Source: Mongoliibacter ruber
GTDB taxonomy: Bacteria; Bacteroidota; Bacteroidia; Cytophagales; Cyclobacteriaceae
DNA: 64,000 nt
NCBI RefSeq assembly: GCF_003003005.1
Contig: NZ_PVTR01000003.1
Location: 108,890-172,889, forward strand
Direction of reading: 5' to 3'
Each line of letters starts with the position of its first letter. Positions within the stretch are counted from its first letter, which is position 1. Made by a program: the position numbers and the translations under genes. Positions 1 to 64,000 of this stretch are shown piece after piece. The notes beneath the pieces were generated by a model. It was not told the origin of the DNA and did no database searches. It was given only the letters and a program-made list of their open reading frames with translations.

Positions 1-166
1 TGACTCAAGAATCCGAAGGTCCAACCTTCGGATAACGCACCACCTTAACCATCAATTGATTTAAATAGCTTCTTAAAAAAAACAAATTTGCGCTGAAAGA
101 TGCGTTGTCACGCGGTTGTACCGCGGGACTGATAAGTATTGAGTTTTTAACTCCAGCACTTCAAAA
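1..166. repeat. RAYT-1-linked hairpin repeat unit (left edge)
   Basis: One unit of a roughly 165-bp composite repeat runs from the window edge to the 3' end of the first RAYT gene. It contains a hairpin of the form TCCGAAGG-loop-CCTTCGGA near 13-35, a second hairpin CGCGGTTGTACCGCG near 112-126 and a short GAGTTTTTAACTC palindrome near 140-152. The same elements in the same order recur at 790-1145, on the other side of the transposase, and in pieces at 39505 and 54080. The left boundary is cut by the window. Confidence 0.8.
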
Positions 167-715
167 TCAATATAGCAAAACATCCACCAATCCCTTCTTC
201 CCCGCATAATCCCTGGCAGAACTGTAAATGTAATGTTCAGCTTCTTCTACAATCAAAGCCCTAACAGGATTTTGATGGATGTAATCCAGTTTCTGTTCTA
301 AAAATTTTGAAGAAGTAATGCTAATCCCATGATAGCCATCTTTCCAAAACTTATATTCCTCAACTCTTTGGAGGATGTTTCCTCTAAATTTCATTTGATT
401 CAAAATCCATTTTCTTCTGGATTCAATGGATTCATCTTGAAGACTTTTTAAAATAATTCTGGCTGTGAATCTTTTAAAATCTCTAATTATATCACTCAGT
501 TTGCCTGGTTCTGCTGCTCTGCAAATCAAATGCAGGTGATTTGACATCAGGCACCAACCATAAACTTCCAAACCCTTGTTTTTGATACAGAAATTAAGAC
601 TATCAACTATATCAATTTTGTAATCTTTCCTAGTAAAAACATCTATCCAATCAATGACTGTAAAAGTCAAAAATTGAACTTCGTTTTGATCGTTAATTTT
701 AAAAGGTTTATTCAT
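167..715 (-). CDS. REP-associated tyrosine transposase (RAYT), copy 1
   Basis: A 182-residue Y1/IS200-like transposase of the RAYT group, expected to nick single-stranded hairpin DNA through a phosphotyrosine. The HUH motif is visible as NHLHL near residues 59-63, and the candidate catalytic tyrosine lies in YIHQNP near residue 146. Length fits single-domain RAYTs, which occur as lone genes without left and right transposon ends. Both sides carry units of the same hairpin family (1-166 and 790-1145). By eye it is highly similar along its whole length to the second RAYT at 48165-48713, but the surrounding repeat family differs. The frame is intact, so it may be functional. The family assignment is strong; the activity is inferred. 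Confidence 0.93.
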   Translation of the reverse strand: MNKPFKINDQNEVQFLTFTVIDWIDVFTRKDYKIDIVDSLNFCIKNKGLEVYGWCLMSNHLHLICRAAEPGKLSDIIRDFKRFTARIILKSLQDESIESRRKWILNQMKFRGNILQRVEEYKFWKDGYHGISITSSKFLEQKLDYIHQNPVRALIVEEAEHYIYSSARDYAGKKGLVDVLLY

Positions 716-789
716 CGGTTAAAAAGTTAAAAACTAAAAGAAATTTAGCTAAATATAGAATGAAATCAAACAATCATTAAAAAAAGAGC

Positions 790-1145
790 TACAAGCTCTT
801 GACTCAAGAATCCGAAGGTGCAACCTTCGGATAACGCACCAGCTTTACCAGCAAATGATTTTCCCAGCTGCTCAAAAAAAACCGAATTTGCGCTGAAAGA
901 TACGTTGTCACGCGGTTGTACCGCGGGACTGATAAGTATTGAGTTTTTAACTCATGTATTATCGAGCTACAAGCTCTTGACTCAAAAATCCGAAGGTGCA
1001 ACCTTCGGATAACGCATCACCTTAACCATCAATTGATTTCCATCACAACGTAAAAAAAGTTTAAAGTTTTTGGAGTAGCGTTGTCACGCGGTTGTACCGC
1101 GGGATAACGCATCACCTTAACCATCAATTGATTTCAACCGCTGCT
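790..1145. repeat. RAYT-1-linked hairpin array (two units)
   Basis: Two further units of the repeat seen at 1-166. Unit one spans about 799-965 and unit two about 967-1140; the second is rearranged, with part of the unit (the stretch reading CACCTTAACCATCAATTGAT) present twice at about 1018 and 1112. Each unit has the TCCGAAGG/CCTTCGGA hairpin, the CGCGGTTGTACCGCG hairpin and GAGCTACAAGCTC or GAGTTTTTAACTC palindromes. The short reading frames here on both strands are by-products of the palindromes, and I see no gene between the RAYT and the amylase start at 1364. Confidence 0.82.
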
Positions 1146-1192
1146 CAAAAACGAGTAAAACAATGAGAGAAGTGGGTAGCGCAGTGTTAGAT

Positions 1193-1268
1193 TTTTATAT
1201 CGCCGAAGGAATATATCAATTTATATCGCAAAGCATATATGTATCAAATTCCGGTTGTACCGCCGGAG
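1193..1268. repeat. ATAT/TTCG tandem hairpin element
   Basis: A short element of two imperfect half-units, each reading like ATATCGCCGAAGGAATATAT with a small internal hairpin, followed by CCGGTTGTACCGCCGG at 1252-1267. An inverted copy of the two half-units is present at 39361-39411, and a degenerate version precedes the gene at 23395. It lies upstream of the amylase start and produces an in-frame but false extension of that gene. Confidence 0.6.
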
Positions 1269-1363
1269 GACTGATGAATAAGTCAATCGTTTGCATAAAA
1301 TTTGACAGCTTTTTTAGCTTCAAAATATACCCAACAACAAGCCGAATTATGTACTTTAGCCCT

Positions 1364-3244
1364 ATGAGAAAAAGGCTTTTACTTTCCCTTGCAATAATTT
1401 CGGCAGGTGTGTGCATCTTTTCCTGTCAACGTGAACAATCACAAAACCTTGAAGAACTTGCCATGAAGGAGCAACATAAGATAGTAGTATACCAGGTTTT
1501 TACCCGACTTTTTGGGAACACCAACGACAATAACCAACCATGGGGCACTTTGGAAGAAAATGGAGTGGGTAAGTTCAATGATTTTACGGATAAAGCTTTG
1601 GAAGAAATCAAAGCCTTAGGCATAAGCCATATCTGGTACACAGGCGTGCCACATCATGCTGTGATCAGAGATTATACTGCATATGGAATTTCAAATGATG
1701 ACCCAGATGTAGTCAAGGGAAGGGCAGGTTCACCCTATGCTGTCAAAGATTACTACCAGGTCAATCCAGATCTGGCTGAAGACCCAGCAAAGCGCATGGA
1801 GGAATTTGAAGCATTGATTGCCCGAACCCATAAACATGGCATGAAAGTCATCATAGATATCGTGCCCAACCATGTGGCAAGAAAGTATGTGGGTAAAAAC
1901 AATCCTGAAGGAATTAGTGATTTTGGTGCTGAAGACGATACGTCTGTGGAGTACAAAAGAGACAATAACTTCTATTACATCCCAGGCAAAGACTTCAAAG
2001 TACCCGAACCTATGGATGGATATAAACCATTAGGTGGGGAAGAGCATCCATTGGCAGATGGTAAATTTGACGAATCACCAGCCAAATGGACAGGAAATGG
2101 ATCCAGAGAAGCACAACCTCATTTTCATGATTGGTATGAGACAGTAAAGGTCAATTATGGCGTCAAACCGGATGGAACCAAAGATTTCCCACTCCTTCCC
2201 GGAGAATTTGCGGAGCAAGATTATCAGGCCCATTATGAATTTTGGGAAAACAAGGATGTCCCTGATTCATGGAAAAAATTCAGGGACATTGCACTTTTTT
2301 GGACGAAAAAAGGAGTTGATGGATTCCGCTTCGACATGGCTGAAATGGTTCCCGTGGAATTTTGGTCTTACATGAATTCTGCTATCAAAAAAGAAAACCC
2401 AGAGGCATTTCTACTCGCTGAAATTTACAATCCACAAGCTTACAGAGACTATATCCATTTGGGAAAAATGGATTACCTCTATGACAAGGTTGAATTGTAC
2501 GACACGCTCAAAAACATCATGCAGGGTAAAGGTTCTACCGATAACCTCATCCCTATTCAAAGTGGACTTTCTGATATCAATAAACACATGCTGCACTTTT
2601 TGGAAAACCACGACGAACAGCGGATTGCAAGTCCTGAGTTTGCCGGAAATGCCAAAAAAGGCAAACCTGCCGCAGTCGTATCCGCCACCATAGACACTGC
2701 TCCAATGATGGTATATTTTGGGCAAGAAGTGGGTGAACCTGGGGCTGAGGATGCAGGTTTTGGCAGCCCGAGCCGTACTTCAATTTTCGATTACATAGGC
2801 GTCCCACATCACCAAAGATGGGTGAATGATGGTAAATTTGATGGAGGCAGACTTTCAGAGGAAGAAAAAGAACTAAGGGATTTTTACAAGCGCTTGTTGA
2901 ATTTGACACTTTACAGCCCTGCATTGGGTGGAGAATACCTGGAAATCCATTCCTATAACCGGGAAAACACAGAATGGTACAACGATCGGGTATTTTCATT
3001 TGCCAGATGGGGCAAAGGACAAAGATTGCTCATCATCAGCAATTTTGATACAAGCGAAAGCTTCGGTTTTGAACTCCAACTCCCCAAAGACCTGATTAGC
3101 AAGTGGGGCTTGCAAGATGGTGATTACACTTTGGAGGAGCAGCTTTACAAAGAAAATAAAGCTACATTAATCGTGGAAAACAGAACTGCAAGGGTTAGAG
3201 TTGATTTAAAGCCTCTCGAAAGTTGGATATTGGAATTGAGGTAA
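1364..3244 (+). CDS. GH13 alpha-amylase family lipoprotein
   Basis: A 626-residue exported glycoside hydrolase family 13 enzyme, expected to cleave alpha-glucans or related oligosaccharides at the cell envelope. All four GH13 signature regions are visible: DIVPNH near residue 165, GFRFDMAEM near 320 (nucleophile Asp), LLAEIYN near 352 (acid/base Glu) and ENHDEQR near 415 (transition-state Asp). The start at 1364 gives a clean lipoprotein signal with cysteine 21 after a hydrophobic run. The frame stays open back to 1163, but that extension is hairpin-repeat sequence and hides the signal peptide. A TACTTTAG box ends a few bases before the ATG and could be a promoter for an almost leaderless transcript. 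Substrate cannot be told from sequence alone. No SusCD pair adjoins it, so it is not part of an obvious starch locus. Confidence 0.93.
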   Translation: MRKRLLLSLAIISAGVCIFSCQREQSQNLEELAMKEQHKIVVYQVFTRLFGNTNDNNQPWGTLEENGVGKFNDFTDKALEEIKALGISHIWYTGVPHHAVIRDYTAYGISNDDPDVVKGRAGSPYAVKDYYQVNPDLAEDPAKRMEEFEALIARTHKHGMKVIIDIVPNHVARKYVGKNNPEGISDFGAEDDTSVEYKRDNNFYYIPGKDFKVPEPMDGYKPLGGEEHPLADGKFDESPAKWTGNGSREAQPHFHDWYETVKVNYGVKPDGTKDFPLLPGEFAEQDYQAHYEFWENKDVPDSWKKFRDIALFWTKKGVDGFRFDMAEMVPVEFWSYMNSAIKKENPEAFLLAEIYNPQAYRDYIHLGKMDYLYDKVELYDTLKNIMQGKGSTDNLIPIQSGLSDINKHMLHFLENHDEQRIASPEFAGNAKKGKPAAVVSATIDTAPMMVYFGQEVGEPGAEDAGFGSPSRTSIFDYIGVPHHQRWVNDGKFDGGRLSEEEKELRDFYKRLLNLTLYSPALGGEYLEIHSYNRENTEWYNDRVFSFARWGKGQRLLIISNFDTSESFGFELQLPKDLISKWGLQDGDYTLEEQLYKENKATLIVENRTARVRVDLKPLESWILELR

Positions 3245-3358
3245 AAATCTTTCAGCTTGGAACCCACTATTGATATTGAACCTTTATTTAGATAATTTCG
3301 ATAATATATCAAGTATAAAAATTACTAATGTGCTAAATAGAAATATAATTCTTTGAAA

Positions 3359-3559
3359 ATGAAACAATTGACTTTAAATATAGACAGCAACAAGTTCAAA
3401 ACATTTCTTGAGTTTGTCAAGACTTTAGACTATGTCGAGATTGAAGAAATTGATGGAAAGACCTTGGAAGAGCTTCAAATCAGCCTCAGGCAAGTAAAGT
3501 TGATGCAAGAGGGTAAGTTGGAGAAACAAAGCGCAGAAGACTTTCTCAATGAGTTTTAA
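3359..3559 (+). CDS. Putative type II antitoxin
   Basis: A 66-residue acidic protein whose frame overlaps the following RelE/ParE-like gene by 11 bases, the usual arrangement of a type II antitoxin and its toxin. The N-terminal part (MKQLTLNI) and small size fit antitoxins, but I recognise no specific DNA-binding fold. I chose the ATG at 3359; a TTG six bases upstream at 3353 is also in frame. The antitoxin role is inferred mainly from its partner. An AT-rich 114-base gap separates it from the amylase gene and may hold its promoter. Confidence 0.75.
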   Translation: MKQLTLNIDSNKFKTFLEFVKTLDYVEIEEIDGKTLEELQISLRQVKLMQEGKLEKQSAEDFLNEF

Positions 3560-3881
3560 TGTAATTCCTACTCCAGAGTTTAAAAAGCTTTTTAAGAGGC
3601 TTGCAAAAAAATACCCGTCACTAAAAAATGACTTAAGCCGACTTATTGAAATACTTAAAGAAAAACCAACAATCGGTATCCCTCTAGGCCATAATCTTTT
3701 TAAAATACGGATGGCTATTTCTTCAAAAGGCAAGGATAAATCCGGAGGTGCGAGAGTGATAACCTTCTTGATAAATACAGACAACGAAATTTTTCTAGTC
3801 CACATTTATGACAAAAGTCAACTCGGAAATTTATCTAAGGAACAGATTATTTTAATCTTAAAAAATGCTGGTTTAATGTAA
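3549..3881 (+). CDS. RelE/ParE-family toxin
   Basis: A 110-residue basic protein of the RelE/ParE superfamily. It shows the typical N-terminal helices (PEFKKLFKRLAKKYPSLKND), a central LFKIRMAI strand preceded by GIPLG, and a C-terminal strand set ending EIFLVHIYDKSQLGNLS. Family members either cut mRNA at the ribosome or inhibit gyrase, and the sequence does not tell me which. It starts inside the end of the antitoxin gene, so the two are translationally coupled. The module is complete and intact, inserted between two unrelated envelope genes. Confidence 0.85.
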   Translation: MSFNVIPTPEFKKLFKRLAKKYPSLKNDLSRLIEILKEKPTIGIPLGHNLFKIRMAISSKGKDKSGGARVITFLINTDNEIFLVHIYDKSQLGNLSKEQIILILKNAGLM

Positions 3882-4002
3882 ATCTCTAACCAGACATTTA
3901 TATCAATGGATATTTTCAAAAGAAAAGATAATTTACCACCAAAACAACCCCACTTTTAAAACTGTTTTTTTTATTAACTTAGAAGAACTAACCTGATCAG
4001 TG

Positions 4003-5127
4003 ATGTCGAATTTTGACCGTGTATCCCTTTTTGTAGTTTTTATCTCATTACTATCTGCTTGCTCGAAACCTGAAAGTCCGGAAGAGCTATTGCAGCGGAG
4101 TCAAGAAAAATATTTCTCATCCATGGCTTATAGTTACAATACCACTTTGATATGGCCACATCCTATGTTTGATGAAGTGGATACTTTTCGATATGAATTG
4201 CAATTTGAAAAACACCCCAATGAATTACTGGACTACAATTTCATAGGAACAAGTGCCAGAAGTACTAGTATCTATCAGGATAACACCCTCACGCTATACA
4301 TTCATAAAGACAGCACAGTACAAATGCTGGATGCTGACACCCTCAGAAAAAGTCCTGATAGACTGATGTCTAATATGCAGCTTACCTTTTCCCCATTGAA
4401 AATATTGAAAAATGGAGACTTGCTCTATAAAGGCGATACGGCAATACAGAACAAAACTTACCGGCTTTTTTATAAGGTTTTGCTGGATAAAGTATTTGAA
4501 GAAACCAAGGTGTATTCGGAAAATCAGGTCCTCATCAACCCTGCCAATGCACAGATAGCGCTCATAAGGCACCTTTTGTTTCACGATGATAAACCCAAGC
4601 AATTTATTGATGCCTGGTTCGATAAGCAGGAGTTTTTTGATAATCCTAGGGCCTTGGAAATCAACCTTCATCAAGGATATGTGACTGCAACAAATGACAA
4701 AAAGAAGTCAAACAGAAAACTATTGCAGCCCGGCAAAAATGCTCCTGATTTTTTACTTTCAGATTTGGAAGGAAATAAAGTCAATCTCAAAGATTACAGA
4801 GGAAAAAGAGTCCTCTTAGACTTTTCCATGATCAATTGCGGTTTTTGCAAACATGCATTGGATCATTTCAATAAGGCTGATTTTTCTTTTGCATCTGATG
4901 TGGAGGTATTTTACATCAATCCTGTTGACAGTCTGGAAAGGATGCAAATGTACGTGGAGAAGGTAAATATTCCTTTCACAGTTCTCCTGAGTTCTGATGA
5001 ATTGGCAGCGTTATATGGTGTTTCAGGCTATCCAAGTTTTTTTATACTTGATGAGAAAGGAACCATTACCGATGCTTTTGCGGGGTATTTCCCAGAAAAG
5101 TTTGAAGGCTTAAGAGAATCATTGTAA
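4003..5127 (+). CDS. TlpA-like thioredoxin-fold lipoprotein
   Basis: A 374-residue periplasm-facing lipoprotein with cysteine at about residue 19 (LLSAC). The first 240 residues are a Bacteroidota-type N-terminal domain I cannot name. From about residue 245 there is an AhpC/TSA-type thioredoxin domain starting APDFLLSDLEG, with the redox motif CGFC near residue 279 and the cis-proline region SGYPSFFILDEKG near 342. It is expected to reduce or isomerise disulfides in the cell envelope. I start at the ATG at 4003; a GTG directly before it is in frame. It is convergent with rsmG, 29 bases away, with no clear terminator between them. Confidence 0.88.
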   Translation: MSNFDRVSLFVVFISLLSACSKPESPEELLQRSQEKYFSSMAYSYNTTLIWPHPMFDEVDTFRYELQFEKHPNELLDYNFIGTSARSTSIYQDNTLTLYIHKDSTVQMLDADTLRKSPDRLMSNMQLTFSPLKILKNGDLLYKGDTAIQNKTYRLFYKVLLDKVFEETKVYSENQVLINPANAQIALIRHLLFHDDKPKQFIDAWFDKQEFFDNPRALEINLHQGYVTATNDKKKSNRKLLQPGKNAPDFLLSDLEGNKVNLKDYRGKRVLLDFSMINCGFCKHALDHFNKADFSFASDVEVFYINPVDSLERMQMYVEKVNIPFTVLLSSDELAALYGVSGYPSFFILDEKGTITDAFAGYFPEKFEGLRESL

Positions 5128-5156
5128 GCTGGTTGTATTCCGTATTCCCCAAAGAA

Positions 5157-5789
5157 TCACCTCTTGCCCTCCCAAGGCACATAAACCACTTTTTTGGTTT
5201 CGAAGAAGTCCTCTTTGAAATAATCTTCTAAATGGTAGGTAATGTATCCAACATTCCTTTCTTCCATCTCTTCATCTACATCACCACCTTTCAACAATAA
5301 AAGCCCGTTTTGCATCTCGTTGATGTCTTCTTTACGAAACTTATTTTTTACCCAAGGAATAAAATTGGCGAACCTGGTAACTGCCCTACTGACCACAAAA
5401 TCATATCTCCTGACCAAAGTCTCAGCCCTCGCCTGTTGTGCCTCCACATTGCTCAACTTCAATTGGCGGGCAATATCCTTCACCACTGTGATTTTTTTAC
5501 CAATGGAATCAACCAAGTGGAAATGACATTCGGGAAAAAGTATAGCCAAAGGAATCCCCGGAAAACCTCCACCTGTGCCAATATCCAAAATCTTAGTTCC
5601 AGGCTCAAACTGTAACACTTTGGCAATTCCCAAAGAATGTAAGACATGCCTTTCATAGAAATGCTCCACATCTTTACGGCTGATCACATTGATCTTCTCG
5701 TTCCATTCGGTGTAGAGCTCTTCAAGTTTTTTGAATTTATCAATTTGATCTTCAGTAAGGTCGGGGAAATATTGTAGGAGCAATTCCAT
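5157..5789 (-). CDS. rsmG: 16S rRNA (guanine-527-N7)-methyltransferase
   Basis: A 210-residue RsmG/GidB protein, which methylates N7 of G527 in 16S rRNA in the cytoplasm using S-adenosylmethionine. The SAM-binding glycine loop LDIGTGGGFPGIPLA is at about residues 68-82, followed by HLVDSIGKKI and the VSRAVTRF region. The N-terminal part (YTEWNEKINVISRKD) is characteristic of the family, and length is normal. A TAATTTTG box about 20 bases upstream of the start on its own strand is a likely Bacteroidota -7 element. Loss of this enzyme is known to give low-level streptomycin resistance in other bacteria. Confidence 0.96.
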   Translation of the reverse strand: MELLLQYFPDLTEDQIDKFKKLEELYTEWNEKINVISRKDVEHFYERHVLHSLGIAKVLQFEPGTKILDIGTGGGFPGIPLAILFPECHFHLVDSIGKKITVVKDIARQLKLSNVEAQQARAETLVRRYDFVVSRAVTRFANFIPWVKNKFRKEDINEMQNGLLLLKGGDVDEEMEERNVGYITYHLEDYFKEDFFETKKVVYVPWEGKR

Positions 5790-5809
5790 AAGCTTTGTTT
5801 AATGAAAGC

Positions 5810-5817
5810 CAAAATTA
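5810..5817 (-). promoter_or_regulatory. Putative -7 promoter box of rsmG
   Basis: TAATTTTG on the minus strand fits the Bacteroidota sigma-70 -7 consensus TAnnTTTG. It lies about 20 bases before the rsmG start. I could not place a convincing -33 TTG at the usual distance, so this is only a candidate. Confidence 0.35.
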
Positions 5818-5827
5818 ATCTTTTAAA

Positions 5828-7174
5828 TCAATTCTCCGCTAAATTTTCAGATTTGGTATTTACCCTTCCAAGCAAATGATGTCCGACTTTCTGCCCTTTA
5901 CTTGCTCCATTTACGATGGCCGGCATGTAATGAATCCCACCATAAAGTCTACTGATAGCTGCCTCATCTGCTGCTCCTCTAAAAGAATCAAATTCTCTGA
6001 TCGGCAAACCATAGGCTACTTCGGTAGAGTCCACAAAATGAAACGGCTCTCCAAAAACTTTGGTTAGGGTTTCTGCCGCGGCATTGGAAATCACACTATG
6101 CCCTGATGTGTACTCAGGAAATGGTGGAGTCTGCAATAGCGGCAACCAATCTTCGTCGATGTATTTGTTGATATAAGTTTCAGGGCGGATCAATACAGAC
6201 CTGTATTTCTCATCCCAACAAGCTATAAATCCATCAAAAAGCGCTATACCTGTTAATGCCAAGGCTTCAGTAGTTCCTTTCCAATCAAGCTCAGCTGTTT
6301 TGGCAGCAATGGCTGCTATTCCCATCCAATGTCCCCCTGGAGTGATTTTTTTCTCTGCAAACATCACGTGCCCCTTGACATTCACTTTGTATGGGTTGCA
6401 ATCCCAGAAGTATGCGATATCTTTTTGGTCCTCGGTGATATCTTTTACCACTTTGAATACTTCCTCAGCTTCTCTAAAAAAAACAGAGTTGGGATCTGCT
6501 GAAAACTCAGTAGGCGGTTCCGATTTAAACTGTGCCGCAGAATCCAACACGAAAGGCCTGATTTTATTCCAGTGTGGCTCTATTCCCTCCATATATGCTG
6601 GAGGCGTAGGCTGCCATGTATTCGGATTGTTGCTTACAGTGTATTTTTCATAGGACCGGCTTTGATGGTAGGTATCCTTCTTAGAATATTCAATTACATG
6701 ATCCGCTACCTCTTCGCCAAAAGCCACAGAAAGATCAAATATTCTCTTAGGAACTCCCTTTTTGCGAATTTCCTCATAAGCCATATCTCTGTGATCAGTC
6801 ATCATGTCTTCTGAAAAAATAAGGGCTGTAGCCACTTTATAGTATGCCGCCAACGAAGCCAATGGGAAATACACTTCTTCATGAACCTCAAACTCCTTTT
6901 TCTCAAAATCATTTAACTGACCCATGAGGGTTTTATACTGAGGATCTGCCATTACAGCGACTTCATAAGCAGCTATCGATGGATAAGCATATATTCTACT
7001 CGCTACAGGCGGAGAGAAAATATCATGTATAATCACATTGGTCAGCCTGATTTGAGCTGCTGTCTGGTAAGATCCGTCAGTGATTACCTCATGGTAATCT
7101 TTATTTTCCTGACAAGCCATCAAGACAAGTATAGCTAATACAGACAGCATCAGGTTGTTAAGTACTCTTTTCAT
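5828..7174 (-). CDS. Vanadium-dependent haloperoxidase-like PAP2 lipoprotein
   Basis: A 448-residue lipoprotein (signal ending LVLMAC) of the vanadium haloperoxidase/PAP2 superfamily. The vanadate or phosphate pocket is recognisable: KYRSVLIRP near residue 325, TSGHS near 355 and SRLYGGIHY near 407, which supply the Lys, Arg, Ser-Gly-His, Arg and His of the family. It could oxidise halides with hydrogen peroxide or act as an acid phosphatase; the two activities share this pocket. It reads in the same direction as the large VCBS/ASPIC cluster, about 500 bases downstream of it. From general knowledge, such proteins and VCBS/ASPIC proteins are often neighbours in Bacteroidota. The upstream 500 bases contain a dispersed repeat, so co-transcription is unlikely. 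Confidence 0.88.
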   Translation of the reverse strand: MKRVLNNLMLSVLAILVLMACQENKDYHEVITDGSYQTAAQIRLTNVIIHDIFSPPVASRIYAYPSIAAYEVAVMADPQYKTLMGQLNDFEKKEFEVHEEVYFPLASLAAYYKVATALIFSEDMMTDHRDMAYEEIRKKGVPKRIFDLSVAFGEEVADHVIEYSKKDTYHQSRSYEKYTVSNNPNTWQPTPPAYMEGIEPHWNKIRPFVLDSAAQFKSEPPTEFSADPNSVFFREAEEVFKVVKDITEDQKDIAYFWDCNPYKVNVKGHVMFAEKKITPGGHWMGIAAIAAKTAELDWKGTTEALALTGIALFDGFIACWDEKYRSVLIRPETYINKYIDEDWLPLLQTPPFPEYTSGHSVISNAAAETLTKVFGEPFHFVDSTEVAYGLPIREFDSFRGAADEAAISRLYGGIHYMPAIVNGASKGQKVGHHLLGRVNTKSENLAEN

Positions 7175-7281
7175 GCGTGTTTGTTATTGGGTATTGTTCT
7201 TCAAAGATAATAAATCCCTCTTAGTCAGTCAAAAACACGAGAGATAAGGTGCTTGGTTCTCAAATCTAATGAAATATTTAT

Positions 7282-7431
7282 TATGATTATCCGCAATTAT
7301 GCCACTAATCAATTAAACGAGGGTTTTATGGCGAAGAGATACTAATAGATATTTTATATTTATTCTTGGTTCGAAATCACAGGTTAATTCAATTATTTAG
7401 ATACTACTGGTATTAAAGCAGTTATACATAA
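7282..7431 (+). repeat. Dispersed ~150-bp repeat, copy A
   Basis: This stretch matches the reverse complement of 44315-44465 along almost its whole length. Shared blocks include GCCACTAATCAATTAAACGA, ATACTAATAGATATT and GGTTCGAAATCACAGGTTA. It has no open frame of note and no terminal inverted repeats that I can see. The rest of the gap between 7175 and 7678 is AT-rich with further GATATT-like words near 7495 and 7636, and I see no gene there. Confidence 0.85.
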
Positions 7432-7678
7432 TATTCATTATGCGTATCTTCAATGCTAAAACTAAATAGATGACACATTTATTTTATTCAATTCGATATT
7501 CATTGATACTTACCTGCCGTCAGCAGCTTGGATATTTACTGATATTATCTCTACACTGAAATAAATATTTTATGCTCGTACGGAATTATACCGCAATGCC
7601 TAAATCTCAAAACAAACATTGAGACGGAACTTAATATCTATCAATATCCATGAATACTATATTTTTCTATACAGGAAA

Positions 7679-10600
7679 TCAATTGACCTTTAAAAATACC
7701 GGGCTATCATTATTCCTCAAGGCAACGATGTGTTTTTCTCCTTTGATGGTTATGACCTGACATTGTCTATATTCTCCCCAAAATGCATCAGAGGGGAAGT
7801 CCAAAAGTATTTTTTCTATCCCTTTCTCAGTGACTTCCATCAGTGTAAGGGGTTGGGCAGAAGCATTTCCCAAATCTGTTCTGAATCCAAAAAAATTACC
7901 AAGTGACAGGATCAATTGCCTACCGTTTTCATCATCAAAAATAATAAAATCCCTGATCGGACTGAATTGGGCTTCTAAAGGGAATGGGAAAAACCGACTA
8001 GGACCATTTTTTTCAAAACTCAACATACCGGATTCTTGATGGTTAAAGACCAATTTATTGGCCTCCGCTAAGACAGACTTTTCAAACAAATCCTCTGGAG
8101 TCTTGACCTGACTGTAAGCTTTGTAATCTATATGCACCCGCTTGATCCCTGGCAACTGGCGCATCAAATCGTCTCTACTAGCAAAAGGGACCAGGTAACC
8201 ACTCATATAATGGAAGATTACAGGCTCATTTTGGCCATTATTATCAAAATCATGGTGGTACAGGTACACAGGATTTTCCTCACTCGCTTTCAATTTGGAA
8301 TTCAAACCTAAGTTCCCCAAAAGCAATTGTTGACCAGAGTCCGATTCTATCAAGCGCAAACCTGTGTACCAACCTGCGAAAGCGCCCAATTCTTTTTCCC
8401 AAAGCCTTTCAAAATGCCCTTCTCTGTTTTGCTTGTAAATCTGAAGTGGATTCCACTCCCCTGCCAATACCAATTCTTTTTCGCCATCTACTGTAAGGTC
8501 TGCCCATATGGCTTTTTGAATCATGCCAAATGAGATGTCTTTCCCGAAATACTTTTCGGTCATGTCAGTAAACCTCCCTTTACCATCATTGACCAGCAAA
8601 TAAGACTTCGGACTCGCCCCATAATCTCCCGTCACTGAAGAAGCACCCACAAAAATGTCTGGGTAGCCATCTCCGTTGATATCATGTAGAGCTACCGTAG
8701 AGGTGTTTTCTCCAATCGGAGGAAGGGCATTCATGGCAAATGAAAAACCCCCTTTACCGTCGTTGATAAATACCCGATCAAAATTAAAAATCTCTCCTGT
8801 CTTAAATTCATTGCCTCCACTTCCTACATACAGATCCGGATAGCCATCTCCATTCAAATCTTCCAAGACAGCAACCACATCTTCTGCCATTTTGAGTTGT
8901 TCAAAAACAGGCATATCCTGCTTGCTGAAGCTACCATCCTGATTTTGAAAGAAAACCGAAGAAGCTTGTCCTTTGGCGCCACCCAAAAACAAATCATCTA
9001 AACCATCCCCATTTACATCACCTACGGCCAATGCCGGACCTTCTGTTCCATACCTTCTGGGCATAAGGTATTCCCTTCTAAATTCGTCAAATGCTATATT
9101 CTCTTCATGCTTCCAATCCAAATCAACCTCAGCTATAGAAAGAACAGGTGAAGAAAAAGACTTCTTGGGGAATAAGGTAGTCTTACCCTTCCCTTTTTGA
9201 AGTTCTAGTTTTTGGTTGGCATCGAAACTCCCAAAATTCTCTGTCTGATCTACAGCCCAGCTGACAAGTACGGAATCCACCTTTTCTTTTTCACCCAATC
9301 CGAATGTCAAAACTGTCGATCCACCGGACTGAAATCCCCTAGAGGTACTCAAAGTTTGATGATAAACATCACCATTAGCATATATCCAAACTTGGGCACC
9401 TATACCAAACACATTTTGGGTATCTCCTTTAAGTTCTACCTGGAAAAATGCATTTTCTGATTTTTCAGAACTCCAATTTCTATAAATAAAAGCTTCTTGG
9501 TCGAGGTTATTGATCACCAAATCCAGATCTCCATCATTATCCAAATCAGCATATGCGGAACCATTGGAATAGGAAACTTGGTCAAGCCCCCATTGGGCAG
9601 CAACATTTTCAAATTGCAATTTGGAAGATTGCCTGAAGGCATAATTGGGCAGCTTCATGGTAGGCAACATGTCCACCTGTTTCTGTTGGATTTCCTTTTC
9701 AGATAATCCTGGCGAAGGTTCCTGACTGTATTGAATAAAATCCAGGTCATTGGGTCTTTTGACAATGCCATTGGTCACATGAATATCAGGAAAACCATCA
9801 TTGTCCATGTCAAAAATCAAAGGTGACCAACTCCAGTCTGTGGCAAAAGTATTGGTCAACAAGGCGATGTCACTGAATTTACCATTACCGCGGTTCAATT
9901 GCAGGTGGTTGCGTACATACTGGTCACCATAACCCATTCTCTTTTTCACATCAAAGACTTCCTGTTTGTCCTCTCCAACGGATTTCATCCAAATCTCAGG
10001 GTCTTCAGGAAGCATATCTGTGGTAAATATATCAGGCAACCCATCCAAATTGATGTCAGACAAATCATTCCCCATGCTGTAGCGGCTGGTGCTGGCGATA
10101 TAATCTTTGAGCGATTCCACAAAAGTCCCATCACCCTGATTGATGTACAGGTAATCGTCTTCCGTAAAATCGTTAGACACATAAATATCCAACCAACCGT
10201 CTTGATTAACGTCAGCAATACCCACTCCCAATCCAAAACCCAAGCTACTGGAAAGTATGCCAGCTTCCAGTGTGACATCCTCCATTTTTTCTACGCCTTC
10301 ACTTAGTAGGTTTTTGTATAGCCTGTCTCCTCCTTTTTCATCTACTGAAGTAAACTTGGTGTCTGCATGGGAAAAAACTTCGGGTTTTTTGATAGAATGA
10401 TTCAATAAATAAAGGTCCAAATCCCCATCCTGATCATAATCAAAAAATAAGGCATGCGTGGAAAACCCAACAAAGTCAATCCCATATTTTTCGGCTTCTT
10501 CGGTAAATGTAAGGTCACCGTTATTGATATAAAGACGATTTTTACCTTCCAAGCCTTTGTAGTCTCCTACTTGGCAGACATAAATATCCAACAATCCATC

Positions 10601-10984
10601 CCCGTTGACATCCGCCATGGTCACCCCTGTAGACCAACCTCCAGCACCGTTTACACCGGCAGATTGTGTAATGTCTTCAAACTGGAAATCACCCTTGTTG
10701 AGGTACAGCTTGTTTTCTCCCTGATTGGATGTAAAGTAAATATCAACCAGACCATCATTGTTGATGTCCCCTAGAGCCACACCGCCGCCATTGTAGAAAT
10801 AGAGGTACTCAATGATATTCAGGCTATCAGATGACGTGAGGTCATTTCGAAAGTCAATACCCGTCTCATCCGAAGAGAGAAGCTCAAATAGGGTGTCTTC
10901 CCGGGAGTCCGGAGCACAGGAAAAGCAAGCAATTGTGATCAAAAAAACACATATTCCAAACTTCCTCATTTCTGTATATCTCAT
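7679..10984 (-). CDS. FG-GAP/VCBS-repeat and ASPIC/UnbV lipoprotein, copy 1
   Basis: A 1,101-residue exported lipoprotein (ACFSC). It is built from two blocks of FG-GAP/VCBS beta-propeller blades flanking an ASPIC/UnbV domain at about residues 520-600 (VFGIGAQV ... GFQSGGSTVLTFGLG). At least ten calcium-binding loops of type DxNxDGxxD are visible, for example DINNDGLVD, DVNGDGLLD, DYDQDGDLD and DMDNDGFPD. Such proteins are sometimes annotated RNA-binding or CRTAC1-like; their bacterial function is not established. It follows copy 2 by 13 bases and is last in a minus-strand cluster headed by SusC/SusD. I use the start at 10984, with a second ATG at 10969 that also gives a good signal peptide. 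A large surface or periplasmic partner of SusCD is the inferred role. Confidence 0.9.
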   Translation of the reverse strand: MRYTEMRKFGICVFLITIACFSCAPDSREDTLFELLSSDETGIDFRNDLTSSDSLNIIEYLYFYNGGGVALGDINNDGLVDIYFTSNQGENKLYLNKGDFQFEDITQSAGVNGAGGWSTGVTMADVNGDGLLDIYVCQVGDYKGLEGKNRLYINNGDLTFTEEAEKYGIDFVGFSTHALFFDYDQDGDLDLYLLNHSIKKPEVFSHADTKFTSVDEKGGDRLYKNLLSEGVEKMEDVTLEAGILSSSLGFGLGVGIADVNQDGWLDIYVSNDFTEDDYLYINQGDGTFVESLKDYIASTSRYSMGNDLSDINLDGLPDIFTTDMLPEDPEIWMKSVGEDKQEVFDVKKRMGYGDQYVRNHLQLNRGNGKFSDIALLTNTFATDWSWSPLIFDMDNDGFPDIHVTNGIVKRPNDLDFIQYSQEPSPGLSEKEIQQKQVDMLPTMKLPNYAFRQSSKLQFENVAAQWGLDQVSYSNGSAYADLDNDGDLDLVINNLDQEAFIYRNWSSEKSENAFFQVELKGDTQNVFGIGAQVWIYANGDVYHQTLSTSRGFQSGGSTVLTFGLGEKEKVDSVLVSWAVDQTENFGSFDANQKLELQKGKGKTTLFPKKSFSSPVLSIAEVDLDWKHEENIAFDEFRREYLMPRRYGTEGPALAVGDVNGDGLDDLFLGGAKGQASSVFFQNQDGSFSKQDMPVFEQLKMAEDVVAVLEDLNGDGYPDLYVGSGGNEFKTGEIFNFDRVFINDGKGGFSFAMNALPPIGENTSTVALHDINGDGYPDIFVGASSVTGDYGASPKSYLLVNDGKGRFTDMTEKYFGKDISFGMIQKAIWADLTVDGEKELVLAGEWNPLQIYKQNREGHFERLWEKELGAFAGWYTGLRLIESDSGQQLLLGNLGLNSKLKASEENPVYLYHHDFDNNGQNEPVIFHYMSGYLVPFASRDDLMRQLPGIKRVHIDYKAYSQVKTPEDLFEKSVLAEANKLVFNHQESGMLSFEKNGPSRFFPFPLEAQFSPIRDFIIFDDENGRQLILSLGNFFGFRTDLGNASAQPLTLMEVTEKGIEKILLDFPSDAFWGEYRQCQVITIKGEKHIVALRNNDSPVFLKVN

Positions 10985-10997
10985 TAATGTTAAAAAC

Positions 10998-13900
10998 TCA
11001 GAACGTCCAAAATTCTACGGCGTCATTGTTTTTGATCACCATCAAAAGATTTTTGTCATTTCTTTTGACCAAGTGAAGGTCTCTTATATCTCCGTGCAAT
11101 TGCAGTCCATGTTGCTTATTGGGTAAATAATTGAAGGTTCCATCTCCATTCCCGATCAAGACTTCGCCATAGCTGCCATCATACTGCCCAACCTCAGGTT
11201 TGGCTCCTTTCAGATTTCCTCCTAAAATCAGGTCCTCAATCCCATCTCCATTCACATCCGTCACCAAAATACTGTAGATCCATGACCGTTGTGCCATTCT
11301 TGGCAATGGTTTGATCTCAAATTTACCCTCTCCTTTATTCAACATAATGGCTGATTCCCTGAAATTCAATTCCTGCATCACTGCATTTCTCAATTCAGTA
11401 GGGGTGAAAATATCCTCCATGTACTTGTTGTTGTAAGTGCTGTATTTCAAGAATCTCTTCTTGATAGAAGGCACCTGCATTTCTAATTGGTGCTTCAGCG
11501 TAAAGGGTATATGACGGCTGCCTTCCTTTTGTACAAACAAATGCTCAACTGAGCCATTTTGATCGAAATCATTGACAAACATCCGAATAGGTCGTTCAGT
11601 AGTCGGCTTAAATCGACTGTTTAACCCATGATTTCCCAACACAAAATCAGGCTTTCCATCTCCATTGAAATCTCCCACCGCAATGGCCTGATACCAGCCT
11701 TTGAAATCATCAAGCTCAGGCATTTCAAGTTTTTCGAATTGCCCACCTGTATTGCGCAAAATGGTTGGAGCCATCCATTCCCCCACCAAAATCAAGTCTT
11801 CTACACCATCTCCATCATAATCCACCAAGACAGCATCAGTGACCATACCTATCTCTTTCAGGTCAGGAGCAAATTGTTCTGTACCGTCGGTAAACTTCCC
11901 GTTTCCATCATTGAGCAAGATCATACTGCTCGCGTTGACACCATAAAGAAAAGGAATCACCCTTGCTCCAACAAAAAGATCCAAGTCCCCGTCTCCGTCA
12001 ATATCCATGACTTTGACCACTTTGCTGCTGTGACGAAAACTGCCCAAACCGCTGTCCTCTGATTTTGAAAAATTTCCACGACCATCGTTGAGATAAAGCC
12101 TGTCTGCCAAGTCCAAGGCCCCAAAACCGGATTCATTTCCTCCCGAAGTCACAAATAGATCTAAGTGCCCATTGCCATTGGCATCAAAAAACACACCATG
12201 GGTATCTTCTGAAATCCTGTCCGACCTGAATGCTTCCTGTGGTGAAGCTTTGAATTGCCCTTCAGAAACCTGCAAAAACAATTGCCCGGGGAAACCTTTC
12301 GCTCCACCCAGATACAAATCCTGCAAGCCGTTGCCATTGACATCACCCCAAACAGCCTTAGGTCCCTCGGTGGATAGCATATGATAGGTCAGTCTGTCTC
12401 TATCAAAATCAACAGCCTGATTTTCTTTGTGCGTATATTCCAATATTGATGAAGCTTCTATTTTCTCGAAAATCTTCCCTTCAGGTTTTTTGAAAAAATG
12501 AAAATCTTCAGGAGCATCCTCAGCATCATCCCATTTCAAGGTCAGTGTTTGATTGCTGCTGATATCTTTCAATATATTGATCTTTCCATCAGGCCATCTT
12601 ACTTGGATTTCATCAATTGTGTCTATCTGACCCAGCCCAAAATTCAACCTTGGGTCAACAGAAGACTGAAAACCCCTGTTTGGCATTTGTTCCAAGTAAA
12701 ATTCCTTGTCATCAACCAACAACCTTACTTGAGCACCAATCGCAGCCGTATTGCCACCTTTTCCTTCCAGAACTACTTTGAGGTAATTGTTTTCCGGAAG
12801 AAATTCCAAGGTTCTATTTTTGAAGATAAGCACCTCATTGTTGACATTGTTGACCACCAAGTCCATGGTTCCGTCATTATTCAAGTCGCCGTAAGCGGAA
12901 CCATTAGAGTGGATAGGATCACCCAAGCCCCATTCATGGATCACATTTTCAAAGATTAAATCGCCTTTGTTTTTGTAGGCATAATTTGACACTGGATTGA
13001 CAGGCATGGGATCAATCAACTTCCGATAATCCACACCATCCTGTGAGATGATAGCCCTTTTGGTCTCTTCATTGTCAATAAAATTGAGGTAATCCAAGTC
13101 AGTCAGGTCTTGGTAAATACCATTGGCTACAAAAATATCCTTGAGGCCATCATTATCCATATCAAACATCAAGGCTGCCCATGACCAATCAGTGGCCTCC
13201 ACATTGGCCATTCTACCCATATCGCTGTAAGTGCCATCTCCATTGTTAATATGGAGCATATTCCGGGTGTATTGATAATGATAGCCATGCTCTACATTGA
13301 ACTGAAATTTATCCCAAGATTCGAAGGTGGTAATCTGTTTCAATCTCTCAGGTGGCTCAGGAAGCATCTCAGTCACAAAAATATCGAGATAGCCGTCATT
13401 GTTAATGTCTGCAATATCTGCTCCCATGGAAGCGGCGGAAGTCGAACGCATATAATCTGTGAGAGATTCAGAAAAGGTGCCATCCTGATTGTTGATATAC
13501 AGGTAGTCCCTTTCAAAGAAATCATTTGAAATAAAAATATCCATCCAACCGTCTCTATTGACATCGCCAATCGTGATCCCCAAACCAAATCCGATTATCG
13601 AGCCATAGATCCCAGCCTCTTCAGACACGTCGGTAAACTTATCTCCATCGTTCCTGAAAAGCTTATCTCCACCAACAGGGTCTCTTCTCGGCCTTTCGTT
13701 CTGCATTTTATTGAAACTCCCAATTGCCTGATAACTATTATTGAGCAGATAAACATCCAAGTCTCCATCATTGTCGAAATCAAAAAATACTGCATGCGTA
13801 GAAAAGCCCTGGTCAGCAAGACCATATTGCTCGGCCATTTCGGTGAAAGTTCCGTCTCCGTTGTTGATAAATAACTCGTTCTGCTTATTATCACCTTTGA

Positions 13901-14324
13901 TATCGCCTGAATTGCAGACGTAAATATCCAACAAGCCATCTCCATTGATATCGGCCATGGCAACTCCCGTGCTCCAAGCACGGGTACCAGCCACACCAGC
14001 CTCCTTGGTGACATCTCTGAATTTGAAATCTCCTTCGTTGAGATAAAGCTTATTTTCCCCCATATTGGAAGTAAGGTAAATATCCAAAAGCCCATCATTA
14101 TTGACATCACCCAAGGCTACTCCTCCCCCATTGTAAAAATTTCTATAGGTGAAAATGTTGAACTTCTCATCAAATTCCAGGTCATTTCTAAAATCCACTC
14201 CTGAATAAGACGAGTCAATTTTTTGAAAAAGGGTGTCTTTCTGTTCCTTTTTTTTCTCAGCACAAGAAAAGGAAGTAACAGCTACTACAAATATGAATAT
14301 ATATCCTAAACTCTTAAGCCTCAT
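10998..14324 (-). CDS. FG-GAP/VCBS-repeat and ASPIC/UnbV lipoprotein, copy 2
   Basis: A 1,108-residue paralogue of the genes on either side, with lipobox VTSFSC and a clear ASPIC/UnbV domain at about residues 523-580 (AAIGAQVRL ... GFQSSVDPRLNFGLGQ). The N-terminal propeller shares with its paralogues the block YNGGGVALGDVNNDGLLDIY and many DxDxDG calcium loops. The start overlaps the preceding small lipoprotein gene by 11 bases, implying translational coupling. Length, domain order and repeat number are nearly those of copies 1 and 3, so the cluster arose by tandem duplication. Copies 2 and 3 share the C-terminal stretch MYVNDFDQNGSVE or close to it, more like each other than copy 1. Confidence 0.91.
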   Translation of the reverse strand: MRLKSLGYIFIFVVAVTSFSCAEKKKEQKDTLFQKIDSSYSGVDFRNDLEFDEKFNIFTYRNFYNGGGVALGDVNNDGLLDIYLTSNMGENKLYLNEGDFKFRDVTKEAGVAGTRAWSTGVAMADINGDGLLDIYVCNSGDIKGDNKQNELFINNGDGTFTEMAEQYGLADQGFSTHAVFFDFDNDGDLDVYLLNNSYQAIGSFNKMQNERPRRDPVGGDKLFRNDGDKFTDVSEEAGIYGSIIGFGLGITIGDVNRDGWMDIFISNDFFERDYLYINNQDGTFSESLTDYMRSTSAASMGADIADINNDGYLDIFVTEMLPEPPERLKQITTFESWDKFQFNVEHGYHYQYTRNMLHINNGDGTYSDMGRMANVEATDWSWAALMFDMDNDGLKDIFVANGIYQDLTDLDYLNFIDNEETKRAIISQDGVDYRKLIDPMPVNPVSNYAYKNKGDLIFENVIHEWGLGDPIHSNGSAYGDLNNDGTMDLVVNNVNNEVLIFKNRTLEFLPENNYLKVVLEGKGGNTAAIGAQVRLLVDDKEFYLEQMPNRGFQSSVDPRLNFGLGQIDTIDEIQVRWPDGKINILKDISSNQTLTLKWDDAEDAPEDFHFFKKPEGKIFEKIEASSILEYTHKENQAVDFDRDRLTYHMLSTEGPKAVWGDVNGNGLQDLYLGGAKGFPGQLFLQVSEGQFKASPQEAFRSDRISEDTHGVFFDANGNGHLDLFVTSGGNESGFGALDLADRLYLNDGRGNFSKSEDSGLGSFRHSSKVVKVMDIDGDGDLDLFVGARVIPFLYGVNASSMILLNDGNGKFTDGTEQFAPDLKEIGMVTDAVLVDYDGDGVEDLILVGEWMAPTILRNTGGQFEKLEMPELDDFKGWYQAIAVGDFNGDGKPDFVLGNHGLNSRFKPTTERPIRMFVNDFDQNGSVEHLFVQKEGSRHIPFTLKHQLEMQVPSIKKRFLKYSTYNNKYMEDIFTPTELRNAVMQELNFRESAIMLNKGEGKFEIKPLPRMAQRSWIYSILVTDVNGDGIEDLILGGNLKGAKPEVGQYDGSYGEVLIGNGDGTFNYLPNKQHGLQLHGDIRDLHLVKRNDKNLLMVIKNNDAVEFWTF

Positions 14325-14913
14325 CTTCCATTTTGATCATGTCCGAAATATCCTTCACCCTCAAATCTAGCATTTCAACCCGTACAGAAGTCATACTCTT
14401 TTTAAAAATCCTAATCAACCTGTTTCCTTCTACACTGACCATGGCCTTGACGGACTTGTTTTTATTGCTTACTTCAAAAAATGAGTCTCCATACCAAGTT
14501 TCCATCAGGCCTACAACATCCTCCATCAATCTATCTACTTCAAATTCTTCATTTCCTGGAAACCATCCCGGATAACTGAATTCAATCGGCATAAAAAAAA
14601 GTCTGCCCTCTTCGAATGCAGGATAGAAATGCATGTTGACTTCTTTGCCAGATGGCACTTCAGGTTTATACAACACCTGAAGGTAATGAGAACCGTTGGT
14701 CAGAACACCTTTTTTATTCCATTCCCAGCAAGTCCCAAAAAACTCTTTTCTATCCATCCCGAATTTAAGATCCAAAAAAAGCTCTTCCACTACCTTGCCA
14801 GAAGCCAGCTCCTTTTCCTTTACTCTATCAAATTCTGTCTTAGGTTGGCATGCCATCACAACCGCTGTAATGGCAATGAAGTAAAACATATTAATAATTA
14901 ACCCAAATCTCAT
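14314..14913 (-). CDS. Small lipoprotein of the VCBS/ASPIC cluster, unknown function
   Basis: A 199-residue probable lipoprotein: a hydrophobic N-terminus (FYFIAITAVVMAC) is followed by a charged linker QPKTEFDRVKEKE. I do not recognise the fold. The body is a mixed alpha/beta sequence with many aromatic residues and no enzyme motif. It sits between VCBS/ASPIC copies 3 and 2, 21 bases after copy 3 and overlapping copy 2 by 11 bases, so it is almost certainly made with them. An accessory or assembly role for the large lipoproteins is a guess from position only. Confidence 0.8.
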   Translation of the reverse strand: MRFGLIINMFYFIAITAVVMACQPKTEFDRVKEKELASGKVVEELFLDLKFGMDRKEFFGTCWEWNKKGVLTNGSHYLQVLYKPEVPSGKEVNMHFYPAFEEGRLFFMPIEFSYPGWFPGNEEFEVDRLMEDVVGLMETWYGDSFFEVSNKNKSVKAMVSVEGNRLIRIFKKSMTSVRVEMLDLRVKDISDMIKMEDEA

Positions 14914-14934
14914 ATCTATAACTTCTCCTAATAT

Positions 14935-17900
14935 TTAGTCTCTGAACATATACCACTTGGGAAAATTATTGTTGCGGCTAACCATCAACAATACTCCCTG
15001 GTCGGTTTTTACCTTTTGAATATTTCGGATTTCTCCTTCCACATAAAGCCCTGATCTTTCGGCAGGAACGACGATGATTTCACCTGAGCTATTTTGCTGA
15101 AGAAGCCATCCATAACTCCCCATTTGTATTCCCAACTCCGGTTTTATTCTACTTTGGTTTCCCCCTAAAATCAAGTGCTTTTCGTTATTTTTGGCCAAAA
15201 CTCCAAGGCTTGCGTAAATCGGGGCATATTGTACTTCAGTGGGTAGATTTTCCCGTGTAAAGGTACCATTTCCTTTATTTTTATAAAGGGCAGACGACAA
15301 AGTCTTAGCTTCTAAAACCAAACTATTGTCAAGTATATCCTGGGAGAATAAATCCTCCATTTTCTTGTCTTTATATGCATCATAAGTCAAGAGTTGCTTT
15401 CTCAGCCCTGGCAACTGTTTGAGCAGGCTGGACTTGAGTACAAAAGGAAATTCTTCACCATTTTCATAGACAGTGAGGATTTGTTCCACACTTCCATTTT
15501 GATCAAAATCATTGACATACATGCGTAGAGGTTCGCTTTCAGAAGCCTGAAGCCGGGTATTTGTCCCAGAATTCCCAAAGAACAAATCCATCCGTCCATC
15601 TCCATCCCAATCCAAAACACTTACTGAATTCCAAAGACCTGAGGTGTTTTCAAATCCCAAATCCGTAGAAATATCTTCAAATGAACCTCCAGAAATTTTA
15701 TATATCTTAATAGGCATCCACTCTCCTACTACTACCAATTCATCCTGACCATCACCATCTACATCTGCCAACACTGCATCGGTCAACATGCCCATTTTTT
15801 CAAATTCTGGCACATTTACTCTTTCAAAGGTAGCATCACCTTTATTCCTAAACAATTTCAAATCTCCAGGCAATCCATATGCAAATGGTAAGTTCCGTAC
15901 CCCTACCAACAAGTCTATATTCCCATCCTGATCGTAATCCCAAGGCAAGGTGAAAGCGGAACTTTCTAAGTCTCGGGGCAAACCATTTTCTGACTGGGCA
16001 AAACTCCCTTTCCCATCATTAAGGTAGAGCCTATTTTGGTAATTAGCATTCCCAATCCCAAACTCCAAGCCACCACTGACCACATACAAGTCCATCAACC
16101 CGTTGCCATTGGCATCAAAAAACACTCCTGCAACATCTTCCGACAATTTGTTTTCTTCAAAAGTTTGAGAAACTTCAAAAGCCCCATTTCTCTTTTGCTT
16201 CAAGATGACAGAAGCTTGTCCTTTTGCTCCCGGGAAAAAAACATCATCCAAACCATCCCCATTGATGTCAGCCACGGCAGGGTTTGGGCCTTCGTTAGAA
16301 ATCATATGGAACCGCAACCTGTCCCTATCAAAGTCAATAAAATCACTTTCCTGGTGCTGCCAAGGAAAATCAACCTGCACTTCTTCCAAGAAGGTACTGA
16401 ATTCTTCCCTTGAAAAATCATATTCCTCAGTTATTTCATTTGGGCAAAGCACATGAATGGTATCCAATGCTGGATTATCAATTTGGGTCACCGAACCGTT
16501 TGGCCAAATTACTTCCAAAGCATCAATTGCTGATATTTCGCCCAATCCAAAATGCATGCGTGGATCAACAGAAGACATGTAGCCCTTGACAGGATTGTGT
16601 TCAGCATACCACATCTTCTCCCCTGACCGGATAGTCACCTGGGCTCCGAAATGCCTACCCAGATCCAATTGCACAAAATGATTGGTATAAAGCGATTCAC
16701 TGTTATTTTTGAAAATAAAGACCTCGCCATTGAGGTTGTTGACTATCAAATCAAGGTCTCCGTCATTGTCCAAGTCAGCATAAGCTGCTCCTGTGGAAAA
16801 TGTCTCTTGGTCCATCCCGACCTGGGCGGCCAATTCGGTAAAGTCAAAACCTCCATTATTTTTGAACAGAAAATTCCTCTGAGGTACTGAGGGAAAATTG
16901 TCAATCATGCTGATGAGCAGGGTTGAATCCTTTTTGTTTTGGGCAATCTGACTTTGATTGTGCACGTAATAGTCCACGTAGTCAAAGTCCGTCAAATCTT
17001 TTACTATTCCATTGGCTACAAAAATATCCCTATAGCCATCATTATCCATATCAAAAATCAAAGCTCCCCAAGACCAATCTGTGGCATGCACACCGGCCAT
17101 TCTGGAGATTTCAGCAAAATGAACTTGATCAGAATTAGGCTTGAAACCTAAGTTTCGCTGTAGTGTATTCCTGGTGAATTGATGAAAATAACCCGCCTTT
17201 ACATTGGCCTGGTATTTATCCCACTCTTCAAAAGGTGTCTTTGTCTTTACCCTTTCCAGTCTATTTGGAAGCATTTCGGTAATAAAAATATCCAACCAGC
17301 CATCATTGTCTAAGTCCGCAATATCTGCACCCATAGATCCCATGCTGATTTCTGTCATCATTTCTTCCAAGGCTTCTGTAAATGTCCCATCTCCATTGTT
17401 GATGTACAGGTAATCTTTTTCAAAAAAATCATTGGAAACATACAAGTCCGGCCATCCATCTTTGTTAAGGTCAGCCACGGTGACACCAAGTCCATATCCT
17501 ATTGCAGAACCGTAAATCCCGGCTTCTTCACTCACATCTGTAAAAAATCCACCATCATTCCGGTAGAGTTTATTTCCACCCATAGGATCTCTGACATCTC
17601 TTTGACCTATTCTCAGGTCATTCACCCCAACAGACCGGGCAGAGTTGTTCAGGAGGTACATATCCAGATCACCATCTTTGTCAAAGTCAAAAAAAACAGC
17701 ATGTTGAGATAATCCTTCATCAGCAATACCGTATGCTTTGGCACTTTCAGTAAAGGTCAAATCTCCATTATTGATGTAAAGAGAATTATACCTTTCCTCT
17801 CCACCTAATGGGCCTGACTTACAGATATAAATATCCAACAAACCGTCACCGTTCACATCTGCCATGGAAACACCAGTCGACCATATTCCAGGGACCGCCA

Positions 17901-18219
17901 GTCCAGCCTTCTCTGTAATGTCTTCGAATTGGAAATTCCCCTTGTTCAAATAGAGTTTATTTTCCGTTTGATTCCCCGCCAAAAAAATGTCGATCAGTCC
18001 ATCATTATTGATGTCTCCCAAAGCCACCCCGGCACCATTGTAAAAGTTCCTGAAAGTATATGGGTTGAAATTTTCATTATAGCTCAGGTCATTTCGAAAT
18101 GAAACACCAGTATCATCACTATCCATCAACTCAAACAGCATTTTTCCTTGCTGGGACTTTTCAGCACAGGAAAATAAGAGTAGTAAGATGGGCGCAAATG
18201 TGCTTAGAAAGGATCTCAA
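14935..18219 (-). CDS. FG-GAP/VCBS-repeat and ASPIC/UnbV lipoprotein, copy 3
   Basis: A 1,094-residue lipoprotein (LLLFSC) that is first of the three large paralogues in transcription order. ASPIC/UnbV lies at about residues 520-577 (HFGAQVTI ... GYMSSVDPRMHFGLGE). Calcium loops include DINNDGLID, DVNGDGLLD, DFDKDGDLD, DLNKDGWPD, DLDNDGWLD and DYDQDGNID. It begins about 100 bases downstream of the SusD stop, with a hairpin terminator in between. It is therefore expressed from its own promoter or by read-through from SusCD. The three genes share long DNA-level similarity, for example around the repeated CCATCATTATTGATGTC motifs, which makes gene conversion or recombination among them plausible. 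Confidence 0.91.
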   Translation of the reverse strand: MRSFLSTFAPILLLLFSCAEKSQQGKMLFELMDSDDTGVSFRNDLSYNENFNPYTFRNFYNGAGVALGDINNDGLIDIFLAGNQTENKLYLNKGNFQFEDITEKAGLAVPGIWSTGVSMADVNGDGLLDIYICKSGPLGGEERYNSLYINNGDLTFTESAKAYGIADEGLSQHAVFFDFDKDGDLDMYLLNNSARSVGVNDLRIGQRDVRDPMGGNKLYRNDGGFFTDVSEEAGIYGSAIGYGLGVTVADLNKDGWPDLYVSNDFFEKDYLYINNGDGTFTEALEEMMTEISMGSMGADIADLDNDGWLDIFITEMLPNRLERVKTKTPFEEWDKYQANVKAGYFHQFTRNTLQRNLGFKPNSDQVHFAEISRMAGVHATDWSWGALIFDMDNDGYRDIFVANGIVKDLTDFDYVDYYVHNQSQIAQNKKDSTLLISMIDNFPSVPQRNFLFKNNGGFDFTELAAQVGMDQETFSTGAAYADLDNDGDLDLIVNNLNGEVFIFKNNSESLYTNHFVQLDLGRHFGAQVTIRSGEKMWYAEHNPVKGYMSSVDPRMHFGLGEISAIDALEVIWPNGSVTQIDNPALDTIHVLCPNEITEEYDFSREEFSTFLEEVQVDFPWQHQESDFIDFDRDRLRFHMISNEGPNPAVADINGDGLDDVFFPGAKGQASVILKQKRNGAFEVSQTFEENKLSEDVAGVFFDANGNGLMDLYVVSGGLEFGIGNANYQNRLYLNDGKGSFAQSENGLPRDLESSAFTLPWDYDQDGNIDLLVGVRNLPFAYGLPGDLKLFRNKGDATFERVNVPEFEKMGMLTDAVLADVDGDGQDELVVVGEWMPIKIYKISGGSFEDISTDLGFENTSGLWNSVSVLDWDGDGRMDLFFGNSGTNTRLQASESEPLRMYVNDFDQNGSVEQILTVYENGEEFPFVLKSSLLKQLPGLRKQLLTYDAYKDKKMEDLFSQDILDNSLVLEAKTLSSALYKNKGNGTFTRENLPTEVQYAPIYASLGVLAKNNEKHLILGGNQSRIKPELGIQMGSYGWLLQQNSSGEIIVVPAERSGLYVEGEIRNIQKVKTDQGVLLMVSRNNNFPKWYMFRD

Positions 18220-18268
18220 AGCTATTAGAGTAATATTGGGCTAATTATTTCTATTTGGTATAAATCAA

Positions 18269-18296
18269 AAAGAAGTGCACAAACGTGCACTTCTTT
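18269..18296 (-). terminator. Rho-independent terminator after the SusC/SusD pair
   Basis: Perfect 12-base arms AAAGAAGTGCAC and GTGCACTTCTTT enclose a 4-base loop. Read on the minus strand the hairpin is followed by TTTTTGAT, giving a U-tract. It lies 25 bases past the SusD stop codon and separates SusCD from the VCBS/ASPIC genes. Confidence 0.82.
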
Positions 18297-18320
18297 CATG
18301 TTTTAGTATGTCAAACCTGA

Positions 18321-19823
18321 TTAATAACCAGGATTTTGAGACAAGCTTGGATTAGCCTGTAGCTGATTCTCTGGGATTGGGAATAGATTTCTGAATGCCG
18401 GTGAAGCTGCTTTTTCCCACCATGCATCATTGAATCTTCCAAACCTGATCAAATCAGATCTTCTATGACCTTCAGCAAACAACTCTCTACCTCTTTCTGC
18501 CAATAGAACATTCGCATCCAAAGAAGAAAGTAATGGCGCATTGGCTCTTTCTCTCAATTGGTTGACCAATTGAAGAGCTGTAGAATTGTTACCCAATCTC
18601 CACTCTGCTTCTGCTTTCATCAACAAAACATCAGCGAACCTGTATATTGGAAAGTCATTGCTCAAGTTAGGCGCTGCACCCATAGCAATTTCAAACTTAC
18701 CTATCCTAGTACCTGCCTGACGGAAAGCATTAGGTCCAAGTTGATTGATTTCAGGAGTAAAGTTGATTTCAGGTCCATCAGGATCACCATCAAAGGCGTC
18801 ATCTATCAATGGCGTAACACCATCAGCAGCGAATTGAGGACCTTCTCTTAAAGATGCCTTTCTGGTATCTCCCTCTTCAAAACTATTGTAAAATTCTTCC
18901 AAAGCCGCATACCCGTTCCATGGCTGCTCTTGCAACTCAAATGTCAATTGATTAGAGTAATGCAGAGACATTTGGTGAATATTGAATCCTGGAGCGTTGT
19001 TTGCATCATAAGGAACTGTAAACATGTTCTCAGGTGAATTGTCATTGTTAGTAGAAAAGTTCGAGAAGAAGTTTGGCGCTAACGAATAAGGACCTTCATT
19101 GATGATGACATCCAAAATTGTATTGGCGTCAGCCCACCTTGGTGATCCTGTATACACTTCTGCATTTAGGTATAACTTGGCCAACATCATATGTGCTGTC
19201 CAATAGTTAAGGTTTGACCTAGTATTTTCTCTTGTCAAAGTCTCAACATTTTCCAAAATTGAAGACTCAATGAAATCGAATACTTCCTGTCTTGTGCTTT
19301 GCACAGGGCTACCGCCTCTATCTGTTTCTCTGATAATTGGGACATTTCCAAAATTATCAATCAACAGAAGGTAACCAAAAGCTCTAAGCACTCTTAATTC
19401 AGCTGCCAGCTCGTCAAGATCTGGGTATTGCTGTAGCAACAAGTTTGACTCAGCCACAATTCTGAATCCATATTGCCAGGCACCATTCAAAGGACCATCT
19501 ACTGAGATCCAAGTATGCCTATGCGTTCTCAACCAAATACCACCATCTTCCCAATCCGCACCTTTCTGCGGGATGGCCAATTCGTCCGATGATACTTCTA
19601 CCACTGCATAATAACCGCCGTGACCACCAAATCCGCCTTGATCACTTGCTACTACTGCACCATATGCAGATTGCTTCAATACTTCGATCAGCTCGGGAGT
19701 AACATTCGCCTCCAACTCCTCCTGCGTGATACCCGAAAGTACCTCCTGCTCCAATTCCCAACAAGACCCCATGGCAACTGCCACCAAGCCTCCCATTAAT
19801 ACTGTTTTAATTGATCGTAACAT
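18321..19823 (-). CDS. SusD/RagB-family outer-membrane lipoprotein
   Basis: A 500-residue SusD-like lipoprotein (signal ending VAMGSC). It should form the lid that captures ligand over the SusC channel at the cell surface. Family marks include the N-terminal NVTPELIEVLKQSAYG region, the central TPR-like part with NYWTAHMMLAKLYLNAEVY, and the C-terminal block YRFADVLLMKAEAEWRLG then RGRELFAEGHRRSDLIRFGRF. The gene lies 19 bases after its SusC partner. The ligand cannot be read from sequence, and no glycoside hydrolase is in the same operon; the downstream partners are VCBS/ASPIC lipoproteins instead. Confidence 0.95.
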   Translation of the reverse strand: MLRSIKTVLMGGLVAVAMGSCWELEQEVLSGITQEELEANVTPELIEVLKQSAYGAVVASDQGGFGGHGGYYAVVEVSSDELAIPQKGADWEDGGIWLRTHRHTWISVDGPLNGAWQYGFRIVAESNLLLQQYPDLDELAAELRVLRAFGYLLLIDNFGNVPIIRETDRGGSPVQSTRQEVFDFIESSILENVETLTRENTRSNLNYWTAHMMLAKLYLNAEVYTGSPRWADANTILDVIINEGPYSLAPNFFSNFSTNNDNSPENMFTVPYDANNAPGFNIHQMSLHYSNQLTFELQEQPWNGYAALEEFYNSFEEGDTRKASLREGPQFAADGVTPLIDDAFDGDPDGPEINFTPEINQLGPNAFRQAGTRIGKFEIAMGAAPNLSNDFPIYRFADVLLMKAEAEWRLGNNSTALQLVNQLRERANAPLLSSLDANVLLAERGRELFAEGHRRSDLIRFGRFNDAWWEKAASPAFRNLFPIPENQLQANPSLSQNPGY

Positions 19824-19842
19824 ATTTATTTTTGAGTTTATG

Positions 19843-22827
19843 TTATTTAAATGTTAGGGTTAATCCCAAAGTCACAATTCTTGGCAAGAAATAAGTATTT
19901 CTTCTTTCAATACCAGGAGCCAAAGGATTAGGGTTTAATACATCTTCTGTATCCGTCCATCTTACTTCTGGGTCAACTCCTGAGAATTGAGTAAACGTGA
20001 TCAGGTTTTGCACCCCACCATAGAATCTTAAGTTGTTGATACTTTCAGAATTTGTCGGAAAGTTATACCCTATTTGAAGGTTGTCCAACCTGATGAAATC
20101 TCCTCTTTCCAAATACAAATCAGAGAAAGTAGGTGTAGATGTAACAAGCGGATTGGTCGGAGTGTTTCGAGTAACCACTGAATTCCAGGAATTTGAAGCA
20201 CCATCAGCGTTTTCATAGAATCCTCTGAATGAGTTGTAGATCATATGACCGAAGCTACCTCTTGCCAAGAAATTCAAATCCCAGTTACCATAAATGAACG
20301 TATTTGAGAAACCAAAGTCACCTACAGGTAAACCATTGCCTAATCTTTCAAATTCAGCAGGATTTTCTCCTGAAAGAATATATTCTCCTCCATCAGTAAA
20401 TCCTTCCATCCTTGGACCGTAGAAATCACCAATTCTTTCACCTTCTCTGTTCCATACAATTGGGTTGTTGTTTTGACCCGGAGCGCCCGGAATACCTTGA
20501 CGGATTTCAGGAAGCTGAATAGAACCTACACCGATATTTTCAATTCTTGTCCTTTTGTAGATGGTGAAGTTTACTGTTGGTGTCCAAGAAACAGGACCCA
20601 ATTTCAAGTCATTCACACTTGCAATAAATTCGAAACCTGCAGATGTCAGGTCACCTACGTTAGCCCAAATATTTGGTGCAGTGTAGAAGTTGCCTGGAAG
20701 GAACTCATTTGGTGCACCAACTGGAACGGTTGTATTGAATATCAAATCAGAGATTGTTCTCTGGTAATAATCCATTTGACCGGTAATCCTACCATTAAAT
20801 AACCCGAAATCTAAACCAACAGTAAATTCTTGTGTGGTTTCCCATCTCAACTGAGGGTTAGGGTTTGAAAGTTGGTTGATACCCACAAATACTGAATTTG
20901 GGTCAGTCGGGTCCAAAGGAATCCTGTTACCGTTTCCATAAATACCCAAAGCCAATGTTGGATTAGGAGGAAGCTGTCCAACCACTCCAAATGAAGCCCT
21001 TGGCTTGAACTGATTGAAAATACCCATGTCAAAAACCTGAGTCAGGTCAGCACCCGCACTTACTGCAGGAAATAGACCTGTTTGGTTTTCTCTACCAAAT
21101 CCTGAATAAGTCTCTGCTCTTAAAGAAGCAGAAAGGAAATAAGTATTGGCATAATTGAAATTTGCTCTTGTGAATAAAGAGTTCAAAATAGCTCTTGTAG
21201 CAAAAGACCCCATGCCTGTACCTGGGCCTAATCTAAGTCCACCAGCACCTAAATTATTAGGACCTTGATCAAAAAGGAATCTTGTAGAAGAGGCATTCAT
21301 TCCTCTCTCTTCAAAAACTTGAGTCTCAGCACCCGCCAAAAGGGCAAAATTTAACCTATCTGCAATCTCGTCTTCAAATCTGATAGTACCATTCCAGATA
21401 CTTGTAGTTCTGTCAAAAAGGTTTTGACCAGCCTGTCCGTTTCTACCAAAACCTGTTTCAAAATCTTGTCTTGAATAAAATTGGGTTGAAAGATCAGTAA
21501 ACCTATCTTGGGAAAACTGAGATGAGATTGTAAACTTATCAGAAAGGTCATACTCCGCTCTAAAAGAATAAATTGCGGCTCTTTGTTCATTTGTAAATCT
21601 TTGCTGATTGATTAAAGCAACAGGATTGTAGAAATCAAACAATGGTCTTTGGAAATATCCACCGAAATCTCTGTTTGCGCCTTCAGTGTTTTCAAAAACA
21701 GGAGCTGTAGGATTATAAATAGTGGCGTACCTTACTGCCTCTGAATTTACATTTTGTCCATCTGTATTGGTGAAAGACAAATTGAGATTCAATCTCAATC
21801 TATTGTTCAATGCACCATGCGACATATTGAACCTCGTATTCAAAGATTCTCTATTTGTATTCTGAACAATACCGTCATTATTACGATAGTTGACAGAAGC
21901 TAAAAATTGAGTATTTTCAAATCCACCTGTTATGGAAGCATTGACCGTCCCATTGTAAGCAGTCTGCAAGACCTCATCTCTCCAATTTGTTTGTGAACCG
22001 TAGTTGGTTCCACCTCTTTCTACAAATTCTTCTGCAGATAAAACCGGAATCAAATTGGTTGGAGATTCAGCTGTACCAAAGGTGTTGATGGTTACAGAAG
22101 AAATTCCTTTTTTAGAAGTTCCTTTTTTGGTCGTTATCAAAATTACACCGGCAGCACCTCTTGTACCATAGATGGCAGCTGCAGAAGCATCTTTCAACAC
22201 ATCAAATGTTTCGATATCATTTGGATCGACTGCATCGATAGAAGCACCGATTACACCATCCAATACAATCAGAGGAGACTGTGAAGCTCCAAAAGAGGAA
22301 ATACCTCTTAAACGAACAGTAGGTGCTTCGTTAGGGTTACCACCTGGCCTTGTTACTGAAAGGCCCGCTACTTTACCTTGTAGCAATTGGGTAGGATTAG
22401 TGAAGTTACCTCTGTTGAATTGTTCTGAACTAACAGAAGCTACAGCAGATGTAATCTCCTTTTTATCCTGTGTACCATAACCGATCACGACAGCTTCCTG
22501 TAAGCTTTGGATATCTTCTTCCAATTGGATATCGACGATGGATTGGTTACCAATTGTTACTTCTTGTGCAGTAAATCCAACAAAAGAAAAAACTAGAACC
22601 TGATCTCCAGGTTGAACACTGATGGTGTATCTACCATCTAAATCGGTAGTAGTACCTCGGGTGGTGCCTTTCACCAAAACTGTTACGCCTGGTAGTGGGT
22701 CACCAAATTCGGTATCCAGGACTGTACCTGATACCTCCCTGCCTTGTGCATTTGCTGCTGCAATACTGAATACCATCAGTACGGTTACCAGCATAAATGC
22801 TTTTAATTTTTGTAAATAATTTCTCAT
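19843..22827 (-). CDS. SusC/RagA-family TonB-dependent outer-membrane transporter
   Basis: A 994-residue TonB-dependent transporter with signal peptide ending AAANAQG. It has an N-terminal carboxypeptidase-regulatory-like domain (VSGTVLDTEFGDPLPGVTV, about residues 32-110), a plug starting near QEAVVIGYGTQDKKEIT with the SusC marks VRLRGISSFG and AAAIYGTRGAAGVILITTKKG, and a long beta-barrel ending in LTLTFK with a terminal aromatic. It imports ligands too large for porins, powered by TonB-ExbBD. It is first in the unit with SusD 19 bases behind. A TAGATTTG -7 box lies about 47 bases upstream of the start. Confidence 0.96.
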   Translation of the reverse strand: MRNYLQKLKAFMLVTVLMVFSIAAANAQGREVSGTVLDTEFGDPLPGVTVLVKGTTRGTTTDLDGRYTISVQPGDQVLVFSFVGFTAQEVTIGNQSIVDIQLEEDIQSLQEAVVIGYGTQDKKEITSAVASVSSEQFNRGNFTNPTQLLQGKVAGLSVTRPGGNPNEAPTVRLRGISSFGASQSPLIVLDGVIGASIDAVDPNDIETFDVLKDASAAAIYGTRGAAGVILITTKKGTSKKGISSVTINTFGTAESPTNLIPVLSAEEFVERGGTNYGSQTNWRDEVLQTAYNGTVNASITGGFENTQFLASVNYRNNDGIVQNTNRESLNTRFNMSHGALNNRLRLNLNLSFTNTDGQNVNSEAVRYATIYNPTAPVFENTEGANRDFGGYFQRPLFDFYNPVALINQQRFTNEQRAAIYSFRAEYDLSDKFTISSQFSQDRFTDLSTQFYSRQDFETGFGRNGQAGQNLFDRTTSIWNGTIRFEDEIADRLNFALLAGAETQVFEERGMNASSTRFLFDQGPNNLGAGGLRLGPGTGMGSFATRAILNSLFTRANFNYANTYFLSASLRAETYSGFGRENQTGLFPAVSAGADLTQVFDMGIFNQFKPRASFGVVGQLPPNPTLALGIYGNGNRIPLDPTDPNSVFVGINQLSNPNPQLRWETTQEFTVGLDFGLFNGRITGQMDYYQRTISDLIFNTTVPVGAPNEFLPGNFYTAPNIWANVGDLTSAGFEFIASVNDLKLGPVSWTPTVNFTIYKRTRIENIGVGSIQLPEIRQGIPGAPGQNNNPIVWNREGERIGDFYGPRMEGFTDGGEYILSGENPAEFERLGNGLPVGDFGFSNTFIYGNWDLNFLARGSFGHMIYNSFRGFYENADGASNSWNSVVTRNTPTNPLVTSTPTFSDLYLERGDFIRLDNLQIGYNFPTNSESINNLRFYGGVQNLITFTQFSGVDPEVRWTDTEDVLNPNPLAPGIERRNTYFLPRIVTLGLTLTFK

Positions 22828-22873
22828 AGGGTTTGTTGTTTTGAAAAAAACGAAATGGTTTAATAGTTAATTT

Positions 22874-22881
22874 CAAATCTA
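22874..22881 (-). promoter_or_regulatory. Putative -7 promoter box of the SusC/SusD operon
   Basis: TAGATTTG on the minus strand matches the Bacteroidota TAnnTTTG element and sits about 47 bases before the SusC start. A TTG about 25 bases further upstream is a loose -33 candidate. Between here and 23229 the gap is AT-rich and I see no gene, only the divergent promoter region of the next gene. Confidence 0.45.
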
Positions 22882-23229
22882 AAATGATTGTTTAAATTTA
22901 ATTTTGCAATATTTAACAAAAGCCCCCTACGCCTTTTGAATCAGCCCGCGTTAACAGAATAAAGGTATTTTTTCCTTATTGTTAACAATAGTTGAATATT
23001 ATTAATGAATACATAACCGAAAACGTTTGAACTTTTCGAATAGTTAAAATTTTTCGATTTTATTAAAAATGTGAAAATAGACCATGTATTTTTCAATTAA
23101 GCAGAGTAAAAGCAAAATCTTTGAAAACAGGCGAATTTCAAAGATTTGGGCTAAAAGTTGATTTCTTAACAAATCTTAAAATTAGATAAGAGGATCATAA
23201 TTGAAATACAGTAGAAATAAGAAGACCGA

Positions 23230-23390
23230 ATTGTAGATCTTAGATTTAAGATTTTAGAATTGGGTTTGAGGTTGTTCATGGGTTTAGGTAAGAAAGAAGA
23301 ATATGAAAGTATGATGCTGGGCATATTTTTCTATTTTATTTCACGAAGTATATTTCTACCTTATTTCACAAAGTATATCTCAATTAGAAA
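23230..23390. repeat. Two dispersed repeats upstream of the lactone-oxidase-like gene
   Basis: Bases 23230-23309 match 33417-33496 (shared words ATTTTAGAATTGGGTT and GAGGTTGTTCA). Bases 23333-23385 form two degenerate tandem half-units, TTATTTCACGAAGTATAT and TTATTTCACAAAGTATAT, related to the ATAT/TTCG elements at 1193 and 39361. Both lie in the open 5' extension of the next gene and are not coding. Confidence 0.6.
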
Positions 23391-23394
23391 CCTC

Positions 23395-24762
23395 ATGAAC
23401 AAAAGAACCTTTGTCAAAAACACCACCGTCCTAATCGGGGCAGCATTTGTTTCGCCCTGGATTTCCTGTTCACCCAAAAAACCTGAATCAATGCAAGCTG
23501 ATTACCTTTTGAACTGGGCTGAGAATTTCCGTTTCAGCACCAACAATGTCCACTACCCCAAATCAATTGCCGAAGTGCAAGAGTTAGTCAAAAAAAGCAG
23601 TTCCCTCAGGGTTTTGGGCTCAAGACATTCTTTTAATAGCATTGCAGATTCTGATGAGATGTTGGTTTCTTTTGACCATTTGAACAAAATCATTTCCCTC
23701 GATAAAGAAAAAATGGAGGTGACTGTAGAAGGTGGAATCAAATATGGTGAACTTTGTACTTTTCTGCATGAGAATGGTTTTGCTTTGCATAATCTCGCTT
23801 CCCTTCCTCATATCTCCGTCGCAGGGACGATTGCTACCGCCACCCACGGATCTGGACTGGAAAATGGCAACCTGTCCACTGGAGTCGCTGCTTTAGAATT
23901 TGTAAACGCAAAAGGTCAAATAGTCAGTTTAGGTAAAGAGGATGAGGAATTCTATGGCGCAGTGGTCGGGTTGGGCGCTTTAGGTCCGGTGACCCAAGTA
24001 ACCTTGGAATTGCAACCGGCTTTCGAGGTCGCACAGGTAGTCTACTTAGACATGCCCATGGAAGCGCTCAAAGATAACTTTCGCGAAATCATGGGTTCGG
24101 CATACAGTGTAAGTTTGTTTTTAGACTGGGCTAGCGACAAAGTAAATGAGGTCTGGATAAAAAAAAGGGTGACCACGGGTGAAGAGCCTGAATTTCCTGA
24201 GGAGTTTTTTGGAGCCAAAAAGGCAAGTATCAAGATGCACCCTGTACCATCAATGGACGCAGAAAGTTGTTCAGAGCAATTGGGTACACCGGGACCATGG
24301 TACGACAGACTTCCCCATTTCAAGATGGAGTTTCAACCCAGTGCCGGTAAAGAACTGCAATCGGAATTCTTTGTCTCATTGGAAAAGGGGTATGAAGCCA
24401 TTATGGCTGTCAAAGAAATGTCCGAACAAATTCATCCTCATCTTTTTATTTCAGAAATCAGGACCATCAAAGCGGATGACCTGTGGATGAGCACCGCCTA
24501 TCAGAGGGATTCCGTTGCCATCCATACCACCTGGAAACAGGAAATCCCTGAAGTGATGGCTTTGCTTCCTCAAATGGAATCCAAGCTGGAAAAATTTAAT
24601 CCAAGACCGCACTGGGCAAAGTTGTTTACCATCCCCTATAGCACCCTAAGTAGCCGCTACCCCAAGCTGGAAGCATTCAAGACCCTGTTGGCCAAACACG
24701 ACCCCGACGGAAAATTCAGGAATGAATTTGTGAAGAGGAATGTGTTTGGGGAGGAAAGGTGA
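23395..24762 (+). CDS. FAD-linked sugar-1,4-lactone-oxidase-like protein (VAO family)
   Basis: A 455-residue flavoprotein of the vanillyl-alcohol-oxidase superfamily, in the group of L-gulono/D-arabinono-lactone and alditol oxidases. The FAD-binding PP-loop GSRHSFNSIADS near residue 75 contains the histidine that is covalently flavinylated in this group. HISVAGTIATATHGSG near 140 follows, and the C-terminus has PRPHWAKLF plus DPDGKFRNEFVKR. The start at 23395 gives a signal MNKRTFVKNT...PWISC, lipoprotein-like with a twin-arginine-like basic start, so it is probably exported. The frame is open back to 23260, but that stretch is repeat DNA. Substrate is likely a sugar lactone or polyol; this is inference from the family. 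Confidence 0.9.
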   Translation: MNKRTFVKNTTVLIGAAFVSPWISCSPKKPESMQADYLLNWAENFRFSTNNVHYPKSIAEVQELVKKSSSLRVLGSRHSFNSIADSDEMLVSFDHLNKIISLDKEKMEVTVEGGIKYGELCTFLHENGFALHNLASLPHISVAGTIATATHGSGLENGNLSTGVAALEFVNAKGQIVSLGKEDEEFYGAVVGLGALGPVTQVTLELQPAFEVAQVVYLDMPMEALKDNFREIMGSAYSVSLFLDWASDKVNEVWIKKRVTTGEEPEFPEEFFGAKKASIKMHPVPSMDAESCSEQLGTPGPWYDRLPHFKMEFQPSAGKELQSEFFVSLEKGYEAIMAVKEMSEQIHPHLFISEIRTIKADDLWMSTAYQRDSVAIHTTWKQEIPEVMALLPQMESKLEKFNPRPHWAKLFTIPYSTLSSRYPKLEAFKTLLAKHDPDGKFRNEFVKRNVFGEER

Positions 24763-24904
24763 GGAATAAAAAAAAGAAGCGAGAAGCGAGAGTCTAGAAA
24801 TTTACGAAATACGAATTACGAGGCTTCCTTAAGCTCAATACATCAGTTCATTTGAAAGAGTGAGAATTCAGAAACAGAAGTCAAGATACAAGATGGGAAT
24901 GAAG

Positions 24905-25058
24905 TGTGTGAAAACAAGGTGTTTTAGGCACAAAAATGCCGTAGGATTTCCTGCCGGAGGCACGGCATGGCCGAAATAATAGCCCGGCAATTTATTGCCG
25001 GGATCAAAGATTAGGTGTGGGTTATAAAGTGCCATAGGCACGGACGATATTAAATCGA
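24905..25058. repeat. Intergenic hairpin-rich element
   Basis: The element is bounded by related GTGCC-type palindromes. It holds TTTAGGCAC...TGCCGTAGG at the left, GCCGGAGGCACGGC in the middle, the perfect hairpin CCCGGCAATTTATTGCCGGG at 24983-25002, and AGTGCCATAGGCACGG at the right. It has no coding content; the open frame here is an artefact. The form resembles non-coding elements I know from other Bacteroidota genomes. Bases 25059-25190 show nothing I can name. Confidence 0.55.
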
Positions 25059-25194
25059 AAAGAGTCAAGTAATATCAGGATCCGACAATAGACAGTATTC
25101 ATATTTTTAGCTAAATCTATGAAGTATAGTTCATTTTTTTAGCTAAAATTACGAGTTAGACTACATCGAAGAAGTAGACGGAAAGCTCCAATCC

Positions 25195-25395
25195 TATTCA
25201 AGCCATAGGCTTTATTACCAATAATCCGAAGCCACAGGCTCCGGATAACGTTCCCCAATTCAAGCAAAAGACCATAAAGTTGTCCGAAGGTTCCGCCTTC
25301 GGACTACTGATAAAGGAGTTTCAAGCTCCAATTCTATTTAAGCCAAAGGCTTTATACCATCAATCCGAAGCCACAGGCTCCGGATAATCTTCCCC
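25195..25395. repeat. REP-like hairpin array (two units, third variant)
   Basis: Two roughly 130-bp units, each with AGCC-A-AGGCTTTA followed by TCCGAAGCCACAGGCTCCGGATAA. Between them is a TCCGAAGGTTCCGCCTTCGGA-type hairpin near 25279. Order and hairpin shapes parallel the 118-bp units near 45.5-49.3 kb, so this is a diverged relative. It ends directly at the stop codon of the DUF4249 gene. Confidence 0.7.
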
Positions 25396-25403
25396 TTCAA
25401 TCC

Positions 25404-26453
25404 TCAATCAAACCTCCACCATTCTGGAGTCACCGTATTCCATCTTCTCCCCATTGCCTTTTCTTCACAATCAAAACAAAGAGCAGGAGGATTTGCAGCA
25501 TTGGTACAGGGATTGGGTATAAAAAAAGGCACATCAGCACTGGTAGTGAAAACCCTTGAAATGGAAACCTTGGCCACTTCAAAATATCCCAAAACCCTGT
25601 CATCGGGATCTGAAAAATTTCTAATATTGCTCTGAATAGGTGCAGGGGGAATATCAAATAAAGAACCCTGATTGTTCAGTACCTGCTTTACCCTATTCCA
25701 ATACTCAAATGTCTCCCTACTGACACTCAACTGACGTACTGTGACAAAAAATGGATACAAAAACGAATCATCCACCAATCTGCTACCCAAGTTCAAACTG
25801 AAATTTCTGGATCCTGTGCCAGCAGAAGTAAGCAATGGAAGGGTACTTGGATCAATATCATCATAAATAAAACAATTCGGAGGGGGTGGTTCAAATGGAC
25901 CTCCCCCCCATAAACGCACCCAGAGGAAAGTTTCCTCCAAGGTCCAGCGGAGGTAAACGTCTTCTTCGGACTCTGGCAAGGTCACATCAGCATCAACCGA
26001 AAGGAAAGGTCTGGTTCTCATACCTTCGCTTTCTGAAAAAAAGGAATAATTTATATTCTGTTGGGCACTTTGCTTTGGCAATTCCTGAAATTCCGATTCA
26101 TAGATTTGCTCTCCAGATGCAACCCTAAGGGCATATCTTTCTCCCTCCCTAGCCCGAAAATCCCGCAGTTCATACCTCCCATCTTCTACATGCATATAAA
26201 TATGTGAACTTCCACTTTCTTCCAATAAAACAACCGTTGCATTTGTTTCTCCTCTCGGCAACAAACCAAATAGATCTGTACGTCCCACATCAACACTATG
26301 TACACCAAATTCATCCGTAAGTAAGCCATATATTACGAGTTGGCCTTCTTCGGTGACAGTTCCAAAATCAAGCGTATCTATACATCCACTTGGGATCAAT
26401 CCAAATACCAGGAAAACCATAGCGCTCATTATATAGGTGTATAACTTTTTCAT
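25404..26453 (-). CDS. DUF4249 lipoprotein
   Basis: A 349-residue lipoprotein (LIPSGC) of the Bacteroidota DUF4249 family. Its typical N-terminal beta domain begins EEGQLVIYGLLTDEFGVHSVDVGRT and contains EGERYALRVASGEQIYESE. The C-terminus has cysteine-rich ALCFDCEEK. Function is unknown, but these proteins are usually encoded beside a TonB-dependent receptor, as here. The start overlaps the stop of the receptor gene by four bases (ATGA), so the two are translationally coupled. It probably works as the surface lipoprotein partner of that receptor. Confidence 0.88.
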   Translation of the reverse strand: MKKLYTYIMSAMVFLVFGLIPSGCIDTLDFGTVTEEGQLVIYGLLTDEFGVHSVDVGRTDLFGLLPRGETNATVVLLEESGSSHIYMHVEDGRYELRDFRAREGERYALRVASGEQIYESEFQELPKQSAQQNINYSFFSESEGMRTRPFLSVDADVTLPESEEDVYLRWTLEETFLWVRLWGGGPFEPPPPNCFIYDDIDPSTLPLLTSAGTGSRNFSLNLGSRLVDDSFLYPFFVTVRQLSVSRETFEYWNRVKQVLNNQGSLFDIPPAPIQSNIRNFSDPDDRVLGYFEVAKVSISRVFTTSADVPFFIPNPCTNAANPPALCFDCEEKAMGRRWNTVTPEWWRFD

Positions 26454-28885
26454 TTGCTGAAATTGACTGAGTAGGTGATGGATGGAAATACGGCACCAAG
26501 AATAGAAATCTGATAAGGCCTCAGCCTCCTTGACATTCCTTCCCGCTGGTAGAAAACAGAGTAGGCATTCCTCCTACCAAGCAAGTTATAAATAGAGAAG
26601 TTGAATTTATCATCCCAAGTGCGCACGATACCATTGGTCAGGTAACTCAGGTCTATCCTGAAATAATTGGGAATACGGAACTGATTCCTATCCCCAAAAT
26701 CAGGAATAAAAATCCCCCCTACGACATAATTTGCACTAGGTGCAGTGACAGGTCTTCCTGTTGAATAGTTGGCGTGCATATTCAAGAATCTTGACTTTCC
26801 CAAATGAAGATTTGCCACCAAAGACACAATATGAGGTCGGTCAAAATTGGTCGGAAACCAATTGCCTCGATTGACCTGAATTTCTTGGAACTCAGATACT
26901 GTCCTGATCAATGACCTGCTGTACGTGTAAGCCAACCAACCTGTGAGCGCTCCTCTATTCCTCTGGATCATCAATTCACCTCCAAATGCCTTCCCTTCTC
27001 CTTGGATCAATTCTGTCTCCAAGCCTCTATTGAGAAAAAGGTCGGCAAAATCCCTATACTCTAACTGATTATCTGTCATCCTGTAGAATCCTTCTATAGA
27101 AGTAGACCATTCATCTTCGTCGAAATTCCTGAAAAAGCCCAATGAGAAATTGTGGGAACGCTGGGGCAAAATATAATTGGTACTCAACTGCCAAAGGTCA
27201 ATAGGTGTAGGTCCAGTGGCATTGGAAACGGTCTGTAAATATTGATACATCTTTGAGTAACCACCTTTGATAGAATTGGCCTCATCAATACTCCAGCGAA
27301 AGGATACCCTTGGTTCAAAACCTCCATACCTCAGTATCTCACCCGAACCGAAGATTTCTTCTCCTGTACGTGTCAGGCCACTGATTGGCAATCCCTGCTC
27401 GTAGGTAAAAACAGTATCCGGCCCAAGTTGCATATAGGTGGAATACCGCAAACCGGCTGTCAATGCAAAATTTTCGTGGGGATTCCATTCTCCTGATACA
27501 AAAGGAGCCAATTCCATTCCCCTCTGTTTGCTGACCTGTTCAGGAATAATGCCAGAACCTCCACTTAAAGGAGACAAGGTTTCTGGTCGCATTTGGTATT
27601 GAATTCCTTCTCCTCCAAAAGTCAGTTCAAAATTATCTTTAGTCCAAAGTCCGGATATTTTTCCCTGCAAATAATAAAGTCCATTATCAACTTGAAAAGC
27701 ATCTTCCTGAGAGGGCTCGAAAAAACCGTTGTTAAAAGACCCATATGCCAAAAGGCCAACCAAGGAGAAATTATCTGTAATCAGATTTTTGGAAGTCAAT
27801 GAGGTGACAAAGTTGTTCCACTCAAATCCAAACTGATTGGAAAACTGGAAAAAATCTCCTGTGTTCAATACATTCAGATCTAGGGTATTTTTCTCAGAAA
27901 ACTTATGACTGAGACCTAGATAAATATCATGGAAACGGATATTGCTGTTTCTAACATCATATTGATCAACGGTGTTGAGCATCCAATTGGCATTGGAACG
28001 TCGGATACCTGCTATCATACTTGTTTTGTCAGGATTTAGTGGGCCCTCCACCATGATCTTGCTGGTGGCCGTCCCGAAAGAAAGACCATAATTCCATTCT
28101 TCAAAATCACCCTTTCTCATTTCAATGTTCAAGGCCGCTGCACTTCTGCCACCAAAATAACTGGGCACAGCACCTTTATATAAGGAGAAGTTTTGTAAGA
28201 CGTCCCCATTGAATGCACTGAGAAATCCCAACGCATGGTTGTTGCTCAGGACAATCGCCTCATTCATCATGATAAGATTTTGGTCGGCCTGACCACCACG
28301 GATATTCAAACCCGGTGATCCTTCTCCCACTGAGTTCACACCTGGCATGGCTTGCAGCACATTGAACACATCGGGTTCACCCATCATAGCAGGTACCAAT
28401 TTGATCTCTTCAATACTCATCCTAGTCAGACCGGTGATTGCACTTCGTACATTTCTATCCCGCTCTTCAGCCATCACTGTAAAAACATCGAGTTGGAAAT
28501 TCAAGTCATTCAGTTCTACATTTATAACTCCGTTACCATACATTTCTATAATATAGTAGTCTGCAGTTTTGGCAAATTTCCGAAATACAATTCTATGCCT
28601 TCCCGAGTCCAAAGGGACAACATATTGACCGCTAATGTCAGAATTAACACCCGTAAAAAATCCATCGATATGCACTGACACTCCTGAAAGCGGAGTACCC
28701 GTTTCTTTTTCCTTTATGGTTCCGGTCAAAAAGTAACGTCCTTGTTTTTCTCCTTCTTCTGCCTGAAACCTGATTTCTTTAAATTCATTTTGTGCAAGAG
28801 CCTGATTAGTAAAGCATAAAAAGAAAATTGTACAGCAAAAAAGTATACTAATTATCCTAAGAAAAATTTTATAGAAGTATTGCAT
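26450..28885 (-). CDS. TonB-dependent receptor with carboxypeptidase-regulatory-like domain
   Basis: An 811-residue outer-membrane receptor. A signal peptide ends near NQALAQNEF, and a regulatory-like domain (LTGTIKEKETGTPLSGVSV) follows at about residues 52-130. The plug contains FNVLQAMPGVNSVGEGSPGLNIRGGQADQNL and the barrel ends in a C-terminal phenylalanine-containing strand. It belongs to the FecA-like/DUF4249-associated receptors and not to the SusC group. It is upstream of and overlaps the DUF4249 gene by four bases. The ligand is unknown. Its upstream 300 bases are AT-rich. Confidence 0.93.
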   Translation of the reverse strand: MQYFYKIFLRIISILFCCTIFFLCFTNQALAQNEFKEIRFQAEEGEKQGRYFLTGTIKEKETGTPLSGVSVHIDGFFTGVNSDISGQYVVPLDSGRHRIVFRKFAKTADYYIIEMYGNGVINVELNDLNFQLDVFTVMAEERDRNVRSAITGLTRMSIEEIKLVPAMMGEPDVFNVLQAMPGVNSVGEGSPGLNIRGGQADQNLIMMNEAIVLSNNHALGFLSAFNGDVLQNFSLYKGAVPSYFGGRSAAALNIEMRKGDFEEWNYGLSFGTATSKIMVEGPLNPDKTSMIAGIRRSNANWMLNTVDQYDVRNSNIRFHDIYLGLSHKFSEKNTLDLNVLNTGDFFQFSNQFGFEWNNFVTSLTSKNLITDNFSLVGLLAYGSFNNGFFEPSQEDAFQVDNGLYYLQGKISGLWTKDNFELTFGGEGIQYQMRPETLSPLSGGSGIIPEQVSKQRGMELAPFVSGEWNPHENFALTAGLRYSTYMQLGPDTVFTYEQGLPISGLTRTGEEIFGSGEILRYGGFEPRVSFRWSIDEANSIKGGYSKMYQYLQTVSNATGPTPIDLWQLSTNYILPQRSHNFSLGFFRNFDEDEWSTSIEGFYRMTDNQLEYRDFADLFLNRGLETELIQGEGKAFGGELMIQRNRGALTGWLAYTYSRSLIRTVSEFQEIQVNRGNWFPTNFDRPHIVSLVANLHLGKSRFLNMHANYSTGRPVTAPSANYVVGGIFIPDFGDRNQFRIPNYFRIDLSYLTNGIVRTWDDKFNFSIYNLLGRRNAYSVFYQREGMSRRLRPYQISILGAVFPSITYSVNFSK

Positions 28886-29202
28886 ATAAACTTTAACACA
28901 ATCAATTAAACCCTAAGTTATAAAAATGAAATTTAGATTCTAATAATCACCGGCGATTATTTTTATGGGGTAAATATTGATGCAGATTTTTTTATTAAAA
29001 AAACAAGGAAGCTTAAAATTTGAAAATCATTACTGATCAGTGGTTATTAAAAAATTAGGCCTCATTAAATACCACCAACAATTCTATAAGGTAAGTATTT
29101 TGGGTTTTCAGTAATTTAAATTTAGAAAATAAAGAATGTGAAATTCAGTTTTGTCAATTCTCATAAATTGCAAACTTCGAGAAGCTACATTCCTTCATTA
29201 TT
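28886..29202. other. Intergenic region, no gene seen
   Basis: An AT-rich gap holding the 5' region of the TonB receptor gene and the 3' end of the small lipoprotein gene. A TGATCAGTGGTTATTAAAA word near 29034 resembles TGATCAGTGGTTAATTTTT near 44036, part of the dispersed repeats. I see no hairpin terminator and no open frame of interest. Confidence 0.5.
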
Positions 29203-29790
29203 TCAAGAAACAATCATCCGTTCCTCCACCAAATCTCTTTTTATTCCTTTTAGCAATCGTTTAGCTGTTCCTTTTCTAATAATATTTCCTGGATTATGAT
29301 ACCCATACCCAGACCAAATGTGCGTACCCGTTTGGATATCGATAAGGTATACTTGAAATATCCTTCTAATGACCTCTCCTCTTGGCTCATTGATTTTCAT
29401 ATTGATCAACAATACATAATCTACCTCAACAGCTTTGGTTTTCTCCTGAAAATCATTGAAAGTGTACTCATTATGATTTTCAAAAACCTTCCTGAAATCA
29501 TGAGAGACTAGAGGAAGAAAAATGTCCCAGCCAACATCGTTTAAGTGATTTCTGAAGCGTTCGTATTCAAGATTATTGAATTTATCTTTTACGGCTTTGT
29601 CATAAGTATCTTCGTTCCATCCTGAAATTTCACCTTGATATTCGGTGAATACCAACATCATGTTGTCAATAGGTTTTTCAGGTTGATGGACAATTTTAGA
29701 ACTGACTGCCCTTCTCCAATTATTGCAACTGCTGAAAAGCAAAGACATCATACAAACAGAAATTAAAAAAAAGACGCGGTTTTTAAGCAT
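29203..29790 (-). CDS. Small lipoprotein of unknown function, paralogue 1
   Basis: A 195-residue lipoprotein (LLFSSC). After the lipidation site come NNWRRAV and a conserved body ending RKGTAKRLLKGIKRDLVEE. It is clearly paralogous to the next gene upstream: both share the blocks FNNLEYERFRNHL / FNNLEHRRFRDHL, IFQVYLIDIQTG / NFQVYLFDKGI and GYGYHNPGNIIRKG / GFGYYNQGNIIRRP. The family is unknown to me. The C-terminal half, with its FQVYLID strand and GxGYxNxGNII motif, looks like an alpha/beta domain of envelope proteins. It lies 30 bases after its paralogue, likely one transcript. Confidence 0.82.
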   Translation of the reverse strand: MLKNRVFFLISVCMMSLLFSSCNNWRRAVSSKIVHQPEKPIDNMMLVFTEYQGEISGWNEDTYDKAVKDKFNNLEYERFRNHLNDVGWDIFLPLVSHDFRKVFENHNEYTFNDFQEKTKAVEVDYVLLINMKINEPRGEVIRRIFQVYLIDIQTGTHIWSGYGYHNPGNIIRKGTAKRLLKGIKRDLVEERMIVS

Positions 29791-29820
29791 AGCAGTTTGG
29801 CTTTTTTTGGTGTTTCGGGC

Positions 29821-30396
29821 TTACATCAACATCCCATCCGATTTCAAGTCCCTTTTGATACGGTTGCTTAACCTTTGGGCAGCAGGCCTTCTGATAATAT
29901 TTCCCTGATTATAATACCCAAATCCAGTCCATAATGGCTGCTCAATTCCCTTATCAAACAGGTATACTTGAAAGTTTTGTTGGGAAAACTCTCCCCTATC
30001 CATGTTATTCCGCATAGAAATGATCAATAAGTGTTGAAAATCAGAGTCATTGATAACCGTATTGAATTCTTCAAAAGAGTAATCCTGATGTACTTCAAAA
30101 AAATCCTTGCTATCAAAAGTTTTTACTGCATCAAATGTATACCTAGTAGCTGATGCAAGGTGGTCTCTGAACCTTCTATGTTCCAGATTATTGAATTTGC
30201 CTCGAATACTTTTATTATAAAACTCCTCATCCAATTGAAGAATCTCATTGTCGGTTTCCACAAAGAGAATTAAAAAACCTTCAAGTGGTTTTTCCAAGTC
30301 GCCTGATTTTTTGGTATGGACAGCACGGTTGAAATTGGTGCAGCTATTGAATACCAACAACATTACGAAGAACAATAGCGGATGGATAACTTTCAT
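29821..30396 (-). CDS. Small lipoprotein of unknown function, paralogue 2
   Basis: A 191-residue lipoprotein (VFNSC) when started at the ATG ending at 30396; the frame extends 11 codons further up to 30429 but the inner start gives the better signal peptide. It is homologous along its whole length to the gene at 29203-29790, so the pair is a tandem duplication. Conserved features are NxxRAV after the lipid cysteine, a central FNNLExxRFRxHL helix and the C-terminal GNIIRRPAAQRLSNRIKRDL. Nothing indicates catalysis. The divergent neighbour at 30698 is a DUF5686 protein. Confidence 0.82.
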   Translation of the reverse strand: MKVIHPLLFFVMLLVFNSCTNFNRAVHTKKSGDLEKPLEGFLILFVETDNEILQLDEEFYNKSIRGKFNNLEHRRFRDHLASATRYTFDAVKTFDSKDFFEVHQDYSFEEFNTVINDSDFQHLLIISMRNNMDRGEFSQQNFQVYLFDKGIEQPLWTGFGYYNQGNIIRRPAAQRLSNRIKRDLKSDGMLM

Positions 30397-30697
30397 AAGT
30401 AGGATTGATTTGACCGTACCTATGCACACGGATAACTAAAAAATAGGTTTGGAATAGAATTCTATTTTTACAGTATTTTTAAAATTTTGATTTGAAAATT
30501 TCCAATCTAACAAAATTAAACCTATTTAACAATTGTATTTAAAAGCACCTGCACATCAGCATTTTAGATGGATTTCCAAAACATGTTTTTAAAAAAATCC
30601 TTAATACTGATTCAAAAGTTAAACTTCGCAAAAAAACTTAGTCAACATATTCACGTTCGAAGGAAAAGTAGTATTTTTCCACCTCTTTATCAACGCT

Positions 30698-33355
30698 ATG
30701 ACTAGACCAACAAGCGCAATTAAGTTTGCAATTCCACTTTTAATTTTTACACTACTTTTACCTCTTAGTACTCTTGCACAAGGGATTAAGGGAAAAATAA
30801 CAAATAAAGAAGGTGAAGCATTGCCTTTTGCTTCTATCTACATTCGAAACACAGGAGACGGTGTTCCAGCTAACCAAAACGGTGATTATGAAATAAGACT
30901 AAAATCCGGTTATTATGATGTGGTCGCACAGTATTTAGGCTATGCTACCCAAGTCGGTACTATCGAGGTGAAAGACAATTGGGCCACTTTAGATTTCCAG
31001 CTGGAGGAACAAACCTATGCCCTTCAGGAAGTCACAGTAAAGACAGGACAGGAAGACCCGGCCCTGACCATTATGAGGAAAGCGATTTCCAAAGCCAAAT
31101 TCCACAGACTTCAGGTGCAGGAATACAGCATGATGGTCTACCTCAAAGGGACTGGTAAATTGACCAATGCCCCATTTTTCCTCAAAAAAGAAATAGAAAA
31201 AGACGGATTCAAACTGAATGAGGCTTATACCTCAGAATCAGTTTCCAAAATCCACTTCCAGCAACCCAATAAGGTAGAAGAAACAGTTATCAGCATCCGA
31301 ACAAGCGGTGACAACAACCAAACCTCACCAGCTCCCTACATTGCCACCAGTTTTTACAATGCCAAAATCAATGAAGCGGTATCCCCTTTGGCTCCCTCAG
31401 CTTTCGCATATTATAAATTCAAATATGAGGGTTCTTTCGTAGAAAACGGGGTTATGATCAATAAAATCAGGGTCACCCCGAGGTCAAGGGGCGAGCGGGT
31501 ATTTGAAGGACATATCTATATTATCGAAAACCTCTGGGCCATCCACAGTCTGGACTTGAAAACTTCTCTTTTGGGATTTCAGATAGAGGTGCAGCAAATC
31601 TATCAACCTGTAGCCGAAAACGTGTGGATGCCCTCCACCCATACCTACACTTTTGGAGGGAAGTTTTTTGGCTTTGCCGGAGAATTCAAATACCTAGCAT
31701 CTACCCGTGATTATGACATCACCCTGAATCCCGATCTCATTGTCGAGACCACCATCATTGATGAAAAAATCGATGAGGTGCCAAAAGACATCAAGCTGGA
31801 CAAAAGCCTCTCTACCATGGAGCAGATGGCACAGTCTGACAAGCTCACCAGAAAGGATTTCCGTAAAATGATCAATGAATACGAAAAGGAGGCTTTAAAA
31901 GAAAGGGAGGAAGAGGATGTTGTTTCCGAGAGAACTTACAAAGTAGATTCACTGGCAACCAAAAGAAGCCTGAGTTATTGGGACAGTATTCGGCCGGTCA
32001 AACTCACCGATGAAGAAGTCAGGGGCTACACTCGGGATGATAGTTTGGCGGTCATAGAAGCTGCAAAAGAATCCAAGGTAGATTCCGTAGCCAGAAAAGC
32101 CAGAAGAAAATTCCAGCCCCTTGATATAGTCACAGGAGGAGGATACAATTTTGGAAAAGGCAGAAGACTAGCCTTCCGCAATAACCTGACGAAGTTTTCT
32201 TTTAACACCGTAGAAGGCTACAAAGTGGGCTTAGGTGCTTACTACAGGATCTCCAGTTCAGAAAAAATGGCTGATTCGGTAAGCCAGCACACACGGTCGC
32301 TTACCATAAGTCCGGAATTTAGGTATGGATTTGCGAGCAAACAAGCTTATGGCACCTTGGATATCCGAAGGGCCATTACCAAAGAAGAAATGGGGCTGAC
32401 TTTTGGCGCGGCAGGTGGTTCTTATATTTACCAGTTTAATGCTGACAACCCGATTCAGGAACAGGTAAATGCTCTTTATTCCATATTGCTTAGACAGAAT
32501 TACATGAAACTCTATGAGCAGGATTTTGCCAAAGCTTACCTCTATCACCGTGTGAATGATAAGTTGACTTACAGGTCCACCTTCAGCTATGCCAACAGGC
32601 GGGAGCTTTTCAACAATTCTGACTTTAGCCTATACAACAGACCTGAAAGGGTCTATACTCCAAACAGACCTGAAAATGTAGAAGCCACTGATGCAAATTT
32701 TGAAAACAGCCAAGCCCTCATTTTCGAAGGTTCGCTGGAATGGCGTCCGGGGATGAAATACTACATCAGGAATGGGCGAAAAAGACCTATTTATGAATCA
32801 GCTCCTTTGGTGAATCTTAAGTACTCCAAGGCTTTTGGGGGTCTTCTCAATACACCGAATGCCGCCAATTTTGACATGGTAGAAGCGAATTTGGAACACT
32901 TTTTTAATTTTGGGGTGAGTGGCAAGTTGAATTTCAACTTAACAGCAGGTGCCTTTTTTAATAATTCCCAAGTGTACTTCATGGATTTCAAGCACTTTGG
33001 AGGCAACAGGACCATCTTTGCCAATATGGGTGTGGCTGACAACTTCAGGTTTTTGGATTACTACCAATACTCCACGCAAAGCCAATACGTCTCTGCCATA
33101 GTGCATTACCAATTCAGGAAATTTTTGCTTACCCAATTGCCGATGTTGAGATTTTCAGGGGTGAGAGAAAATATATTCTTCAACTACCTCAAAACAGCTG
33201 AGTCCCCGCATTACTGGGAAGTTGGCTATTCCCTGGACAACCTGTTCAGGATCTTCCGACTGGAAATGGGTGCAGGCTTTGAAAACAGCGCTTACCAAAG
33301 ATCAGGCGTAAGGGTTGGGATTGCCAGCTTTATCAATATCAGTATGGGAGATTGA
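30698..33355 (+). CDS. DUF5686 outer-membrane protein with carboxypeptidase-regulatory-like domain
   Basis: An 885-residue protein with signal peptide ending STLAQG. A regulatory-like beta-sandwich (IKGKITNKEGEALPFASIYI, about residues 30-110) leads into the DUF5686 region, which starts around DPALTIMRKAISKAKFHRLQ. The last 400 residues are rich in aromatic alternating strands, fitting an outer-membrane beta-barrel. A charged segment (residues 395-425) includes KEREEEDVVSERTYKVD. Family members are widespread in Bacteroidota and uncharacterised; the regulatory-like domain is the one also found in SusC-type receptors. It is a single gene with its own upstream region. Confidence 0.9.
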   Translation: MTRPTSAIKFAIPLLIFTLLLPLSTLAQGIKGKITNKEGEALPFASIYIRNTGDGVPANQNGDYEIRLKSGYYDVVAQYLGYATQVGTIEVKDNWATLDFQLEEQTYALQEVTVKTGQEDPALTIMRKAISKAKFHRLQVQEYSMMVYLKGTGKLTNAPFFLKKEIEKDGFKLNEAYTSESVSKIHFQQPNKVEETVISIRTSGDNNQTSPAPYIATSFYNAKINEAVSPLAPSAFAYYKFKYEGSFVENGVMINKIRVTPRSRGERVFEGHIYIIENLWAIHSLDLKTSLLGFQIEVQQIYQPVAENVWMPSTHTYTFGGKFFGFAGEFKYLASTRDYDITLNPDLIVETTIIDEKIDEVPKDIKLDKSLSTMEQMAQSDKLTRKDFRKMINEYEKEALKEREEEDVVSERTYKVDSLATKRSLSYWDSIRPVKLTDEEVRGYTRDDSLAVIEAAKESKVDSVARKARRKFQPLDIVTGGGYNFGKGRRLAFRNNLTKFSFNTVEGYKVGLGAYYRISSSEKMADSVSQHTRSLTISPEFRYGFASKQAYGTLDIRRAITKEEMGLTFGAAGGSYIYQFNADNPIQEQVNALYSILLRQNYMKLYEQDFAKAYLYHRVNDKLTYRSTFSYANRRELFNNSDFSLYNRPERVYTPNRPENVEATDANFENSQALIFEGSLEWRPGMKYYIRNGRKRPIYESAPLVNLKYSKAFGGLLNTPNAANFDMVEANLEHFFNFGVSGKLNFNLTAGAFFNNSQVYFMDFKHFGGNRTIFANMGVADNFRFLDYYQYSTQSQYVSAIVHYQFRKFLLTQLPMLRFSGVRENIFFNYLKTAESPHYWEVGYSLDNLFRIFRLEMGAGFENSAYQRSGVRVGIASFINISMGD

Positions 33356-33416
33356 GATTAGAAAGGATGAGAGCCTGCCCCGAAGTATTTCGGGGGAGGA
33401 GGGATGAAGGATGAAA

Positions 33417-33648
33417 ATTGTAGATTTTAGATTTTAGAATTTAGAATTGGGTTCGAGGTTGTTCAAGGGTTTAATTTAGGTGAAGAAAGGATGAAATTAA
33501 TGACCCTGAAGTGCCTGTCCCGAAAATCGGGAGGTCAAGTATATATTAGCCCCGGGTTGCTACCCGGGGTAAATATGATCATAAACCTTCATTTTTTTTG
33601 TCCGAATAATGGTCAATTGTGTAAAATACTTTTCGCCAAAAACAGGGA
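33417..33648. repeat. Two adjacent dispersed repeats
   Basis: Bases 33417-33496 repeat 23230-23309. Bases 33499-33648 repeat 39607-39754 in the same orientation. The latter carries the hairpins TCCCGAAAATCGGGA and CCCCGGGTTGCTACCCGGGG and ends with the word CGCCAAAAACAG. A further CCCCGAAGTATTTCGGGG hairpin sits at 33378-33395, just after the DUF5686 gene, without a U-tract. No coding potential is seen. Confidence 0.75.
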
Positions 33649-33681
33649 TATTTTTAAATTATTCCCCTTGGAATCTGTCCT

Positions 33682-33960
33682 AATTAGATTTCTCCTCCTT
33701 CGTCGTCGAAATGACAAAGAAAGGCCTTATTATACCCTCTTTTATCTGCGATTATCTGCGCCATCCGCGGGATAAAAATTTAATGTCTTTGCGTCCTTGC
33801 GGGAAACAATTTTTCTCCCGATTCGGGACAAGTCCTACGTGAAACCATACCGCGTGAAACCCCTCTCACAATTAGATTTCTCCTCCTTCGTCGTCGAAAT
33901 GACAAAGGAAGGCCTTATTATACCCTCTTTTATCTGCGATTATCTGCGCCATCCGCGGGA
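33682..33960 (+). repeat. 91-bp direct duplication, 188-bp period
   Basis: Bases 33682-33772 and 33870-33960 are the same 91-bp sequence with one visible difference (AAAGAAAGG versus AAAGGAAGG). They begin AATTAGATTTCTCCTCC and end GCGCCATCCGCGGGA. The 97-bp spacer and the flank to 34009 carry TCCCGATTCGGGA-type hairpins. The unit combines two words that recur separately elsewhere in this window (TTTCTCCTCC...GAAATGAC and ATCTGCG...CGCGGGA). Confidence 0.85.
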
Positions 33961-34009
33961 AACAAAACCCTCCCGATTCTCGGGACAAGTTCTGCGTGAA
34001 CCCAATCTC

Positions 34010-34480
34010 CTACTCCAAACTATACCACTCCACCTCAAGTGGCTTTCTTCTTCCTTTGGCCTCGGGAGCGAAATGAGTGGAAAGATAATCCACAATAGGG
34101 TCCTCATTAGAACCTAAATCCCAAAAACCCTGTGTCTCTTGCATCCATCTTATCACCTGAATCCAGCCCTCACGGGTGAACCTGTTTTGGGTCACCAACT
34201 TGGCTGAATGGCAATTGGTGCAATTGGCCAAGACCAACTGCAATCCCTCTCCCTGTACCAAACCTACCTCTTCGATTTTTTCGTCTGTCCACTCTTCGTC
34301 CACAACTTGTACTTCCACCGCTGGGACTTCTTCTTTGGAATCAGCAAACCAATTTGTAAGTATTTCCGGTTGAAACTGTACCATCACGATCAAGCCAATG
34401 GCGGACACAATCAAAAAAACCATCATCAAACCCAAGGCAGCAACAGCAGTCAATAACTTCCTGATATCATTTGATTGCAT
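34010..34480 (-). CDS. Membrane-anchored monohaem cytochrome c (SorB-like)
   Basis: A 156-residue protein with one transmembrane anchor near residues 10-32 (LTAVAALGLMMVFLIVSAIG). A periplasmic domain follows with a single haem-binding motif CTNCH near residue 87 and a downstream methionine (IRWMQETQGFW) that may be the axial ligand. It lies one base after the molybdenum enzyme gene and is almost certainly its electron acceptor, carrying electrons towards the respiratory chain. The pairing parallels the known SorA/SorB sulfite dehydrogenase, but the substrate here is inferred. Confidence 0.86.
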   Translation of the reverse strand: MQSNDIRKLLTAVAALGLMMVFLIVSAIGLIVMVQFQPEILTNWFADSKEEVPAVEVQVVDEEWTDEKIEEVGLVQGEGLQLVLANCTNCHSAKLVTQNRFTREGWIQVIRWMQETQGFWDLGSNEDPIVDYLSTHFAPEAKGRRKPLEVEWYSLE

Positions 34481-34481
34481 A

Positions 34482-35744
34482 CTATATTACCTTTACCGCT
34501 ATCCTGTGACATGCATTGTTGAGGTAGCCTTTTGGATTCCAACCTGGAACCACCATAGGCTGGCTACGTCCCTGATCGTCTGTAGCCATTGCCCAAACTT
34601 CATAATAACCTTTTTTAGGAAACTTGATATTGGCCTTGAAATGCTGCCAGGCAAACCTATTGACGGGAGCATCCAACTGACAGGCGTGCCAAGTCGTGCC
34701 AAAATCTATTGAATAAGCCACTTTACTGATCATCTCCTCTCCGGCCCAAGCATGCCCGCGGATATCCAGGTTTTTGCCAAAAGAAAACTCAGCTCCTGAT
34801 TTAGGGTAAGTAATGATAGACTTCACTGGCATGGATTCGATGATCCGCATATTTTCATCTGGAGATCGTTCCCCTGGTTCAACAGGTTCTATAGGAACCC
34901 TATAAGAAGGAGATTCCATTTTGGAACCATCATGTATTTTATTTCTAATCGAAAGTCCATTGATCCACTTCCCTGAAGCTGAGGCAGGAAATCCTCCTGC
35001 TACCAACCGAAGTGGATAGCCATGGGCCATGGGAATATCTTTTCCATTCATCTGAAAGGCAATCAAAGTCTCATCTTGCTTGGCTTTGTCAATGGGGATT
35101 CCCCTTGATATGGACTCTTTTGAAGGATCTCCGCTGAGGTGGGCATCAGTGCCGTGATAGCCAACATACACTGCATCGTTATTGATCCCCACATCATCCA
35201 ATAAATCTTTTACCCGGATACCAGTCCAAGTCGCACAGGAGACTGCACCCTGACCCCATTGGTTGCCTTCGGCAGGTGGGTAAAACTCACCTCTGCCATT
35301 GCCACCACATTCTAGCGTCAATTGGTAGGTATGGGTTTTGAATTTGCTTTTCAATTCCGCCAAGGTATATGTCTTCTCTTGGGAGACCGATTCTCCCTTG
35401 ATAGTCAAGGTCCAATTGGAAGGATCAATCTTTTCCGGCAAAAGCCCATTGTTGCGTAAAAACATCTTTTCAGCAGGTGTGACTTTATCATCCAACAGAT
35501 GAATGGGGGTCTCTACATTCCAAGGCCTATCATTCAAAACCTTGAGAGCAGGATCTTTCCCTAATGACTTCAAATTGTCCTGATCTTCCAAAAAAACAGG
35601 GAGATAACCCTTAGGCATATTTTCCGCAAAAACAATTTCAGCACCTAAAACTGAAGCAAAAGATGCCAAACTTATTTTTTTTATAAATGATCTTCTTTCC
35701 TTTTTCACAAACTTTCTGATTATACCTGAAAAATAAGAACTCAT
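34482..35744 (-). CDS. Sulfite-oxidase-family molybdopterin enzyme (SorA-like)
   Basis: A 420-residue enzyme with a twin-arginine signal (RRSFIKKISLASF), a sulfite-oxidase molybdopterin domain and a C-terminal Mo-co dimerisation domain (KSIITYPKSGAEFSFGKNLDIRGHAWAG onward). The likely molybdenum-ligating cysteine is in LTLECGGNGRGEF near residue 145. WGQGAVSCATWTGIRVKDLL near 170 is also typical. It should be folded with cofactor in the cytoplasm and exported by Tat. Oxidation of sulfite to sulfate in the periplasm is the best guess, with electrons passed to the adjacent cytochrome. SoxC-like or other SorT-type activities are alternatives. Confidence 0.9.
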   Translation of the reverse strand: MSSYFSGIIRKFVKKERRSFIKKISLASFASVLGAEIVFAENMPKGYLPVFLEDQDNLKSLGKDPALKVLNDRPWNVETPIHLLDDKVTPAEKMFLRNNGLLPEKIDPSNWTLTIKGESVSQEKTYTLAELKSKFKTHTYQLTLECGGNGRGEFYPPAEGNQWGQGAVSCATWTGIRVKDLLDDVGINNDAVYVGYHGTDAHLSGDPSKESISRGIPIDKAKQDETLIAFQMNGKDIPMAHGYPLRLVAGGFPASASGKWINGLSIRNKIHDGSKMESPSYRVPIEPVEPGERSPDENMRIIESMPVKSIITYPKSGAEFSFGKNLDIRGHAWAGEEMISKVAYSIDFGTTWHACQLDAPVNRFAWQHFKANIKFPKKGYYEVWAMATDDQGRSQPMVVPGWNPKGYLNNACHRIAVKVI

Positions 35745-35851
35745 ATGACCTTATCCAAGACACCGGTGTAAATGATGTCTTCTCGCTTTTGAATAAAACA
35801 ATATGATGGTAAGCCTGTTAGGTAATTACTAAACCATAAAATATTTTAACC

Positions 35852-36052
35852 ATGTCAGAATCAAAACAAAACATTCAATCTTGGCCGGATTTGGCCATTG
35901 GTCTTTATGAAAAACTTACTGGAAAAGGAGCTGTAATTTCCTATGAATTTGAAGACTTCAGTCTTGGAGTACCAAGGGAGGTGGGTTCCAATGATGTGAC
36001 CACTTGGAAAATCAACGGAAAGCTAAAAATTTCAACATCTGAAAGTAAATAG
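35852..36052 (+). CDS. Small hypothetical protein
   Basis: A 66-residue soluble protein. The N-terminal half (WPDLAIGLYEKLTGKGAVISYEF) looks helical and the remainder is beta-rich (VTTWKINGKLKIS). I do not recognise it. No signal peptide or membrane segment is present. The next gene starts two bases after its stop, so they form a two-gene operon. Divergent from the molybdoenzyme gene, with about 100 bases in between. Confidence 0.65.
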   Translation: MSESKQNIQSWPDLAIGLYEKLTGKGAVISYEFEDFSLGVPREVGSNDVTTWKINGKLKISTSESK

Positions 36053-36054
36053 CC

Positions 36055-36345
36055 ATGAACCCTGTAGAGGTCATTTCTGATTTGCATATCGAAGGAGAAA
36101 ATTTCCAAATAGATGTGTTAAGCAATAAGGAAGAAATTGCTGTCGCCATCAATGGTGCAAGTATTCCTAAAGTAGGTTTACCGCTGAAACAATTGTTTTC
36201 ATTGGTGAAAAATCAGCCTTTCTCTACGAACCAGACCATTTCGGTAGTCTACAACCAAAAAGAGATTTACCATTCCGGTAAATCTCTTTTCTCTAGGTAC
36301 AATTACTTATTTCTGTTAAGGACTTTTTTCAAAAACCTCTTTTAA
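36055..36345 (+). CDS. Small hypothetical protein with a terminator hairpin inside its 3' end
   Basis: A 96-residue protein, coupled to the previous gene by a 2-base gap. The first 70 residues are a regular alpha/beta sequence (VISDLHIEGENFQIDVLSN...VGLPLKQLFSLVKNQPF). The last 27 residues change character, to LFSRYNYLFLLRTFFKNLF. A perfect 15-bp hairpin at 36257-36290 falls within the frame around codons 68-79. A TAA lies in another frame inside that hairpin at 36279-36281. A frameshift that extended a shorter ancestral protein is one explanation. Function unknown. Confidence 0.55.
   Translation: MNPVEVISDLHIEGENFQIDVLSNKEEIAVAINGASIPKVGLPLKQLFSLVKNQPFSTNQTISVVYNQKEIYHSGKSLFSRYNYLFLLRTFFKNLF
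36257..36290 (+). terminator. Strong hairpin, likely rho-independent terminator
   Basis: Arms AAAAGAGATTTACC and GGTAAATCTCTTTT pair perfectly across a 5-base loop, and the right arm ends in a U-rich run. It looks like an ordinary bidirectional terminator for the small operon and for the convergent ABC genes. Yet it sits about 55 bases before the stop codon of the frame it would terminate. Confidence 0.72.
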
Positions 36346-36351
36346 GCTGCA

Positions 36352-37047
36352 TCAAGTGCCAAAGTAGGTGTTGAGTTCATCTACCATCAATTCTTTTTCT
36401 TTGATATCCTTGATCACAAGACCTTTTTCCAAAAGTACAATCCTTTCGCAGATTTCGGTAACGTGGTTGAGGTCATGGCTGGAAATCAAAAACGTGATTT
36501 GGGAATTTTCTTTCTCACTCAAAATCAGTTTTTTCAACCTGTTTTGCGAACTAGGGTCCAGGTTTTCAAATGGTTCATCCAGCAAGACCACTTCAGGATT
36601 TCCCATTAAGGCTGCCGCAATACCCACTTTTTTCAAATTTCCCTTTGACAGGTCACGGATATACTTCTTTTTTCCCAAAATCTCATCATTAAAAAGCTCA
36701 TGAAACTTTTCCAGGTGCATGACCATATCCGCATCAGACATCCTGTACATTTTGCGAAGCGCTTCAAAATATTCATCCGGGGTAAGGTATGACAACAACA
36801 TATGCTCATCCAAGTAAGCACCTACTTTCCACTTCCAATCTTCAGACTGACTGACAACTTCCTGATCGATCATGACCTGACCTTCTGTGGTACGGACCAA
36901 ATCGAGGATAATCCTGAAAAGAGTCGTTTTACCTGCACCATTGTTTCCGACTAAACCGAAACATTCAGCCTTAGGGATAAAAAGGTTGGGCACATCCAGT
37001 ACCACTACTTCCTTATACTTTTTTTTGAGTCCTTCTATTGTGATCAT
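36352..37047 (-). CDS. ABC transporter ATP-binding protein
   Basis: A 231-residue ATPase. Walker A is GNNGAGKTT near residue 34, the signature LSKGNLKKV near 130, Walker B VVLLDEPFENLDP near 152 and the H-loop SSHDLNH near 189. It shares four bases with the end of the upstream membrane gene, with which it forms the transporter. The architecture fits exporters of the ABC-2 or multidrug type. The 3' end is seven bases from the convergent small gene. Confidence 0.93.
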   Translation of the reverse strand: MITIEGLKKKYKEVVVLDVPNLFIPKAECFGLVGNNGAGKTTLFRIILDLVRTTEGQVMIDQEVVSQSEDWKWKVGAYLDEHMLLSYLTPDEYFEALRKMYRMSDADMVMHLEKFHELFNDEILGKKKYIRDLSKGNLKKVGIAAALMGNPEVVLLDEPFENLDPSSQNRLKKLILSEKENSQITFLISSHDLNHVTEICERIVLLEKGLVIKDIKEKELMVDELNTYFGT

Positions 37048-38531
37048 ATTTCTTGTCTGAATGATGATGAAATTTCATATCTATTGTCAAGTACACGCTG
37101 TACCGCTAATCTCGAGAGTGGTTTGAAGGCGATAATGCCTGCCATACCCACGATAGCCAGAGCTGAAAGCCCAATGTATTGGTTGAAAAACAAGGCAAAA
37201 GGCAGGTATACCACATATGGAGCAATCAGCATTGGGATAATCATCAGAAATTGGGCAATCCCCACACCTTCGTAATTGAACATGGCGCCTTTGTTGAGAT
37301 CCATTGGCTTTGGCTTCCAAAGCGAAAGGTATATGACCATGTGTATCACTACTCCCATATTGAAAAGAAAAGTAGCCAAATGAATCAAAAGGATATCCCA
37401 TCCAAAATATACGTACGGGATTGAAAGAAGCAGACAGAGTATTGAAACTACTATGAAAAGTAAGTATTTACCCTTGATCAAAGCTTCCACACCATCTCTT
37501 TTCTGTAAGAAAAAATCAAAATTGGCAGAATTCCAACTCAAAAAAAGCTGACCATATTGCAGCATGAAAATCCCTGTAATGAATGAGCCTACAAAAACAA
37601 ACAGGTGGCTGAAACCTTCTTCTGAGGCATATTGTGGGTTATTATAAAATATCAAACCGTATAATAAGAAAAAGCCTGCAAGCATCAAGTATGTCCTCGG
37701 TTTCTTATGTCTGATGATCAACTTCCACTCCAAATTGGCAAACTCCCCTGCCAAGCCAAACCGTGATAAAAAACCAAGTTCTTGATTGACAAAACGGATA
37801 TTTTCCTCCTGTGACAAGTCCTCTAAATAAGCATTGTTCTTATAATATACATATGCCATTTGGTACATGGCTACAAAAACCCCCAACAACAAAAGTACTG
37901 GAATCGGTGAAGTCAATGACCAATCAAAAACAGGTTTAATGATCTCCCCGAGGTTGTACCATCCGAGGTAAGTGGAACCTGCACCCAACAAAAGCACTAG
38001 AAAAACTATACCTATCCCCGTCAAGCTATCTTCAAATTTTTGCTTGAACCACAGCATCAACCAATGTAAAGACCAACTCGTCAGAACCACTGCAGCAATC
38101 CATGAAATGGCCGCCACATCTCCAAACTTTGGCAGGATTTCTCTGTAGGCAAAAGGTCCAAAAAGCAATGGTGCTATCAAGGTCAGAGGCGAAATGAATG
38201 ACCGTCCCAAAAGAAAATGAATGATATTGCTTTTTTTGATAGGCAGGTGTAAAAAACGCTCTAACTCCATCACAGGCAGTTGTTGGGTAAAATACCTGTA
38301 CATAAATTCAAAAAGGAAAAAGTATACCAGACCTGCACTAAGTGTGGTATAAGCATCTGAACTTTCCATTACTTTTTCCAAGACATCTTTCAAGACAATT
38401 CCCAACAGCAGGACATAAGCCAACAAGACAACTGCTAAAAAGGCCAAAAATATTGCCACCAATGCAGACTTTGCAAAGGATGTCGATCGCATACTTTTAA
38501 GTATTTCTAATCTGATGAGCTGCAAAACCAT
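37044..38531 (-). CDS. DUF5687 ABC transporter permease
   Basis: A 495-residue integral membrane protein of the Bacteroidota DUF5687 family, with about ten to twelve hydrophobic segments. Family marks are MELERFLHLPIKKSNIIHFLLGRSF near residue 90 and GMAGIIAFKPLSRLAVQRVLDNRYE near the C-terminus. It is the first gene of the pair, its stop overlapping the ATPase start by four bases. The transported substrate is unknown. Two-gene ATPase/DUF5687 transporters are common in the phylum. Confidence 0.9.
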   Translation of the reverse strand: MVLQLIRLEILKSMRSTSFAKSALVAIFLAFLAVVLLAYVLLLGIVLKDVLEKVMESSDAYTTLSAGLVYFFLFEFMYRYFTQQLPVMELERFLHLPIKKSNIIHFLLGRSFISPLTLIAPLLFGPFAYREILPKFGDVAAISWIAAVVLTSWSLHWLMLWFKQKFEDSLTGIGIVFLVLLLGAGSTYLGWYNLGEIIKPVFDWSLTSPIPVLLLLGVFVAMYQMAYVYYKNNAYLEDLSQEENIRFVNQELGFLSRFGLAGEFANLEWKLIIRHKKPRTYLMLAGFFLLYGLIFYNNPQYASEEGFSHLFVFVGSFITGIFMLQYGQLFLSWNSANFDFFLQKRDGVEALIKGKYLLFIVVSILCLLLSIPYVYFGWDILLIHLATFLFNMGVVIHMVIYLSLWKPKPMDLNKGAMFNYEGVGIAQFLMIIPMLIAPYVVYLPFALFFNQYIGLSALAIVGMAGIIAFKPLSRLAVQRVLDNRYEISSSFRQEI

Positions 38532-38624
38532 ATTTAGGAGTTTAAAATAGAATTCGTGAAATTTCAGGCTGAATTTAAGAAAAGCAAATTAAAGCTTAAG
38601 GATTAAGTTAATTATTTTGACCAA

Positions 38625-39356
38625 ATGACTGATTTTATACAGCAAACAGAATTTTCTGAGATCATTAAGACTAGACGATCGGTAAGAGTTTTTGACCAAA
38701 AGGAAAAGTTTAACCATCAAACTGTGCAGGAATGCCTCGAACTGGCCACATTGGCTCCAAATAGCTCAAATCTTCAACTTTGGGAATTTTATAGGGTGCC
38801 AGAAACTTCATCTCTCAAAACTCCCTTAGCTGAATTGTGCATGAAGCAGAGTGCGGCGAGAACAGCCAGGGAATTAGTGGTGATTGTGGCCCGGAGGGAT
38901 AATTGGAAAAAGAGGGCAAAATCCAACTATGAAAATGTCAAAAAAGCCTACAAAGGAAAAAGTGGTAAGAAAGAAAAGCAAGTACTCTCCTATTATGGCA
39001 AATTGATTCCAAGGCTATATTCCAAATTTCCGCTTTGGTCACTGGGAAAGAGACTGATCGCTTGGTCGGTAGGGTTGAAAAGACCTATGGTGAGGGAAGT
39101 CTCAGAAACAGATGTGCGCATTTCAGTTCACAAAAGCGTTGCTTTGGCTGCCATGACATTCATGTATGCCTTGAAATCCAGGGGCTATGACACCTGTCCT
39201 TTAGAAGGCTTTGATTCCAAAAGAGTGAAGAAGCTTTTGGAATTACCAGACTCCGCTGAGATTTCTATGATCATTGCCTGTGGCAAAGGACTTCCTGAAG
39301 GGATTTATGGAGAGAGGTTCAGGGTGCCTAGTGAAGAGGTGATTTTTGAGAAATGA
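38625..39356 (+). CDS. Nitroreductase-family protein
   Basis: A 243-residue flavin-fold protein. The N-terminus EIIKTRRSVRVFD holds the FMN-phosphate-binding arginines, followed by LELATLAPNSSNLQLWEFYRV. A central insertion rich in lysine (KAYKGKSGKKEKQVLSYYGKL) is unusual for simple nitroreductases. The C-terminal PLEGFDSKRVKKLLELP and IIACGKG are typical. Expected to reduce quinones, nitro or related compounds with NAD(P)H in the cytoplasm. It stands alone and is divergent from the ABC operon. Confidence 0.88.
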   Translation: MTDFIQQTEFSEIIKTRRSVRVFDQKEKFNHQTVQECLELATLAPNSSNLQLWEFYRVPETSSLKTPLAELCMKQSAARTARELVVIVARRDNWKKRAKSNYENVKKAYKGKSGKKEKQVLSYYGKLIPRLYSKFPLWSLGKRLIAWSVGLKRPMVREVSETDVRISVHKSVALAAMTFMYALKSRGYDTCPLEGFDSKRVKKLLELPDSAEISMIIACGKGLPEGIYGERFRVPSEEVIFEK

Positions 39357-39360
39357 ATGG

Positions 39361-39411
39361 TGGATATATGCTTCGCGATATAAAGTTGATATATGCCTAC
39401 GGCGATATAAA
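39361..39411 (-). repeat. ATAT/TTCG tandem hairpin element, inverted copy
   Basis: Two half-units, GATATATGCTTCGCGATATAA and its neighbour, are the reverse complement of 1193-1245. The element begins four bases after the nitroreductase stop codon. Confidence 0.6.
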
Positions 39412-39504
39412 TCCCCAACATCAAATCTCATTTTCAGGTTTAAAATTAAGTCGGCCTCACCTTGTCATTTAGAACGTAGAGAGAAATCTTATTTTGATGG
39501 TAAA

Positions 39505-39590
39505 AATGGTGCGTTATCCGAAGGTTGTACCTTCGGATTCCTGAGTCAAGAGCTTAAAGCTCAAAAAATAAGAGTTAAAAACTCAGAATT
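39505..39590 (-). repeat. RAYT-1-type hairpin unit, partial
   Basis: A partial inverted copy of the repeat family at 1-1145. It has GCGTTATCCGAAGGTTGTACC-type hairpin sequence near 39511-39538, then GAGTCAAGAGCTTAAAGCTC and GAGTTAAAAACTC. A fragment of another dispersed word (TTGTCATTTAGAACG) lies just before it at 39462-39490. Confidence 0.65.
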
Positions 39591-39606
39591 AAGAAGCGAT
39601 AAAAAT

Positions 39607-39754
39607 AATGACCCTGAAATGCCTGTCCCGAAAATCGGGAGGTCAAACGTATATTAGCTCTGGGTAGCTACCCGGGGTTTAAAGTGTAAGCCAAGTATAA
39701 GTTTTTGGCGGAATAATGATCAATGGTGGAAAATACTTTCCGCCAAAAACAGAG
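39607..39754 (+). repeat. Dispersed ~150-bp repeat, copy 2
   Basis: Direct copy of 33499-33648, sharing ATGCCTGTCCCGAAAATCGG and GCTACCCGGGG. Its last third forms a long hairpin, with TTTTTGGCGGAA at 39700-39711 pairing with TTTCCGCCAAAAA at 39738-39750. The remainder of the gap up to the operator at 39973 is AT-rich without genes. Confidence 0.75.
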
Positions 39755-39972
39755 ATGGCATGCCATTGAAGATTGAGGTCACTGTTGAGTTTAATAAATA
39801 GTATATCGATTTCAGTTTACCAGCTTCACCACTTATACACCTCCTCCATTCATCACAAACCCAACTTTTAACAAAAAAAATTAACCTTTAACCTTTTTAA
39901 CGGTTAACGACTTCATCATCAGTTACACAATTCATCAGTTAATCAATCACTTAACCAATAATTTACATTTTT

Positions 39973-39997
39973 TTCGTAGAATTACGAAAATTTCGTA
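39973..39997. promoter_or_regulatory. BlaI-type operator upstream of pair 1
   Basis: Two overlapping palindromes share a half-site: TTCGTAgaatTACGAA at 39973-39988 and TACGAAAaTTTCGTA at 39983-39997. They lie 35-60 bases upstream of the BlaI-like start, where family members bind and repress their own operon. The half-site TACGAA differs from the CTACAAATGTAG sites of the second pair. Confidence 0.65.
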
Positions 39998-40031
39998 GTA
40001 TTATTAAATAATTAGTATTACTTTTATTGTC

Positions 40032-40406
40032 ATGGAAGCATTGACACAAAACGAAGAACAATTGATGCAGGTATTTTGGAAATTGGAAAAGGCTTTGGTC
40101 AGGGATGTGCTGAACGAAATCCCGGAGCCAAAACCTCCTTATACCACGCTCGCATCCAACATCAAGCAACTGGAAAAGAAGGGCTATCTCAAACATAATA
40201 CATATGGCAATATCCATGAGTATTACCCCGTAGTGACCCAAGAGGCCTACAGGAAAAAGAGCTTCAATAACCTGATCAAAAACTACTTTGATGGCTCCGT
40301 CCAAAACGTACTCTCTTTTATGGTAAAAGAGAAAGGGATTTCCGAAAAGGAAATGAAAGAACTTAAAAAGTTAATCGATGAGCACGATAACCCTGAAAAA
40401 TCATGA
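40032..40406 (+). CDS. BlaI/MecI-family transcriptional repressor, pair 1
   Basis: A 124-residue winged-helix repressor. The N-terminus EALTQNEEQLMQVFWKLEKALVRDVL and the recognition region PPYTTLASNIKQLEKKGYL are diagnostic. The C-terminal helices (NLIKNYFDGSVQNVLSFMVKE) provide dimerisation and, in the family, the site cut when the partner sensor is activated. It overlaps the M56 gene by four bases. Palindromic operators lie just upstream, suggesting autorepression. No beta-lactamase gene is nearby, so the signal is probably not an antibiotic. Confidence 0.92.
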   Translation: MEALTQNEEQLMQVFWKLEKALVRDVLNEIPEPKPPYTTLASNIKQLEKKGYLKHNTYGNIHEYYPVVTQEAYRKKSFNNLIKNYFDGSVQNVLSFMVKEKGISEKEMKELKKLIDEHDNPEKS

Positions 40407-41647
40407 GCCAGTTATTCAATTACCTATGGGAGGCGAGTTTAGCCTTGTTCCTACTTTACGGATTTTATAAAATATTTCTGTCAAGACTGACATTTTTCAC
40501 CTGGAACAGGGCTTATTTATTAGGCGCTTTGGTTTTTGCAATGGTGTTGCCATTCTTAAGTTTCAGTACAAGCAATACAACAACACTCGTTCCTGAAATA
40601 CTGACATATAGTCTACCGGAATTCCAGTTTTCCGGCAAGGAATCGGGTTCAGGTTCAATCGGTTTCCTTCATTTTTTATTGATCATATACCTTACTGGTT
40701 TTATATGGAAAATAAGCATGCTCCTAATCGGTTTGCTTGTGACATTTAAGCGAATTTACCAATCTGAAAAGATTGAGAAAAACGGTCTTTGTTTCGTCAT
40801 CAATCCTGAATTTCAACCATCTTCATTTTTCCATTTTGTATTCCTCCCTCATTATGATGAGCAAGACGCTGAACAAAAACCTATTGTCTATCATGAAGCC
40901 GTGCATGTCAAAAAATTACATACACTTGATTTACTGGTCTTGCAGATTGCAAATGCCATCCTTTGGTCCCATCCCATATGGAGTTTTTATGAGGCCAATC
41001 TTAGGGAAGTCCACGAATTTGAGGCCGACCAGGAGGTGACCTCCACCTATTCCAAAACCGCTTATGCCAAATTGCTCCTAGGGCTTCTGATTACTGAAAG
41101 CAACGGACAATTGGTCAACAACTTTAACCATTTTCAAACCAAAAAAAGAATCAAAATGATGATGAATTCTAAAAAATCCAAAGCGATCCAAAAGTCCGTG
41201 TTTCTTTTGGCTATCCCCTTGATGGCAGCCTTGCTGCTGGTATTTGCCTGCGAAACTGAAAAAGAAGAAAGTTTCGCTGAAACATTGGAAATTCCCATGG
41301 AATTGGAAAAACAAAATGCCGCTTCTACAGAAATTTTTGACGTAGTCGAAGATTCCCCTGAATTCAAGGGTGGTTGGGAAGCTTGGAGCAAGTTTCTTTC
41401 CGAAAATCTTCACTATCCTGAGCAAGCCAAGAAGGCGGGAATCGAAGGAAAGGTATTTGTGGTATTTGAAATTCAGCCTGATGGAAGGGTCACCAACCCT
41501 GAAATTCTCCGCGGCATAGGTGGAGGTTGTGATGAAGAAGCGCTGCGTGTCATCCGTCAATCTCCTGATTGGATCCCAGGTAAGCAAAGAGGAAAGGAAG
41601 TAGCTGTAAGGATGAGAGTTCCTATTCGATTTAAGCTGAGTGAATAA
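40403..41647 (+). CDS. BlaR1-like M56 metallopeptidase with TonB C-terminal domain
   Basis: A 414-residue membrane sensor-protease. Four hydrophobic segments surround the zinc motif HEAVH near residue 163 and the downstream EADQEV near 208. A last membrane helix near residue 270 leads to a periplasmic tail. The final hundred residues are a TonB C-terminal domain (FKGGWEAWSKFLSENLHYPEQAKKAGIEGKVFVVFEIQPDG...). A penicillin-binding sensor domain is absent. It presumably cleaves the co-encoded repressor on a cue sensed at the envelope, possibly through the TonB-like tail. A terminator follows at 41672. Confidence 0.92.
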   Translation: MSQLFNYLWEASLALFLLYGFYKIFLSRLTFFTWNRAYLLGALVFAMVLPFLSFSTSNTTTLVPEILTYSLPEFQFSGKESGSGSIGFLHFLLIIYLTGFIWKISMLLIGLLVTFKRIYQSEKIEKNGLCFVINPEFQPSSFFHFVFLPHYDEQDAEQKPIVYHEAVHVKKLHTLDLLVLQIANAILWSHPIWSFYEANLREVHEFEADQEVTSTYSKTAYAKLLLGLLITESNGQLVNNFNHFQTKKRIKMMMNSKKSKAIQKSVFLLAIPLMAALLLVFACETEKEESFAETLEIPMELEKQNAASTEIFDVVEDSPEFKGGWEAWSKFLSENLHYPEQAKKAGIEGKVFVVFEIQPDGRVTNPEILRGIGGGCDEEALRVIRQSPDWIPGKQRGKEVAVRMRVPIRFKLSE

Positions 41648-41671
41648 AAGTATATTTAATGAACAAAAAAG

Positions 41672-41697
41672 AAGCAGGGCAATTCACCCTGCTTTTT
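41672..41697 (+). terminator. Rho-independent terminator of BlaI/BlaR1 pair 1
   Basis: Arms AAGCAGGG and CCCTGCTT enclose an 8-base-range loop and are followed by TTT. It lies 25 bases after the M56 stop and closes the operon. Confidence 0.8.
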
Positions 41698-41774
41698 GTG
41701 CATTTATGTAAATGGTTGGTTCTGCATGTTGGAAATGGGTATTTTGCTTTCGAAAAACCAATCAACCAAACACT

Positions 41775-42764
41775 ATGAAAAACAAAACAGAGAGAAGAAC
41801 TTTTATCCGCAACATCGGCCTGCTCAGTCTAGGTGCTGGCCTAAGCCCCATGATGCTTCAAGGTTGCGGTGGGACAGAAAGTGGGAGCAGTGAAAAAGAG
41901 GCAGAAACAAGCGCCGCAAATATGTTTTTTAAAATCTCCCTTGCCCAATGGTCATTGCACAAGATGCTTTTTGGTGGTGAACTTGACAACATGGATTTCG
42001 CAAAATTCACCAAGGACAACTTTGATATTCATGCCTTAGAATATGTCAATGCATTTTTCAAGGACAAAGCCAGAGATATGGACTATTTGGGGGAGATGAA
42101 AAAAAGAGTAGAAGACAATGGAATGGAGTCCGTGTTGATCATGGTAGATGGTGAGGGATTCTTAGGTGATCTGAACGAGCAAGCTAGAATGAAATCGGTA
42201 GACGACCATAAAAAATGGGTTGAAGCAGCTCAATTTTTAGGATGTCATTCTATCAGGGTAAATGCTTTTGGCCGTGGTACAGCAGAAGAAGTTGGTGCTG
42301 CAGCAACAGAAGGGTTGAGATCTCTTTCTGAATTTGCCAAACCTTTTGATATCAATGTTATTGTTGAAAATCACGGCAGCTACTCCTCCAATGGGCAATG
42401 GCTAAGCACAGTGATTCAAAATACCGGAATGGACAATTGCGGTACACTTCCTGATTTTGGCAATTTCTGTATCAAACGCTCAGGAGAGTCCGAGTGGGAG
42501 GGTGAATGTGTGGAAGAATACGACAGGTACCAAGGGGTTGAGGAAATGATGCCTTATGCCAAAGGAGTCAGTGCCAAGACAAACAATTTTGACGCGCAAG
42601 GTAATTGTGTGGAGACAGATTACAACAAAATGATGCAGATCGTCAAAGATGCTGGTTACACAGGGTATGTAGGTATTGAATATGAAGGAAATGAGCTTTC
42701 AGAAGTAGAAGGAATCAAGGCGACTAAGGCATTGCTGGAAAGAGTCGGGATGGAAATTTCTTGA
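41775..42764 (+). CDS. Exported sugar-phosphate-isomerase/epimerase-like TIM-barrel protein, copy 1
   Basis: A 329-residue xylose-isomerase-like TIM barrel. The start at 41775 gives a twin-arginine signal RRTFIRNIGLLSLGAG with a following LQGC that may be lipidated. Barrel segments include FFKISLAQWSLHKM, NVIVENHGSYSSN (metal-binding Glu and His), GTLPDFGNF and a final YVGIEYEGNE. The fold binds a divalent metal and acts on sugars or inositols. The frame is open to 41712 but the earlier region lacks a signal peptide. It is one of three such proteins here (also 49255 and 51019). Confidence 0.87.
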   Translation: MKNKTERRTFIRNIGLLSLGAGLSPMMLQGCGGTESGSSEKEAETSAANMFFKISLAQWSLHKMLFGGELDNMDFAKFTKDNFDIHALEYVNAFFKDKARDMDYLGEMKKRVEDNGMESVLIMVDGEGFLGDLNEQARMKSVDDHKKWVEAAQFLGCHSIRVNAFGRGTAEEVGAAATEGLRSLSEFAKPFDINVIVENHGSYSSNGQWLSTVIQNTGMDNCGTLPDFGNFCIKRSGESEWEGECVEEYDRYQGVEEMMPYAKGVSAKTNNFDAQGNCVETDYNKMMQIVKDAGYTGYVGIEYEGNELSEVEGIKATKALLERVGMEIS

Positions 42765-42773
42765 TTTTTTTCA

Positions 42774-42850
42774 TGCCACAAGGACGCGAAGGCACTAAGA
42801 TTAACACCAAGGAATTTGTGAAATCTTAGTGTCTTCCTTTCTTTGTGGCA
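42774..42850. terminator. Long inverted repeat between convergent genes
   Basis: Imperfect 29-base arms start TGCCACAAGGACGCGAAGG and end TTTCTTTGTGGCA, with the inner stem CACTAAGATT/AATCTTAGTG perfect. It separates two convergent genes and is followed by T-rich sequence, so it could end transcription from both sides. Its words (CAAGGACGCGAAGG) recur in degenerate form near 33795 and 43910, suggesting a dispersed element. Confidence 0.6.
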
Positions 42851-42893
42851 ATTTTAATTTTTCAAAAGGTACTTTGTGACTTTGTAACTAGTA

Positions 42894-43847
42894 TCACCAC
42901 CTTTCCAATCCCAAGAGTTTTTTACCCAATTCAGATAATTCCGCTCTATCATATTTGGTTTGTTCCCAATTTCTGGGGTCACCCGGAAAGGCATATCCAG
43001 AAGGGGCCACCCGGTTTTCCCAAGACTTGATTCGCCAATCTCTCAATTCCTCATTATCCTCCTCAGCAGGCATCATGGATATGTATTGTGCAATCCTGAC
43101 TTTATCGGAACGGTTGGCACGTATGCCATGAGGCAACAGGCTGTTGAAAATCAAAAGATCACCTGCTTCCAACTTGACTTTGACAATGTCCTTTTCAAAG
43201 TCACTGATATCGGGCATAAACCTGTTTCTATCTTCAGGCTGGTTGAGTTTCCAGGTATCATAAGTGCGGTAAAGCTCGGGAATACACTGAAACCCACCCA
43301 TATTTTCATCGGTTTGGTCTGCGAGGGCAAGTACTCCCTGAACATTTTGGGGTTTGGTTTCCGGATCATAATCCCAATGGATAAAGGCCTTGTATTCATA
43401 TCCGGGACGGATGGGAAAATTAAGATTAGCCCGGTCAATGGTCACCCAAAGTTTTTCTGTCCCCCAGACATCCACAAAAGCATCATAGACTTTAGGCGCT
43501 TGCCTGTTGTTCCAGAGATGTTGGTTGTTATACACCTCCACCATTCCCGTACCCACCAATTCTTTCATCTCCATTTCATTGTAAGGATTCTTGTACCAAG
43601 TTTCAGGATTTTGAGGATCCTTGTCTTCAAATTCCCATAAAAAATCAGCGGTCTTGCTCACCTGTTCTTTCGGCACCGCATTCTTGACCACCACATATCC
43701 CTGATGAACCCAGAAGTCCCAGTCTTCCTCTGAGAGGATACGCAATGGTTTTCCATTAGAGCGGTCATTGAGTTTGGTTTTGCTGCTGGTGGCGGTGGAT
43801 GGATTACCTGGTTTGTCTACGTGGTAGGGGTTGGGGTTCTTGTTCAT
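42894..43847 (-). CDS. Phytanoyl-CoA dioxygenase (PhyH)-family protein
   Basis: A 317-residue cytoplasmic Fe(II)/2-oxoglutarate oxygenase of the PhyH family. The iron-binding triad is visible as HWD near residue 157 and the distal histidine in LLPHGIRANRSDKVR near 238, whose later arginine would hold 2-oxoglutarate. Start at 43847 (MNKNPNPYHV); the open frame reaches 43886 with a less likely start. Family members hydroxylate varied small molecules, so the substrate is open. It is convergent with the TIM-barrel gene, and both could act on the same small-molecule class, but no linkage is shown. Confidence 0.9.
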   Translation of the reverse strand: MNKNPNPYHVDKPGNPSTATSSKTKLNDRSNGKPLRILSEEDWDFWVHQGYVVVKNAVPKEQVSKTADFLWEFEDKDPQNPETWYKNPYNEMEMKELVGTGMVEVYNNQHLWNNRQAPKVYDAFVDVWGTEKLWVTIDRANLNFPIRPGYEYKAFIHWDYDPETKPQNVQGVLALADQTDENMGGFQCIPELYRTYDTWKLNQPEDRNRFMPDISDFEKDIVKVKLEAGDLLIFNSLLPHGIRANRSDKVRIAQYISMMPAEEDNEELRDWRIKSWENRVAPSGYAFPGDPRNWEQTKYDRAELSELGKKLLGLERW

Positions 43848-43899
43848 GGCTATTAGGATTGAGAACATTAAGTTATTAAAAATCACATCAATATGCTAG

Positions 43900-44280
43900 C
43901 GAAGGAAAGATTCACGCAAAGATTACAAAGATGCTGAGGATCGCAGAGAATTTTATTTCACGCAAAGCTTGTCCCGAGAATCGGGAGACGCTATGAGGCA
44001 AAAAAAAGCGAAGCTTATCTGTGAATATCGGTGTTGATCAGTGGTTAATTTTTAAGAGGTCAGGCAAAAAGAGAAAACGGTTCACGAAAAGTTTACAAAG
44101 GTGCAAAGGAGACTCGCAAAGAAAATTGGTTCAAGCAAGGAAGCAAAGACTGTAAATTTTATCCCGCGGAATGCGCTGAGAAATGCAAACTTCAAGAGAG
44201 TCCAAAACTTTACCTTGTCATTTTGACGACGTAGGAGGAGAAATCTAATCAGTAAAGAGGATCAGGCACAATTATGGACA
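43900..44280. repeat. Patchwork of dispersed repeat fragments
   Basis: No gene is seen. The stretch contains CACGCAAAGATTACAAAG-type words, a TCCCGAGAATCGGGA hairpin near 43976, ATCCCGCGGAATGCGCTGAG near 44161 and the word TTGTCATTTTGACGACG near 44215. Each has relatives in the 33.7-33.9 kb gap or at 54274 and 39462. Confidence 0.55.
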
Positions 44281-44314
44281 GAGGGAACCTTACACAGTTA
44301 ATCAATTAATCTTT

Positions 44315-44465
44315 TATGTATATCCGCATTCATACCAGTAGAATCTAAATAATAGAAATAACCTGTGATTTCGAACCAATATCTATAAATATCCAATATC
44401 TATTAGTATCCGTTTGCCAATAACCCTCGTTTAATTGATTAGTGGCATGATTGCGGATAATCATA
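44315..44465 (-). repeat. Dispersed ~150-bp repeat, copy B
   Basis: Reverse-complement match to 7282-7431, sharing AATCAATTAAACGAGGGTT, ATACTAATAGATATT and TGGTTCGAAATCACAGGTTA when read on the minus strand. It ends 15 bases before the stop codon of the EamA gene. Confidence 0.85.
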
Positions 44466-44479
44466 TAATCTTTAAACGA

Positions 44480-45430
44480 TTAATCATTTTTCAACTTCCA
44501 AAAGGCCCTCAATGCAGGAAGTTTTACAGTTCTCTTGGATAGGGTAAGCAGCGCAACTGTGATCACTACAAAAAATGTCCCCAACCAATCCATTCCGGTA
44601 AATGTCACTCCCAGCCAGGCTACTGCCACTAAGGCTGCGGACAGGGGTTCTACGGAACAAAGCAAACTGGCTGTCTGTGCGCCAATGATATTCAAGGAGG
44701 CTAGGAAAATAGAAAATGGAATAACTGTCCCCAAAATAATAATGTAGGCAAAAGCCAAATAAGTCCCCATATCCCAAGTGCCTGAAAGGTACCAAGGGTT
44801 GCTCACCATCAAGTAAATCATACCTCCGATAAACATTCCCCAACCAGTAACGGTCGGCGAAGAAAACCTTCTAAGCAACTGAACAGGTTGAATGGTGTAG
44901 ACTGCTAAAGAAACTGCCGAAAGCAAGCCCCAGAACAAGGCTGCTTCTGATATCACCAAGGCATCAAAACTCCCATGGGTAACTAAAAGAAAAGTCCCGA
45001 CCAGAGCCAATGCCAAAGCGATGTATTCATTGGGTTTGGGCAGGCGCCGTAACTTGATGGCATAAAATCCAACTACGAAAACAGGTCCCACATATTGAAG
45101 AACTGTAGCGGTGGCTGCATTGGAAAGGCTGATGCTGTAGAAATAGGTAAATTGTACAGCAACCATTCCAAGAGTGCTGAAAATCAAAATCTCGAATACA
45201 TCCCTTCTTTTAAGCCAAATCCGCTTGGCATCTGATTTTTTTCTGAAGAGGGCAAAAAGCAATAGCAGGGTTCCTGCAATCACCATTCTCCAACAAACCA
45301 GCCAAGAGGGTGAAACTCCTTTTTCTTCAAACAAATATTGTGCACAGGTACCTGATACCCCCCACATAACAGCTGCCAATAGCGCCATTACATACCCCAT
45401 TGCAAGGGGATTATTTTGATTTTGCATCAT
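44480..45430 (-). CDS. EamA/DMT-family transporter
   Basis: A 316-residue inner-membrane protein with ten predicted helices in two EamA halves (GYVMALLAAVMWGVSGTCAQ and WGLLSAVSLAVYTIQPVQLL). It should export or import small metabolites. The motif LQYVGPVFVVGFYA near the end of the first half is typical. I place the start at one of the two adjacent ATGs at 45430/45427. An open frame continues to 45556, but its extra residues (TIAAKCGFSKSPTAQP) are the translation of the adjacent hairpin array. Confidence 0.9.
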   Translation of the reverse strand: MMQNQNNPLAMGYVMALLAAVMWGVSGTCAQYLFEEKGVSPSWLVCWRMVIAGTLLLLFALFRKKSDAKRIWLKRRDVFEILIFSTLGMVAVQFTYFYSISLSNAATATVLQYVGPVFVVGFYAIKLRRLPKPNEYIALALALVGTFLLVTHGSFDALVISEAALFWGLLSAVSLAVYTIQPVQLLRRFSSPTVTGWGMFIGGMIYLMVSNPWYLSGTWDMGTYLAFAYIIILGTVIPFSIFLASLNIIGAQTASLLCSVEPLSAALVAVAWLGVTFTGMDWLGTFFVVITVALLTLSKRTVKLPALRAFWKLKND

Positions 45431-45499
45431 ACGTTTTGCAAAGAAAAGCAAAAAAACTTCAAAGTTGCGAGGTCTTACAACTTGGGACAGGGTCATGTT

Positions 45500-45850
45500 G
45501 TCCCACGGTTGCGCCGTCGGACTTTTAGAGAAGCCGCATTTTGCGGCGATGGTCAAAACAAGCCACAGGCTATTTTATCAGAAATTCGAAGGCACAACCT
45601 CCGGATAACCTAGGCTGTTCGACGGTTGCGCCGTCGGACCTTTGGTGTAGTCGCATTTTGCGACGAATTAATATATCAAGCCAAAGGCTTACTTATCAGG
45701 AATCCGAAGGCACAGCCTCCGGATAACGTGGGTTGTCCGACGGTTGGGCCGTTGGACCTCTGGTATAGTCGCATTTTGCAACGAAATTATATGTCAAGCC
45801 TAAGGCTTAAATACCAAGGATCCAAAGGCACAGCCTCAGGATGGCGTAGG
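45500..45850. repeat. 118-bp four-hairpin array 1 (three units)
   Basis: Three units begin near 45500, 45617 and 45734. Each has four hairpins in fixed order: GACGGTTGCGCCGTC, GCCGCATTTTGCGGC, AAGCCACAGGCTT and CCGAAGGCACAGCCTCCGG, followed by ATAACG. The third unit is the most degenerate. The array lies between the EamA start and the sulfatase gene. Bases 45851-46020 hold one more loose hairpin and the sulfatase promoter region. Confidence 0.88.
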
Positions 45851-46020
45851 CTTTTGAGAATTCCTGAATATCCTCTACGACAGTAGATTTATTTCGAAGG
45901 TTTTACCTTTCACCATACTTTTTTTCACCCACCTATTGATTCAAAGGGAAATTCATCATGTAAAGTTTACAGGAAGGAAATTTATTTATTACTTTTAAAA
46001 TCCTTCTATAACCAAGCACT

Positions 46021-47718
46021 ATGAAAAATTCCACGCTTCTTCTTTTTGCTTTCCTAATTACTACCCTTGTTTCCTGTAGCAGCGAAAAATCGGAAACGCA
46101 TAAAAAGGAAAGACCCAACATCATTTTTATCATGTCGGATGACCATGCTTATCAGGCGATTTCGGCTTATGACAATACTTTGATCGAAACCCCAAACATA
46201 GACCGGATCGCCAAGATGGGTATGCTTTTTACCAATGCCTCGGTAACCAACTCCATCTGCGCTCCAAGTCGGGCTACCATTCTCACCGGAAAGCATTCCC
46301 ACCTCAACGGAAAAGTGGATAACCATTTTCATTTTGACACCACCAACATCACCTTTCCACAGCTTTTGCAGGATGCAGGCTATCAGACGGCTATGTTTGG
46401 CAAGCTCCATTTTGGCAACAATCCAAAAGGCTTTGACCAGTTCAAAATACTCCCGGGTCAAGGTGCCTATTACAACCCCGAATTTATCACCAAATACGAT
46501 GGCAATATCGAAGTAGAAGGCTACGTGACCGATATCGTAACAGACATGACTTTGGATTGGCTGGAAAATGAGCGGAATGAAGAGGATCCTTTTATGCTGA
46601 TGTACCTGCATAAGGCACCCCACCGCTCTTGGCTGATGGCTGAGCGTCATTTGGATGATTTTACCAACCGGACTTTCCCAGAGCCGAAAACGCTCTTTGA
46701 TGACTATTCGGGAAGGACAGATCCTGCAGCTGAAGCAGAAATGAGCATCCTCCATCACATGGCATGGGCTGGTGATAATAAGGTTTTTCCAGAAGTGATG
46801 GATGAATTGGGAATTGCTGAAATCGGGTTTGACAAGCAGCGATATGCTTATGAATACAGCAGGTTTACGGATGAGCAAAGACAATCTTTTATGGAGGCCT
46901 ACGGAAAGGTAAATGAAGATTTCAAAAGTAAATACCCCACCATGAGCGAGGAAGACAAGATGAAGTGGAAATACCAAAGATATATGCAGGATTACCTAGG
47001 AACCATTCAGGCTGTGGATGAAAACGTGGGACGGTTACTGGACTATTTGGAAGCCAATGATATGATGGAAAACACCATTATTGTCTATACTTCAGATCAG
47101 GGTTTTTATTTGGGAGAACACGGTTGGTACGACAAGCGATTTGTGTATGATGAGTCTTTCAAAACACCCCTTTTGGTATCTTGGCCTGATAGAATCAAAG
47201 CGGGCAGCAAGTCAGACGAATTGGTTCAAAACCTGGATTTTGCACAGACTTTCCTCGAAGCTGCGGGAGTAAAAGCGCCAGATGATATGCAAGGCGAAAG
47301 TCTGATTCCTTTACTTACAGGCAATAGTGCTCAGTGGGATCGTGATGCCGTATATTATCACTATTATGAGTATCCTGCCGAACACATGGTCAATAGACAT
47401 TATGCCATCGTGACCAAGGAATACAAGTTGATACACTACTATTATGTAGAAGACCAATGGGAATTATTGGATAGGAAAAAGGATCCTTTGGAATTGAAAA
47501 ACTTTTATGATGACCCAGAATATGCTGAAATCAAAGATGACCTGCACTCTCGATTGGTTGCAATACGAGAGAAGTATGGGGATAATGAGGAGATATCCCA
47601 AGATTATATCGACCGCTTACTCCAAGACGCCTCAGAAGGAAAAGTATTTGGGGTGACTAAAGAAAGAGTAGAAGAAATCAAGGAGAGAAGTAGAAAGATA
47701 GAGCAAGAGAAAAAGTGA
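46021..47718 (+). CDS. Sulfatase lipoprotein (S1 family)
   Basis: A 565-residue exported lipoprotein (TLVSC). The sulfatase signature CAPSRATILTG begins at about residue 80; the cysteine is the residue converted to formylglycine in the family. Metal-binding FIMSDDH is near 36, and the C-terminal HxxxYEYPAEHMVNRHYAI with WELLDRKKDPLELKNF fits S1 enzymes of the N-acetylglucosamine-6-sulfatase or related type. Its substrate is probably a sulfated glycan or algal polysaccharide. No maturase or SusCD pair is adjacent. The gene is bracketed by two arrays of the same hairpin unit. Confidence 0.92.
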   Translation: MKNSTLLLFAFLITTLVSCSSEKSETHKKERPNIIFIMSDDHAYQAISAYDNTLIETPNIDRIAKMGMLFTNASVTNSICAPSRATILTGKHSHLNGKVDNHFHFDTTNITFPQLLQDAGYQTAMFGKLHFGNNPKGFDQFKILPGQGAYYNPEFITKYDGNIEVEGYVTDIVTDMTLDWLENERNEEDPFMLMYLHKAPHRSWLMAERHLDDFTNRTFPEPKTLFDDYSGRTDPAAEAEMSILHHMAWAGDNKVFPEVMDELGIAEIGFDKQRYAYEYSRFTDEQRQSFMEAYGKVNEDFKSKYPTMSEEDKMKWKYQRYMQDYLGTIQAVDENVGRLLDYLEANDMMENTIIVYTSDQGFYLGEHGWYDKRFVYDESFKTPLLVSWPDRIKAGSKSDELVQNLDFAQTFLEAAGVKAPDDMQGESLIPLLTGNSAQWDRDAVYYHYYEYPAEHMVNRHYAIVTKEYKLIHYYYVEDQWELLDRKKDPLELKNFYDDPEYAEIKDDLHSRLVAIREKYGDNEEISQDYIDRLLQDASEGKVFGVTKERVEEIKERSRKIEQEKK

Positions 47719-47765
47719 ATAGAAAAAAATAAAAAAGGAGGGGTAAACCTCTTCTCCTTTTTCAA

Positions 47766-48164
47766 GCTGTCCGATGGTTGCGCCGTCGGACTTTTGGTAA
47801 AGCCGCATTTTGCGGCGAATTTAGACATCAAGCCACAGGCTTACATACCAAAAATCCGAAGGCATAGCCTCCAGATAGCGAAGGTTGTCCGATGGTTGCG
47901 CCGTCGGACTTCTAGTAAAGCCGCATTTTGCGGTGAAATTATATATTTAAGCCACAGGCTTACATACCAAAAATCCGAAGGCATAGCCTCCGGATAGCGA
48001 AGGTTGTTCGACGGTTGCGCCGTCGGACTTCTGGTTCAGCCGCATTTTGCGGCAATTATCCAACTAAGCCAAAGGCTTATATATCAGAAATCCGAAGGTA
48101 TAGCCTTCGGATAACGTAAGTTGAGCTGTCGGACTTCTGGTAAAGTCGCATTTTACGACAACAA
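47766..48164. repeat. 118-bp four-hairpin array 2 (three units plus a truncated fourth)
   Basis: Units begin near 47767, 47886 and 48005, and a truncated unit begins near 48121 with TTGAGCTGTCGGACTTC, lacking the left arm of the first hairpin. The truncated unit ends at the stop codon of RAYT 2. The units are near-identical to each other and more regular than array 1. The open frames across this array on both strands are translations of the hairpins. Confidence 0.9.
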
Positions 48165-48713
48165 TCAATACAAGGAAATATTAACCAAACCTTTGATTCC
48201 CGTATAATCCCTTGCCGAACTGAAAAGGTAATGATGATCTTCTTCTACAATCATCGCCCTTAATGGATTTTGATGAATGTATTTTAGTTTTTGTTCAAAA
48301 AAATTGGCAGACGTAATCTCAACTGGGTGAAATCCATTTTCCCAAAATCTGTAATCTTTTACTTTGGAAGAAATATTCCCTCTATACTTAAAGTGGTTAA
48401 GGATCCATCTAGCCCTTGATTCAATGGATTCTTTTTCCAGACTTTCTAAAACTTTACGTGCAACATGGCTTTTAAAATCTCTCAGAATATCGCTCAGCCG
48501 AAATGGCTCAATTGCTCTGGCAAGTAGATGTAAATGATTTGTCATCAAGCACCAGGAATACACTTCTAGCCCTTTGTTTTTGATACAATAATTGAGACTG
48601 TCCACAACTTCTAATTTGAATTCCTTTCTTGAGAAAATATCGATCCAATCTACAACCGTCATGGTCAAAAAATGCACAGCATGCTGATCAGAAATACTAA
48701 AAGGTTTATCCAT
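48165..48713 (-). CDS. REP-associated tyrosine transposase (RAYT), copy 2
   Basis: A 182-residue Y1 transposase of exactly the same length as the first RAYT and alignable with it end to end without gaps by eye. The HUH motif is NHLHL near residue 59-63 and the candidate tyrosine lies in KYIHQNPLRA near 146. It differs most in the segment RAIEPFRLSDILRDFKSHVARKVLES and near SANFFEQ. It is embedded between two copies of a three-and-a-half-unit array of the 118-bp repeat, with the truncated unit abutting its stop codon. It likely mobilises those hairpins, which is inference from the known RAYT-REP association. Confidence 0.93.
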   Translation of the reverse strand: MDKPFSISDQHAVHFLTMTVVDWIDIFSRKEFKLEVVDSLNYCIKNKGLEVYSWCLMTNHLHLLARAIEPFRLSDILRDFKSHVARKVLESLEKESIESRARWILNHFKYRGNISSKVKDYRFWENGFHPVEITSANFFEQKLKYIHQNPLRAMIVEEDHHYLFSSARDYTGIKGLVNISLY

Positions 48714-48828
48714 GATTTTTCAGGTTAAAAATTTTGAACTAATACAATAAAAATATGATATAAAGGTGAAAAAACTAAATGCTAATGAATCAAAAATTTT
48801 TGGGATCAGTTTTTTGGATAGCTCAGGC

Positions 48829-49254
48829 TATCCGATGGTTGTGCCGTCGGACTCTTGATACAGTCGCGTTTTGCGATGAGTTTATATATTAAGCCACAGG
48901 CTCTTTTATCAGGAATCCGAAGGCACAGCCTCCATTTAGCGGGGGTTGTCCGATGGTTGTGCCGTCGGACTTCTGGTAAAGCCGCATTTTGCGGCGGGTT
49001 TATCTATTAAGCCATAGGCTTATTTATCAGGGATCCGAAGGCATAACCTCCGGTTAGCGAAGGCTGTCCGACGGTTGCGCCGTCGGACTTTTGGTAAAGC
49101 CGCATTTTGCGGCGAGTTTATATATTAAGCCACAGGCTTATACATCAAAAATCCGAAGGCACAGCCTTCGGATAACGTAAGTTGAGCCGTTGGACTTCTA
49201 GTAAAGCCGCATTTTGTGGCGATTATCCAATCAAGCGACAGGCTTACATATCAG
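48829..49254. repeat. 118-bp four-hairpin array 3 (three units plus a truncated fourth)
   Basis: Units begin near 48829, 48946 and 49063. A truncated unit starts near 49177 with TTGAGCCGTTGGACTTC, cut at the same place as the truncated unit of array 2. The array ends at the stop codon of the next gene. Orientation is the same as in arrays 1 and 2. Between 48714 and 48828 is the short, AT-rich upstream region of RAYT 2. Confidence 0.9.
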
Positions 49255-50283
49255 TTATCCCAATGCCTTTCTACAATACTCCAAGCATTTTTGGACTTCC
49301 GCTACTGCATCTGAATTTGCTGGTACCTCATATTCCAGTTCGATGGTAGCGGGGAATTTAAACTTTTTGTCACGCATCATGGTCAATAGCTCCTTCAAGG
49401 GAGTGTCTCCCTGTCCCCAAGGCAAGTTTCCTTTTCCATTGGCAGGCGCTTGACGGTCCTTGATATGCATGCTGTAAATATGCTTATTTTGCTTTTGGAT
49501 CAACTCCATCATATCTGTATGTCCGGCGGCCACATAATGCCCAGAATCGAAGTTTAGACCGTTTTTGGAGCTTTGCTCCAAAGCAGTGTCCCAAAAAGTG
49601 AAAGTCTGTTGCTCATGACCATGGTACCCGATTCCCATTTTATGTTTTTCACCCAATTTGCCTAACCTTAAAGTATGTGCATCATCATCAGGATGTTCTA
49701 AGGTCACGTGGCTGGCACCAAGAATTTTTGCTGCTTTCATGCCGTATGCGATTTCTGCATCACTGTTGCTTTGGTTAAAGGCATTTGGCTTGAATGCATA
49801 GATGCCCACACCTGCATCTTTGAACATCTTTTTGACCTGTTCAAATTTTTTGAAGTCGACATTGGACCTCCACTCGGCAACCTGCTTCCCATAAGCGTCC
49901 ATTTCTTTTCTCAATTCAGTCCATTCGGCTTGTTCATCGGATGAAAGACTTTCCCCGCTTCTTTGCTTCCAACCTAGTTGGAAGCCCCTCCTCCTATCAA
50001 ATTCCGGCGTTGGCATCCCAGCAAAGTATTCTACAGGTTCACCCATCAACTCCACGGCACTGATGCCACTATCTAGGATATACTTGAGGTTGGCTTCTAA
50101 ACTTTGGTCAGGCATAGATCGGTAGGAATAAGTGATGGTTCCAATCTGTACGCCGTTGATCAATGAATTGGGTTTGTTGAAAGATTTGATAATGGCTGGA
50201 GCACCATGCAACCAAGATGGGGCTGTGATTAGTCCACCTACTCCCAAGGCTGATTTGATCAAAAATTCTCTTCTGTTTTTCAT
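49255..50283 (-). CDS. Exported sugar-phosphate-isomerase/epimerase-like TIM-barrel protein, copy 2
   Basis: A 342-residue TIM barrel with a twin-arginine signal (NRREFLIKSALGVGGLITAPSW). Barrel marks are IGTITYSYRSMPDQSL, GISAVELMGEP, HVTLEHPDDDAH, MGIGYHGHEQQTF, GLNFDSGHYVAAGH and the final TIELEYEVPA. These give the usual metal-binding Glu, His, Asp and Glu set. It should act in the periplasm on a sugar-like substrate. The stop codon coincides with the end of a hairpin array, so the original 3' end may have been replaced by repeat sequence. The last residues are EYCRKALG. Confidence 0.88.
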   Translation of the reverse strand: MKNRREFLIKSALGVGGLITAPSWLHGAPAIIKSFNKPNSLINGVQIGTITYSYRSMPDQSLEANLKYILDSGISAVELMGEPVEYFAGMPTPEFDRRRGFQLGWKQRSGESLSSDEQAEWTELRKEMDAYGKQVAEWRSNVDFKKFEQVKKMFKDAGVGIYAFKPNAFNQSNSDAEIAYGMKAAKILGASHVTLEHPDDDAHTLRLGKLGEKHKMGIGYHGHEQQTFTFWDTALEQSSKNGLNFDSGHYVAAGHTDMMELIQKQNKHIYSMHIKDRQAPANGKGNLPWGQGDTPLKELLTMMRDKKFKFPATIELEYEVPANSDAVAEVQKCLEYCRKALG

Positions 50284-50458
50284 ATTATTCTAGGTTTAAT
50301 AGTATTGGCTAACAATTTATGTTTATGTGTACAAATTACATAATGAATGCGATTGAAAAAATAAACTTTTACAAACCCTTTATATTCTGAGATAGAGATG
50401 GATTTTTTTCAATTAAAGAATATTTCCCTAAATTATAGTTTATAGTAAACAGACAAAC

Positions 50459-50740
50459 ATGGAAATCAAACATCAAGAAGAAGAGAAAAAAGGCTATTTC
50501 TTTATTGAAAAAGATGGAGAGAGGAAGGCCGAAATGGTTTATTCCAAAGCTGGGGAATCATTATTCATCATAGAGCATACCGAAGTGGACGACAGTTTAC
50601 GGGGAGAAGGAGCCGGCAAAAAAATGGTCCTAAAGGCCGTGGCACTCGCGAGAAAAGAGAGCAAAAAAATCATGCCTCTCTGTCCTTTTGCCAAATCTGT
50701 TTTTGACAAAGATGAGGAAATAAGGGATGTGTTGAAGTAG
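50459..50740 (+). CDS. Small GNAT-type N-acetyltransferase
   Basis: A 93-residue protein of the short GNAT family (COG2388 type). It has the acetyl-CoA loop region EVDDSLRGEGAGKKMVLKAV near residue 43 and the conserved C-terminal KKIMPLCPFAKSVFDKDEE. Such proteins are cytosolic, and their substrates are unknown. It is a single gene, divergent from the TIM-barrel gene. Confidence 0.88.
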   Translation: MEIKHQEEEKKGYFFIEKDGERKAEMVYSKAGESLFIIEHTEVDDSLRGEGAGKKMVLKAVALARKESKKIMPLCPFAKSVFDKDEEIRDVLK

Positions 50741-51000
50741 ATATTAGTTGATATTGGATATTGATGGATATTGGATCAAAACTATCTTTCATTTAAAGTT
50801 TTTAGCTTAATGGTGAAGTAATAGTTAAGCTTAGTGAATAGATATTAACTGATATTGGATATTGGTTCAATTGTACCACCACATATCCTTACTCAAATAT
50901 CCACGCATATCAAAAAGTATCTATGAATATCGAAAATATCCATAAGTATCATTCAAAATCTATCCGTATCCATTTTATAAAATAAGGAAACCCAATTATA
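50741..51000. repeat. GATATT-rich dispersed repeat fragments
   Basis: Two tandem fragments, near 50742-50780 and 50845-50875, share TGATATTGGATATTG with the central part of the ~150-bp repeat at 7282 and 44315. From about 50885 to 50985 the complementary words (ATATCC, AATATC) predominate, so the region is a loose inverted arrangement. No gene is present. Confidence 0.6.
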
Positions 51001-51018
51001 TCCTTCAGCTCTCTAATA

Positions 51019-51849
51019 TCAATTTTTTGTAGCAACAATCACCCCTCTAAAATACCCTATGGACTCAGCAATACCGGAAAATGGATTGTCCATGTTTCTT
51101 TCGTGTTCCAAACTGCACACCCCTGTATAACCTGTTTCTCTCAGCATCTGCACAAAGGCAGGAATATCCAAAATCCCTCTTCCGATTTCGATGGACTTCC
51201 CTTCTTTGGTATTTGCCGTTACGTCCTTGATATGCATGTCATAAATGCGGTCTTTGTATTTTTTCAAGTCGGCAACAGGATCTTTGCCATTTCTTGCTGT
51301 ATGTCCGATGTCCAGACACATCCCCATCCTTGGATCCAAATCCTTGACATGTGACCAAATATCGTCCGCATCTGGATACAAGTCTATGTCGGGACCATGC
51401 ATATGAATGGCGTAATTGAAATCATATTCCTGCACCTTTTCATTGATATAGCCAAGTAATTCGTGAGCAGGTACTCCCACGATCAACTTCACTCCTACCC
51501 TTTTCGCATATGCAAAAGCCACATCCACCTCTTCTTTAGACCTCATATAAATGGGCCCAACTGCATATCCATGTACTTCTTTGGAGGCTAATTTTTCATG
51601 GAATTTTCGGATATCTTCTTCTGAACTGTCAAAAGGCAAGTGAAAGTCTTTGATACATAAGTACTGAACCTGATTGGTTTCCAAATCGGCCAATGTCCTG
51701 TCTAGGTCAAATTTGTGATAGGTATATCCGGCCATCCCGATTTTGAAAGATTCATCTTTTTCAGCAGTGTGTTGGCCGAAAACAGTTTTTGGGAATATCA
51801 GGGCCAAAACAAAAATAAAGTATAAGAATCGGGACATTTGGGTATTCAT
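51019..51849 (-). CDS. Exported sugar-phosphate-isomerase/epimerase-like TIM-barrel protein, copy 3
   Basis: A 276-residue TIM barrel with a Sec signal peptide (FLYFIFVLALIFPKTVFGQ), the smallest of the three. Metal-site segments are YAIHMHGPD near residue 146, MGMCLDIGHTARNG near 175, YDMHIKDVT near 209 and GVCSLEHERN near 245. Family members interconvert or cleave sugar and inositol derivatives; this one is predicted periplasmic. It is close to copy 2, but opposite-strand genes and repeats separate them. Confidence 0.88.
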   Translation of the reverse strand: MNTQMSRFLYFIFVLALIFPKTVFGQHTAEKDESFKIGMAGYTYHKFDLDRTLADLETNQVQYLCIKDFHLPFDSSEEDIRKFHEKLASKEVHGYAVGPIYMRSKEEVDVAFAYAKRVGVKLIVGVPAHELLGYINEKVQEYDFNYAIHMHGPDIDLYPDADDIWSHVKDLDPRMGMCLDIGHTARNGKDPVADLKKYKDRIYDMHIKDVTANTKEGKSIEIGRGILDIPAFVQMLRETGYTGVCSLEHERNMDNPFSGIAESIGYFRGVIVATKN

Positions 51850-51989
51850 AGGTTTTAAGGTTTAATGTTATTAATATTAGAATCTGAGCATAAGTTACCT
51901 GAAATTAAAGTTTTTGAAAACTTATATTCTTTGGTTTATCTGTTTTTTATTTTAAAGTACTCGGCTAAATCAAATGGGATTACCTTACA

Positions 51990-52300
51990 ATTAGGAAATG
52001 TACAGAAAAGAAAATGACATCTGTTACTGAGTCATTCTGAGTTTTTAAAATTTGGCATTTACAGGAAGGGGATGACATCCACTGCGTCATCCTAATGGAG
52101 GTACGACTGAAGAATCCCAAGCTTAAACATAGAGACTCTACCTACGTCAGGGGGACGTGCCTTACAAATCTGTCAATGGTAACTTAGTGAAGAATCTCCT
52201 ACTCTCAAGGGAAGGAGACTCTTCTCCCGTATAGCTATCGGGATCAAAGTGACGCCAAGATACAATCTGTCATTGGTACTCTCTGTCACATTACAGGAAT
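51990..52300. repeat. Degenerate dispersed repeat region
   Basis: This stretch has no gene. It contains two related words (GACATCTGTTACTGAGTCATTC near 52017 in degenerate form and GATGACATCCACTGCGTCATCC near 52070), GAAGAATCCC and GAAGAATCTCC, and a TCCCGTATAGCTATCGGGA hairpin near 52227. The look is that of decayed copies of a hairpin repeat. The last 50 bases hold the promoter region of the amidohydrolase. Confidence 0.45.
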
Positions 52301-52357
52301 GGTTTTTAGCTAAAGTCCAAAACTGATAGATTTGGAAAAAAGAATATGTAAACCCCT

Positions 52358-54064
52358 ATGAAAAATATTTATCTCATCATCATCCTATGTTTTTTCTTCA
52401 TTGCATGCAGTTCAGATTCCGCGAACAAAGCCGATAAGGTTTTTATCAATGGAATCGTCTATACCGTTGATGAAGCCAATCCCAAAACGGAAGCTGTGGC
52501 AGTCAAGGACGGACTGATTTTAGCTGTCGGGACTACTGAAGAAATACAGGAGTTTGTCGGCAACGACACAGAAGTGATTGACCTTCAAGGAAGCACCATG
52601 ACGCCAGGATTTATCGAATCCCATGGCCATTTGATGGGCATTGGTTACAACAAACTGGACATAGACCTGATGCATGTGCAGACTTATGAGGAATTGATAG
52701 AAAAAGTAGCTGAAGCAGCCGGTCAGGCAGAACCTGGAGAATGGATTACCGGTAGAGGATGGCATCAGGACAAGTGGGTCAAGCTTCCCGAAAATGCTGT
52801 TAAAGGATTCCAAACCCACAAAGAACTGAGTGAAGTCACACCCAATAACCCAGTCTACCTTGCCCATGCTTCAGGACATGCTTCTTTTGTCAACCAAAAA
52901 GCCATGGAAATTGCAGGAATCACTCCTCTGGGAAGCGAAAACCCAAGGCAGGAAGTAGAAGGCGGTGAGGTCTTGAGAGATGAACTTGGAAATCCGACAG
53001 GGGTCTTGGTAGAAAGGGCTTCAACATTGGTCTCCAAGTTGATCCCTGATGACACCCCTGAAAGGAAGGAAAAAGCCTTGGAATTGGCTTTGCAGGAACT
53101 TGCAGAAAAAGGGATCACTTCTTTTCATGATGCAGGCGGCAATCAGGAATTGATCGACAACTTGGAGAAATTCCAGTCTGAAGGGAAATTGACTTCCCGC
53201 ATGTACGTGATGCTTTCCAGCCGAATTCCCGAACTGATAGATGCTTGGTATGAGAAGGGGCCAAAAATTGACCCCGAGCATAAAGTCACCGTGAGATCCA
53301 TCAAACTCAATATGGATGGGGCTTTGGGTCCTTGGGGCGCTTGGTTATTGGAGGATTACGAAGACAAACCTGGCCATAGAGGACATGAAACCATGCCCAT
53401 TGACTTGGTGACCAGGGTTTCAGAAAAAGGTTTGGAGCTTGGGTTCCAGGTTTGTTCACATGCCATAGGTGACCGTACAAATAGAGAAGTACTGGACCGC
53501 TATGAGGCTGCATTTGCCAAATATCCTGATGCGAAAGACCATAGATTCCGTGTAGAACATGCACAACACCTTCACCCGGATGATATCAGTAGATTTGGAG
53601 AAATGGGCGTGATAGCAGCCATTCAGGCCATACATTTGAGTTCTGACAGGCCTTGGGCCATCGGCAGACTGGGCGCCAAAAGAATCAAAGATGGTGCATA
53701 TGTCTGGCAAAAACTCTTGCAATCAGGTGCTGTCATTTCCAACGGAACCGATGCACCGGTAGAACCTTTGGATCCAATTCCTTCATTTTATGCTTCTGTA
53801 ACACGAAAAACACTTAAAATGACCCCTGAGGGTGGATTTGAACCTGATCAGAAATTGACAAGGGAACAGGCATTGAAGTCTTACACCTTGGATGGAGCAT
53901 ATGCAGAATTCGAAGAAGATTTTAAAGGCTCCATAGTTGTTGGAAAAGCTGCGGACTTTACTGTGTTCAATCAAAACATCATGGAAGTCCCTGATGATAA
54001 GCTCTTAGATACGAAAGTAAAAATGACTGTTGTAGAAGGAAAAGTTGTTTATCAGGCGGATTGA
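52358..54064 (+). CDS. Amidohydrolase_3 (YtcJ-like) lipoprotein
   Basis: A 568-residue exported metal-dependent hydrolase (lipobox FFFIAC). It starts with the composite beta-domain ADKVFINGIVYTVDEANPKTEAVAVKDG. The metal-site motif MTPGFIESHGHLMG is at about residue 80, with later histidines in VCSHAIGDRTNRE near 370 and RVEHAQHLHPDD near 393, and ISNGTDAPVEP near 460. Members act on amide or ester bonds of unknown small molecules. It is a single gene with a signal peptide and no clear partner. Confidence 0.9.
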   Translation: MKNIYLIIILCFFFIACSSDSANKADKVFINGIVYTVDEANPKTEAVAVKDGLILAVGTTEEIQEFVGNDTEVIDLQGSTMTPGFIESHGHLMGIGYNKLDIDLMHVQTYEELIEKVAEAAGQAEPGEWITGRGWHQDKWVKLPENAVKGFQTHKELSEVTPNNPVYLAHASGHASFVNQKAMEIAGITPLGSENPRQEVEGGEVLRDELGNPTGVLVERASTLVSKLIPDDTPERKEKALELALQELAEKGITSFHDAGGNQELIDNLEKFQSEGKLTSRMYVMLSSRIPELIDAWYEKGPKIDPEHKVTVRSIKLNMDGALGPWGAWLLEDYEDKPGHRGHETMPIDLVTRVSEKGLELGFQVCSHAIGDRTNREVLDRYEAAFAKYPDAKDHRFRVEHAQHLHPDDISRFGEMGVIAAIQAIHLSSDRPWAIGRLGAKRIKDGAYVWQKLLQSGAVISNGTDAPVEPLDPIPSFYASVTRKTLKMTPEGGFEPDQKLTREQALKSYTLDGAYAEFEEDFKGSIVVGKAADFTVFNQNIMEVPDDKLLDTKVKMTVVEGKVVYQAD

Positions 54065-54079
54065 GGAGAGAGTTGAGCC

Positions 54080-54200
54080 TCGGATTATTGAGTCTTGAGC
54101 TTTCAGCTCAAAGTAAAAAGAGTTGAAAACTCAGGACTCAAAGGTCCCGCGGTTCAACCGCGTGACAACGCTACTCTTTATGTTTAACTGGATTTTTGAG
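54080..54200. repeat. RAYT-1-type hairpin unit, rearranged
   Basis: Contains TTGAGCTTTCAGCTCAA, GAGTTGAAAACTC, CCCGCGGTTCAACCGCGTGA and TTTTTGAGCAGCAATG, the same hairpin types as at 1-1145 but in a different order. It lies 16 bases downstream of the amidohydrolase and could also serve to end its transcript. Confidence 0.65.
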
Positions 54201-54273
54201 CAGCAATGAGACTCCCATCAAGAGAAAAGTCCCTCGGATTTCAGTTTCAGGCTTGAACTTATTCAGCTTAACC

Positions 54274-54354
54274 TTGTCATTTCGAACGTAGAGAGAAATC
54301 TATTTAATAGAGTTGACAATAGATTTCTTAGTCGTTACTTCTTCGAAATGACAA
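54274..54354. repeat. Dispersed inverted repeat (TTGTCATTTCGAA type)
   Basis: Left arm begins TTGTCATTTCGAACG and ends AGAAATCTATT; right arm is AATAGATTTCTTAG ... CTTCGAAATGACAA. The outer 13 and inner 12 bases of the arms pair, with a bulge between. Single-arm relatives occur at 39462-39490, 44214-44249 and in the 91-bp duplication at 33682. Confidence 0.65.
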
Positions 54355-54411
54355 AGTGAAGCTATTATAATTAATATTGACCATCTCCTTTATTAATTTC
54401 AAAAATCATGA

Positions 54412-55290
54412 TTACCTTGGCAGCATCGGAAACAACCTCCTAATCTCTTCTTTTCCTGGTTGGGTGCCGTATTCGCAGATTTCAAAGGCTTCAGCAAACT
54501 GCACCGCTGAAGCTTTTTCTTTTCCATACCATTTTTCCAATGCTTCTTTTACCTTAGATTGTGGTGCTGAAGTCCGCTTCTTTTTGAGCCAAGCCAGTCT
54601 TGCTTCCTTTCCTTCCGGAATCGGGTCAGGGTCGTTGGCTATCCATGGCAGCCATTCGTAAAACTGGGATTCATGCGCATCCATAGCATGAATTTTTTGA
54701 TCGATGACCTCAGAAATGTCTATGGCAATGTCTGCCTGAAAAGGATAAGGTTTTTGGAAATTGTCCTGAAAATAAAGGAAAACAGGATTCTTTTTTAGCG
54801 GAGGAGTATCTGCCGCAATGTTGGGAACTCCTACCATAAATGCGGCATCCTGCACCAAAATCGCCGTGTACCTGTGATCAGGATGGTAATCGTTGGCCCG
54901 GTGAGAAATGACCACATCGGCATCCCACTCCCTGATTTTACGGATGATTTCCAATCGGATGGGAAGTGTCGCCAGGAGTTCTCCATCATGATGGTCCAAC
55001 ACATCATAGGTGATCCCCAATCTTTTGGCTGATTCTTGACTTTCAGCCACTCTTCTTTTTGCCAAAACACCTCCACCCATATCCATATGTCCCGCATCAC
55101 CATTGGTCACTGAGATAAATTTGACTTGATGGCCCATTTTAGCAAACAAAGCAGCTGTTCCGCCACCTTTGATGTCGCAATCATCTGGATGGGCTCCAAT
55201 CATCAGGATCTTTATTGGTTTTTCTTGGGCATTTACAGGAATGTAAAAGCAGCCAAATAGCAATAGGAATAAGAGAAAGGTATTTTTCAT
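54412..55290 (-). CDS. Exported PIG-L-family deacetylase
   Basis: A 292-residue LmbE/PIG-L metallohydrolase with signal peptide ending IPVNAQ. The zinc motif AHPDD is at residues 33-37 and the second histidine cluster DYHPDHRYT is near residue 140. The family removes acetyl groups from N-acetyl sugars and related conjugates; this one is probably periplasmic. It sits nine bases downstream of the aminotransferase gene, so the two likely share a transcript, but they have no obvious shared pathway. Confidence 0.92.
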   Translation of the reverse strand: MKNTFLLFLLLFGCFYIPVNAQEKPIKILMIGAHPDDCDIKGGGTAALFAKMGHQVKFISVTNGDAGHMDMGGGVLAKRRVAESQESAKRLGITYDVLDHHDGELLATLPIRLEIIRKIREWDADVVISHRANDYHPDHRYTAILVQDAAFMVGVPNIAADTPPLKKNPVFLYFQDNFQKPYPFQADIAIDISEVIDQKIHAMDAHESQFYEWLPWIANDPDPIPEGKEARLAWLKKKRTSAPQSKVKEALEKWYGKEKASAVQFAEAFEICEYGTQPGKEEIRRLFPMLPR

Positions 55291-55299
55291 AGGTTTGGG

Positions 55300-56628
55300 T
55301 TAATTGGTTTCGCTATTTTTTTCAATGTAAAATTTTTCAAATCTTTCCATGGCAACTTCAAGTTCTGTATGGGATACAGAAGTAATCACTACCCGAAACA
55401 TGCCCAATTTGCTGTGACCAAAACCATTTCCTGGAGTGATCAGAATTCCTGTTTTTTGGAAAATTTCCAGCCATAATTGATGCTGCGCTTCTTTTGATTG
55501 CATATCCATTAAGGCAGAAAGGTCAATCCAAACGAATAAACTACCGTAGGATGGATTAAAAGGAATTTGAAGTTTTTTCAGCGTACTACGAACAATTATA
55601 TAGGATTTGGTCAATGCCTGCTGAAAAGATTTCAAATATTTTTTGACAAAGGCCTGATCACTCAAAACTTCCTGAAGCAGCCATTGGGTGTGGTTGGAAA
55701 TAGCATGCGTCAAGCCGATATTCCTGTATCCAGCTATCAGTTGCTCATTGTATGAATGAAATATCCCAACCCTATATCCAGAAATCCCAAAATCCTTGGA
55801 AAGAGAATACCACAGGTGTAAATAAGGACTTTTCCTTTCTTTCATGATCCCTCCAAAGGATTTGAATTCAATTGCTTTCGGGTAATCTTTACGAATTTCA
55901 GGATGATCAATATCTATGAGGGTAAGCCCATAGATTTCATTGACGATCAGGTGAATTTCTTCTTTTTCGCACCAATCAGCAATTTGTATCAGCTGATTTT
56001 CACTGTAAATACCACCAGTAGGATTATCCGGACTGGTGAGGATCAACATTCGGAAACGGCTCCCTTTTTCCTCAATGTCTTTCTTGGCATTTTCCAAATG
56101 AGACAATGTTACCGGAAATCCATCTGCCAATTCTGAAACCTCATGGTGGGTTTGCAGGTCAAACCTTTTCAATCCTGCCATCACTCCTATATCCGCTGTA
56201 TACACAGGATAACTGGGTGCAGGAATTACAGCAGTATCTCCTGATTCACCCAATAAAAACGAAGTCATTTCTATCACAGAAGTGGCTCCTACAGAGCAGG
56301 CAAGTGTATTGGGGTCAATCTTATCTTTCACCAGAAACTCACCTAAAAATCCTGAAATAGCTTCTCTAAAAGTCAGCACACCTGCAGGATCACCATAGCT
56401 CGCCACCCATTCCGGTATTTCCTGATTTCTGGATATCTCCTGCATTTTATCCCGCAACATTTCCCAACAAAGGTGGTTTTCTGCAACGGTCATGGGAAAG
56501 GTTCCTTCAGGTTTGAAACTAGGATGATAACGATTTTGTATCGCCTCATTATAGATTTCCAAATCCATACGAAGAGGTTTAGATGCAGCTGATTCCCCTC
56601 TTTGCGAGAGGCGTTTGTTGTTTGTCAT
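55300..56628 (-). CDS. PLP-dependent aminotransferase, class I/II
   Basis: A 442-residue fold-type I aminotransferase. Key residues are in SPDNPTGGIYSENQL near residue 203, NEIYGLTL near 230 and the PLP lysine in WYSLSKDFGISGYRVG near 277. The later arginine is in LGMFRVVITS near 415. Sequence around LSQRGESAASKPLRMDLEIYN and VTAE-like MTVAENHLCWE resembles ACC-synthase-like enzymes; that is a similarity, not an assignment. Cytoplasmic. Start at 56628, with a later ATG at 56568. Substrate unknown. Confidence 0.9.
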   Translation of the reverse strand: MTNNKRLSQRGESAASKPLRMDLEIYNEAIQNRYHPSFKPEGTFPMTVAENHLCWEMLRDKMQEISRNQEIPEWVASYGDPAGVLTFREAISGFLGEFLVKDKIDPNTLACSVGATSVIEMTSFLLGESGDTAVIPAPSYPVYTADIGVMAGLKRFDLQTHHEVSELADGFPVTLSHLENAKKDIEEKGSRFRMLILTSPDNPTGGIYSENQLIQIADWCEKEEIHLIVNEIYGLTLIDIDHPEIRKDYPKAIEFKSFGGIMKERKSPYLHLWYSLSKDFGISGYRVGIFHSYNEQLIAGYRNIGLTHAISNHTQWLLQEVLSDQAFVKKYLKSFQQALTKSYIIVRSTLKKLQIPFNPSYGSLFVWIDLSALMDMQSKEAQHQLWLEIFQKTGILITPGNGFGHSKLGMFRVVITSVSHTELEVAMERFEKFYIEKNSETN

Positions 56629-56828
56629 GATATATTTCTAATGCATGCCTAATTTAAAGAAAGTTAATTTAATCCCTGGAAAGTGGGTACACAAATAGGC
56701 ATTCTCAAAATCAAATAGCGAAATGCTATCCATTCCTGTAATTACTGATTTCAATTTATGTGAATTTATCTATCTTATTTTGAAATCAAGCCCAACTGTC
56801 GTTAAGATAGGCATTTAAGATGAATTAA

Positions 56829-56895
56829 AACTTTTCCAAAGTTCGCTCAGTCCTTAATTTTACCCTACATAGCAGCCCTGAACTTTGGAAAAGTT
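56829..56895. promoter_or_regulatory. Paired palindromic operators upstream of the esterase
   Basis: Two palindromes of the form AACTTT-N3-AAAGTT are at 56829-56843 (spacer TCC) and 56881-56895 (spacer GGA). Their centres are 52 bases apart, close to five helical turns. Together they also form a perfect 16-base inverted repeat. They lie in the 318-base gap between two divergent genes and can control either. The rest of this gap is unremarkable. Confidence 0.55.
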
Positions 56896-56946
56896 GATCT
56901 GAATTTTCTTAACCGATGATAATTAAATCAAACCCTATTGATCTAT

Positions 56947-58263
56947 ATGAAAAAAATAAACCTATTGTTCTTTCTGACTGCATTGATCAGTCAAGTCCTT
57001 TTTGGAGGGCATCTTGCTACAGCTTCAAATGGAGATAAAAACCAGCCATTTGCCCAAGGTGATTACCGATGGGTAGTGGAAGGCTTTGACTGGGGGCCAG
57101 CTGTCAACAAGGTAATCTTATCCCTTGGTGAAAATGTCAAGGAAGCCAAGGCCAACCAATACCAAGTCTACGCGACAAGAAGTTTGGAAGGCGTTGAAAT
57201 CTCAGCGGAAAGTGCCTCTGGAACCCGTTCAGTAACTTATGCCTATGTGTCTGATGAAAATGGCAATAGGGTTGAGGAAGGTCAACATATCACTTTAGTA
57301 CTTACAGTCAGTCCAACATTACCATTGGGATCTCCCTTTCAATATGCCCGAATCAATAATCGGGGAAGCAATTACTGGGTGGACTATAAACTGACAGTGA
57401 TCCATACTGGTTCGGGCCAAGTCTGGAACAATCCGGTGGGCAAAGTCATGCCTTTGGTAGATCAGTTTGACCTCAGCAAAAAATTTAAATATGGAGATAA
57501 TCTCAGCATGTCTTATGCTACCTATACACCTACCACAAAAACAAAAGCCCCGCTGATCATTTGGCTGCATGGCGGAGGAGAAGGTGGCGATGACCCTACC
57601 ATTGCATTGCTAGGTAACAAAGCTGCAAATTATGCCTCTCCTGAGATTCAGGTCTTGTTCGGAGGTGCTCACGTATTGGTGCCACAAGCCCCAACTTTCT
57701 GGATGCAGGCTGCCGAAGGAATGACAAGGGGACAGGAAAACGACATTTACAACGAGGCTCTATTTGCTTTGATTCAGGAATATGTATCCTCAAATCCCAA
57801 TATCGACCCAAAAAGGATTTATATGGGAGGCTGTTCCAATGGTGGCTATATGTCGCTGAAGTTGATCATTGAGCATCCTGATTATTTTGCAGCAGGTTTT
57901 ATCAGTGCATTGGCTTACCACAATGAATACATCAGTGATGCTCAAATCAAAAAGATCAAAAATGTACCGATGTGGTTTATTCATTCCAAAGATGATCCTA
58001 CCACTGTTGCAGACCTGACGGCTATCCCACTTTATAAGAGACTAAAAGACGCAGCTGCTAAAAATGTCGTGTTCTCCTTATACGATCATGTGACTGATAT
58101 TACAGGCTTTTATGGAGGAGAAAATTACCGGTACAATGGTCATTGGTCTTGGATATATAGCCATGCCAATGAAGCAAGGACAGACTATGACGGTTCCCCA
58201 GTATTTCTCAATGGCCGCCCAACTACCATTATGGAGTGGATGGCGGCTCAGAGGAAAAAATGA
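56947..58263 (+). CDS. Exported alpha/beta-hydrolase (esterase/prolyl-oligopeptidase-like)
   Basis: A 438-residue secreted hydrolase with signal peptide ending GGHLATA. Residues 30-160 form a beta-rich N-terminal domain. The catalytic domain has an oxyanion-hole motif IIWLHGGGEGG near 205, nucleophile GGCSNGGYMS (Ser297), acid in SKDDPTTV near 350 and a histidine in YRYNGHWSW near 397. This matches feruloyl/acetyl-xylan-esterase-like or prolyl oligopeptidase-like proteins. I begin at the ATG at 56947, not at the TTG nine bases before it. It may act on plant or algal glycan esters. Confidence 0.9.
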   Translation: MKKINLLFFLTALISQVLFGGHLATASNGDKNQPFAQGDYRWVVEGFDWGPAVNKVILSLGENVKEAKANQYQVYATRSLEGVEISAESASGTRSVTYAYVSDENGNRVEEGQHITLVLTVSPTLPLGSPFQYARINNRGSNYWVDYKLTVIHTGSGQVWNNPVGKVMPLVDQFDLSKKFKYGDNLSMSYATYTPTTKTKAPLIIWLHGGGEGGDDPTIALLGNKAANYASPEIQVLFGGAHVLVPQAPTFWMQAAEGMTRGQENDIYNEALFALIQEYVSSNPNIDPKRIYMGGCSNGGYMSLKLIIEHPDYFAAGFISALAYHNEYISDAQIKKIKNVPMWFIHSKDDPTTVADLTAIPLYKRLKDAAAKNVVFSLYDHVTDITGFYGGENYRYNGHWSWIYSHANEARTDYDGSPVFLNGRPTTIMEWMAAQRKK

Positions 58264-58303
58264 TGTGGCAGGATTGGCTTATTGCTTAAATGGTTATGGT
58301 AAT

Positions 58304-58359
58304 GAAGGTTGATCAATAAAAGGTTTTGGCTTCTCAACCATTTTTATTAATCAACCTTT
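58304..58359. terminator. Bidirectional hairpin between convergent genes
   Basis: AAGGTTGATCAATAAAAGGTT at the left pairs imperfectly with AACCATTTTTATTAATCAACCTT-type sequence at the right, leaving a short loop. It lies between the esterase stop and the second M56 stop, which are convergent, and could stop both transcripts. Confidence 0.65.
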
Positions 58360-58363
58360 GTAG

Positions 58364-59959
58364 TCAGTCTTTTATTGTGATGGTCCAATTTCTGTTTTTG
58401 AGATAATCAGAGTTTTCACCATAAGCTGCCTCATACCCAGGATGTGTATAGGCGTGAACTTGATATTCTTGGGGAAACCTTTCTGACCTTGCATTTAGAT
58501 GAACAAAGCTTTCATTGTAAAAAGCTATTTCAGATGCAAGCATTTGCGCGAGCTTATCATTTTTCACCGAAACTCCATCTATCCAGATGGCATAGGTTTT
58601 CGAGTCTTTCCATTTATCAAATGCTGCTTTATTTGGAGATTTTTTTTCCGGCTTACCCATCGGAGGGCGCAAATCTGATTTTTGTTTTTCCGTCAGTTCT
58701 TTATAGGTTTTTTTGGTTTTATTCCCATCTATTCCCACTACTATAAAAGTAGAATTCTTGTAAAATTCTGCTTTATCACTATCATTAGCCACTTGTTCAG
58801 CTACCGAGACATCAATATGAGTTGCTCCCCTCTCAAATAATATTTTCTGAATATCCGATACATATCCCATTGGGGTTCCCGTATTGACTTCAAGAAGTAC
58901 TTTGAGATTATTTATTTCTTTAAAATTTTGGCTTAGATATTCATCAAAGCTCTCAAGTCTAATTTCTTTTCCATTAGTTTTGAGGTTTCCATCGGGAAAA
59001 ATAGTCACGATTAAATCTACGGAACCTTCATCTGGTTTTTGAATTCCAGAATGGTAGTTTAAAGTTTGTTTATTAGTAATCTGATCTTGTGCAGGTACTT
59101 TTTCACTGAAAACGAAAATCAATACAGCAAGGACCGGGATCAAGGCAACTGCTTTGATCAGTTTGGTTGAAAGCATTGTTTTTTTGTTCATCATGTCTAG
59201 TCTTCTTTTAGTAAATGAAAATTTAAGATTGCTGGCTAGGACTGGGGACTGATTTGGTAGGATCATGGACACCAGCAAAAGCTTGTATGAGTGCACGGTC
59301 GTCACCCGTAATGCTGCCTCGTCAGCAATAAATTCGTGATTAAGTTTGATTGCACTCCGTGACCAATAAAGGCCTGGATGAAACCACATAAATACTAGTA
59401 GAAACTCAATAAAAATATTGTCCAAGCTGTGCCATTCCCTTACATGGGTGCTTTCATGTTGCAAAATGGACTCTGTGATTTTCCCATTTTGAAATGCAGC
59501 CTTTGAAAGAAAAATATATGTCAAAAATGAAAAGGGAAGAACGTCCTCTTGGACAAGCACCAACTTATAACCATTATAATCTACTATTTCATTGTTTTTA
59601 ACTTTTTCTAAAATCAATTTGATGTTTCTGAAAAAGCGATAGAGGAGTATGCCTGACACAAAAAAGTAAATTCCCCAGCCTAAAAATCTCCAGTCAAAAT
59701 CAGACTGGGTCGGCGTATCTGTGGTTTGATAATTTTGATATTCAATAGGCAATTTGGGATTGATCGGGTCCAATATTGCTGAGACGGCTTTTTCAATGGT
59801 CACCTCGACAGTTATCAAGGGAATTAAAAATGAGACAACTATTGAAAAAAGCAGAAAAAACCTATTGAATTGATACATAGATTCTTTTTGCAAAAAGAGT
59901 CTATAGATCAAAAGTAAAATCAAGAGACAAATTCCGGAATTCAGGAGGTAAGACATCAT
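58364..59959 (-). CDS. BlaR1-like M56 metallopeptidase with ExbD-like periplasmic segment
   Basis: A 531-residue membrane protease-sensor. Zinc motif HESTH near residue 165 and NHEFIADEAAL near 210 lie between four membrane segments; another helix is at 265-285. The periplasmic part from about residue 308 (VDLIVTIFPDGNLKTNGKEI...LLEVNTGTPMGYVSDIQ then FERGATHIDVSV) resembles the ExbD/TolR periplasmic domain by pattern of strands and helices; this is a tentative reading. The last 100 residues are of unknown type (KTYAIWIDGVSVKNDKLAQML). It overlaps the upstream repressor gene by four bases. It has no penicillin-binding domain. Confidence 0.88.
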   Translation of the reverse strand: MMSYLLNSGICLLILLLIYRLFLQKESMYQFNRFFLLFSIVVSFLIPLITVEVTIEKAVSAILDPINPKLPIEYQNYQTTDTPTQSDFDWRFLGWGIYFFVSGILLYRFFRNIKLILEKVKNNEIVDYNGYKLVLVQEDVLPFSFLTYIFLSKAAFQNGKITESILQHESTHVREWHSLDNIFIEFLLVFMWFHPGLYWSRSAIKLNHEFIADEAALRVTTVHSYKLLLVSMILPNQSPVLASNLKFSFTKRRLDMMNKKTMLSTKLIKAVALIPVLAVLIFVFSEKVPAQDQITNKQTLNYHSGIQKPDEGSVDLIVTIFPDGNLKTNGKEIRLESFDEYLSQNFKEINNLKVLLEVNTGTPMGYVSDIQKILFERGATHIDVSVAEQVANDSDKAEFYKNSTFIVVGIDGNKTKKTYKELTEKQKSDLRPPMGKPEKKSPNKAAFDKWKDSKTYAIWIDGVSVKNDKLAQMLASEIAFYNESFVHLNARSERFPQEYQVHAYTHPGYEAAYGENSDYLKNRNWTITIKD

Positions 59960-60324
59960 TTTTTCTTATTTAGTTGTTCTTCGATGCTATCTTTGATTTG
60001 ATTCAATTCCTCTTCGCTTAGGTCAGTTTTTTGGGTAAAAAAGGAGGCAAACTGTGCCGGAGAGTCATTGAAAAAATTCTTAATTAGATTGTTGACATGC
60101 TTTGAAAAATAGGACTCCTTTGTTTCCAATGGATAATACTGTCTGGAATTCCCAAATACCTTATAATCAACATACTTTTTATCTTGCATTCTTTTCAAAA
60201 GCGTCGAAAGTGTCGTTGAAGCAGGTTTTGGATCTGAATATTGATCCAAAAGGTCTTTCAGAAATGCTCTTTTCAGCCTCCAAAGGTGATTCATCAATTC
60301 TTCTTCGGTTGGAGATAATTTCAT
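59956..60324 (-). CDS. BlaI/MecI-family transcriptional repressor, pair 2
   Basis: A 122-residue winged-helix repressor (KLSPTEEELMNHLWRLKRAFLKDLL, then recognition region KPASTTLSTLLKRMQDKKYVDYK). The C-terminal half (NNLIKNFFNDSPAQFASFFTQK) parallels that of pair 1. It overlaps the M56 gene. Two CTACAAATGTAG palindromes lie 27-65 bases upstream, matching the TACAnnTGTA-type sites known for BlaI proteins. Its own operon is therefore the likely target. Confidence 0.93.
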   Translation of the reverse strand: MKLSPTEEELMNHLWRLKRAFLKDLLDQYSDPKPASTTLSTLLKRMQDKKYVDYKVFGNSRQYYPLETKESYFSKHVNNLIKNFFNDSPAQFASFFTQKTDLSEEELNQIKDSIEEQLNKKK

Positions 60325-60350
60325 GTTTATGATGGATTTATATAATTACT

Positions 60351-60389
60351 CTACAAATGTAGACAAAAACCTATATTCTACAAATGTAG
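60351..60389. promoter_or_regulatory. Two BlaI-type operators upstream of pair 2
   Basis: Identical 12-base palindromes CTACAAATGTAG are at 60351-60362 and 60378-60389, with centres 27 bases apart. They match the core TACAnnTGTA reported for BlaI/MecI-family operators and precede the repressor start by 27 bases. Confidence 0.85.
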
Positions 60390-60406
60390 ATTATTAAAAA
60401 AATAAA

Positions 60407-60438
60407 AAAAGCCAGCTCCATTTCAAGAGCTGGCTTTT
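60407..60438 (-). terminator. Rho-independent terminator of katG
   Basis: Arms AAAAGCCAGCTC and GAGCTGGCTTTT with an 8-base loop; read on the minus strand it is followed by TTTTTTTATT. It lies 19 bases after the katG stop and separates it from the BlaI/BlaR1 pair. Confidence 0.88.
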
Positions 60439-60456
60439 AAAATTTAAAGGATTCGG

Positions 60457-62742
<2,286 letters not shown>

Positions 62743-62965
62743 TTAAAATTCAGGGTGATTTGATATTCTAAAGCCAAAAATACTATGTATTGTTCCCTGT
62801 TAGAAATCGAAATTTTCTATTGAGAATCGAAAAAATAAATTAGGAGAATCCAAAATCTTTTAATGACCTGAGGTCTATTGCATTGAAAAGGAGTTTTTAA
62901 CTTTTGATATTTGGAAGAATTGAAAAATAAATTTTCAACTGAAAAATTTTTTCTGAGCAGTCCAT

Positions 62966-62991
62966 AAAAAGGTGACTTTTTTAAAGCCACC
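62966..62991 (-). terminator. Rho-independent terminator of the stress-protein operon
   Basis: On the minus strand GGTGGCTTT pairs with AAAGTCACC (one G-U pair), followed by TTTTT. It begins nine bases after the stop at 63000. The remaining bases between here and katG are AT-rich with no gene. Confidence 0.82.
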
Positions 62992-62999
62992 CCATAATT

Positions 63000-63527
63000 T
63001 TAAAGATTAAGTTCCCCCTCTCGGGAATCGTCTACGCTTCCCCCGCCAAGGGCATTAATCAGGACTTTTATTCCTGCAATGGTGTTGCCATGTTTATTGT
63101 CCCAATAATATCCACTTTCAGGAATAAACTGTATTACTGAAACTGAGGGATCTTCTTTTCCCTCCGGAAACCAGGCCTTCAAAGTAGGATCCCAAAGTTC
63201 TTCAATTTTAGCCCTGTCTTTACTCACTACTGCATGTCCATTGAGCTCTAAAAAATCAGAATGAGAAGAGCCTTGAAAATAAAGGGTGACGTTTGTATCC
63301 TTGGCAATCTCCATATTTTTCACACTATCAGCCGCACTTAAAAACCATACATGACCAACTTCATCTGTTTTTTGTACTGCCATTGGTCTGGACTTATGAG
63401 CATTGCTCAGGTTGGCTCGGGTGACAAAAAAGCAAGACCCTCCTTTGTCAATAAGTTTTCTCATTTTATCTATTGCGTCCTTTTCGATCAGGTTGTTTTG
63501 GTGACTTTCTTTTTTTTGTGTTTCCAT
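63000..63527 (-). CDS. Pyridoxamine-5'-phosphate-oxidase-fold protein (general stress protein 26-like)
   Basis: A 175-residue split-barrel flavin-binding-fold protein. Marks are SCFFVTRANLSNAHKSRPMAVQKTDEVGHVWFLSA near residue 33, VTLYFQGSSHSDFLELNGHAVVSKDRAKIEELW and the C-terminal VIQFIPESGYYWDNKHG. It lacks the catalytic features of PdxH, and known members are stress-induced proteins of uncertain activity. It lies 11 bases after the small Rho_N-like gene and next to katG, which fits a stress-related role. Confidence 0.9.
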   Translation of the reverse strand: METQKKESHQNNLIEKDAIDKMRKLIDKGGSCFFVTRANLSNAHKSRPMAVQKTDEVGHVWFLSAADSVKNMEIAKDTNVTLYFQGSSHSDFLELNGHAVVSKDRAKIEELWDPTLKAWFPEGKEDPSVSVIQFIPESGYYWDNKHGNTIAGIKVLINALGGGSVDDSREGELNL

Positions 63528-63538
63528 TTTTAAATTGT

Positions 63539-63787
63539 TTAGTTATTCCTCAAGGCTTTGATGAGCTCCTTTTTAGTCATTTTGCTTCTACCTGTAATGC
63601 CTACTTTTTTTGCTTGTTGATAGAGATCTTCTTTGGAGCGGTCTTCGTAATCCTCAGCCTCTCCTCCCTTTTTCCCCGAATTGGGGTCATTGGCGATACG
63701 GGCTGCTTTTTGCTTGCTCATGCCTTTTTCTCTGAGCGCTTCGTACTGTTCATCATTTTTGACGCTTGGGCCATGGTCTTTAGCCAT
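63539..63787 (-). CDS. Small Rho_N-like DUF7218-type protein
   Basis: An 82-residue highly charged protein. The N-terminal part (HGPSVKNDEQYEALREKGMSKQKAARIAND) and central GKKGGEAEDYEDRSKEDL are typical of small stress-linked proteins. The C-terminal half (LYQQAKKVGITGRSKMTKKELIKALRNN) fits a Rho termination-factor N-terminal SAP-like nucleic-acid-binding motif. It probably binds nucleic acid. It precedes the flavin-fold stress protein by 11 bases. The last 213 bases of the window hold its promoter region and no visible gene. Confidence 0.82.
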   Translation of the reverse strand: MAKDHGPSVKNDEQYEALREKGMSKQKAARIANDPNSGKKGGEAEDYEDRSKEDLYQQAKKVGITGRSKMTKKELIKALRNN

Positions 63788-64000
63788 AAGAATGTTGTTT
63801 TGGGTTAAAAATCAATATGCTTTCACCGTTCACCTCTTCATTTTTCAGAGAAGGAGTTGTTCGGTTTAGCAATTACTTTCAAGCAAGGTGCCAAAAGAGG
63901 AGGTTTAAAAAATAGAGCTAAGTGAAATAGGGTTTAAGGCAATGAAGTTTATAGTTTCACAGTTTGATCTTATACCTTTTTTTTATCAAACTCCACGTAC

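Follow-up and report, generated by a model that had tools for sequence, protein, structure and literature searches.

What does a SusC/SusD pair import, and with which partners, when its operon encodes three lipoproteins of about 1,100 residues with FG-GAP repeats and an ASPIC/UnbV domain, and a haloperoxidase-family lipoprotein gene follows in the same direction? This question is raised by a locus of Mongoliibacter ruber, located in a stretch of 64,000 nucleotides (contig NZ_PVTR01000003.1, positions 108,890 to 172,889) that was analyzed as a whole and is referred to here as the window. The answer that we favor, with a probability of roughly 45%, is a SusCD uptake machine in which ASPIC double propellers would occupy the slot of the surface-binding proteins, with a small alpha-glucoside as the ligand, a haloperoxidase as an accessory enzyme and attenuation at a hairpin after susD. 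The features of the locus are listed below.

19843..22827, minus strand: SusC/RagA-type TonB-dependent outer-membrane transporter, 994 aa (TIGR04056, 616.1 bits, cut-off 368.25)
18321..19823, minus strand: SusD-type lipoprotein, 500 aa (PF07980, 98 bits; PF14322, 45.5 bits)
18268..18297, minus strand: terminator-like hairpin in the gap from susD to ASPIC-A, 13 pairs and a T-rich tail, 24 nt past the susD stop
14935..18219, minus strand: ASPIC-A, FG-GAP and ASPIC/UnbV lipoprotein, 1094 aa, F-type slot (PF13517, PF01839, PF07593; F clade)
14314..14913, minus strand: small lipoprotein (SML), 199 aa, no known family, with a lipobox
10998..14324, minus strand: ASPIC-B, FG-GAP and ASPIC/UnbV lipoprotein, 1108 aa, F-type slot (PF13517, PF01839, PF07593; F clade)
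7679..10984, minus strand: ASPIC-C, FG-GAP and ASPIC/UnbV lipoprotein, 1101 aa, N-type slot (PF13517, PF01839, PF07593; N clade)
7202..7233, minus strand: possible Bacteroidota-type promoter (TTTG-N-TAnnTTTG) 5' of the haloperoxidase gene, by pattern match
5828..7174, minus strand: vanadium-haloperoxidase-family lipoprotein, 448 aa (4cit, 476.8 bits; seven active-site residues)
5157..5789, minus strand: rsmG, after the haloperoxidase gene
1163-3244, plus strand, opposite to the operon: GH13-type gene, outside the operon
23260-24762, divergent from SusC and beside it: FAD sugar-lactone oxidase gene

The open reading frames and family matches confirmed the gene content given in the preliminary description, which is seven genes on one strand for SusC, SusD, three FG-GAP and ASPIC/UnbV lipoproteins of about 1,100 aa, a small lipoprotein and a haloperoxidase. 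The susC and susD genes are adjacent and both match named families in Pfam or NCBIfam, and the gene directly 3' of susD, at 101 bp, encodes an accessory lipoprotein with a lipobox, ASPIC-A. From SusC to rsmG the intergenic gaps in transcription order are 19, 101, 21, -11, 13, 504 and 38 bp, the haloperoxidase gene being set apart by 504 bp from ASPIC-C. A pattern search of the window was positive for a lipobox in SusD, all three ASPIC proteins, the small lipoprotein and the haloperoxidase. No glycoside hydrolase, lyase or esterase was identified among the operon genes with Pfam and NCBIfam, as had been claimed for glycoside hydrolases from the sequence, and neither a GH65 nor a GH37 enzyme is present in the window's locus. 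The nearest glycoside hydrolase found was the GH13-type gene, 2.6 kb beyond the haloperoxidase gene on the other strand. Neither Pfam nor NCBIfam gave a match for the small lipoprotein at E 0.001, and its similarity to a galactosyltransferase in the PDB (E 0.0046) was too weak to use. Its five relatives in named genomes are all located between ASPIC-A and ASPIC-B.

The nearest named relatives of the locus are found in the Cyclobacteriaceae (Mongoliibacter, Indibacter, Cognataquiflexum and Aquiflexum). When named genomes were searched for the small lipoprotein, five loci were obtained, four of them whole, and in these four the order SusC, SusD, ASPIC-A, small lipoprotein, ASPIC-B, ASPIC-C, haloperoxidase and rsmG relative was kept throughout; at the fifth locus it was kept until the contig ended inside ASPIC-B. 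A comparison of gene neighborhoods, which could have refuted the proposal that ASPIC/UnbV proteins are partners of SusCD and did not, showed the link to be frequent among relatives, with SusD at most two genes upstream in 28 of 42 long-ASPIC clusters (the window plus 40 fetched regions, 4 from its own genome and 36 from relatives), but in only 12 of 33 such clusters of a phylum sample of 60 regions (13 of 33 for SusC or SusD); these fractions are not population estimates, since the regions were hand-picked, in the relatives mostly as best-scoring matches, and clusters at contig ends were scored as misses. In the same hand-picked samples, a haloperoxidase gene was found at most three genes downstream in 12 of the 42 clusters (together with SusD in 6) and in 6 of the 33 phylum clusters (together with SusD in 4).

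Within the window's genome, seven ASPIC genes are arranged in five clusters, four of which directly follow SusD; the genome contains 15 SusD genes by PF07980. Short ASPIC proteins (450-800 aa, uncut by region ends) had a SusD at most two genes upstream in only one of 25 cases in the fetched loci, and several ASPIC loci are without SusCD. ASPIC matches were obtained in 33 of 39 genomes of an order-level set and in 35 of 80 genomes of the phylum set, own genome counted in both; their distribution is patchy and rich in paralogues, with up to 40 matches in one genome and none in others. We conclude that the association of SusCD with ASPIC is not a matter of chance.

The SusD proteins themselves carry a trace of this association. 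In a tree of 80 SusD proteins, 50 followed by ASPIC and 30 not, the ASPIC label required 12 changes as compared to a mean of 24.6 after shuffling (none of 500 shuffles was as low), with the reservation that most rows were fetched through ASPIC, which favors such clustering. The window's SusD is placed in a 31-row group (support 91, not starred) that contains 30 ASPIC-linked rows. In a phylum search made independently of ASPIC, in which positions were matched by eye and SusD genes split into pieces may be missed, the five best SusD matches (>400 bits, own included) were all ASPIC-linked. Among the matches listed in that search, the link was present in 9 of 12 above 230 bits and in 11 of 22 above 180 bits, so that an ASPIC link is not general even among the close relatives of this SusD. 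The divergence of SusD was correlated with that of the following ASPIC protein (r 0.39 over 32 loci after removal of 8 near copies, Mantel p 0.001, uncorrected for the species tree), and the value for SusC and SusD was r 0.79. No evident parallel in distances was observed when the four pairs of SusD and ASPIC within the window's genome were compared.

FG-GAP_3 (PF13517), FG-GAP (PF01839) and PF07593 were all over their cut-offs in ASPIC-A, ASPIC-B and ASPIC-C, which share 40-47% pairwise identity. They carry 13, 14 and 11 calcium-loop motifs, respectively; in each protein seven precede the ASPIC domain and the others follow it. Among solved structures, their sequence relatives are integrin alpha-6 and cartilage acidic protein 1 (chain 9etn, 67.3 bits for ASPIC-B). 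In a FastTree phylogeny of 131 long ASPIC proteins, the proteins of the window's type were split into an F clade (48 rows, including ASPIC-A and ASPIC-B) and an N clade (32 rows, including ASPIC-C). Two or more proteins of these clades are encoded at 28 loci; both types were present at 25 of them, and the N type came last at 24. Nine of the 28 are close orthologues (the window, L015, L027, L032, L049, L108 and L110-L112), so that the independent cases are fewer. Only F types are found at L038, L077 and L091, while L046 has one F-type protein and one outside the two clades. The pattern is absent from L021, L028, L029, L036 and L059, where the ASPIC proteins fall outside both clades. The two slot types are old, and their fixation across several families and classes argues for distinct roles in one assembly as opposed to recent tandem copies.

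A clear surface-export signature of the LES type after the lipid cysteine was not seen in the ASPIC proteins. A lipobox was matched in 85 of the 131 proteins, in which the acidic fraction at positions +2 to +8 was 0.06-0.34; it reached 0.73 at +3 and +7 in SusD (37 of 53 proteins). We know of no surface-export signal that has been defined for this order. The preliminary description had interpreted the ASPIC proteins as surface ligand-capturing partners of SusCD. That interpretation is partly supported, in that it fits the slot after susD, the predicted lipobox signals and the slot-specific clades.

The junction between susD and the first ASPIC gene provided another shared feature. A terminator-like hairpin, with 7-16 pairs in its stem, no more than one mismatch, a T-rich tail and a start 10-36 nt past the susD stop, was present at 36 of 50 SusD-ASPIC junctions as compared to 6 of 24 other same-strand SusD junctions (Fisher p 0.0002), at a score threshold of 13 that was set after a first look at the junction hairpins. 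When the eight near copies of the window were left out, 28 of 42 SusD-ASPIC junctions retained it (p 0.002 against 6 of 24). The hairpin was found at 2 of 6 SusD junctions with an opposing gene, 0 of 82 SusC-SusD, 0 of 34 ASPIC-ASPIC and 1 of 26 ASPIC-haloperoxidase junctions, in 15 of the 162 remaining gaps that were 60-200 bp long, and in no shuffled sequence. The hairpin sequences vary between loci and the stem is kept. Window-wide scans for promoters and terminators returned chance numbers, and the hairpin at the susD end stands out only by the comparison of junction classes. Partial termination of transcription would be the natural reading of this element.

The haloperoxidase of the window retains K323, R330, S357, G358, H359, R409 and H415, the pattern K, R, S-G-H, R, H, which we take to be the vanadate-binding residues. 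All seven positions were kept in 42 of 42 haloperoxidases, except that the contig of one of these ends ahead of the last position (H). Among solved structures the closest is 4cit, a vanadium haloperoxidase of the Zobellia type (residues 8-443, 476.8 bits). This match upholds the description of the protein as haloperoxidase-like, although the score for PF01569 was only 22.6 bits, under the cut-off of 27.2. The vanadium haloperoxidase fold may also serve a phosphatase-like role.

In 24 genomes, own included, 25 haloperoxidase matches above 350 bits were obtained, of which 16 adjoin a long ASPIC gene and nine do not; two of the 16 are one gene away, at L124 (a GH65 gene between) and L129. A phylum search placed 11 of 16 matches above 300 bits near an ASPIC gene, counting up to two genes between and one match on the opposite strand, and three of the 16 belong to the own genome. 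The link also occurs without adjacent SusCD (L010, L012, L013 and L043), and many SusCD-ASPIC loci are without a haloperoxidase. We conclude that the haloperoxidase is more than a neighbor, as its link to ASPIC recurs, also without SusCD. The element in the 504-bp gap matches TTTG-N-TAnnTTTG, presumably the Bacteroidota-type promoter consensus, which occurs six times in the window as compared to 4.6 expected by chance. Like elements are found 5' of the haloperoxidase gene at L108, L034 and L032 and a different element at L049; none was seen there at L015 and L110-L112. The FAD sugar-lactone oxidase beside SusC was considered as a source of peroxide and dropped because it is absent from the other loci, L008-L130 (phmmer, E 1e-5).

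Clues to the substrate came from related loci. The SusD subclade next to the window's consists of L026, L048, L056, L063, L122, L124 and L129, and at least one of GH65, trehalase, GH13 and a sodium symporter is encoded at six of these seven loci, L129 having none. GH65 is found at L026, L048 and L124, trehalase at L063 and L124, the sodium symporter at L122 and L124, and GH13 at L056, L122 and L124. The GH65 of L124 scored over the cut-off of the kojibiose hydrolase family NF053734 (1104.9 bits against 800) in an NCBIfam run that covered this protein, those of L026 and L048 lying outside it. L122 also encodes an MIP channel, a glycerol-3-phosphate oxidoreductase and a glycerol kinase (GlpK). 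In the SusD subclade to which the window belongs there are GH65 at L052, GH32 at L038 (340 bp downstream), and an aldo/keto reductase with a 3-keto-disaccharide hydrolase at L045. Trehalase, symporter and GH13 are also found at L115 and L116, which have the haloperoxidase and no ASPIC; in the genomes covered by both searches, three of nine full-length trehalases lie beside a haloperoxidase. Genome G036, with no ASPIC match, has a related SusD, GH65 and trehalase together. The window's genome gave no GH65 match; its one full-length trehalase is located on this contig about 170 kb off, next to a different SusCD pair.

When all loci were counted, GH65, GH37, GH32, GH13 or symporter genes were present at 16 of 93 long-ASPIC or haloperoxidase loci as compared to 1 of 20 control SusCD loci, an excess that is not significant (p 0.30); for GH65, GH37 or GH32 the count was 9 of 93. 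The sole positive control, L131, is from the window's own genome and has a trehalase and a symporter without ASPIC. Other ASPIC loci contain unlike enzymes, such as GH9, GH20, GH30, alpha-L-fucosidase, an arabinofuranosidase-like protein, amidohydrolase and Rieske oxygenase. A minority of the relatives' loci suggest small alpha-glucosides and 3-keto-disaccharides as possible substrates. As the window's operon has no catabolic gene, its substrate is borrowed from other loci, and since the enzyme-bearing loci are few, their excess is not significant and the enzymes are unlike, it is a guess guided by related loci.

SusC and SusD form a lidded transporter that imports its ligand with energy from TonB, and FG-GAP loops bind calcium. 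In the reading that we favor, the ASPIC lipoproteins would replace the surface glycan-binding lipoproteins (SusE, SusF or SGBP), and ASPIC-A and ASPIC-B (F) together with ASPIC-C (N) would join SusCD on the cell surface, where they may capture or present the ligand. Each would probably fold as a double propeller, with its FG-GAP loops held by calcium. The susD hairpin would stop part of the transcripts, leaving the transporter in excess of its ASPIC partners. The haloperoxidase-family lipoprotein may be a recurrent accessory surface enzyme, possibly with its own promoter in the window. The substrates would be small alpha-glucosides, for example trehalose, kojibiose-type or glucosyl-glycerol-type compounds, and genes elsewhere would break them down in this organism. 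A bolder version, which we consider doubtful, would see "propeller utilisomes" here: SusCD with a heteromer of F and N ASPIC proteins and a hairpin-fixed excess of transporter, importing small alpha-glucosides such as the osmolytes of photosynthetic microbes, with haloperoxidase chemistry at the surface being needed for uptake or protecting it. In that version bacterial ASPIC/UnbV proteins would gain their first defined role.

Other explanations give the same genes a different purpose. If the haloperoxidase were the core of the locus, iodide or bromide would be oxidized at the surface, and SusCD-ASPIC would handle a halogenated ligand or protect against algal halogen chemistry. Such a system agrees with 4cit as the best solved relative and with the retained active-site positions, and in Zobellia the vanadium iodoperoxidase vIPO3 is reported as upregulated with A. 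nodosum, a brown alga (PMC9296495). It is nevertheless unlikely, given the many SusCD-ASPIC loci without a haloperoxidase and the FAD oxidase gene without a match at the other loci, and it leaves the trehalase, GH13 and symporter genes of the ASPIC-less loci L115 and L116 unexplained. Alternatively, the ASPIC lipoproteins could be surface adhesins or matrix proteins that are merely co-regulated with SusCD and take no part in uptake. Cartilage acidic protein 1 and integrin alpha-6 as solved relatives fit such a role, as do the ASPIC loci without SusCD; the slot after susD, the slot-specific clades and the co-divergence with SusD exceed what loose co-regulation needs, and we regard this explanation as rather unlikely.

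The substrate could also be a large alpha-glucan, in a variant of the starch or dextran utilisome with ASPIC as binding proteins and the glucanases elsewhere. Among solved chains SusC matches 8aa4 best (274.1 bits), an entry for a dextran utilisome, SusD 3ck7 is second of 31 solved SusD matches (93.7 bits), and there is the GH13-type gene beyond the haloperoxidase. However, these solved matches are distant, the window's SusD scored 147.4 bits with the starch SusD model NF033071, far below the cut-off of 725, the operon has no surface glucanase, and the trehalase and kojibiose hydrolase of the relatives are disaccharide enzymes, which makes a large alpha-glucan fairly improbable. Some SusCD-like proteins of Bacteroidota are described as acting in the assembly or export of outer-membrane proteins, and a SusCD-ASPIC complex of that kind, unrelated to nutrient uptake, would agree with ASPIC being widespread (35 of the 80 phylum genomes, own counted). 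The patchy distribution and paralogy, from 0 to 40 ASPIC matches per genome, are unlike a housekeeping role, and this last explanation appears very improbable.

If the ASPIC proteins are indeed partners of SusCD, as in the reading that we favor, a large unassigned protein family would gain a testable function. For SusCD loci without polysaccharide enzymes there would be a class of substrates to try, and haloperoxidase-family lipoproteins in Bacteroidota would gain a genomic context. The susD hairpin allows a simple test of the stoichiometry of transporter to partner.

Among the papers examined in the open literature, outside of which most subscription journals lie, none was found that links ASPIC/UnbV, VCBS, FG-GAP, CRTAC1 or haloperoxidase with SusCD or TonB. 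The terms VCBS, ASPIC, FG-GAP, trehalose and haloperoxidase are absent from the main text of PMC8319329 and PMC6794258, SusD and TonB are absent from the accessible portion of the main text of PMC8490876, and the available part of PMC3174227, on UnbV, contains nothing on a SusCD link. The parts are known; for the combined system no description turned up in the open papers examined. Like the SusCD glycan utilisomes of Bacteroides for levan and dextran (PMC7618045), the operon of the window has SusC and SusD in tandem with further lipoprotein genes beside them. It differs from them in having no surface glycoside hydrolase, and its extra lipoproteins are FG-GAP and ASPIC proteins of 1,100 aa in two slot types plus a haloperoxidase-family lipoprotein. 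A further feature of the window's operon, which may set it apart from them, is the hairpin between susD and the partner genes. With loci for kojibiose and trehalose (NF053734, TreF) the similarity is that such enzymes are present at some related SusD-ASPIC loci, whereas the window's locus is without them. The haloperoxidase resembles the Zobellia vanadium haloperoxidases (4cit and 4usz) in a near full-length match and the seven active-site positions, and the window's protein has a lipobox; its activity is predicted, and the genes here are linked to SusCD-ASPIC or alpha-glucoside genes, the neighborhood having been read for these genes alone. Finally, the ASPIC proteins share with human CRTAC1 (9etn) the FG-GAP repeats and the ASPIC domain over the Pfam cut-offs. 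They differ from it, the CRTAC1 chain being matched in part, in that they are lipoproteins of about 1,100 aa whose repeats lie both before and after the ASPIC domain.

A terminator-like hairpin is located downstream of susD in the window (18297-18268), and most of the junctions between SusD and the ASPIC gene (FG-GAP plus ASPIC/UnbV lipoprotein) in the fetched loci display a hairpin at a roughly equal position, with a sequence different from that of the window. In L015, a close orthologue of the window locus, the ASPIC-B gene situated between the small lipoprotein and ASPIC-C reads as a pair of open frames, one of 253 aa and the other of 888 aa, which may reflect a frameshift or an assembly error.

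The window also contains the following genes outside the operon:
23260-24762, gene of the FAD-dependent sugar-lactone oxidase type, oriented divergently to SusC
26450-28885, second TonB-dependent receptor-like gene in the window, with a Plug domain
25404-26453, DUF4249 gene, following the second receptor-like gene
46021-47718, sulfatase gene with an SGSH_C domain, distant from the operon

No counterpart of the oxidase-type gene was found elsewhere among loci L008-L130.

A separate conserved locus was observed in L010, L012 and L043, where a 412-aa ROK-family gene, an ASPIC gene and the vanadium-haloperoxidase-family gene are consecutive and SusCD is absent directly upstream of the row. The 412-aa gene and the haloperoxidase gene also occur in L121, but there no ASPIC gene lies between the two.

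In L122, from the SusD subclade next to that of the window, the SusCD-ASPIC-ASPIC-haloperoxidase genes are followed by a row encoding a symporter, a MIP channel, glycerol kinase, a glycerol-3-phosphate oxidoreductase and GH13 (508-7913), which looks like a glucosylglycerol-type utilisation operon.
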